Assembly (NCBI GenBank): GCA_029210815.1
Contig: JARGGB010000029.1
Coordinates: forward strand, 1 to 37,562
DNA length: 37,562 bases
Direction: 5' to 3'
Source: Candidatus Brevefilum sp.
Lineage (GTDB): Bacteria; Chloroflexota; Anaerolineae; Anaerolineales; Anaerolineaceae
Both the position numbers and the translations under genes were made by a program. Every line of letters begins with the position of its first letter. Position 1 is the stretch's first letter. Of the stretch, positions 1 through 37,562 are shown piece by piece. The notes beneath the pieces are model-generated. The model ran no database searches. It worked only from the letters and a program-made list of their open reading frames with translations, and was not told where the DNA came from.

Positions 1-414
1 ACTGATTCTGTCGATCATTTGATCGTGATGCTCTTGCTCTCTTACATATTTTGCGATCGTCGCTTCGTTCAAACCCACTGTACTGACATAATATCCTCGC
101 GACCAAAAGTGTCGATTCCCAAATTTATATCTAAGATTCGCATGCCGATCAAAGATCATCATGGCACTTTTCCCTTTCAGATATCCCATGAAACTTGATA
201 CGCTTAATTTTGGGGGTATTGACACTACCATATGTACATGATCTATCATTGCATTCCCCTCGATTATCTCTACCCCCTTCCATTTACATAGATCTTTCAG
301 TATCTCTACTATGTCCTTCTTGATTTCGTTATAGATGATTTTTCGCCGATATTTCGGCGTAAATACGATGTGATATTTACACATCCACTTTGTATGTGCT
401 AAACTCTTAGCCAT
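1..414 (-). CDS. tnpA: IS200/IS605-family Y1 transposase TnpA, 3' end outside window
   Basis: Reading leftward from the ATG at 412-414, 138 codons run open to the window edge. Members of the IS200 group are usually about 150 aa, so only the last residues are missing. The N-terminus carries the family hallmark of a K-Y-H-I-V-F-T-P-K-Y-R-R-K run. The metal-binding HUH motif is H59-V-H61 within MIDHVHMVV, and the likely nucleophile is Tyr123 in the Y-x-x-x-Q motif (YVREQ). TnpA of this type is a dimeric single-strand transposase that cuts and joins hairpin-flanked ends through a phosphotyrosine link. No TnpB gene is visible, which fits the IS200 (tnpA-only) group. The frame is intact throughout, so the element may be active or recently active. 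Confidence 0.93.
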   Translation of the reverse strand, partial: MAKSLAHTKWMCKYHIVFTPKYRRKIIYNEIKKDIVEILKDLCKWKGVEIIEGNAMIDHVHMVVSIPPKLSVSSFMGYLKGKSAMMIFDRHANLRYKFGNRHFWSRGYYVSTVGLNEATIAKYVREQEHHDQMIDRIS

Positions 415-462
415 GGCGCTACTCCTCTGTTCTATGTCGGCTTGAACTACCTTCATTTTACA

Positions 463-521
463 GGGAGTAGCTCCCTCGCTATAAGCTGCTGTCCGTCCAC
501 CCGCATAGCGGGCGGTTTTTT
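463..521. other. Hairpins of the IS200-type element end, upstream of tnpA
   Basis: Two stems lie just upstream of tnpA. GGGAG (463-467) pairs with CTCCC (471-475) around a 3-base loop. A longer one pairs 497-504 with 508-515 (8 bp with one G-T wobble, loop ATA) and is followed on the plus strand by six T residues (516-521). In IS200 elements the end hairpin is the TnpA recognition structure, and it also blocks transcription entering from outside. The T run fits the second role. The exact element boundary and target tetranucleotide cannot be fixed from this window alone. Confidence 0.6.
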
Positions 522-564
522 GTTTCGGGCCTTCCGCCCTCAACTTGCTCAAGCATTAAACAGA

Positions 565-593
565 AAAGGGGCTGTCGACGTGACAGCCCCTTT
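565..593 (-). terminator. Strong intrinsic terminator after the first S8 peptidase
   Basis: A perfect 12-bp stem (565-576 with 582-593, loop of 5) sits 19 bases beyond the stop codon of the 2214-aa peptidase. Because the stem starts and ends with A/T runs it could work in both directions, but only the minus-strand gene needs it. Confidence 0.85.
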
Positions 594-611
594 ATGACTA
601 GAGAATAATCT

Positions 612-3600
612 TTAGCGAAGCGTAATAGGCAGATAGATTTTCACAAGAGGATGAACAGTAATGTATACAGTTGCCGTATCATACAACTCAGCACGTGATG
701 GCGTGGAAAGCATGAAATATTCAAAGCTGTCTACACCAAAGAAATTCGTGTCAGGCATATAAGTAAATGATCCGTCCGCATTCAAAACAAGATCACCGTG
801 GACAGGTTCAGTCTTAATATCCACATTAAACTGATCTGTTGGATCAGCATCTGAATCATTTTCCAAAACGCCAGGTGCTTCAACGACCAACTGAACATTC
901 ATATCGGTCTCATAGTAATCATCTACAGCCTGCGGCCCATCATTGACCGGTATTACCTCGATTGTGATGGTAGCTATATTTGAATCATACATACCATCAT
1001 TGACCTGGAAGGTAAAGCTATCTGTACCGTACCAATCCAAATCAGGCGTGTAGACCAAATCCGGTGCTGTACCGCTGAGAGATCCATTTTCAGGCTGAGT
1101 AACAATTGTCCAAACTTGCGGACCAGGTGTGATGTAATCTGCTGTCAGGGTGATATCCAAAGGCGTATCTTCATTCGTTGTGAGACTCTGATCGTCAGCG
1201 ACAGGTTTTGTATTAACAGTGATATAAACCGTTGCTGTATCGACATAATCACCCAATATCTCCGGGGGTAACCCAAGCAAATTATAGGTAAAGCTATCTT
1301 CGCCCAGGAAGTCCTCATCCGGCGTGTAGCTGAAGGACCCATCCTTATTCAAAACAACCAAACCATGTTCAGGTTCATCAAGCAGATCTGCAATAAGGGT
1401 GTCCAGAGGATCATCGTCCGTATCATTTTCAAGCACACCCGGTGCAGGAACAACCAGTTCTGTATTTTCATCCGCCTCATAATAATCATCCGTTGCTTGA
1501 GGTGGATAATTTACAGACGTCACTTCGATGCTTACCGTGGCAATATTGCTGTCCACGACGCCATCGGTCGCCTTGAAGGTAAAGCTGTCCATGCCGTAGT
1601 AATCTTCATCCGGCACATAGGTTAAGACCGGCAGATCACCCTCATCATACTCAAGTGTGCCATGCATCGGCTCATCCACGATCATGTATGTCAACGGGTC
1701 ACCTTCGGGATCCACAGCTTCCAGTGTAATCTCAAGGGGTACGTCCTCAGGTGTCGTCAAAGTCTGATCAAATGCCTCAGGCGCTGGGATAACATGCAGC
1801 GTAACGGGTACTTCCAAAGCAGAGGCAGGTGGGTTGTTTACCTTGAGTGTTGCGTAGTAATCACCCATTTCTAAGCCAGTGGCGTCAAAGTTAACATCCA
1901 CGTCCAGTGTAGAATCGCCATCCACAGTACCAGAAATTGGATCTTCTGATAACCATGGAACATCTCCGCCGAGTTCAACATTCAACGTTATATCGTCGAT
2001 AAAGAAGTTCCCATTTCCTACAGTCACGGAATTGAACTTAACAACATGCGAACTACCATCAGCATAAGCTGAGACATCGACATTAATTTCTCGATAGCCG
2101 AGCACATCACAGGCATCATCAGTGCCATCCGTTCGCCAGAGTTCAACATCATCAATTAAGAGCGCAAGGTAGTTACTGGTACCGCCATCGCCGCATACTG
2201 CCTGTTCAACGAAGAAATTCATATTCGCTTCACCAGGTGGAATCACGACTTCTTGCGAAACATAACCTGTGTCACCAGCCGCTGCACCACCAAACCAGGA
2301 CCATACCAAGCCCGTATTCGGACCAGTGCCTGTGCCTAAACCGCAATCAGCTTCTATACATAGGGGTGTACCATAAGTCGCGGAATATTCATCCCAGTAA
2401 GGATTGGGCGTGTATTCTTCAAAACTTGGATCCAGGATCACCTGTTCAGCCGTTAGTTCAGCTGCAGGACCGGTTGCTGGCATTTCAAAAAGTTCAAAGG
2501 TCGCATCACCAGCACCAGTGTTAACCAGCGAAAGCACCTGTGTTGCAGTCAAATCAGGACCTAACCATTGTTCCATACTTTCAGGATCAACTGTCAAACA
2601 AGGCGCTAACAATCGCAGTTCGACATCTGTAACAAGATCCGAATCCTCAGCCAGTTCCAAATCTTCAACAACCATCGTCTCGTATCCATCAAGTGAGACT
2701 TCGATATCATAGGTTCCGGCAATTATCGACCAGGAATATTCACCATCAGGACCAGAGGTCAGATTTGCAACCAGGGTTCCTGAATCATCATAAATCTCTA
2801 TAGTTGCACCTTCAACTGGCATGGGGTTAAGGTCGCAGGCTTCAAGACCGTAGACAGTTCCCTTCAGAGTCCCCCAGGTAGCCGGACGTGTCAGATGCAA
2901 TGTTACATCAATATTTTCATAAACATAAGGTGTATTGTGCTGGACTAAAAGCTCAGCCAAATAATCACCTGGCTGCTCCAGAGTTGATGGATCGAGCGTC
3001 ACTGTAACCTCTACAGATCCATCTGGATCAACCGTACCGCTGACCGGCTCCTCAGACAGCCAGACCACATCGCCGCCGCCTGCAGACCCCATCCCTCGGA
3101 CCATCCAATTGCCGGGGAAATACGCATCAATCAAAGTCCACTCTTCATCAGGGGGTAATGCAAGATCTGCTGGAGGTGGAGAGTTTGACCACCAACCCGC
3201 CCATGAGCGTTCGTTTGTAGTAGTCTCGTCAATCGCCGCTGGGAAATAAGCAACACCCGGTGTCTCCATAGCAACAACACCAATTAAAACATCACCCGGG
3301 CCGCTCATCAGAACACCCTCAGTAAGCGTGTAATTATTCCAGGAAGACACAGCCTGAACTGTTGTAGGCAAACTCATCAGCAAATTCGAACCCACAGCGG
3401 GATCCGAATTACCTGAAGTGTTTTCGTAAACAGCAATGACAATCTCATCGCCTGCAGTGACTGTGTCATCAAAGTAAATCTGAACATCAGTCAAGGTGAA
3501 TGGGAAAGCACTGGGATCGGGGGTAAAGCGGTTCAGGTAGATAAACTCTGATGTTCCGCCAATGCCAATATTGTTCTCAACGGTGCCGTCGTCTAATATC

Positions 3601-6600
3601 AGCTCAACATCCGCATTAATTACAGCTTGCGGAGAGGTCTCCTTGCCTTTATTGTCTCGGCCTTCAGCAGCCTGTAATCGAACATCCTCTTTAGTAACGA
3701 TTGTCGCACGATTTACTTCAGGCTTATAACCAAACAGAGGCTGATACCCACCATCTTTTTCAAACAACTCAAAATCTGCTGAACCTGAGCCATCATTGCT
3801 GATCGTCAGTGTTTCATCATGCGGCGCATCCTCCATGCCCATCGTCACTTCGAAACTTGTGGGGTCAAAGAGCAGGTAGCCGGTACCCAGGTAGAAATCT
3901 TGCTGAGTCACTGCATTCTGTACCACACTGACCGTTTGAACATCATCAGAATAATTGACCATTGAGGCTGTAAATTCTACATCCTCTGGGTCATCTATTG
4001 TGGGCTGAAATACCCAGTACAAACCTTCGTTTGCAGGGTCGCTGGCATTTTCTATTGTCTGTACTGCAGCGTCAGCGCTGATAACATCTGCGCCAACAAG
4101 AGGCATTAATGAATTGTCATCGTACACAAAGCCAGCGACGACACCACCCGGGATAACAACACAATCCGGGGCAATGACAACAGGTTCAGACACCGTAACA
4201 GCCACATCATCAATATACCAACCTGGATAATTAACTGAACTATCACTACGCATAAAGAAACGGAACTGGAAATCGCTGACAGCATAACTGGAGTCCAATT
4301 GTAATGATTTTGGCGTCCAGGTCATCACGTCACCAAACTTCTCCCAGGCATTATCCCAGGTTGCGCCGCCGTCTTTTGTAACCTCAACCGCACCCCAATC
4401 CCAAGTATTACTCTCGGAGTCCATCCAATGAACAAAGGAAAGCGTGGGTGCTAAACCAGAATAACTGCTCAAATCAATCACTGGTGAAGTCAGGTAGCTT
4501 GCTTCACTATTGTTGTAGTTCCCAGCCAGGTTTGTTGCCCAAACATACGGACCAGAATAAGCTGCTTCTGGACCGGTTGTGGGTACACCCCACTCCCAGG
4601 TGGCATTTACACCAGAAACCGTGAAACCACCATCATCCGTATCAAAATCGGTTGCGAAGACTTCTGTTGGCGCAGGAACGGGGAGCTCAATAATGCCAAC
4701 ATCATCTATGTACCAGCCTTCATATTGGATAGAACTATCACTCTTGAAATAGAAGCGGAACTGGAAATCAGCGACGTTATAAGAGGGATTCAAGGCAACG
4801 GTTTGTTGATTGAAGGCTGTATCACTGACACCGCCAACAGGTCCCCAGACCACATCCCAGGTTGCACCGCTGTCTTTGGTCACATCCAGACGCGCCCAAT
4901 CATAGCTTACGCTCTCAATGTGCTTCCAATCCCACCATTGGATCGCCGGGGTGTCTGTGCCATAACCACTCAAATCAATCGCCGGGGACTCAATCCAACC
5001 CAATTCACTGGCGTTGTAATTCCCTGAGGGGTTCGTCGCCAGGCCTTTAGTGCCGCTGTGGCCTTCTCCAGGACCGTTGGTGAAATCACCCCAGGCAAAA
5101 CTGGTCGTACCGCCGGTTACAAAACCGCCGTCATCCTGCTCAAAATTCCAGAAGAAATCATAATCCGGCTCATACCCGGGTGCACTACATCCGCCAGCAG
5201 GAAGGTAAAGCGTGTAATCCTGTGCAATGGGATCTGAGTCAGGCGTGAATGTTTCAACAAGGGTTTCATAACCCATTGGTACACCAGCTACACTGACGGC
5301 ATATTCCTGCCCAAGATAAAGCTCGACTTCATATTCACCTGTGAATGGATCGGTGTAAAATGTTTCAGAAAAACCTGGCGCAGCAAAGGTCAGGCTGGCA
5401 TATAAAGGATAGCCGTGTGAGACGCCACCTTCAATACCACCATCATAAACAATACCCGAAACGATTGCGGTCGCTAATTCGACAAGGGCAAAGTCTTGTG
5501 TAACTGTCGCTTCCGATTCCACAACAACACCTGTTGCAGTCATTGAGGTGTAACCGAATTTAGTCACGGTAATGTCATAGGTGTCGGCATAAACTGCAGC
5601 GGAATAGGTTCCGGAGGCGTTTGTGTAAACAGTTCGGTTATTGTCGGGGTCCGTGCTGCTGGTGATTTCAACCATAGCACCAGGTAAAGGTTCTAATGTA
5701 AGGCTGTCAGTCACTGTACCTTGCAGGGTGCTGTCACCGCACAATCCTGCCGCGGCTTCAACTGCTGCCAGGGCATCAATTTCACCCCAACCTGAAGCAA
5801 AGTTCGGGAAGTTTGTTGGTGTATCATCCGAACCATCATTATAAACAATATCAACCGCTGTTTCCTCAATCAGGTTTTCAGTGGTGGCATAATCGCCCAC
5901 CAAACATGGTGCTGCCTGCCAGATCAGGGCGACAAGACCCGTAACATGCGGCGCCGCCATTGACGTGCCGCTCCAACCATCCTGGTATTCTGAATCACTG
6001 CCAGGTGTTGAAGAACGAATGCTTGTGCCTGGCGCAATGAATTGGGGCTTCATCGTGCTGAAGCCATCCGTTGGGTTAATTGTGTCAGGGTTATCTGTGG
6101 GTCCCCAGTTAGAGAAAGTGGCATACTGACCGTTATCGGTACCGGATGCACCCACACCGCTAACATTACCAGATCTTGCTGGGTTTCCAACCGTGTTCAA
6201 ACCGGGAGGATTTGAATAGCCGCAGTTACTAGCATTCCCATTTGAAAAGACCGGGTAGGTTCCAACGGCATGCCAGGCATCAATCACATCAGCATACCAG
6301 GGGTCATAGGTTTGTCCACAATCACCCCAAGAGTTGTTGACGACATTAGGCCGCATATCCGGATCAGGGTTTTCACCAGCCAGATCCGTCGGTGCAGCCA
6401 TCCACTGCCCACATCCCAATAAAGCTGCGTCCGGACAGCTGCCGTCAGGACATCCTGCGCAGGCGATCCAATCCGCATCTGGAGCAATACCAATCTGGTT
6501 TGCGCCGCCGTCATCACCGACCATGGTCCCCATGGTGTGGGTACCGTGACCGTTACCATCCCGGGGTTCATCGTCTGTTAAATCTATAGGGTTAAACCAG

Positions 6601-7256
6601 TTATAGTTGTGATCAAAAGTACCCCCATTATTACCGCGATATTCATCAACTAAAGCCTCATGTGTATAACGCACACCCGTGTCAACATTCGCAACAACCA
6701 GACCTTCGCCAGTAATGCCCATCGCCCAAACATCATCGGCATTCACATGAGAAATGTTGGGCTCAATAGCATTAATGCCATAATCCAGCGAAGCTGCACT
6801 TTTATCCGGTTCGTACAGGATATATTCCTTACGGGGACGAATGGCTTCGATCTCCGCAAAACCCAACAAGCCGTTGAGAACATTGATATCTGAGCTTTCA
6901 ACGAGAATGGTGTTCTTAATCCAGAAAGATTGAAACTTAACATCCGCACCACTCAGGTAATTCGCCACATCCGCCTGGGAAGCGCTGGCTGTTTTATTGA
7001 GCTGCTCGTATACAAACCATCCCCGCTCAGACCAATCCATTGAATATGCCGCAGATAAATCAGGCACATCTTTGAAGTCAATCCAGTAACTTGTGGTGCC
7101 TGCTGCCTCAATTTCCTGAAGAACTTGGGGGTCAACCGTTACTGAACCCTGAGGTTCAGAACTTTGCGCTGCGACAGTCAAGGGCGCTGTTGAAGGCAAT
7201 AACAAGCCAAGGATCAACATCACTGCAAAAAACTTAAAATATATTTTTTTGGACAT
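612..7256 (-). CDS. Giant secreted S8 (subtilisin-like) serine peptidase, bacillopeptidase F-like, with multi-domain C-terminus
   Basis: This is an extracellular endopeptidase of 2214 aa. Domains in order: signal peptide (1 to about 30); I9-like inhibitor propeptide (about 50-145); S8 catalytic domain (about 180-505) with D192 (VDTG), H237 (GHGTH), oxyanion N341 and nucleophile S432 (GTSMAAP); a carboxypeptidase-regulatory-like domain (about 511-595); two tandem jelly-roll/MAM-like domains (about 701-857 and 866-1022) that share the pattern NYN-x-SE, SP-x-IDLS, GATWD, FQFRF and GWYIDDV; further CarboxypepD-reg and choice-of-anchor-like segments; and four alternating cadherin/Ig-like modules (1828-2205). 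It ends in K-I-Y-L-P-I-T-L-R. The ATG is preceded at good distance by AGGAG. All catalytic residues are present, so it is expected to be active. Its substrate is unknown. The downstream-facing neighbour is a second subtilase with the same kind of tail. Confidence 0.93.
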   Translation of the reverse strand: MSKKIYFKFFAVMLILGLLLPSTAPLTVAAQSSEPQGSVTVDPQVLQEIEAAGTTSYWIDFKDVPDLSAAYSMDWSERGWFVYEQLNKTASASQADVANYLSGADVKFQSFWIKNTILVESSDINVLNGLLGFAEIEAIRPRKEYILYEPDKSAASLDYGINAIEPNISHVNADDVWAMGITGEGLVVANVDTGVRYTHEALVDEYRGNNGGTFDHNYNWFNPIDLTDDEPRDGNGHGTHTMGTMVGDDGGANQIGIAPDADWIACAGCPDGSCPDAALLGCGQWMAAPTDLAGENPDPDMRPNVVNNSWGDCGQTYDPWYADVIDAWHAVGTYPVFSNGNASNCGYSNPPGLNTVGNPARSGNVSGVGASGTDNGQYATFSNWGPTDNPDTINPTDGFSTMKPQFIAPGTSIRSSTPGSDSEYQDGWSGTSMAAPHVTGLVALIWQAAPCLVGDYATTENLIEETAVDIVYNDGSDDTPTNFPNFASGWGEIDALAAVEAAAGLCGDSTLQGTVTDSLTLEPLPGAMVEITSSTDPDNNRTVYTNASGTYSAAVYADTYDITVTKFGYTSMTATGVVVESEATVTQDFALVELATAIVSGIVYDGGIEGGVSHGYPLYASLTFAAPGFSETFYTDPFTGEYEVELYLGQEYAVSVAGVPMGYETLVETFTPDSDPIAQDYTLYLPAGGCSAPGYEPDYDFFWNFEQDDGGFVTGGTTSFAWGDFTNGPGEGHSGTKGLATNPSGNYNASELGWIESPAIDLSGYGTDTPAIQWWDWKHIESVSYDWARLDVTKDSGATWDVVWGPVGGVSDTAFNQQTVALNPSYNVADFQFRFYFKSDSSIQYEGWYIDDVGIIELPVPAPTEVFATDFDTDDGGFTVSGVNATWEWGVPTTGPEAAYSGPYVWATNLAGNYNNSEASYLTSPVIDLSSYSGLAPTLSFVHWMDSESNTWDWGAVEVTKDGGATWDNAWEKFGDVMTWTPKSLQLDSSYAVSDFQFRFFMRSDSSVNYPGWYIDDVAVTVSEPVVIAPDCVVIPGGVVAGFVYDDNSLMPLVGADVISADAAVQTIENASDPANEGLYWVFQPTIDDPEDVEFTASMVNYSDDVQTVSVVQNAVTQQDFYLGTGYLLFDPTSFEVTMGMEDAPHDETLTISNDGSGSADFELFEKDGGYQPLFGYKPEVNRATIVTKEDVRLQAAEGRDNKGKETSPQAVINADVELILDDGTVENNIGIGGTSEFIYLNRFTPDPSAFPFTLTDVQIYFDDTVTAGDEIVIAVYENTSGNSDPAVGSNLLMSLPTTVQAVSSWNNYTLTEGVLMSGPGDVLIGVVAMETPGVAYFPAAIDETTTNERSWAGWWSNSPPPADLALPPDEEWTLIDAYFPGNWMVRGMGSAGGGDVVWLSEEPVSGTVDPDGSVEVTVTLDPSTLEQPGDYLAELLVQHNTPYVYENIDVTLHLTRPATWGTLKGTVYGLEACDLNPMPVEGATIEIYDDSGTLVANLTSGPDGEYSWSIIAGTYDIEVSLDGYETMVVEDLELAEDSDLVTDVELRLLAPCLTVDPESMEQWLGPDLTATQVLSLVNTGAGDATFELFEMPATGPAAELTAEQVILDPSFEEYTPNPYWDEYSATYGTPLCIEADCGLGTGTGPNTGLVWSWFGGAAAGDTGYVSQEVVIPPGEANMNFFVEQAVCGDGGTSNYLALLIDDVELWRTDGTDDACDVLGYREINVDVSAYADGSSHVVKFNSVTVGNGNFFIDDITLNVELGGDVPWLSEDPISGTVDGDSTLDVDVNFDATGLEMGDYYATLKVNNPPASALEVPVTLHVIPAPEAFDQTLTTPEDVPLEITLEAVDPEGDPLTYMIVDEPMHGTLEYDEGDLPVLTYVPDEDYYGMDSFTFKATDGVVDSNIATVSIEVTSVNYPPQATDDYYEADENTELVVPAPGVLENDTDDDPLDTLIADLLDEPEHGLVVLNKDGSFSYTPDEDFLGEDSFTYNLLGLPPEILGDYVDTATVYITVNTKPVADDQSLTTNEDTPLDITLTADYITPGPQVWTIVTQPENGSLSGTAPDLVYTPDLDWYGTDSFTFQVNDGMYDSNIATITIEVIPVNDGPQAVDDYYETDMNVQLVVEAPGVLENDSDADPTDQFNVDIKTEPVHGDLVLNADGSFTYMPDTNFFGVDSFEYFMLSTPSRAELYDTATVYITVHPLVKIYLPITLR

Positions 7257-7318
7257 ACTTTCTCCTTAGTTTAACTAACTAAAAATCTGTTTGAATATTG
7301 GGTGTGAATATAAAAATC

Positions 7319-7348
7319 CCTATACCTGATTCCTCCATTCTTTGACAA
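7319..7348 (-). promoter_or_regulatory. Candidate promoter of the 2214-aa S8 peptidase
   Basis: On the minus strand TTGTCA (-35, 7343-7348) and TATAGG (-10, 7319-7324) are 18 bp apart. Transcription would start near 7312 and leave a leader of about 55 bases before the ATG at 7256. It lies after the terminator of the upstream peptidase, so the two peptidase genes are probably transcribed separately. The match is by eye only. Confidence 0.4.
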
Positions 7349-7389
7349 ATCCCTGTTTTGTTAACTTTATTAATTATCAAAAGTGTTTA

Positions 7390-7422
7390 GAGAGTCCGCC
7401 TTCGCAAACACGGCAGACTCTC
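7390..7422 (-). terminator. Terminator after the second S8 peptidase
   Basis: An 11-bp stem with one mismatch (7390-7400 with 7412-7422, loop of 11) starts 15 bases beyond the stop codon at 7438. The T tract on the minus strand is weak (a run of four about 8 bases after the stem). Confidence 0.6.
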
Positions 7423-7437
7423 CAAAATTAAATCGAA

Positions 7438-10400
7438 TTATTTGAGCATCAAAGGCAGATAGATAATCGCCTCAGGATTAACCTTAATAGTCACAGTTGC
7501 CATATCCACCAATTCTTGCTGTCGCTCTGGGGCTGGAATACCCATCATCAGGTAACCGAAGCTGTCCATACCAAAGAAACCAGGATCAGGCATATAAGTA
7601 AAGGAACCATCCGTGTTGAATTCCAGGGTACCATGCTCAGGAAGATGCGTTTCATCCAGGTCTGCGTAAATACCGTCAGTCGGATCAGCATCAAAATCAT
7701 TCTCCAAAACACCCGGTGCAGGTACCTCTAAAAGCACACCATGGTCAGTCTCATAATAATCATCGACAGCCTGAGGTGAATCGTTAATATTTATAACCTC
7801 GATGGTGATAGTCCCAACCTCACTAATAAGATAACCGTCACTTACTGTGAATGTAAAGCTGTCAGGACCATAGTAATCTGGGTCAGGCGTGTAGGTCAGA
7901 TCAGGGGCTGTGCCGCTCAGGGTGCCATGCGCAGGATCGGTTACATCCCAGGTTAAAGTGCCGGGATAAATATCATCCGCTGTTAAGGTGATAGCAAGCG
8001 GTGTTTCCTCAAGTGTCTCAAGGATTTGATCATGAACAATTGGCATGTCGTTGACCATAAACTCAACTGATGTTTGTTCTTCATCCATACCAAAGCCACT
8101 TGCTTCATGGATGGCTGTATTTTCCACAACCGATCCCCAGGTCAAGCCCGCATCCGCAGTCACATCAAAGGTAATTACAACGGGATCCGCACCTGCTTGT
8201 GTGTAATCAAAGCAGACAACGAGTCCAGCCTGAGGATTGAAATCATTATAGGCATAAGAAGTACCATTGACACCTTCATAATCCTCAACACCAACGGAGC
8301 CTTCCATACCCCAGTCGCCAACAACATTATCAAAAGCGACCATGATATCAGGAGACCCAGCAGAGGGATCAGCTTCGTAATAAGCCATGATCTCATAATC
8401 CAATGTCAAGCTGGAATCCCAGTAATCTTCGCTGTCATCAAACTCAATCAACCATCCGGAGCCAAAGGTTGCCAGGCTGACGCCCTTATTAAGCGCTGCA
8501 TCATAGGTAACCCACATATCACGCCACCAACCGGCGATCAAACCGTTCGGGAGCGTTGGGTCGGGGATATCTTGGTTGATATAACTAAACGCTAGATTTT
8601 CTGTCGACATTAAGACATAGCCATCATCAGTGAAAACACCCTGGGTCGTGGTTGGCTTACCGTAAAAATCTGTGCCCGCCATCATAGAAGCGCCGTAGGC
8701 GAAACTATCACCAGAGATACCAGATTGGGTATATATGCCGTAATCTTCCAAATTGACGTAGCCGCCAAATGGTGTATCACAGTTGGGGTCAGTCGTGTTA
8801 TCGCTCACCTGGTAGGTATACTCAATCTTGGGCATCGTACCTTCCCAATGGATAGCATCCTCAACAGGATCATATACTGCAGGAGTTGAAGAACCAACCG
8901 TTTGTAAGGAGCCTTCGACATACGTCACACCAATTGGGAGAACATCGTGAATAACATAATCCAGATCCGCACCTGTTTCATTCGGTGCAACAGTGATCAT
9001 ATAGGTCAGTGTATCCCCAATAACCGCATGGTCGGATGACACTTCTTTTGTTACATCGTCATAAGGTCGGTAAACATTCAACTCGGTTTGGCCAATATTT
9101 CCGGGGTTTTCAGCATCTGAACCCAGGCTGAACCAACCGTACCATGCTGATAAGGGCGCCATCTCAGGAATGTCCCAGATGACCTCAAGGTCAAATTCAG
9201 TTAATGCAGGAACGCTGGTTGGGCCGTTGACCTCAAAATTTGTTGAGGCAGTATCAGGAACCAGGCCGAGTGCTAATGTAATATCATCGGCAACTTCGGC
9301 ATCTCCACCCCAGTTCTGGACTAAAACCCACCAATCATAGGCAATCGGATCCGTCCAACTTAAATATTCTACGGCTGCTGGGGTAGCAGCAGAATCCCAT
9401 AATGTGGCTTCGGAAGGGATTAGGCCGAAACCATAGAACAGGTCCAAATCACTTGCAGAAGTTTCAAGCACTTCCAATACGAGACGCTTGGTGCCCTCTG
9501 GGATCGTGAAGGTTGTATACCAAACATCGTCTAAATTATCAAATGGATCACTATTAGTTGGATCGCCAGGCAGATCAAACTCATAAAGCTCCGCTTCCGT
9601 CAATCCAGCGGTTTCAACCGTCATCTCGGTGATTTCAATGGAGTAAAGATCTTCTAAAACAACACCGCCTGAATCACGATAAACTTCCTTCTTAATCAAG
9701 TCTGGCATATTTCCCGCATCAGGCATGATTGCTAGGGGGAAGCGAGCATTTGTTATTGGCGAACCAAGGCTGCCAGCCGTTAATCCACTTACTGACACAT
9801 CATCAATTTGCCACCACCAATCCCAACCTGGTGCAGTGTAATGGAAACGCAGCAAAACAGAGGCTTCTCCAGCATATGCAGTCAAGTCAACATCTTCAGT
9901 ACGTGGTCCCCGAAAATCAGCTTTTTCATAATGGAAGACGTTCGTCCACGTTGTCCCACCATCAATGCTGACATCGACATAGCCGTCATCTGCGCTTAAA
10001 AAATCATTGAAATCAGATTTAAAGGAAAGGCTGACCGAATCAAACCCTGTCAAGTCTATGGCTGGCGAGATCATCCAGGTATCCATGCCATCACCGCAAT
10101 AATCTGAATTTGCATCAGCGGCTTCACCAGCGCCACCAGTGTTGTTTGTCTCACCTGTTGACTCAGTACTCAACCATGTATCACAAGATTCAGCAGTCGC
10201 ATCAATTGTCCAATCTTCAGGCGGCCATGTTTCAAAATTTTCCGCTAAAATGCTGGTCGCTCCAGAATGAGAATCCTCCGTTGCCAATTCAATCGTAGCA
10301 AACTGCCATGTGCCAATTTCTGCATCTTCAACATTAATATCAAAATCAATGGTTTGTGTTGCACCTGGCGCCAATGTGAATACTGCTGGTGTTGGGGTAA

Positions 10401-12591
10401 TTACCACACCTTCCGGTGCATCAACAACGACAGTGTAATCTGCACTGACGTTTGCAACGCTCTGTACCGTGCGGCTGAAAGAACACGCACCCACACACTG
10501 GCTGTTTTGATAGGACGGGATATTTAATGTCTTAACGTCTCCACCCGCAGAAGGGTCAGCATCCACAAAATTCGTGACCGTTTCATCCATCACCAAGCCT
10601 ATTAATGCGGCTTTGGTTAGGTCGATGCGGCCATTTCCGTCATCAAAAGGATCTGTTGGCGTCACACCATCTTCCTTGACAGTGGTTTCGTCATAAGCGG
10701 ACATCACGATGGCAGATTTGATCTCCATGGGCGTCCAGTCCGGGAACAAATCCATCAACAATAGTGCAGAACCAGCCCCATGCGGGCTTGCCATTGAAGT
10801 ACCGGACATCAAATCGATCTCCGCATCGGTACCCTCACCACCGTAAGGCGGCCCTTCACCAGGCGTGTTATAAGCGGCTAAAACATTCGTCCCTGGTGCT
10901 GAAACTTCAGGTGTCAGGACATCCAACAATTCAAAAGGTCCTCGTGAACTGCCCTGAGCTATGATATCTGCCCAACTGTCTTTCACACCTGCAACCTGTT
11001 CGCTGTCAATGGTTGTTTGAAGTGTTTCCGTCATCAACGCAACAATCGCGTCGCCGTCTTCTTTATCCAGCATCGCAGATGGGAGGGTTGTCCCTTCAAT
11101 GCCACCCATAATAATTGGCGGTCCAGCTGAATTGTTATAAATCAATACGGCTTCTGCGCCGGCAGCTGCCGCATTGTTAATTTTATCTGCAAAAGCACAT
11201 GTGCCACGAGAAATCAATGCAACTGCGCCGACGAAGAAATCAGCTGTGAAAGCGGAACACCCATCCAAATTACCATCATCCCCTGACCACCGGATTGGCG
11301 TGTCCAGCACATCACTTGTGAATGGTACACCCACCCCGGGTAACGCGACCGCTTCATAAAGGGCTGCTTCCTCTGGCTCATGAACTGCAACGGGATAACC
11401 AAAAATCCGCCCGTGGGTGCTGTTTGCAACAATCAGGTTCCAGGCTGGTGCCTTGTAAACTGTACTGGCGTCGGGGCCTGCATTGCCAGCCGAGGTTGAG
11501 GTAAGAATACCCGCATCCACTGCCTCCAGCATTGCCAACTCCACATCATTCTCATAAGGATTGACAGCACCACTTGACGGTCCAATGGAGTAATTTATAA
11601 CATCCACGCCGTCAATTACTGCTTGCTGTACGGCGGCAACTGAACCAGCCGTGGGACAGCCATCTGTATGACACACATCGTAAGCAATAATATTGGCATG
11701 AGGTGCCATACCAGAAATGGTTACCGGCACACCGTTATAATCAAGTTCTAAATAGTTTCCGGCTGCAGTCGATGCTGTATGAGAACCGTGTGCATTATTA
11801 TCCTCACCAAAAACTGTTTCATAACTCTGTGTATATGCATGAACGCCTACCAGCTTATCATTACAAACATAATTTGTAGGGTCAGAATCACACAAACCAA
11901 CATAATTTCCAGACCCGAAGGGGTTTTCGTGATCATACCCATCACCACCAACATCAGCAAAGGAAGGGTGATCCATATTGATGCCTGTATCAAGAACACC
12001 TATTAGCATGCCTTCGCCCTTGGTGTAAAGCTCACCAGGTGTGCTTTCTGTATCCGTCCAAAGCTGGTCGGCACCAATGAACCCTGGGCTTACATCTGTA
12101 TGCGGCTGCCAAATTTCCTCTTTTCGAACAGACCGCACGCCATCCATGGCTGCCAATTTTTGCGCTTCTGCACCTGTCATTTTTGCTGCAAAGCCGTTTA
12201 GTATGACATCGTAGCGAAAATCAATACTTAATTGCCGTCCAAATCGTGATTCCACAGCATTGATAAGCGCATCCTGTTTTTCATGCAAATAATTCAAGTA
12301 TTTGGCACTATCCTGACTTTCGACATCAATCTTCTGTTTTGTAACTGCTGGACTTGTTGCTTTAAACCCCTCAATACCTCCCCTGTATGTCGTGAGAGAT
12401 TTACCATCAAGGAGAATAATATATCGTTCTATTTTCTGAGCATCTCCCTTCTGTTGCAATTCCACGAAACCAGTTTCACTCACTGGTTCGAATATAGGAG
12501 GATCCTCCTCAGTCGTTTGCGCAATTGCTGGTGTAATAGTCATACTCACCAAAAGCACAAGACTAAAAATCTTTAATAACATCCTTTTCAT
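7438..12591 (-). CDS. Large secreted S8 serine peptidase with PA domain (Vpr/lactocepin-like)
   Basis: This is an extracellular subtilase of 1717 aa counted from the ATG at 12591. That start has AGGAG (12600-12604) eight bases upstream and begins directly with a signal peptide (MKRMLLKIFS..., cleavage after about residue 24). An in-frame ATG at 12636 would add 15 unlikely residues. Domains: I9 propeptide (about 45-160); S8 catalytic domain with D201 (LDTGIN), H268 (AHGSH), oxyanion N370 (SAGN) and S599 (GTSMASPHG); a PA domain inserted between His and Ser (about 415-505), as in Vpr and lactocepin; Fn3-like and jelly-roll/MAM-like regions; a DUF11-like region (about 1174-1255); two cadherin/Ig-like modules (from about 1519); and the tail I-I-Y-L-P-L-M-L-K. 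The last modules closely match those of the neighbouring peptidase, pointing to duplication or exchange of C-termini. Confidence 0.93.
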   Translation of the reverse strand: MKRMLLKIFSLVLLVSMTITPAIAQTTEEDPPIFEPVSETGFVELQQKGDAQKIERYIILLDGKSLTTYRGGIEGFKATSPAVTKQKIDVESQDSAKYLNYLHEKQDALINAVESRFGRQLSIDFRYDVILNGFAAKMTGAEAQKLAAMDGVRSVRKEEIWQPHTDVSPGFIGADQLWTDTESTPGELYTKGEGMLIGVLDTGINMDHPSFADVGGDGYDHENPFGSGNYVGLCDSDPTNYVCNDKLVGVHAYTQSYETVFGEDNNAHGSHTASTAAGNYLELDYNGVPVTISGMAPHANIIAYDVCHTDGCPTAGSVAAVQQAVIDGVDVINYSIGPSSGAVNPYENDVELAMLEAVDAGILTSTSAGNAGPDASTVYKAPAWNLIVANSTHGRIFGYPVAVHEPEEAALYEAVALPGVGVPFTSDVLDTPIRWSGDDGNLDGCSAFTADFFVGAVALISRGTCAFADKINNAAAAGAEAVLIYNNSAGPPIIMGGIEGTTLPSAMLDKEDGDAIVALMTETLQTTIDSEQVAGVKDSWADIIAQGSSRGPFELLDVLTPEVSAPGTNVLAAYNTPGEGPPYGGEGTDAEIDLMSGTSMASPHGAGSALLLMDLFPDWTPMEIKSAIVMSAYDETTVKEDGVTPTDPFDDGNGRIDLTKAALIGLVMDETVTNFVDADPSAGGDVKTLNIPSYQNSQCVGACSFSRTVQSVANVSADYTVVVDAPEGVVITPTPAVFTLAPGATQTIDFDINVEDAEIGTWQFATIELATEDSHSGATSILAENFETWPPEDWTIDATAESCDTWLSTESTGETNNTGGAGEAADANSDYCGDGMDTWMISPAIDLTGFDSVSLSFKSDFNDFLSADDGYVDVSIDGGTTWTNVFHYEKADFRGPRTEDVDLTAYAGEASVLLRFHYTAPGWDWWWQIDDVSVSGLTAGSLGSPITNARFPLAIMPDAGNMPDLIKKEVYRDSGGVVLEDLYSIEITEMTVETAGLTEAELYEFDLPGDPTNSDPFDNLDDVWYTTFTIPEGTKRLVLEVLETSASDLDLFYGFGLIPSEATLWDSAATPAAVEYLSWTDPIAYDWWVLVQNWGGDAEVADDITLALGLVPDTASTNFEVNGPTSVPALTEFDLEVIWDIPEMAPLSAWYGWFSLGSDAENPGNIGQTELNVYRPYDDVTKEVSSDHAVIGDTLTYMITVAPNETGADLDYVIHDVLPIGVTYVEGSLQTVGSSTPAVYDPVEDAIHWEGTMPKIEYTYQVSDNTTDPNCDTPFGGYVNLEDYGIYTQSGISGDSFAYGASMMAGTDFYGKPTTTQGVFTDDGYVLMSTENLAFSYINQDIPDPTLPNGLIAGWWRDMWVTYDAALNKGVSLATFGSGWLIEFDDSEDYWDSSLTLDYEIMAYYEADPSAGSPDIMVAFDNVVGDWGMEGSVGVEDYEGVNGTSYAYNDFNPQAGLVVCFDYTQAGADPVVITFDVTADAGLTWGSVVENTAIHEASGFGMDEEQTSVEFMVNDMPIVHDQILETLEETPLAITLTADDIYPGTLTWDVTDPAHGTLSGTAPDLTYTPDPDYYGPDSFTFTVSDGYLISEVGTITIEVININDSPQAVDDYYETDHGVLLEVPAPGVLENDFDADPTDGIYADLDETHLPEHGTLEFNTDGSFTYMPDPGFFGMDSFGYLMMGIPAPERQQELVDMATVTIKVNPEAIIYLPLMLK

Positions 12592-12905
12592 TTTTTTATC
12601 TCCTAAGTAATAATTTGGTATGTGAAAAGATTTCATTAATTATTTTTAATATTAACCTCCTTAAACAACCCATGTGAAATTAGTACGACCTTAATTAAAC
12701 AATTAAAGGCTGCATTGAATGACAATTTTCAAAATCTTTAATATGACTTTGTCCCTCCTTTCACAACTACAAACAAGTTTATCATAAATTTAAAATTTTT
12801 ACGAAATGCATCGCCTAAGGTTTTTATGATCATTTCATTAATCCAGAAGATTTTTTGCAATAATTTTTTGGTTTCATAAAATGATTTTTTTCAATCTATT
12901 AAAGC

Positions 12906-12988
12906 CAAAATCCTTGAAATCCTTATGATTTCACCCTTCGGGACGGATTTTGTGGGGCATTCTCGTAGCAAGCTGCGGGGAAATGCCC
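12906..12988. other. Nested inverted repeats: three-way-junction-like fold plus long hairpin
   Basis: An outer 8-bp perfect stem (CAAAATCC 12906-12913 with GGATTTTG 12945-12952) encloses two hairpins with hardly any free base: TGAAATC (12915-12921) with GATTTCA (12927-12933), and CCC (12934-12936) with GGG (12940-12942, loop TTC). Two bases later a 34-bp imperfect palindrome (12955-12988) pairs GGGCATT with AATGCCC and continues inward through a core of eight pairs, two of them G-T. Either strand could fold. It could be a small structured RNA, a 5' leader of the peptidase or msrB, or a palindromic repeat (REP or MITE-like). The sequence alone does not decide. Confidence 0.5.
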
Positions 12989-13334
12989 TTCTAAGATTAT
13001 AAGCAGGATCGATCGCCGTCATAAATGCTTCAATCAACCTTGCCGTGTTTGTTCTGCATTCAAATTAAATATCCCTTAAAGCCAAATTTTAAACTGCTGT
13101 GCAAATGCCGTTGTGTCAAATGGCCTCTACTAATAATTATACACCAAAAAACCAGTGTTTTTGTTCGTATCTCATTAGATATTAATTTTTTAAGAAAGGC
13201 AAAATGCTCATCATCAAAGCCCTTTGCTTGATAGTAGGTTGCAAATTTTAGACCAAACCAGATTTTTATCATTTTTTAATATTTTTGCAGACTCTTTTCT
13301 TTTTCTACAAATCCTCGCTTATACAGGTTATGTG

Positions 13335-13346
13335 ATATTCGAATAT
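13335..13346. promoter_or_regulatory. Palindrome in the msrB promoter region
   Basis: A perfect 12-bp palindrome (ATATTCGAATAT) lies 43 bases before the msrB start. It is just upstream of a possible -10 box TATCAT (13354-13359), where a repressor or activator dimer could bind. No matching -35 is clear. Confidence 0.3.
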
Positions 13347-13388
13347 ATTCCGGTATCATAAATTTGAGTTAGAAATATTGAGGAGCAA

Positions 13389-13793
13389 ATGATGATACAG
13401 AAAATTCAAAAATCGGATGCCGAATGGCGCGCGCAGCTCACCAAGGAGCAATATGAAGTCACAAGGCGTAAAGGGACCGAACCACCCTTTTGCGGCATGT
13501 TCTACGATCACAAACAGGATGGGGCTTACCACTGCGTGTGCTGTGATCTGCCAATCTTTTCATCAGTGCATAAATTTACTTCCGACACTGGCTGGCCCAG
13601 CTTTTTCAAGCCAGTCGATGAAGCGCACATTGAATACCATCAGGACAGAAGTTTCGGTATGCGCCGCACAGAGATTGCCTGTGCCCGCTGTGATGCCCAT
13701 CTTGGCCACATCTTCAAGGATGGACCCAAACCGACCGGGCTGCGTTATTGCATCAATTCCGTCGCGTTAAAATTTGTGCCAGAAGAAAAATAA
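13389..13793 (+). CDS. msrB: Peptide-methionine (R)-S-oxide reductase MsrB
   Basis: MsrB reduces the R form of methionine sulfoxide in proteins, repairing oxidative damage. The 134-aa protein is full length for a single-domain MsrB. Zinc ligands are C49/C52 and C98/C101. The catalytic cysteine is C121 in the R-Y-C-I-N-S motif, and G-W-P-S-F (68-72) is conserved. The usual resolving cysteine just before GWPSF is replaced by Thr (DTGWPSF), as in many MsrBs, so recycling probably uses thioredoxin or another cysteine directly. AGGAG at 13381-13385 fits the second ATG (13392) slightly better than the first (13389). The gene stands alone, with palindromic elements on both sides. In an anaerobe it suggests occasional exposure to oxygen. 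Confidence 0.95.
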
Positions 13794-13835
13794 AAAGAAT
13801 TACACATAAAATTCATAATCACAATTATTCTGTAA

Positions 13836-13878
13836 GGGCTCGGCTGTCTTCGATTCCTCGACACTTCGTGCCGAGCCC
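13836..13878. repeat. Inverted repeat downstream of msrB (REP-like or terminator)
   Basis: GGGCTCGGC (13836-13844) pairs perfectly with GCCGAGCCC (13870-13878). The 25-base interior can form a smaller stem (TCGA 13850-13853 with TCGA 13858-13861, or TGTC with GACA). The T run (five T residues) begins more than ten bases after the stem, which is poor for an intrinsic terminator. The branched, GC-rich form resembles repetitive extragenic palindromes. Confidence 0.45.
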
Positions 13879-14015
13879 CTACCTGAGAATTTTTAATTAT
13901 GCAGTGTAAAACCAACTATCAATAATTTTCGTCATTGTTGTTTATCCCCACTTATAATCCTGCCCAAATGACGGTACAATCAAACAAGTAATGAAAAGTA
14001 CGGATAGGAATTAGG

Positions 14016-14021
14016 TATAAT
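14016..14021 (+). promoter_or_regulatory. -10 box placed for a leaderless start of the NYN-LOTUS gene
   Basis: A perfect TATAAT ends six bases before the A of the ATG at 14028. The usual start point, about seven bases after the box, would be that A itself, giving a leaderless mRNA. There is no Shine-Dalgarno at a useful distance, which agrees. A -35 match is weak. Confidence 0.5.
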
Positions 14022-14027
14022 TTACAC

Positions 14028-14789
14028 ATGGCAAGAACGACACAAATGCAGCAAGAAAGTTTTGAAGATATCGAACGACGGATCGCCATCCTGATCGATG
14101 GTGACAACGCACAGGCTTCACTGATCGAGCAGATCCTGGTAGAAGCCGGCAAATACGGCAGTGCAACCATTCGCAGGGTTTACGGCGATTGGACCACACC
14201 CAACATGAACTCCTGGAAGGATACGCTCAATATTCACGCCTTCCAGCCCATTCAGCAATTCCGATATACCGTCGGGAAAAATGCCACCGACAGCGCCATG
14301 ATCATTGACGCGATGGACATCATGCATTCCCACCAGGTGGACGGCTTTTGCCTGGTATCCAGCGACAGCGATTACACACGCCTGGCAACCCGCATCCGTG
14401 AAAGCGGCATGCTTGTGGTGGGTATTGGTGAGAAGAAAACACCGCGCGCCTTTGTCAGTGCCTGCAATGTTTTTATCTACACTGAAAACATCAAGAGCCG
14501 CAGGGGCACCGCCAGCAGCAGCAAACCTCGTAAGACAAATCACATGAGCCCCCAGGAGAAAGAACTTGTCGAACTGGTCAGCCAGGCGATGGACATGGTC
14601 GGCCCAGATGATGACGGTTGGACCCGGCTTTCGGAGGTAGGCACTGCCTTACGCAGGATTGACCCGGGTTTCGACCCCCGCAGTTACGGCCATCGGCAAT
14701 TATCCCAAATGATAAAAAACCACGGCCGCTGGATTGAAATGCGAAAAGCTGCTAATGGTGCTATCATTGAGATCCGTTTGCGAGATTAA
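14028..14789 (+). CDS. NYN-domain (PIN-like/LabA-DUF88) putative ribonuclease with C-terminal LOTUS/OST-HTH domain
   Basis: The 253-aa cytosolic protein has an N-terminal NYN domain (about 18-155) of the PIN-like nuclease fold. The acidic residues expected around the metal site are D24 and D26 (ILIDGDN), D88 (ATDSAM), D94 and D113/D115 (SSDSDY). Residues about 175-245 form a winged-helix LOTUS/OST-HTH domain (E-L-V-x-L-V start, then L-S-Q-M-I), a domain known to bind RNA or protein partners. A Ser/Lys-rich linker (157-172) joins them. The family is common in bacteria but mostly uncharacterised; RNA cleavage or processing is inferred. Translation probably starts on a leaderless mRNA. A terminator follows, so it is probably monocistronic. 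Confidence 0.88.
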   Translation: MARTTQMQQESFEDIERRIAILIDGDNAQASLIEQILVEAGKYGSATIRRVYGDWTTPNMNSWKDTLNIHAFQPIQQFRYTVGKNATDSAMIIDAMDIMHSHQVDGFCLVSSDSDYTRLATRIRESGMLVVGIGEKKTPRAFVSACNVFIYTENIKSRRGTASSSKPRKTNHMSPQEKELVELVSQAMDMVGPDDDGWTRLSEVGTALRRIDPGFDPRSYGHRQLSQMIKNHGRWIEMRKAANGAIIEIRLRD

Positions 14790-14806
14790 AACAAAAGTAA
14801 ATTTAC

Positions 14807-14835
14807 AACAGGTGCAGCAAATAGCTGCATCTGTT
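14807..14835 (+). terminator. Terminator after the NYN-LOTUS gene
   Basis: A 12-bp stem with one G-T pair (14807-14818 with 14824-14835, loop of 5) ends in a T-rich stretch. It begins 18 bases after the stop codon and separates this gene from the HD hydrolase gene. Confidence 0.75.
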
Positions 14836-14876
14836 TTATTAACAAAAGTTATTTACGATAAGGAACCCATAAAACC

Positions 14877-15491
14877 ATGAATGAGGGACTGGATTTCCTC
14901 ACAATTCTTGATGCCGTTGTATTTGCCGCTGAAAAACACCAGGGGCAGGTGCGGAAAAACAAACACCACTCACCCTACATCACCCATCCACTGCTTGTCG
15001 CAAGAGCCATTTACGAAATAGGCACCATTGATGAAACTTACATATTAACTGCAGCTATTCTCCATGACACCCTTGAAGATACGAGAACGACAGCGCAGGA
15101 AATTGCAGATCGCTTTGGCGACAGGGTTTTATCAATTGTTCTGGAAGTCACCGATGATAAATCAGAAGAGAAAATGGATCGCAAACGAAACCAGGTGATC
15201 CATGCACCCAATCTTTCCTATGAGGGAAGAATCATCAAGCTGGCTGATAAATTGATCAACTTTCGTGATATCCTCAATGACCCACCAGAAGATTGGCCGC
15301 TGGAAAGACGGCGGGATTACATCCAGTGGGGCGCGGATGTGGTCGAAAACATCAGGGGCACAAACAGCCTCCTTGAAGCAGCTTTTGACCAGGTCTTATC
15401 CGAAGCACAGGGAAGACTTAACTTTAAGATATTGCCCTTTGAAACCGTTGACGAACGTCCTTGGGGTCCAAATTCAAGTGGATTTTCTTAA
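14877..15491 (+). CDS. HD-domain hydrolase, MESH1-like small alarmone (ppGpp) hydrolase candidate
   Basis: The 204-aa protein is a stand-alone HD domain resembling the hydrolase half of RelA/SpoT and MESH1. Metal ligands are visible as H37 (ITHP), H63-D64 (ILHD) and D124 (KLADK). E67-D68 (TLED) and the VTDDK motif (91-95) are typical of the MESH1/SpoT branch. Enzymes of this type remove the 3'-pyrophosphate from (p)ppGpp; some MESH1 enzymes also act on NADPH. No synthetase, TGS or ACT domain is attached. An AAGGA is present about 12 bases before the ATG, rather far. The family assignment is firm. The substrate is inferred. Confidence 0.85.
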   Translation: MNEGLDFLTILDAVVFAAEKHQGQVRKNKHHSPYITHPLLVARAIYEIGTIDETYILTAAILHDTLEDTRTTAQEIADRFGDRVLSIVLEVTDDKSEEKMDRKRNQVIHAPNLSYEGRIIKLADKLINFRDILNDPPEDWPLERRRDYIQWGADVVENIRGTNSLLEAAFDQVLSEAQGRLNFKILPFETVDERPWGPNSSGFS

Positions 15492-15532
15492 GGTGCAGTA
15501 AACCGCCATTCAACTTTACTAGCACATAATCA

Positions 15533-15570
15533 AAAACCCGCATGGATCAACACACAACCATGCGAGTTTT
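15533..15570. terminator. Bidirectional terminator between HD hydrolase and GH3 genes
   Basis: CGCATGG (15539-15545) pairs with CCATGCG (15558-15564), extended after a mismatch by C-G and A4/T4 pairs (15533-15537 with 15566-15570). The A and T flanks allow termination of both converging genes, and the GH3 stop is at 15591. Confidence 0.8.
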
Positions 15571-15590
15571 ATTGTTAATTCTGGGTTCGT

Positions 15591-18080
15591 TTAGTTAGTC
15601 GCCTCTTTCAATTCAAAACGCCCTTGTAAACGAATATCTCGGGAACTTGCACCTACCAGCACCTCAAATTCACCGACTTCTGCCACCCAGGCTTTTTGAT
15701 AGGGGTCATAATAGGAAAGACCTCGAGGTGTCAGGCTGAATTCTACAACCTGTGTCTCACCCGGCTTAAGCTGCACCTTTTCAAACCCTTTCAGTTCCTT
15801 GTAAGGTCGAATCAGCGTCGATTGAACATCTCTGACATAGAGCTGAACCACTTCCTTGCCGGGCACCTGACCAGTGTTCTCAATCGTGACCGAAACCTTG
15901 AAATCCTCCCCCGTAAACACCTCACCTGGGAATGCTATTTCGCTGTATAAGAAGCCTGTGTAGCTCAATCCATGCCCAAAGGGAAATGCTGGTTCGACAT
16001 CCTTTGTGTCATAATATCGGTAACCAACAAATAAGCCTTCGCCATATTGAACATCTTTCCATCCCGGGTAATGCAAATAGGCAGGGTTGTCTTCCAGGCG
16101 TTTGGGGTAGCTGACGGTCAGCTTTCCTGAGGGATTAACATCTCCAAACAAGATATCTGCCAATGCATGCCCGCCCTCCTGGCCAGGATAGTAGGACAGA
16201 AGGATGCCATCCACAAGGTCCACCCACGGCATCGCCACAGGCGCACCAACATTGACCACAACAACGGTATTCTTATTGACCTCAGCGACGGCTTTAACAA
16301 GCGCATCCTGACCGCCCGGCAGATCCATGTTGGGCCGATCATGTCCCTCACTTTCGTACATGTCGGCAAATCCCACCACAACAACAGCTGCATCACTTTG
16401 CTTGGCAAGGTCCACAGCCCGAGTAAGCAGGTCCCCTTCTACATTGAGCGACGGCAGATAGGCAAAATTGAAAAAGGCATGCATATTATTTTTGCCGCTC
16501 TCGTACTCGATTTGCAAATCATACTGACAATCTTTTTCCAGGTTGAAATTAACGCCTTTCTCAATCTCGTCCCAATTCAAATTCGATGATGCTGCTGGGC
16601 TAACTGCATTTTCCAATAAAAGTTCACCGTCAATCCAAAGCCTTGAGGTGCCTGTATTGCTGAGGAAGAAACGGGTGTCACCAGACACAGGGGAAGTGAA
16701 CATACCCCGCCATCGAATGCTGAATGCTTCAGGGTCAATGACGCCTTGCTCTGGGCCGCCCCCGCTCCACCAGTGTTGAATTCTTGAATCAACGCGCACC
16801 AATGTCGGTTCGCCCGAAAGATCCATGTTGTTATATAAAGATGTTTCCAGGCCAGGGGTTTTCCCATCGAGATGTGTCAGGCATTCGTCTGGAACAATTG
16901 TTGGAGAAACACGGTTATCATAGCCAGGTGTGAATTCAACGGTCATTTCATCCCCAAGTTTATCCCGCAATCCCTGCAAGGGCGTTACCCAGTAGGGAGG
17001 ATCAACGCGAGAACTGCCGCCGCCGCTGATCTCCTGGTCTGCGTTCAAACCGATCACCGCCAGCTTCTTGATGGATTTCCGGTCAAGCGGCAAGATTTGG
17101 TTTTCATTTTTCAATAAGACCATTGATTCTGCAGCGACTTCTCGTGCTAAAGCCCGGTGCTCTTTTGTATCACCACTGCCTTCAGGATAATCAGCCTCAC
17201 CTATCACACCTGTCCAGAATAAAAGCCTTAAAATCCGTTGAGCAGCTTCATCCACAAATTTCTCGTCCAACTGCCAGTTATTGACGGCAGCCACCAGGTC
17301 TTCGCCAAAATAACGCGCCGGTCCGGGCATTTCCAGGTCTAAACCTGCTTTAATTGGCTTAAAGATGTCATGGACAGCGTTCCAATCCGAAACAACTACG
17401 CCTTCAAAACCCCATTCCTCCTTGAGGATCTTTCGCAATAAAATTTCATTTTCACTGGCATAATCGCCATTAACCCTGTTATAAGAACACATGACCGTCC
17501 AGGGATGGCCTTCTTTGACAATACTTTCAAAAGCAGGCAGGTAGATTTCCCTTAAAGTGCGTTCATCCACCACTGAATTCCCTCGAAACCTCTCATATTC
17601 CTGGTTGTTGGCGGCAAAGTGCTTAACAGAAGCGCCAACACCCTGGCTCTGCAAGCCCTTTACATATGCAATCCCAATCTGACCAGCAAGATATGGATCC
17701 TCTGAATAGGTTTCAAAATTGCGCCCGCCTAAGGGCGACCGAACGATGTTCACACAGGGACCCAGCAGGATGTGGCATTCGAGATGGCGAGTCTCTTCGC
17801 CCAGACCAATACCCACCCGCCTGATCAGTTCCCTGTTCCAGGTGGATGCCATTGAAATGCCAGTTGGATAAGCAGTCGCTTTGCTTACCAACCTGCCCGA
17901 ACCCTGCCCACCCGTTCGAACGCCATGGGGGCCATCCGTCACAACGATCGATGAAAGGTTTAATCGCTCAATGGGCATTGTCGCCCAGTTGTTTTTTCCG
18001 GATAACAATGCCACTTTCTCCGGCAAAGTCATCTGCCCTAATAAATATTCAACTTCTTCTGAATGCAAGTTTTGTTTCAC
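15591..18080 (-). CDS. GH3 family beta-glycosidase (beta-glucosidase type) with inserted PA14 domain
   Basis: This exo-acting retaining glycosidase has 829 aa. The N-terminal TIM-barrel (about 15-290) has K153-H154 and the nucleophile D232 in VVVSDWN. The second alpha/beta domain is split by a PA14 domain (about 415-545, W-x-G-x-F and G-x-S-R-L-W-I-D-G pattern), which in GH3 enzymes shapes the sugar site. The acid/base region is the E-S-E-G-H-D-R motif at 576-582. A fibronectin-type III-like domain (about 740-820) closes the protein. There is no signal peptide, so it acts inside the cell on imported oligosaccharides. The start is GTG (18078-18080) with AAAGGAG eight bases upstream. Beta-glucosidase is the likeliest activity; xylosidase or other beta-linked substrates cannot be excluded. 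Confidence 0.92.
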   Translation of the reverse strand: MKQNLHSEEVEYLLGQMTLPEKVALLSGKNNWATMPIERLNLSSIVVTDGPHGVRTGGQGSGRLVSKATAYPTGISMASTWNRELIRRVGIGLGEETRHLECHILLGPCVNIVRSPLGGRNFETYSEDPYLAGQIGIAYVKGLQSQGVGASVKHFAANNQEYERFRGNSVVDERTLREIYLPAFESIVKEGHPWTVMCSYNRVNGDYASENEILLRKILKEEWGFEGVVVSDWNAVHDIFKPIKAGLDLEMPGPARYFGEDLVAAVNNWQLDEKFVDEAAQRILRLLFWTGVIGEADYPEGSGDTKEHRALAREVAAESMVLLKNENQILPLDRKSIKKLAVIGLNADQEISGGGSSRVDPPYWVTPLQGLRDKLGDEMTVEFTPGYDNRVSPTIVPDECLTHLDGKTPGLETSLYNNMDLSGEPTLVRVDSRIQHWWSGGGPEQGVIDPEAFSIRWRGMFTSPVSGDTRFFLSNTGTSRLWIDGELLLENAVSPAASSNLNWDEIEKGVNFNLEKDCQYDLQIEYESGKNNMHAFFNFAYLPSLNVEGDLLTRAVDLAKQSDAAVVVVGFADMYESEGHDRPNMDLPGGQDALVKAVAEVNKNTVVVVNVGAPVAMPWVDLVDGILLSYYPGQEGGHALADILFGDVNPSGKLTVSYPKRLEDNPAYLHYPGWKDVQYGEGLFVGYRYYDTKDVEPAFPFGHGLSYTGFLYSEIAFPGEVFTGEDFKVSVTIENTGQVPGKEVVQLYVRDVQSTLIRPYKELKGFEKVQLKPGETQVVEFSLTPRGLSYYDPYQKAWVAEVGEFEVLVGASSRDIRLQGRFELKEATN

Positions 18081-18193
18081 TGACCACGCTCCTTTCGCAA
18101 ACCATACGTATATAAAACATTATAAACTGAATTAAGACAGGTAAAATAAGAACAGGCGTATTTTCACCATAAAATTATATCAAAAGGACCATT

Positions 18194-18862
18194 TTGGACA
18201 GCCAAAGCCTGAAGGATTTCGAATTCTTTTCTTCACTTAAACCTGTAACGCTAAATGCCTTAGCGGGACGTGCTTTTCAACGCGAAATTCATGCTGGTTA
18301 TTACCTGGTCATCGAAGGTTTGGCAGCTGAAGCTTGCTATTTTGTCCTATCAGGTCAGTTAAGGGTGAGCCGGATGAATCGCGATGGACGCATCCAAATT
18401 CTCGCACGGCTGGATGCTGGAGAACCGGTGAATGTGATCTCCCTGCTGAAGGAAGACAAAATTAATCATGCCTCTGTTGAGAGCTTGACGGATTCAGCAG
18501 TACTCGTCCTTCTTGCCAATGATTTTGATGATTTTCTCTCACATTATCCTGATTTCTCTACCGCACTTTTACGGAATTTGGCAAAGCGGATGGCAAAAAC
18601 AACCAGTCTTGCTGCCAATTTATCCTTATACAACGTACGTTCACGCCTGGCACAGTTCCTGGTTGATTTGGCAGAACGCCCCCAATCTGCGGGTGGATGG
18701 ACCCAGGACGAAATTGCAGCGCATATTGGCACTGTTCGGGATGTGGTTGGCCGCCTGCTTCGGGAATTCGAAGCGCAAGGATTAATTGAAAGAGACCGCC
18801 AAAAAATTATCTTGCTTGATCACGATGCGTTAATAAGCGAAGCGAAAAATGATGATGCATAA
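18194..18862 (+). CDS. Crp/Fnr-family transcriptional regulator
   Basis: The 222-aa protein has an N-terminal cyclic-nucleotide-type beta barrel (about 10-120), a dimer helix (about 120-145) and a C-terminal winged helix (about 150-215) with the recognition segment V-R-D-V-V-G-R-L-L-R-E-F. It has a single Cys (C48), so there is no FNR-type iron-sulfur cluster. The cAMP-site signature G-E-L...R-S-A is not kept, so the effector is unlikely to be cAMP. The start is TTG (18194-18196) with AAAGGA just upstream; no better ATG exists. A ferredoxin gene and a DUF438-hemerythrin-PAS gene follow on the same strand, suggesting a sensor-regulator unit for redox, NO or oxygen. It is divergent from the GH3 gene and may control it too. 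Confidence 0.9.
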   Translation: MDSQSLKDFEFFSSLKPVTLNALAGRAFQREIHAGYYLVIEGLAAEACYFVLSGQLRVSRMNRDGRIQILARLDAGEPVNVISLLKEDKINHASVESLTDSAVLVLLANDFDDFLSHYPDFSTALLRNLAKRMAKTTSLAANLSLYNVRSRLAQFLVDLAERPQSAGGWTQDEIAAHIGTVRDVVGRLLREFEAQGLIERDRQKIILLDHDALISEAKNDDA

Positions 18863-18865
18863 ACG

Positions 18866-18923
18866 ATGGATCACTTAAAGACTTTTGTCGTATGCAGGCT
18901 TTTCCTGCTATGTTATGATCCAT
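18866..18923 (+). promoter_or_regulatory. Nested inverted repeat between the Crp gene and the ferredoxin gene
   Basis: ATGGATCA (18866-18873), just after the regulator's stop codon, pairs perfectly with TGATCCAT (18916-18923). Inside lies GCAGG (18894-18898) with CCTGC (18904-18908). A possible promoter for the ferredoxin gene overlaps it: TTGTCG (18885-18890) and TATGTT (18909-18914) at 18 bp. It may be an attenuator, or an operator for autoregulation. Confidence 0.35.
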
Positions 18924-18945
18924 ATTACATAAGTCTGGAACTCTA

Positions 18946-19167
18946 ATGGCATTAAGAGCACAACCAATCATCAATTTGGACCGCTGCACCAAATGCGGTT
19001 TATGCGTCAGCGGATGTCCTGAAAACGCGCTCGTAATGACAGATCAAGGCCCCATCTTACGCCAACCTTCAATCTGCACCTATTGTACAGATTGTGAAGC
19101 ACTCTGTCCCACAGGTGCGATCCGAACACCACTAACCGTAACATGGGGTTCTAATTTTTTATCCTAA
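18946..19167 (+). CDS. Small 2[4Fe-4S] ferredoxin-type protein
   Basis: The 73-aa protein has two complete cluster motifs, C14-C17-C20-C24(P) and C44-C47-C50-C54(P), the bacterial clostridial-type ferredoxin arrangement that carries low-potential electrons. There is no signal peptide or extra domain. The ribosome site is weak (GGA eight bases before the ATG). The next gene starts only 28 bases downstream, so the two are very likely co-transcribed. It may supply electrons to, or sense redox state with, the DUF438-hemerythrin-PAS protein; that link is inferred from position. Confidence 0.9.
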   Translation: MALRAQPIINLDRCTKCGLCVSGCPENALVMTDQGPILRQPSICTYCTDCEALCPTGAIRTPLTVTWGSNFLS

Positions 19168-19195
19168 GTGATTGCTAAGATATTTGGAGGTATCA

Positions 19196-20407
19196 ATGAG
19201 TGAACACATTAATAATGTCAGCCGACGAAAAGAAGCACTGAAAGAGGTCATCAAACGGCTTCATGCAGGCGAAACTGTCGAGGACTTAAAAAGTGAATTT
19301 GGACATGCCATCCAGGGTGCGACAGCCGGGGATATCGCCGATGCTGAACGAGCATTAATCGGTGACGGTGTATCTGTGGGTGAGATCCAACGCTTATGCG
19401 ACCTGCATGTTGCTGTCTTCCGTGATTCACTGGACGAAGAGCCTGCGCCCGAGTCTCTACCCGGACACCCCGTCTTCACATTCCGCATGGAAAACGAAGT
19501 AACGATGCGCTTGCTCGAAGCCATGGAGGATACTTTAATCGACTGGCAGGATGGTGAAGAGGATGCTTTAGAATCTTTAAGGAACCAGGCAGTCAACCTG
19601 GCAGCGATTGAGAAACATTATTCCCGCAAAGAGAATTTGCTTTTCCCGTTTTTGGAAAAGAAAAACTTTGAAGGACCATCACAGGTGATGTGGGGAGTGG
19701 ACAATGAGATCCGTGCTCAAATTAAAGCGTTCATACAACATATTAACGAGGACGAACCTGAAGTCGAAGAAGCAACCTCACAATTTTTAGAGCTTTCCCA
19801 AAACATTCAGGAAATGATTTATAAAGAAGAAAAAATACTCTTCCCCGAAGCCCTCAACCGTCTCACAGAAGGAGAATGGGGTCAAATCCGAGCACAAGAA
19901 GAGGAAATCGGTTATTTTAATGTCACCCCGCGAGATTCATGGAAACCATCAGAAGAAGCAGCACCAGAAGCCGAAGAATTGCCCATGAAAACGGATGCTG
20001 ACGGGCTGATCTTCTTATCCACAGGTGCTCTCACCCAGGAGCAAATCAACCTGATGCTGACCCACTTACCTGTTGATGTGACCTTTGTGGATGAGCATGA
20101 CCGGGTTCGCTATTTCACACAGGGACGTGAGCGTATTTTTGACCGCTCACCCGCAATCATTGGACGCGAAGTCACAAAATGCCATCCCCCACAAAGCGTT
20201 CACAAAGTCCAGGTGATCCTGGATGATTTCCGTTCAGGTAAACGGGATGTGGCAGAGTTTTGGATCCAGATGGGCGGCCAATTTATCCACATTCGTTATT
20301 TTGCCCTTCACAATGAACAGGGTGAATACAAAGGCTGCATCGAGGTTTCACAAAATGTCACAGGGATCCGCGCATTGGAAGGTGAAAAGCGATTGCTGGA
20401 TGATTAG
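19196..20407 (+). CDS. DUF438 / hemerythrin-like / PAS domain protein
   Basis: The 403-aa soluble protein starts at the ATG at 19196, which has GGAGG (19186-19190) at ideal spacing; an upstream alternative start at 19172 is less likely. Domains: DUF438 (about 15-82); a hemerythrin/HHE-like four-helix bundle (about 88-225) with PGHP (H91), EKHY (H141), KE-x-LLFP and KEEKILFP motifs; and a PAS domain (about 285-395) with the conserved C-H-P-P segment (C329-H330). Near residues 165-173 the sequence reads MWGVDNEIR, without the His I would expect in a full hemerythrin site, so metal binding may differ. Proteins of this layout occur in anaerobes beside Crp/Fnr regulators and are suspected sensors of NO or oxygen. 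No function is proven. Confidence 0.88.
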   Translation: MSEHINNVSRRKEALKEVIKRLHAGETVEDLKSEFGHAIQGATAGDIADAERALIGDGVSVGEIQRLCDLHVAVFRDSLDEEPAPESLPGHPVFTFRMENEVTMRLLEAMEDTLIDWQDGEEDALESLRNQAVNLAAIEKHYSRKENLLFPFLEKKNFEGPSQVMWGVDNEIRAQIKAFIQHINEDEPEVEEATSQFLELSQNIQEMIYKEEKILFPEALNRLTEGEWGQIRAQEEEIGYFNVTPRDSWKPSEEAAPEAEELPMKTDADGLIFLSTGALTQEQINLMLTHLPVDVTFVDEHDRVRYFTQGRERIFDRSPAIIGREVTKCHPPQSVHKVQVILDDFRSGKRDVAEFWIQMGGQFIHIRYFALHNEQGEYKGCIEVSQNVTGIRALEGEKRLLDD

Positions 20408-20455
20408 CCAGACTATAACAAATAATTTACCTTTTCTAAAAATCTAAGATTAAAC

Positions 20456-20488
20456 AAAAATGGTTGTGCAAAAAACACAACCATTTTT
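20456..20488. terminator. Bidirectional terminator between DUF438 and GH38 genes
   Basis: A perfect 13-bp stem (20456-20468 with 20476-20488, loop of 7) with five A on the left and five T on the right serves both converging genes. Confidence 0.9.
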
Positions 20489-20497
20489 ACTTTTTCC

Positions 20498-23400
20498 CTA
20501 CCGCATCACCAATCTCAATGTCTTTATCTCAAAGGGTCGAAAAACCAGTTCGAGACCTTTTTCCGTCCAATGGCATTCCTCATTGATATTCTCCAGCATG
20601 TCTGTTTGGAAAACTCGCGTAATCGGCAGGCTGCTCGTCAACCGGGTTTGCGTTTTATTACCCATAGATTCATACAAACGCAAAATAATATCACCCGATG
20701 TGCTGTCCTCCACTGGCTTAACGGTTTCAAGTATGACATTTGGATGATTGAGTCTGAACAAACTTTGAGACTCTGCATACCCCTCAACCATACGCAATGG
20801 GATATTTAATTGGTAAGCTTGCTGAACCAGACCGCTCTTAAAAAATGGTCCGTTCCAGAAATAAAAGGCATAGGTGAAAGCTTGCATTCCGCGGTCTGCG
20901 GTCATATCCGGTGCCATGGGCGATTTTAATAATGTCAGGTTAATGCTGTTGTCAAGCACATCCACACCGTATTTGGAATCGTTCAAAATTGCAAAACCAC
21001 GGTCCGGTTCTGCTATTGCCGTCCATTTATGGTTCGAGACTTCATACCGGTCCCGGTCAATCTCTCTTGAGCGGTGTGTTGGCCGTGTGATATGGCCAAA
21101 TTGAATCTCGTGCAAAGCTTCTCGTGCACGGTAGTCCACCGGGAAATTGACTTTTAGGAGCTTGTGACGTTCCTGCCAGTCAATAATCGTTTGGAAGTCC
21201 ATTCGACGTGAGTTTCGCCTCAAAGTGATTCTCTGCACCATGCTCGAGTTGTTTAGATTTCTTTTGATGAGCAGCCTTCCAAATAAGGGTCCGCTCGCCT
21301 CCACGCTAATCTCCGCCTCTTCCGGCAAATCAACCTGTCGGTATCGATACATGCTGTCGATATCCCAGGCGTCAAAAGCACTGGGGATGTCCTGGTACAT
21401 CTTCAAGCTGTTGCATACGCCTGCAGTGAGCTTATCTTTTTTTTCTTTGTCATAAATACTGGTGATTTCACCAAATTCATTGAAGCTCACCCGAACCAGA
21501 TCGTTTTCCAACAGGTGCTCATTTGCCCTGATCGTATTGTCACAGGGTCCAGGCTCTGCAGGCAAATATCCTTGCCACCCGCAAGCAGGGACCTTTACTT
21601 CGGCGTAATGTTTATCGCCAACAATTTGCACAGCTTGCTTTTGGTCACCAGAAGAACGAATCCCTTCAACACCTTCGGGAAGCGCTGCCAATTCACAGCG
21701 ATCCCACGAAAGTGAATTGAAGAAGCTTATCCCCGTTTCCTCCTTTATCAAAGTTTTTTGAGCTGCTTTCGTCCAGTTTTCCGTAGATTCCAGTACCTCA
21801 CCTAATTGTTCCTCAGCTCCCTCATAAACACGATGGATCGAAGAACCGGGCAGGATATCATGGAATTGATTCAACAAGAGCGTTTTCCAGGCTGCGTCCC
21901 ATGCTTGATAAGGGAATTGGAATAAACCCATTGTTTTTGCTGTAACGCCCCAGATTTCCGCATCCCTAAGCGCATATTCGCAGCGCCTGTTCAGCGCCTT
22001 GGTTTTTGCCTGTGAGGTATAAGTCCCACGATGTGCCTGGAAATAGAGTTCACCAACATATTTTGCTTCCGTCCATCCGACTTCTTCTTGCTCAAGGAAA
22101 AAGATCAACGGATTATCTATACGAAACTTCGGTGCACCTTCTAAGTTTGTCAACCTGCGGGCAGATTCTAAATGCTCACGGGTTGCACCGCCGCCGCCAT
22201 CACCCCAACCGAAGGGGAATAACCGGGCAGAAAAGCCGTCCTTTTGCACACGGTCTTTCCAGCGATTGATCAGCTCCGAAGGTTTGACCTCGCTGGAGTA
22301 CTCATAATGGAAATGCGCCTTAACCTGTGAGCCGTCGATCCCCTCCCAGATAAAGGTGTTGTAAGGGAAGGGTTCCCCCCCGTGATAAGCCCAAAAGATC
22401 TTCTGGGTGGAAAAAAAGCGAACACCGCAGCCGAGCATGATCTGCGGCAGGGCACCTGAATAACCAAACACGTCTGGCAGCCACAGCAGCTGGCAGTCAA
22501 CCCCAAACTCATCCTGGTAAAAACGCTTGCCGTGAATTAATTGACGGATCAGGCTTTCCCCACCGGTGATATTTGTATCTGGCTCAACCCAGGCTGCACC
22601 TTCCGGGATCCATTGACCGCGCGAGACGGCTTCCAAAACCTTTTCATACAAATCAGGGTAATGGTCTTTGACCATCTGGTATAAATGCGGCTGAGATTGT
22701 AAAAATTTATATTCCGGATAGCGTTTCATCAGCGCAAGCTGGCTGCTGAACGTCCGCACGCATTTACGTTCTGTCTCTGCAAGCGGCCACAACCAGGCAA
22801 CATCAAGGTGGGCATGTCCGAAGGCAAGCATCTCGGGCGTCGTATCCCCATTTTTCTTTTCTAACAGTGGCTGTAGACGGTCACGAGCGGCCTGGAAACT
22901 CGCCATCATCTGTGCTTGCGGGGATTCAAAATCTGCGATTAATGAAAAGTCCTTCAGCCCTTCATCAATTTCCAAAACACGCAGTGAATCTTCATCCAGG
23001 TTGTCACGCAGGTCATAAAGGGTTTCAACATCCATGGCAAGCTGAAATGCCAGCTCATTCCACAGTCCAAAATGGTTCTCGCCAACTTTACACTGCATTT
23101 CTGCGGGTTCAGGTACGGTTTCACGGTCAGGTGGTGTCGGCCCACTGCGCCATTCACGCAGCCCATGACCCGCATAGGCTTCCATCACCACACTGAAGTG
23201 CTCGCCTGCTTTTGCAGCATCGGTAAGGAACAGCACTTTGTGCTGGTAATCCATTGCCCCTGCATAATCCCCATTGATATACACAGCTGCTTCAGCGACT
23301 TCTTCCTCAAGGACAGGGACCATTTCATCCTGCCGTAATTCCATTGCCACTTTGGTTTCTCTGCCAACATCCAGCATCAAGGCAATGCTTTGCGCTTCGG

Positions 23401-23635
23401 CAAAATCAGGGATGGTCAATTCACCTTTGAACCAGCCGTACTCCCACTTGCCGCCCCATGCTGTTCCGGGTGATACAGGAACAAAGTTGAGCGTGTCCAA
23501 AGCCTGTTCCAAAGAATATTGCGCCTTCGTAAAAGCTGCGTCAAGATTAATCACCCCGATGGGTTGGTAAAGGTGTTTTGAGAGTTCAAGACGCCAGGCC
23601 ATGATGCGATGACGCCATTCTTTGGTCAGAGCCAT
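20498..23635 (-). CDS. GH38 family alpha-mannosidase
   Basis: This zinc-dependent retaining alpha-mannosidase has 1045 aa, a usual length for the bacterial family. After an N-terminal domain (1-265), the catalytic barrel holds the zinc motif GHAHLD (H276, D278) and the nucleophile D388 in L-P-D-V-F-G-Y-S-G. The G-W-G-D-G-G-G-G loop and the C-terminal beta domains are present. There is no signal peptide, so it works in the cytoplasm, releasing mannose from alpha-mannosides such as N-glycan or mannan fragments. A purine-rich site AAAGGAAAAG precedes the ATG. Together with the GH2 beta-mannosidase in this window it could dismantle an N-glycan core or mannan oligosaccharides. Linkage preference cannot be read from the sequence. 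Confidence 0.95.
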   Translation of the reverse strand: MALTKEWRHRIMAWRLELSKHLYQPIGVINLDAAFTKAQYSLEQALDTLNFVPVSPGTAWGGKWEYGWFKGELTIPDFAEAQSIALMLDVGRETKVAMELRQDEMVPVLEEEVAEAAVYINGDYAGAMDYQHKVLFLTDAAKAGEHFSVVMEAYAGHGLREWRSGPTPPDRETVPEPAEMQCKVGENHFGLWNELAFQLAMDVETLYDLRDNLDEDSLRVLEIDEGLKDFSLIADFESPQAQMMASFQAARDRLQPLLEKKNGDTTPEMLAFGHAHLDVAWLWPLAETERKCVRTFSSQLALMKRYPEYKFLQSQPHLYQMVKDHYPDLYEKVLEAVSRGQWIPEGAAWVEPDTNITGGESLIRQLIHGKRFYQDEFGVDCQLLWLPDVFGYSGALPQIMLGCGVRFFSTQKIFWAYHGGEPFPYNTFIWEGIDGSQVKAHFHYEYSSEVKPSELINRWKDRVQKDGFSARLFPFGWGDGGGGATREHLESARRLTNLEGAPKFRIDNPLIFFLEQEEVGWTEAKYVGELYFQAHRGTYTSQAKTKALNRRCEYALRDAEIWGVTAKTMGLFQFPYQAWDAAWKTLLLNQFHDILPGSSIHRVYEGAEEQLGEVLESTENWTKAAQKTLIKEETGISFFNSLSWDRCELAALPEGVEGIRSSGDQKQAVQIVGDKHYAEVKVPACGWQGYLPAEPGPCDNTIRANEHLLENDLVRVSFNEFGEITSIYDKEKKDKLTAGVCNSLKMYQDIPSAFDAWDIDSMYRYRQVDLPEEAEISVEASGPLFGRLLIKRNLNNSSMVQRITLRRNSRRMDFQTIIDWQERHKLLKVNFPVDYRAREALHEIQFGHITRPTHRSREIDRDRYEVSNHKWTAIAEPDRGFAILNDSKYGVDVLDNSINLTLLKSPMAPDMTADRGMQAFTYAFYFWNGPFFKSGLVQQAYQLNIPLRMVEGYAESQSLFRLNHPNVILETVKPVEDSTSGDIILRLYESMGNKTQTRLTSSLPITRVFQTDMLENINEECHWTEKGLELVFRPFEIKTLRLVMR

Positions 23636-23772
23636 TTCTTTTCCTTTTCTAATGTTTTTCGATTTTTGGCAATTTCTCGAAACCCAAATTTCAAATGAAT
23701 AATTATCCGGAATTATACCCTGTGATATCCGCTCTTCACCCAGAAATTTTGACTGCTTAAGGAGTCAGCCTT

Positions 23773-23800
23773 ATTGCATACCGGACGTAGATTATGCAAT
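23773..23800. promoter_or_regulatory. Inverted repeat between divergent alpha-mannosidase and DUF4037 genes
   Basis: ATTGCATA (23773-23780) and TATGCAAT (23793-23800) form perfect 8-bp arms 12 bases apart. The centre-to-centre distance of two turns and the location between divergent starts fit an operator; no T run follows, so a terminator is unlikely. Confidence 0.35.
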
Positions 23801-23854
23801 GTGGTTGAGACTCTACATTAAGGAAAATGATGCTTCAAGGTTTCAGAAATTACT

Positions 23855-23860
23855 TATAAT
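23855..23860 (+). promoter_or_regulatory. Candidate -10 box of the DUF4037 gene
   Basis: TATAAT lies 33 bases before the ATG at 23894. A leader of about 27 bases would result. The -35 region is weak. Confidence 0.35.
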
Positions 23861-23893
23861 TAATCCATAAAGATAACAGGATATGAAACCAAT

Positions 23894-24979
23894 ATGATTA
23901 AATTTGTACACGGGCTTGAGCTGAGCGAAGAATTTTTCTTAAGCGCAGTTCAGCCCATTATGAAAGAAAAATTCCTCCAAATAGCTTATGCAGCAGCACG
24001 ACTGGATTATGGATCGGATGTATTGGGTTTTGATACGCCCATGTCAATGGACCACGGTTGGGGACCAAAATTAAGCCTGTATCTATCCCAGGAAAATTAC
24101 GCTGCCTACCATGATCAGCTGGATGATTATTTTGCCAACCATTTACCCTTCGATGTTCTCGGATTTCCAACAAACTTTGCCGAGCCTTATGCCGATGGCG
24201 GCGTAATGTCCTATAAGGATACCTACCCCATCCATCACATGATCGAGATCACAACGCCTGATAAATGGTGTTCAAACTATCTTGGGGTTGACATCGATCA
24301 TCCAATTTCCGTTAAAACGTGGTTAACCATCCCGCAGCAGCGATTGGCAACCCTGCAAGCAGGAGGCATCTATCACGATGATCTTGGAATCATCACTGAA
24401 TATCGCCATAAGATGCGCTGGTATCCGCACGATATTTGGCTGTACTTACTTGCCAACCAATGGCAGAGAATTGACCAGGATGAACCTTTCATCGGGCGAA
24501 CAGGTTCTGTAGGTGATGAGTTGGGATCTCAATTAATCTCAGCCAGGTTGGTTCTGGATTTAATGCGTTTGGGTTTCTTAATGCACAGGATATATACCCC
24601 TTATCGAAAATGGTTCGGGTCTGCATTTCAGCGTTTAGAAATAACCCCAAAGGTGGTCCCCATTTTTCAAAAGATCTTATCCTGTAAAAATTGGGAGGAA
24701 AGGGAGAAACACTTAAGCAAAGCCTATTTATTCTTTTCCCAAGAGCACAATAAGTTGGGACTTACACACTTTATTGAACCTGAAATAAGCAATTTCTACG
24801 ATCGACCCTTCCTCGTTCCCCATGCAGCCCGATTTGCAAATGCCCTTTACGCCCAGATAAAAGATCCGGAGGTGATAGCACTACCGCGCAATTTGGGGAG
24901 CATCGATCAAATATGTGACAACACGGATATATTAGAAAATATTGAAGCATGTAAAAAACTGCGAATGCTCTATGAATGA
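23894..24979 (+). CDS. DUF4037 domain protein, nucleotidyltransferase-like
   Basis: The 361-aa soluble protein matches the DUF4037 family by eye: a G-S-D motif (about residues 40-42) followed by a W-G-P-K-L-S-L-Y-L stretch resembling a polymerase-beta-type nucleotidyltransferase core, then conserved H-D-D-L-G and W-Y-P-H-D-I-W-L-Y-L-L-A-N-Q-W-Q segments typical of the C-terminal domain. The reaction is unknown; relatives are guessed to modify small molecules or RNA. An AGGA about 15 bases before the ATG is a poor ribosome site. It stands alone between the divergent alpha-mannosidase and the converging phosphofructokinase homologue. Confidence 0.75.
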   Translation: MIKFVHGLELSEEFFLSAVQPIMKEKFLQIAYAAARLDYGSDVLGFDTPMSMDHGWGPKLSLYLSQENYAAYHDQLDDYFANHLPFDVLGFPTNFAEPYADGGVMSYKDTYPIHHMIEITTPDKWCSNYLGVDIDHPISVKTWLTIPQQRLATLQAGGIYHDDLGIITEYRHKMRWYPHDIWLYLLANQWQRIDQDEPFIGRTGSVGDELGSQLISARLVLDLMRLGFLMHRIYTPYRKWFGSAFQRLEITPKVVPIFQKILSCKNWEEREKHLSKAYLFFSQEHNKLGLTHFIEPEISNFYDRPFLVPHAARFANALYAQIKDPEVIALPRNLGSIDQICDNTDILENIEACKKLRMLYE

Positions 24980-25052
24980 TCCATGAGGTCTGCCTTCAAC
25001 GAGCTAAAATAGCCGCGACTTTCCAATTAACTTAATGACATTCCATCAGATA

Positions 25053-26177
25053 CTAATCCCCAAAGAAAGTACCTACATGCCGTGCACCGATAATCCAGGG
25101 ATGATCCAGGGGCACAGGTTTTTCTTTGCCTACCAAATCTTCAAGGGGAACACACACCGTATCACCGTGTTGATAAGCAACCATCACGCCAAATTTTTCC
25201 TCTGCAACCAGGTCAGCAGCGCGTGTGCCAAGGTGCGTTGCAAGCACACGGTCGCGCGCAGAAGGCGCCCCGCCTCGCAACAGATAGCCTAAAATCGTAA
25301 TGCGGCTTTCAATGCCTGTGGTCTCTTCAAGCCGATTGGCGAGCATCAGTGTTTGACCTGTGTACTTTTTCTTCAATTCATCCATACGCTCCTGGCTGAC
25401 CTCCTGCGCCTCGCCATTGTGGACCTTACGATTGATTTTCGCAGAACGTTCAAAAAATGCGACTAATTCAGAGGAATTTGCACCTTCAGCAACAGCGATG
25501 ATGCTGAACATCTTTCCAGCCTGGTTGCGCTCAAGAATTGCTTCAGAGATTTTTTCGATATTGTATGGGATTTCAGGAATAAGGATCACATCCGCACCGG
25601 AAGCGAGCCCAGCGCCAAGCGTCAACCAGCCGACATCACGGCCCATGATCTCCACAATGATGATGCGATGATTGCTGTTCGCTGTGCTGTGCAGTCGATC
25701 AATCGCCTCTGTGGCAGTATCCATTGCAGTGTCAAATCCTATGGTGATATCTGTGAAAGGAACATCATTGTTGGCTGACTTAGGGATGGTCAGAAGGTTC
25801 AAGCCTTCTTGCGTCAGCCGGTTGGCGACTTCCTGGGTTTCACCGCTGCCAATGCAGACCAGGGCATCCAGTTTGTTTTTCTTGTAGACCGCCACTGCAT
25901 CTTTGGTTTTATCAATTTTTTCGCCATCAACAACTATTTGGTGAGGCACATCGCGGCTGGTTCCCAACACTGTGCCGCCAGCAGTCAGGATATTAGATAA
26001 AGCGTCTCCGCCAAGATCAACTGTGCGATCTTCAATCAATCCCCGGAAACCATCTTTAAACCCAATTAATGTCATCCCATGGGTGCTGCGAGCTGCTTTA
26101 CCAAAGGCTCGAATGGTCGCATTCAATCCCGGGCAATCGCTGCCTGCGGTTAAAATACCAACTTTTTTCACCATCAT
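25053..26177 (-). CDS. Phosphofructokinase (PfkA) family protein with altered active site
   Basis: The protein has 374 aa from the ATG at 26177, which sits six bases after AGGAAGG; the ATG at 26183 abuts the ribosome site. The PFK fold is clear: ILTAGSDCPGLNA at the N-terminus, LGTSR, MGR (178-180), AVAEG and LRGGAP. Compared with E. coli PfkA, several key positions differ: the GGDG loop with Asp103 reads GSGE (Gly at that place); the T-I-D127-N-D catalytic motif reads S-A-N136-N-D, so the general base is Asn; Gly11 is Ser; and the F6P-binding His249 is Tyr (GYLLRGG). R72, R162, E222 and D129 equivalents remain. PPi-dependent PFKs also keep the Asp of T-I-D-N-D. It may have another substrate, be very slow, or be regulatory. 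The fold is certain; the activity is doubtful. Confidence 0.9.
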   Translation of the reverse strand: MMVKKVGILTAGSDCPGLNATIRAFGKAARSTHGMTLIGFKDGFRGLIEDRTVDLGGDALSNILTAGGTVLGTSRDVPHQIVVDGEKIDKTKDAVAVYKKNKLDALVCIGSGETQEVANRLTQEGLNLLTIPKSANNDVPFTDITIGFDTAMDTATEAIDRLHSTANSNHRIIIVEIMGRDVGWLTLGAGLASGADVILIPEIPYNIEKISEAILERNQAGKMFSIIAVAEGANSSELVAFFERSAKINRKVHNGEAQEVSQERMDELKKKYTGQTLMLANRLEETTGIESRITILGYLLRGGAPSARDRVLATHLGTRAADLVAEEKFGVMVAYQHGDTVCVPLEDLVGKEKPVPLDHPWIIGARHVGTFFGD

Positions 26178-26241
26178 TCCCATCCTTCCTGATCAAGACC
26201 TGTGCATTTGTAATTATACACATAACTGGTGCTGACTAATA

Positions 26242-26257
26242 AAGTCGATCTCGACTT
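26242..26257. promoter_or_regulatory. Palindrome upstream of the phosphofructokinase homologue
   Basis: AAGTCGA (26242-26248) and TCGACTT (26251-26257) form a perfect 7+7 palindrome with a 2-base centre, 65 bases upstream of the start. A dimeric regulator site is plausible; a promoter could not be placed with confidence. Confidence 0.3.
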
Positions 26258-26327
26258 ATTTGAAATTTTCTCTTACATCTGCTTTTTTTCCTGATTCTTT
26301 CGTGCTCAAAAACCGGGAAACGATCAA

Positions 26328-26375
26328 ACCCCAAATCATTCTTTTTTTGAATAGATTTGCCTATTAAATTGGGGT
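26328..26375 (-). terminator. Possible terminator after the ChrA-type transporter
   Basis: ACCCCAA (26328-26334) can pair with TTGGGGT (26369-26375), enclosing a smaller ATTC/GAAT hairpin. The stem touches the stop codon and the loop is long, so this is weak. Confidence 0.25.
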
Positions 26376-27517
26376 CAGCCCCTAAGCCACCCCGTCAGCC
26401 AGCCTACCAGACCCCCAGTCAAGATAAGCCAGATAGAGTCAAGACCGAAACCAAACAGCATGATCAAAGAGAATAAGCTAATAACAACCGTGATTGGATC
26501 CACAAGGGCAGCTCCGATGATTTCCCAGGTGACCCCTGCCCACAAGCCAAGAGAAGCGTAAATGACACCGTCCAGGAATCCGCTGCCCACTTTTGATTCA
26601 CGCAATTTAAATAAAAAGGGATGGGTGACTGCAACAAAAACAAAACCGGGTAAAAACATAGCAAAGGTCGCCAGCAACGCCCCCGGCAGTCCGCCGGTGA
26701 TAAAACCAACAAAGGTTGCAGTCGTTGACAGCGGCCCTGGTGTGACCTGACCAACCGCAATCGCGTCCAGGAGCTGCCCCTGTGTAATCCAACCCAATTT
26801 TTCGACCAGGTCATCCTGGATAAAAGCCAGCAGCACATAACCGCTGCCGTACATCAAGGCACCTGCTTTTACGAAGACCCAAAACAAACGCAAAAAGCTG
26901 AATGGGACTGTAGATGCCATGCTCTCAGACAATAAGAAAGGCATGGGCATTAATCCCCCGAAATGAGACGGCAAATCCTCCTTATTTTTAATAAGGCTCA
27001 ATGCACCCAATACTATCCCACCTCCCACCAGCAAAGGCAGTGGACCAATACCCGACAAATAGGCTGCTAATACAACGATAGAAATTCCCAAGCCTAAAGA
27101 CAATCGCAGCCGGGGTTTCAGCATCCCCCATAAAGCATATATTAAGATGGCAATAACAACAGGCTTTATCCCATAAAGCACACCTTCCAATGAGGGTAAA
27201 GCACCAAATTCCTGATAAACCCAGGCAAATCCCAGGACGATGAACATCGCCGGTAAAATGTAACAAACACCAGCCATCACCAAGCCTGGCCAACCGGCGT
27301 GTTTATAACCTATATGCATGGCAAGTTCCGTCGCATTCGGTCCGGGAATTAAATTAGAGATGCCAATAAAATCGAGAAATTCCTCCTCGCTCAACCATTT
27401 GCGCTTGAGAACAAACTCCTGGCGCATCATGGCAATTGCTGCTGCAGGACCACCAAACGCGGTGAAACCCAATTTAATAAAGGAAACACCAACCTGATAA
27501 AGGCGATTATTCGTCAA
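26375..27517 (-). CDS. chrA: ChrA-family (CHR) chromate-type transporter, two-domain
   Basis: The 380-aa inner-membrane protein has about ten hydrophobic segments in two CHR half-domains. Half one carries T-A-F-G-G-P-A-A-A-I-A-M-M and N-L-I-P-G-P-N-A-T-E; half two carries G-Q-V-T-P-G-P-L-S-T-T-A-T, the paired signatures of the family. Some members export chromate with proton exchange, but many are of unknown substrate. The start is TTG (27515-27517), 13 bases behind the stop of the GPH symporter, and only a weak GCAGG lies before it, so translation may be coupled. With the symporter it likely forms an operon under the divergent TetR regulator. Confidence 0.88.
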   Translation of the reverse strand: MTNNRLYQVGVSFIKLGFTAFGGPAAAIAMMRQEFVLKRKWLSEEEFLDFIGISNLIPGPNATELAMHIGYKHAGWPGLVMAGVCYILPAMFIVLGFAWVYQEFGALPSLEGVLYGIKPVVIAILIYALWGMLKPRLRLSLGLGISIVVLAAYLSGIGPLPLLVGGGIVLGALSLIKNKEDLPSHFGGLMPMPFLLSESMASTVPFSFLRLFWVFVKAGALMYGSGYVLLAFIQDDLVEKLGWITQGQLLDAIAVGQVTPGPLSTTATFVGFITGGLPGALLATFAMFLPGFVFVAVTHPFLFKLRESKVGSGFLDGVIYASLGLWAGVTWEIIGAALVDPITVVISLFSLIMLFGFGLDSIWLILTGGLVGWLTGWLRG

Positions 27518-27530
27518 CTCAAGCCTGCTT

Positions 27531-28940
27531 TCATTCCCCCTCTAATTGCTTCAACTGGGATGCCTTATCAGCATGCATGCTTAAAATTGTTTCCTTCAAC
27601 TTTACTAATCGCTCGCCCTTTAAGGGAAATAAAAGTAGAATCACGGCGCCTATCAGCATTGACAATCCAGGTATTAGCCCGACAATTGTGCGTATACCAA
27701 CAAGGGCTGATCCCGCCTGGTTTAAGAATATTTCGCCGTTATTCATGGCACGGGTGATAAAGCCCGATTGTTCCAGTATGAAGGCAGTCAAAAATAAGGA
27801 CAAAGATTGAGCTGGCTTTGTCAGCAGGGCATTTGCGCCGTAAAAGGCACCCTCACGCCTGGAACCGGTGCGTACCTCATCGTCATCAATCACCTGGGCA
27901 AGCAGGTTGTACGTGATGGTTTGCTGTCCTGAAAGCCCCAAGCCCGCCAGTATCAGTCCCATTGGGATCAATTTCACAGGTAAAAACGTCAGGGAAACCA
28001 GGCCAATTCCACCAATTAACAAATAAATTTGCTGTGCCCGTAGTATCCCAAAGCGTTTAACCATGGGTCTCGCGACCGGGATAGCCAGGCCTAGTGGCGC
28101 AAATAAAAAAATGAGCAAAACTATCGTGCTTGTTTTGGTGACATAGTCCCCCAGGTAAAAAATTGACCCTGTCGCTAATGCCTCCATGAATGTTAATAAA
28201 AAATTCATAGAAACGAATACCCAAAAGGGTTTGCTGGTTAGGGAGTATCTTAAGGATGCCCCTAGCTTGATCGGTTTATCAATAATGGCAAATTCACGCC
28301 GTTCTTTGATTTTATAGGTGGTCAGAAGGATCAAAAACATGGCTGTGATCCCAACAGCGACCATCGAAAGCTGCAATGTCAACAATGAGGTATCCTGGCT
28401 GCCTGATTGCGGTCGGAACAGGTCAGGTAAGAGAAAGCCAAAGACATACCCTATCAAACCGAAAATTGAGGATGAAATGGCAAGTTCATTTCGCTCTAGA
28501 TCCGATTCGGAAAGTTCAGGCATTAATGCACCGTGAACCAGTCCTACAATGGTATAGCATGTGTCGTAAAGCAGCATAGTGATCAACATCCACCAGAACA
28601 AACGTACATCCCCAGCCCCTTGCGGCGCAAACCAAACAAGAATAAAGGTCAAACACAAAAATGGTGCCGTGAAACGCAAATATGGGATTCGTCGCCCAAG
28701 CTTGGAGTGGGTATTATCCGTAATATGGCCAAACAAGGGATCATTGATTGCGTTCCACACTGCATAAATCGCCGAAGCGATGCCAATCCAACGGGCGGAT
28801 AAACCTAAATAATCCTGGTAAAAAATTGGCAGTAATGCTGCAAATACGCTGGAAACAAGCGAAGTTCCAAATGATGCAATACCATAATAAACCTTTGTAT
28901 TTAAGCTCAAGCGATTTTCTACAACCCCGTTTTGTATCAT
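27531..28940 (-). CDS. GPH-type (glycoside-pentoside-hexuronide) MFS symporter
   Basis: The 469-aa membrane protein has about 12 transmembrane segments. The motif W-N-A-I-N-D-P-L-F-G and following D-N-T-H-S-K-L-G-R-R (about 61-84) is the signature of the MelB/GPH branch, in which the Asp residues bind the coupling cation. Family members import sugars, glycosides or uronides with H+ or Na+; some distant members carry other solutes. GAGGA lies before the ATG. The chrA-type gene follows at once and a TetR gene is divergent. A sugar role agrees with the mannosidases nearby, but the TetR and ChrA partners leave an efflux role open. Confidence 0.88.
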   Translation of the reverse strand: MIQNGVVENRLSLNTKVYYGIASFGTSLVSSVFAALLPIFYQDYLGLSARWIGIASAIYAVWNAINDPLFGHITDNTHSKLGRRIPYLRFTAPFLCLTFILVWFAPQGAGDVRLFWWMLITMLLYDTCYTIVGLVHGALMPELSESDLERNELAISSSIFGLIGYVFGFLLPDLFRPQSGSQDTSLLTLQLSMVAVGITAMFLILLTTYKIKERREFAIIDKPIKLGASLRYSLTSKPFWVFVSMNFLLTFMEALATGSIFYLGDYVTKTSTIVLLIFLFAPLGLAIPVARPMVKRFGILRAQQIYLLIGGIGLVSLTFLPVKLIPMGLILAGLGLSGQQTITYNLLAQVIDDDEVRTGSRREGAFYGANALLTKPAQSLSLFLTAFILEQSGFITRAMNNGEIFLNQAGSALVGIRTIVGLIPGLSMLIGAVILLLFPLKGERLVKLKETILSMHADKASQLKQLEGE

Positions 28941-29114
28941 TGATTTTCCTCGCAGTAGAGATCATAAGGTCAGGCTCACCTAATTTTACATGAAAATCAT
29001 TGGAAAAATTGGGTTTGAGAAACATTTCCCCTCTGATGCAAGATGTCGGTTACAATACTTGGATGGAAAATAAACCTTGGAAAAAATCAAAACGAACAAA
29101 GCAGGGAACACACC

Positions 29115-29795
29115 ATGCCTAAAAAGACCTTTTTTAATCTTCCAGATGGAAAAAGAGAAAAAATCCTCGACATTGCCATCACTGAATTTGCTGAAAATTC
29201 TTATACCGCAGCATCTGTGTCAGAAATTGTGCGGAAAGCCAAAATTGCTAAAGGTAGTTTTTACCAGTATTTTGAAAATAAAAAAGAGCTGTATCAATAT
29301 TTGATTGAATATGGTACAGAAGAGCGATTCAACATCCTTAAAAAGCTGCCTGTCCCCCGTAAAGATGCGAGTTTGTTTGATTATCTGCGCTTGCATTTCT
29401 TGTCAGCAGTTTACTTTGAGGTCCACAAGCCCCGCCTTGCTAAAATTGCTTACCGGGCTTTTATTGAAGAAATACCTTTTCCAGAAATGAAAGAGGAATT
29501 ACAGCGCCGAGGGACAACCCAGTTTTTCAAACAATTATTAACACAAGGGCTTGTCCATGGCGACGTTGCCGTGTGGATTGACACCGATATGGCTGCCTAT
29601 GTTTTAGAAGTGATCTATTATCAACTCGGCAAATATTTTATTAATCGGCTGAAGCTGACTAAAAACAACTTCAATTATCAGGAAATTAATGAGGACGAAG
29701 AAATCCGGCAATTGCTGAGCAACTTAATGGACATCATCGAGGCTGGTTTGAAGCGCAATCCCGATCAAAGTGAAAAGTTCCTGGCAGCAAAATAG
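29115..29795 (+). CDS. TetR/AcrR-family transcriptional regulator
   Basis: The 226-aa protein starts at the ATG at 29115 (AGGGAA about seven bases before); the frame is open back to 29043, but that part lacks homology. The N-terminal helix-turn-helix (about 10-60) has the pattern T-A-A-S-V-S-E-I-V-R-K-A and K-G-S-F-Y-Q-Y-F-E-N-K-K-E-L, the clear TetR signature. The remaining helical domain would bind an unknown ligand. It is divergent from the GPH-symporter/chrA pair across 174 bases, the usual layout for a local repressor. No operator palindrome is obvious in that gap. Confidence 0.92.
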   Translation: MPKKTFFNLPDGKREKILDIAITEFAENSYTAASVSEIVRKAKIAKGSFYQYFENKKELYQYLIEYGTEERFNILKKLPVPRKDASLFDYLRLHFLSAVYFEVHKPRLAKIAYRAFIEEIPFPEMKEELQRRGTTQFFKQLLTQGLVHGDVAVWIDTDMAAYVLEVIYYQLGKYFINRLKLTKNNFNYQEINEDEEIRQLLSNLMDIIEAGLKRNPDQSEKFLAAK

Positions 29796-29850
29796 AACAG
29801 ACAAATCTGCCAACCCAGAGATTGGTCTCTCCATAAAATCCAGAAATAAA

Positions 29851-29887
29851 AAAGAGGCTGCAATTTTAGGTGAATTGCAGCCTCTTT
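29851..29887. terminator. Bidirectional terminator between TetR and sat/cysC genes
   Basis: A perfect 15-bp stem (29851-29865 with 29873-29887, loop of 7) with A/T ends serves both converging genes. Confidence 0.9.
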
Positions 29888-29936
29888 GATTTAGTTTTAA
29901 TCAAAGTCTCACGGCATAAGCCATAGAAAAATTTTT

Positions 29937-31790
<1,854 letters not shown>

Positions 31791-31868
31791 TCAAAATGCC
31801 ATCTCCCACATTTGGCAGTATTGTATGTTATATTAACAAATGAATACTAATCGATTTTGGAGTCTGGC

Positions 31869-32892
31869 ATGAAAATACTTTATGTTCCTGGTTGAGCCGT
31901 TGGAAGATACACCAAATCTCATTGAAAAAATCATTACAAAGATCTATCGAATATTCTCAAAAAAACGGTGAATCAAATATTATCCATCTGCGTTGAAAAA
32001 GCACGGTGAAATTGTCAACCGGGCGATTACAAAGTATCAACCCGATGTCATTTTCTCAAAGTACTCGGCACCCATGGTGCATACGCATATTGAGCGCCCC
32101 TTTGTTTATATGTGTGACTCCAGCCTTAAATGGACTAAAGATATCTGGCCTGAATTTTCAAAACTCGGGTTTCGGGTCATGGAAAAGTGGGAAACCAGGG
32201 TCATAGGAGAATGCGACCGCCTGATCACCTTCAGCGAAGCAAGTGCTGAGGTAATCAAAACTCAATATAAAAAAGATCCTGACAAAGTGAGGGTTTTACC
32301 CATCCCGGCATATATTCCTGAACATATTTTGCCAGATAAAGAACAAATCACAAAAGATATCAGCAAACCCTTCCGCCTGCTCCTGGTCGGCAAACGCTTT
32401 CATTTGCGCGGCATGGACATTGCTATTGAAGCTGTAAATAGCATGAATGAGCAGGGTTATCCCACAGAATTAAGAATTGTCGGTTATTCCGGAGAAGATC
32501 AGGCTCACGTTAAATTTATGGGTGTCTACGATAAAGAAGACCCCGGGGAATTACAGGCATATTTCGACTTTTTCAAATGGGCTGATTTACTGATCCATCC
32601 CTCAAGGTTTCATTCTGCCGGCATCGTCATCAGTGAAGCTGCAGCATTTGGGCTGCCTACAATTACCAATGCGGCTGGCGGTTTAGCAACATCGGTTCAG
32701 GATGATATAACCGGTATCGTTCTCCCAAAACACAGCCCACCATCAGCTTATGTTGAGGCAATGATTGCATTGATAAAAGACAAAGACCGCTACTTAAGAT
32801 ACAGGATTGCAGCCAGGGACCGTTTTGACTCAAAACTCAATTGGGAAATCGCAGGTGACAGACTATTCGAAATCATTCGTGAAACGCTCTGA
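31869..32892 (+). pseudogene. GT4-type glycosyltransferase gene broken by two single-base losses
   Basis: From the ATG at 31869 (GGAG before it) the frame gives MKILYVPG and then a stop at 31893. Shifting one base continues with L-S-R-W-K-I-H-Q-I-S-L-K-K and on to N-I-I-H-L-R, then a stop at 31994. A second one-base shift joins the long intact part from 31993 (299 codons). At both places the sequence reads GTTG where GTTTG would restore the frame. The intact part holds the GT-B C-terminal domain with F-R-L-L-L-V-G-K and H-S-A-G-I-V-I-S-E-A-A-A-F-G-L-P (E-x7-E-like nucleotide-sugar site). The family transfers sugars from activated donors to glycans or lipids. Either a real pseudogene or homopolymer sequencing errors would explain this. 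A protein starting at the TTG at 31993 would lack part of the acceptor domain. Confidence 0.75.
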
Positions 32893-32917
32893 TTTCAATC
32901 TTCTTGAATCATTTGTC

Positions 32918-35392
32918 TCAGGCAAAACTATCATAGAGCGAAAACACGGTCAGTGACCGCGCCATGTCATCAATTGACCATCCCTCCGGCATCGGGCATG
33001 TAATCCGTACCGTTTCACCGGGCAGAACATCGAAATAATTGTCGCTGAAGACCACATCGGCATCATCCAAAGAAAGTTCAACAAAGCGCGCCAGGTAATT
33101 GGATTCGACTTCTATTTCACATGAACCATCCTCAGCCTGTCGTAAATATGCCTGAAGCTGTGGATTGACTAGCTGCAGATGTTTGTTCGGCACAAAGGTA
33201 ACCAGCTGTGTTGCCGCCACCTGACCATCCTGGAGCAGCTGGGCGACAAAGAAGGTCTCACGTTTTTCCTGAAGCCTTAAGTCATCAAAACCCTTTTCAA
33301 ATATCATCGCAGAAGATAGGGGTTCAGCGTAGATGTCAAGCTCGCCCGAATCCAGAACCTCACCGTCGATCCGCATCAAGCGCCAGAGCACCTGTCCTTC
33401 CCAGACATTTTGCAAATCACTGGTGATATGCAGTTTCATTCTGCGCGTTTTTAGGTCATCTTCAATGGACAGCAGCAGCGGTGCATAAAAACGCCGGCTT
33501 GCATAATGCAGTGCTTTCCACCTGCCAAAATAATCCAGGCTTGACCAGGACGCCACCGGCCAGCAGTCATTCAGTTGCCAGTAGAGCGTCCCGCTGACCC
33601 GATGGCGATTGCGGCGCCAGTGTTCCACGCCATAGCGAATCCCCTCTGCCTGTAAGACCATCGTCAGATAAACCAGGGACGGAAAATCCACGGGCATCAT
33701 GAAATGAAGTGCCATTTGCGCCATAAACATCGCGCTTGCATAAGGACTGCGTTGGTGATGCTCAATCAGGTAATCCGTCAGGTTCCAGTGGTTTTCATCA
33801 GCATAGGTCTGGACGGTTTTTAGTGGCGGCAGGGATTGGAAACCAAATTCACTCATAAAGCGCGGATATTGTTCTCGATAGGCACTGAACGGCTTACTGC
33901 CATGCCACACATCCCAGTAATGTGCATCGCCACCTTCATTGCTGTTGCTGTTTTCAAAGGGCGTGCCAGAAGATGGTGAGCTGTACCAGTAAGGTGTGTC
34001 CGGGTCAAGTGTTTTCAACCAGCCAGGTAAGGTCTCGTAAAAGAAGGTCTTATAAGGTTCCTGGTATTTCTGTAATTCTTCAGTTTCCCAGCTCCACTGC
34101 TCCCATCCCTGATCCATTTCATTATTGCCGCACCACAATGCCAGGCTGGCTCGATGCCGAATCCGGCGGACATTATCGATGACTTCCTGGTGAAGGTTTT
34201 CCAAAAACGCAGGACCATCCAGGGGATAAACGCTGCAGGCGAAGGGGAAGTCCTGCCATACCAGTATGCCGTACTGGTCACAAAGATCATAAAAGTCCTC
34301 GCTCTCATAAAATCCGCCGCCCCAAACCCGGATCATATTATGATTCGCCCGGGAAGCATCCCGGATTAGGCGCTCGAGGTCCTTTCGGGAGATTCTCGTT
34401 GGAAAGCTATCTGCAGGAATCCAGTTCGCCCCTTTTGCAAAAATCGGAACATCGTTGACAATAAACGTGAAACTTTCACCATATTCATCCGGTTCTTGCT
34501 TGAGTTCCAACTTACGCAATCCTATCTGAAAATTTCGCCTGTCAAGGAGTACTTCATCTTCAGTAGCCAGGGAAATCCGTACGTCATACAGCGCCTGTTC
34601 CCCATAACCATTAGGCCACCACAAAACAGGTTCTGGAATTTCAATCATCGCACGGGCGCTGCCACCTAAAAATTTACAGGTCGTCGCAAAAACATACCCC
34701 ACAGGATCTTCCAGGGTCATACACATCTGAAGATGCTCGTCATTACAAAGTGTTATTTTAGCCTCAGCACTAAGCTCAACGCTGCCGTCAAATAAATGCT
34801 TTTGCTGAATATGGATGGATTCAAACTTCGCCACCTTACAACCCATAAAGTAAGCGTCCTTCCAAATCCCAATTGGCGGCAGTTTCGGTCCCCAATCCCA
34901 TCCCCATTGGCAGGGGGCTTTCCTTAAATAGGGTCCACCCGCTATTGATTGGTCCGGGGATAAAAGCGGCGCTTTCTTTTGGCGTTCTTCCACATATTTA
35001 ACAGGAGAATGGAACAGGATTCGAAGCTGGTTATGTTCACCGGTTATCAGGTCTTTTACCTCCCATTCATAAGAACGAAATGCGTTTTGGGTTTCACCCA
35101 ATAAAGATCCATTCAACCAGATTTCAGCCAGCGTATCCAGCCCATCAAAATGGAGCCAGATTTTTTCCTGGTTTAACAACGCCTGTGGAAGACTGATGAT
35201 GCCTTCAAACGCCCAATCCGTCTGCGCAACCCATTGGACTTCCAACTCATTCTCCCCCACAAATGGATCAGGGATTTTTCCAGCGTGCAATAAAGCCAGG
35301 TGAACCTCACCCGGTACTTCAACCGGGATCCAATCTTCCGTCCCTGCTGCTCGTAATCGCCATTGGCCTTGCCCCAGGTGAATTTTTTCCAT
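32918..35392 (-). CDS. GH2 family beta-mannosidase
   Basis: This exo-beta-mannosidase of 824 aa has the usual layout: jelly-roll sugar-binding domain (about 1-180), Ig-like sandwich (about 185-295), TIM barrel (about 296-610) and C-terminal Ig-like domains. The acid/base is E425 in W-C-G-N-N-E-M-D and the nucleophile is E515 in R-F-M-S-E-F-G-F-Q-S. The motifs Q-W-G-W-D-W-G-P (162-169) and R-V-W-G-G-G-F-Y-E are typical of mannosidases within GH2. No signal peptide is present, so it acts in the cytoplasm. GAGGAGA precedes the ATG. It releases terminal beta-mannose from mannan fragments or the N-glycan core, complementing the GH38 enzyme. Confidence 0.94.
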   Translation of the reverse strand: MEKIHLGQGQWRLRAAGTEDWIPVEVPGEVHLALLHAGKIPDPFVGENELEVQWVAQTDWAFEGIISLPQALLNQEKIWLHFDGLDTLAEIWLNGSLLGETQNAFRSYEWEVKDLITGEHNQLRILFHSPVKYVEERQKKAPLLSPDQSIAGGPYLRKAPCQWGWDWGPKLPPIGIWKDAYFMGCKVAKFESIHIQQKHLFDGSVELSAEAKITLCNDEHLQMCMTLEDPVGYVFATTCKFLGGSARAMIEIPEPVLWWPNGYGEQALYDVRISLATEDEVLLDRRNFQIGLRKLELKQEPDEYGESFTFIVNDVPIFAKGANWIPADSFPTRISRKDLERLIRDASRANHNMIRVWGGGFYESEDFYDLCDQYGILVWQDFPFACSVYPLDGPAFLENLHQEVIDNVRRIRHRASLALWCGNNEMDQGWEQWSWETEELQKYQEPYKTFFYETLPGWLKTLDPDTPYWYSSPSSGTPFENSNSNEGGDAHYWDVWHGSKPFSAYREQYPRFMSEFGFQSLPPLKTVQTYADENHWNLTDYLIEHHQRSPYASAMFMAQMALHFMMPVDFPSLVYLTMVLQAEGIRYGVEHWRRNRHRVSGTLYWQLNDCWPVASWSSLDYFGRWKALHYASRRFYAPLLLSIEDDLKTRRMKLHITSDLQNVWEGQVLWRLMRIDGEVLDSGELDIYAEPLSSAMIFEKGFDDLRLQEKRETFFVAQLLQDGQVAATQLVTFVPNKHLQLVNPQLQAYLRQAEDGSCEIEVESNYLARFVELSLDDADVVFSDNYFDVLPGETVRITCPMPEGWSIDDMARSLTVFSLYDSFA

Positions 35393-35458
35393 AAGTGTCT
35401 CCTCTTGCCCGCATTATCAACTGCACAATACTATGTTTATTTTAGCAAAAGTTGAGCC

Positions 35459-35479
35459 TTAATTCACTGAATGAATTAA
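35459..35479. promoter_or_regulatory. Operator-like inverted repeat between beta-mannosidase and lipoprotein genes
   Basis: TTAATTCA (35459-35466) and TGAATTAA (35472-35479) are perfect 8-bp arms around five bases. It lies 66 bases upstream of the beta-mannosidase start and 87 before the lipoprotein start. A second, shorter repeat (TTCTAA 35497-35502, TTAGAA 35507-35512) is nearby. Both fit binding sites for a dimeric regulator. Confidence 0.4.
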
Positions 35480-35566
35480 CTTACCTGGAAATCTGATTCT
35501 AATTTGTTAGAAAATGTTATAAAATATGAAGTAGATCGAATTATCCCCTTTATGTTGGAGGAATCC

Positions 35567-36487
35567 ATGAAAACTCAGCTCCCCTCAAAATTGATTGTGC
35601 TGTGCATTTTTTTAACCCTTCTTTTTTCAACCCTGGCTTGCGGCATTGATTTAGGAAGAAACGATGAAATTGAAGATCTTGCCCTACAACAAACAATGGT
35701 TGCCCTGCAAATGACGCAGGCTGCCCTGGAAAACCAGGAACCAATCATTAGTGAAGAAAGGACAACCGAAGTCCCGACACCCACACTTACAGTCGCAACA
35801 GAAACACCCGATGTGGACTTCGAAGGGATCCGTTTTTCTTTCGATCAAAAGATTGCGCGCACGGTCATTCCAGTCGTCATACAAGGACAAAATTTGGGTG
35901 AAGAATATATGCCAGGTGATACCTATCCAAATTACACCGAGTTTTCATTTGAAAGCTATGGCGTCAGCGACCACTTTCATGAACCCAAAATTCATGTTTA
36001 CCCGGTTGAAGAATATCGGATCATCAATCCCAGCGCTGCCAATATAATTGATGAGCTGCAACAAACACTTATCAATAAACCGGGTGGCGGCGCTATGAGT
36101 AAGCTGCCATTTCTTCCCATGTGGAACGCTGCACAAATGTATTCAGCAAATGTTGAATACATTGACTTTCAAAATGGCTCTGGTCTTCGATATCTGACCA
36201 TGTTTGGTCAGGCAATCTATCCCGTTGATAACATGAATCTTTTCTACACCTTTCAGGGCATCACCGATGATGGACAATATTACATTAGTGCGATATTGCC
36301 AGTCATTCACGGGGGTTTACCCAATGATGGCGCAAGTCTGCTCGAAGATTATGAAGGCTTTATTGAAAATTGGGATAACTATCTGGCTGAGAGTTTGACT
36401 TGGCTGGAAGAACAAACGCCACAAAGTTTCCTCCCCAACCTGGAAGATCTGGATGCAATGATGTCCTCCTTCGTCATTACTCGCTGA
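35567..36487 (+). CDS. Putative lipoprotein of unknown function
   Basis: The 306-aa protein starts at the ATG at 35567 with GGAGG (35557-35561) at ideal spacing; the frame is open back to 35504, but that part is not needed. A type II signal peptide ends in S-T-L-A-C25, giving a lipid-anchored protein on the outer face of the membrane. A short helical region (about 30-55, Gln/Leu-rich) and a Thr/Pro/Glu linker (about 63-82) follow, as is common in Chloroflexota lipoproteins. The globular part (about 85-306) is rich in aromatics and acidic residues. I do not recognise the domain. It is divergent from the beta-mannosidase gene. Confidence 0.8.
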   Translation: MKTQLPSKLIVLCIFLTLLFSTLACGIDLGRNDEIEDLALQQTMVALQMTQAALENQEPIISEERTTEVPTPTLTVATETPDVDFEGIRFSFDQKIARTVIPVVIQGQNLGEEYMPGDTYPNYTEFSFESYGVSDHFHEPKIHVYPVEEYRIINPSAANIIDELQQTLINKPGGGAMSKLPFLPMWNAAQMYSANVEYIDFQNGSGLRYLTMFGQAIYPVDNMNLFYTFQGITDDGQYYISAILPVIHGGLPNDGASLLEDYEGFIENWDNYLAESLTWLEEQTPQSFLPNLEDLDAMMSSFVITR

Positions 36488-36490
36488 CCG

Positions 36491-36520
36491 GTATACTTAA
36501 ACAAAACCGTTTCAGTATAC
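36491..36520 (+). other. Hairpin between the lipoprotein and YjbQ-family genes
   Basis: GTATACT (36491-36497) pairs with AGTATAC (36514-36520). After one mismatch AAAC (36499-36502) pairs with GTTT (36509-36512), with a 6-base loop. There is no T run, so it may dampen read-through or protect an mRNA end. It stops just before the ribosome site of the next gene. Confidence 0.4.
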
Positions 36521-36533
36521 AGAAAGGAAAACG

Positions 36534-36953
36534 ATGAAATCATATCGTAAAGAACTCTGGTTTAACGTTCCTGCGCGACGGGGCTTTATCAACATCACGC
36601 CCCAGGTACAGGAAGCGATCCGGGAAAGTGAGATCCAGGAGGGATTATGCCTGGTAAATGCCATGCATATCACAGCATCTGTGTTCATCAACGACGATGA
36701 ATCTGGCTTGCACCAGGATTATGAGAAATGGCTGGAAGAACTGGCACCCCATGCGCCGGTTTCACAATATCAGCACAACCGCACCGGTGAAGACAACGCC
36801 GATGCCCATCTCAAACGCCAGGTGATGGGGCGGGAAGTGGTCGTCGCAGTAACAAAAGGTCGATTAGACTTCGGCCCCTGGGAGCAGATCTTTTACGGAG
36901 AGTTTGACGGCAGAAGAAGGAAGCGAGTGTTAGTGAAAATTATTGGTGAATAA
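36534..36953 (+). CDS. UPF0047/YjbQ family protein (secondary thiamine-phosphate synthase enzyme family)
   Basis: The 139-aa protein is full length for the family. Conserved blocks are [15 protein letters not shown] (42-56), [23 protein letters not shown] (80-94) and F-Y-G-E-F-D-G-R. The His and Asp/Glu residues form the presumed metal site. E. coli YjbQ shows weak thiamine-phosphate synthase activity, but the true role is unknown. GAAAGGAA lies before the ATG. It follows the lipoprotein gene after 46 bases that contain a hairpin. Confidence 0.93.
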
Positions 36954-36970
36954 GCACCATTAAAATAAAT

Positions 36971-37011
36971 AACGCCCGCGCACGCAAAACTGCATACTCG
37001 GGCGTTTTTTT
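36971..37011 (+). terminator. Terminator after the YjbQ-family gene
   Basis: AACGCCCG (36971-36978) pairs with CGGGCGTT (36999-37006) and is followed by a run of seven T (37005-37011). It begins 17 bases after the stop codon. Confidence 0.85.
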
Positions 37012-37060
37012 CGATATCCCGAAAACAACATTAGGCAATTTTATAAACGAAAATACTTTC

Positions 37061-37504
37061 CTATTCCTTTATTTCATGCTCAGCAGATTCATAGGCTTGA
37101 AACAAGGTATCCAGTTCTTCTTCGCTCGCCAGGGATTCCAAACGCGGGAAGTGTTCTTTCTCTTCTACTTTTAAGTGATGATTATTGACTTCCCGTAATA
37201 CTTTTGCCTTAGCGATAAAGATCTCATCATCAACATCCAGAGCCATCAATTCGTCCAGAAGAATGCGGTCAATATGATGCTCCTGCATTGCTTCAAGCGC
37301 GCCAGCCTTTGCCTCACCACCTTTTTTCGCCAGGTAATCAAAAATGGAGGTATCCTCTCCCTCAATGTGCGGATAAAGCGCATCAAATAATTTTTGACGG
37401 AATTTCTCCTTATCCTCACGAGTCTCAACTTTGACTAATTTCTTTTCAAGCTTTCTCTGTTTTTAATGATATTTAAGCAAATGCTCAATATAGGGGTGTG
37501 TCAT
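37061..37504 (-). pseudogene. Hemerythrin HHE-domain gene with in-frame stop at codon 14
   Basis: A good ribosome site (AGAGGAAA) precedes the ATG at 37502-37504, which reads MTHPYIEHLLKYH and then TAA (37463-37465). The same frame continues without shift for 133 codons (K-Q-R-K-L-E-K-K-L...) to the stop at 37061. The continuation has the HHE features: Y-P-H-I-E-G-E-D (about 45-52), Q-E-H-H-I-D (about 74-79) and N-N-H-H-L-K-V-E-E-K-E-H-F-P (about 108-121), the His/Glu ligands for a diiron site. No ATG, GTG or TTG lies between the stop and the ATG of M-Q-E-H-H, so restart would lose half of the domain. A one-base change of GAA or CAA to TAA, or a sequencing error, would explain it. Such proteins bind oxygen or respond to NO or iron. 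Confidence 0.75.
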
Positions 37505-37562
37505 CGGGTTTCCTCTCTTTATTAAATGGTAGAAGACTATTCTAACATTAAGAGCGAATAAA

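Follow-up and report, generated by a model that had tools for sequence, protein, structure and literature searches.

The phosphofructokinase-like gene and its surroundings

The window, by which we mean the whole stretch of 37,562 nucleotides analyzed here from a Candidatus Brevefilum sp. contig, holds the gene of a phosphofructokinase (PFK) homolog (Table 1). Its frame is intact, with 374 codons followed by a stop, and an in-frame ATG two codons upstream offers an alternative start, with which the gene would reach up to 26183. The protein belongs to the phosphofructokinase superfamily by its Pfam PFK score (PF00365; 300 bits, gathering cut-off 30.9) and to the NCBIfam subfamily PRK03202 (NF002872; 353.4 against a curated cut-off of 253), a family name that by itself is no proof of activity; its score for PFK_mixed (TIGR02483), 349.3, falls below the curated cut-off of 430.55. 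The AlphaFold model of the 374-amino-acid protein (mean pLDDT, 91.8) superimposes on E. coli PfkA (1pfk_A) with a Z score of 41.3 and an rmsd of 1.6 Å over 319 residues, which establishes the two-domain PFK fold that the initial annotation had read from the letters alone. Residue numbers are those of E. coli PfkA (reference NC_000913.3) unless stated otherwise.

Table 1. Features of the PFK-like gene, with their positions in the window
Feature	Position	Strand	Basis
PFK-fold protein, 374 amino acids, probable pseudo-phosphofructokinase	25053..26177	minus	Translation, Pfam, model superposition
First nucleotide loop G7-I-L-T-A-G-S13-D-C-P-G17, with Ser at the Gly11 position	26127..26159	minus	Alignment; coordinates computed from residue numbers
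Degenerate phosphoryl-donor loop C108-I-G-S-G112-E113-T-Q-E116 (E. coli: I-G-G-D103-G104-S)	25830..25856	minus	Alignment; coordinates computed from residue numbers
Degenerate catalytic loop P132-K-S-A-N136-N-D138 (long PFKs: P-K-T-I-D127-N-D129), Asn in place of the general base	25764..25784	minus	Alignment; coordinates computed from residue numbers
Phe241, opposite a gap in E. coli PfkA and part of model helix 236-252	25455..25457	minus	Model, alignment, column counts

Beside the PFK-like gene lie sugar symporter-like and chromate-transporter-like genes (27531-28940 and 26375-27517, both on the minus strand), and a TetR-like gene on the plus strand (29043-29795) points away from all three. 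A TetR-type regulator gene, assigned from weak NCBIfam matches, is found at most six genes away at 22 of the 32 loci that make up the window's branch (genera g1, g54, and g15), in varying orientation. The order PFK followed by two genes that are presumably YgiQ-like and THUMP-like recurs in other genera. No neighbor was common to the whole clade of close relatives described below in the flanks examined, which were often ended by contig ends, and gene order thus points to no partner. Neither promoter-like sites (3, against a shuffle mean of 7.4) nor terminator-like sites (4, against 5.4) were in excess. Elsewhere in the window, two adjoining minus-strand genes (612-7256 and 7438-12636) encode giant subtilase-family proteins of 2,214 and 1,732 amino acids with Ig-like and cadherin-like repeats, and a plus-strand gene (14028-14789) fuses an NYN nuclease domain to a LOTUS (OST-HTH) domain.

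The assembly to which the window belongs (2.66 Mb, 96% complete) carries three PFK genes. The question of a second, canonical PFK, raised in the initial annotation, is thereby answered with two copies that are more conventional, a class assigned by residues and not by assay. The copy at L001 encodes 322 amino acids with GGNGS and STIDND motifs and is of the short, more conventional ATP type; that at L003 encodes 396 amino acids with GGDDT and KTMDND, the signature of PPi-dependent enzymes. Given these two genes, glycolysis need not rely on the window copy. The L001 gene itself (72-1040, minus strand) keeps Asp127 and has Asn in place of Asp103, a replacement shared by the further copies of its type examined in the genus.

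Replaced and retained active-site residues

In alignment with E. coli PfkA, the general base Asp127 corresponds to Asn136, the donor-loop residues Gly102-Asp103-Gly104 correspond to Ser111-Gly112-Glu113 (G-G-D-G becoming G-S-G-E), Gly11 corresponds to Ser13, and His249 corresponds to Tyr298, all as first read; further replacements are Thr125 by Ser134 and Ile126 by Ala135. Asp127 is the general base of PFK (PMC12203962), which is required with ATP or PPi alike (PMC10339645). The protein lacks both this base and the GGDG loop with Gly104 that characterize ATP-dependent 6-phosphofructokinases (EC 2.7.1.11), and with G-S-G-E and P-K-S-A-N-N-D it has neither the two Asp residues of GGDD nor the base Asp of PKTIDxD that mark PPi-dependent phosphofructokinases (EC 2.7.1.90). 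The loss of conserved catalytic residues that defines a pseudoenzyme is seen at Asp127, Gly104, Asp103, Gly11, and Thr125. All four residues that bind the fructose 6-phosphate (F6P) phosphate in EC 2.7.1.11 enzymes are present (R162, R243, R252, and E222), and so are Arg72, Arg171, Met169, and Asp129 (as D138). Translation and alignment therefore bear out the earlier statement that the frame has a proper start and stop and that the phosphate-binding Arg residues are retained.

The replacements differ in weight. The change of His249 to Tyr, initially listed with the other losses, is real but not diagnostic, since Tyr is common at this position in the sister clade described below, which keeps Asp127 (21 of 32 proteins). 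Loss of Asp103 alone is no proof of inactivity either, because many relatives with Asp127 have Gly or Asn at position 103. A misaligned catalytic loop was ruled out by the phmmer alignment with Geobacillus PFK, which contains zero gaps near the active-site loops; the register of the loop is that of this ungapped sequence alignment and is not drawn from the structural superposition. A sequencing error as the source of Asn was ruled out as well, as a protein with 97% identity, encoded in an assembly under a separate name (JAENYZ010000002.1), has the same S-A-N-N-D. Between the window gene and the 97% identical copy in genome G012, dS is 0.42.

The eroded clade and its sister clade

In a PFK family tree, proposed at the outset as a check, the window protein is not isolated: it falls into a clade of 62 proteins (SH-aLRT, 97), each from a different genome, that spans 14 genera of one Anaerolineaceae-like family and has Asn at position 127 in only two members. 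We refer to this group as the eroded clade. Its sister clade comprises 32 long PFKs with G-G-G-G-T (SH-aLRT, 84; both clades jointly, 99), 27 of them from the same family and the remainder from, among others, Mobiluncus and a Nitrospirae MAG. These proteins are 51 to 57% identical to the window protein, similar in length, and invariant at the same effector columns; unlike it, they keep Gly11, Gly104, Asp127, and Asp129 in 32 of 32 cases, with Ser at position 125 in three and Arg at position 128 in four. The tree covers 111 proteins, namely, 110 of 158 distinct homologs plus E. coli PfkA; rows shorter than 300 amino acids or with more than five X (e.g., L218 and L033) were omitted, as were those below 50% identity except for 16 chosen ones. 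Family matches of at least 50% identity outside the analyzed set are G120:C46, G130:C222, G113:C75, G131:C330, and G140:C25. A second tree, built without the active-site columns, left the clade of 62 intact (SH-aLRT, 96). Both trees are quick searches with SH-aLRT support and without bootstrap, and L003 was excluded from the second tree and from the 48 conventional rows used for comparison.

Gly104 is kept in none of the 62 members, a loss that maps to a single change on the second tree, and Glu or Asp takes its place in 45. Asp103 is missing in 61 of 62 and also in all 32 sister-clade proteins, so that it was lost earlier than Gly104; the letters at position 103 require at least 23 changes on the tree. 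Position 127 is occupied by Asp in 36 members, Glu in 13, Val in 5, Thr in 3, Ser in 2, Asn in 2, and His in 1 (within the window's genus, Asp in 5, Val in 5, Asn in 2, and His in 1), and by Asp in all 48 more conventional relatives. The Asp127 state changes at least eight times on either tree, a count that cannot separate loss from regain. Gly11 is kept in 14 members, Thr125 in 10, and Asp129 in 53, and Lys stands at position 124 in 45. The eroded type was not seen in other families: among 78 class-level matches outside the family, the 20 proteins read all keep Asp127, as do the two other-family matches of an order-level search (L154 and L163).

Conservation is distributed unevenly over the pockets. 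With site lists for ATP, F6P, and effector that we take, apart from Asp127, Arg162, and Glu187, to reflect the E. coli structure, columns at least 98% conserved in the eroded clade amount to 0 of 13 in the ATP pocket, 2 of 9 in the own-subunit (cis) F6P site, 7 of 13 in the effector site, and 68 of 309 overall; the corresponding numbers in the sister clade are 7 of 13, 7 of 9, 7 of 13, and 114 of 309. Column P values were 0.010 for the effector site and 0.037 for the ATP pocket, with columns treated as independent. Among 85 columns conserved in the conventional rows, 8 of 14 active-site columns were lost in the clade (less than 80% kept), compared to 1 of 5 effector columns and 12 of 66 others (Fisher P = 0.005 for active-site versus other columns).

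Eight of the 13 effector positions are practically invariant in the eroded clade (R21, S58, H154, G185, D187, F215, and K/R213 in 62 of 62 and K25 in 61), and five vary (54, 55, 59, 211, and 214). Their equal conservation in the sister clade marks a retained site and not a new role. Since the window protein has the E. coli residue at only four effector positions (R21, S58, G185, and K213), its predicted effector set is that of the long-type relatives. The F6P-phosphate residues are likewise well kept (R252 in 62, R162 in 61, E222 in 57, and R243 in 50 members), and other sugar-site residues are looser (M169 in 31 and R171 in 28). In bacterial PFK, both the F6P and the effector pockets sit at subunit interfaces (PMC12203962). 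The E187D exchange in E. coli PfkA, which introduces the residue type found here, kept GDP activation and abolished sensitivity to PEP, and in a PPi-dependent PFK with Asp at this position ADP and PEP have hardly any effect (PMC10339645). One column has become fixed: Phe241 (window numbering) is found in 62 of 62 proteins of the eroded clade, whereas no residue exceeds 8 of 32 at this column in the sister clade, and this stretch may form a new contact surface.

Selection on the gene as a whole is strong. In the window's genus, dN/dS was 0.037 to 0.081 in six computable pairs (one more was not computable), including pairs in which both copies lack Asp127. The rest of the clade had a median of 0.060 and a maximum of 0.098 (32 pairs), and the sister clade had a median of 0.058 and a maximum of 0.132 (12 pairs), all from pairs with dS below 2, several of them near saturation. 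With values this close to those of the sister clade, the whole protein appears about as constrained as an ordinary relative, the loosening being local. The gene is present in 14 of 16 genus genomes (in one as a fragment) and in all eight that are at least 90% complete. It is thus retained under selection, as a pseudoenzyme should be, and the earlier statement that it is not decaying stands. Slow decay, with the gene on its way to a pseudogene once the enzymatic role was gone, would account for the variability of once conserved active-site columns relative to other conserved columns; yet the selection result already disfavors it, the homologous frames listed are free of internal stops, the gene is kept in every near-complete genus genome, and the Phe241 column has gained full conservation, so that we consider this reading very improbable.

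Candidate functions of the protein

Could the protein still be an active enzyme with an altered donor or substrate, either PPi-type or specific for another sugar phosphate? In that case, ATP would be shut out by the acidic residue at position 104, as in PPi-dependent PFKs, PPi would be bound by Lys124, and the role of the base would fall to Asp129 or another group. Acidic residues at position 104 and Lys124, each in 45 of 62 clade members and both present in the window protein, are reminiscent of the GGDD/PKTIDxD signature of PPi-dependent PFKs (PMC12203962), the F6P-phosphate residues are retained, and Asp127 persists in 36 members. Unlike the PPi-dependent enzymes, however, the window protein is without Asp103 and the base Asp127 and has Glu instead of Asp at position 104; the first Asp of GGDD is absent in 61 of 62; N, V, H, T, or S at the base position, with four residues within one genus, is hard to square with chemistry there; and the genome already has a PPi-type PFK with GGDD/PKTMDND. 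We consider an altered enzyme unlikely. The clade as a whole may nevertheless not be inactive: judging from Asp127 in 36, Asp129 in 53, and a Glu in 13 that could act as base, some members may be enzymes. For the window's own protein, with Asn at the base and Gly at position 103, activity of this kind is less likely.

A different possibility, and a narrower form of the explanation that we prefer, is that the protein serves as a regulatory subunit in mixed tetramers with the L001 ATP-PFK, donating Arg162 and Arg243 in trans along with its effector site, as in the heteromeric yeast PFKs. These trans-acting residues are present in 61 and 50 of 62 members, respectively, and an L001-type PFK accompanies the eroded copy in 54 of 62 genomes (at E 1e-90) and in 8 of 8 genus genomes that are at least 90% complete and hold the window gene. 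Of the eight genomes without an L001-type PFK at this threshold, seven are less than 90% complete; however, in the eighth, G036 (92%), two other PFK homologs accompany the eroded copy. The window protein and L001 are also only about 33% identical and differ in length (374 versus 322 amino acids), and their genes lie far apart, about 600 kb on one contig in G009. Mixed tetramers therefore seem somewhat unlikely.

We favor, with moderate confidence, the more general reading that the gene encodes a stand-alone bacterial pseudo-phosphofructokinase acting as a metabolite sensor or partner regulator. At the level of sequence, the donor side is eroded, the base has changed repeatedly, overall purifying selection is unchanged, the effector columns are mostly invariant, and the sugar-phosphate Arg residues are retained; a sensor or regulatory subunit switched by GDP- or PEP-like ligands would be the simplest reading of this pattern. 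Of the three readings offered in the initial annotation, the regulatory pseudoenzyme is favored because the base is variously replaced, Gly104 is absent in 62 of 62, and the ATP pocket is eroded, while the effector columns are largely unchanged and purifying selection is strong. A new kinase specificity is disfavored because the phosphoryl-donor side is what eroded, and weak or altered activity may persist given the Asp127 (36 of 62) and Glu (13 of 62) still found in the clade.

A plausible course of events would start in the Anaerolineaceae-like family with a long-type PFK copy, already without Asp103, from whose ATP-phosphate pocket Gly104 disappeared. The general base would then have come under weaker constraint, with Asp127 replaced in several lineages and by Asn in the window's species. 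Useful phosphorylation of F6P is unlikely when the base is missing and an acidic side chain occupies the position taken by the ATP alpha-phosphate in other PFKs, the place for which an Asp is described in PPi enzymes (PMC12203962), and fructose 1,6-bisphosphate would no longer be made at a useful rate. The effector site would accommodate some metabolite, for which a nucleoside diphosphate with Mg is a candidate, and the old F6P pocket would bind a sugar phosphate. A PFK-like rearrangement of subunits could report the ligand state, either in a homo-oligomeric sensor or in a regulatory subunit, and contact with a partner might be made partly through the newly conserved stretch around Phe241. That these proteins form a bacterial family of PFK-derived sensors or regulators, in which a single loss of the ATP-phosphate pocket was followed by repeated losses of the base, both the effector and the sugar-phosphate pocket persisted, and an invariant Phe marks an added partner surface, is a proposal that we make tentatively.

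The putative pseudo-phosphofructokinase shares with bacterial PfkA (E. coli and Geobacillus) the whole fold, the Arg residues for the F6P phosphate, and the aligned position of the effector site; it differs in the replaced general base, ATP-phosphate loop, and Gly11 and, relative to E. coli PfkA, in an additional stretch of about 40 residues that separates Glu222 from Arg243 as well as in most effector residues. In its proposed mechanism, the protein is similar to the C-terminal half of eukaryotic PFK, which is catalytically dead: after duplication this half lost catalysis and the ATP pocket, and its F6P pocket became an effector site (PMC12203962). As in human PFKL, PFKP, and PFKM, the ATP pocket is degraded and the sugar-phosphate pocket kept, with loss of catalysis predicted here; the human C-terminal half reads I-S-N-N in the phmmer alignment, with Ser in place of the base, and our model superimposes on human PFKP 408-762 with a Z score of 38.0. 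Unlike the eukaryotic half, the window gene is separate, unfused to a catalytic half, and part of a distinct bacterial clade, and its regulatory role is predicted.

Among the papers listed in a literature search, with most subscription journals outside it, no title or start of an abstract dealt with a stand-alone bacterial pseudo-PFK; the main text of PMC12203962 contains neither "inactive" nor "chloroflex," and "phosphofructokinase" is absent from PMC10211241. PFK is a textbook allosteric enzyme, and its eukaryotic form became regulated through a duplication in which one copy was disabled; the bacterial proteins, if correctly interpreted, would have repeated independently the process that gave eukaryotic PFK its allosteric half. 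Clade members seem to stand at successive stages, with Gly104 gone in all 62 and Asp127 still present in 36 but not in the other 26, and would allow a stepwise test of this transition. They also carry a warning for annotation: since a curated model names the window protein an ATP-dependent 6-phosphofructokinase above its cut-off, genomes with several "ATP-dependent PFKs" may carry nonenzymes.

A two-domain PFK of 766 amino acids, laid out like the eukaryotic tandem PFK, is encoded in a Mobiluncus mulieris genome reached via L038 (L226:163-2463, minus strand). In its second half, the donor loop is degenerate (GGYNA), and ASIDNN also occurs there.
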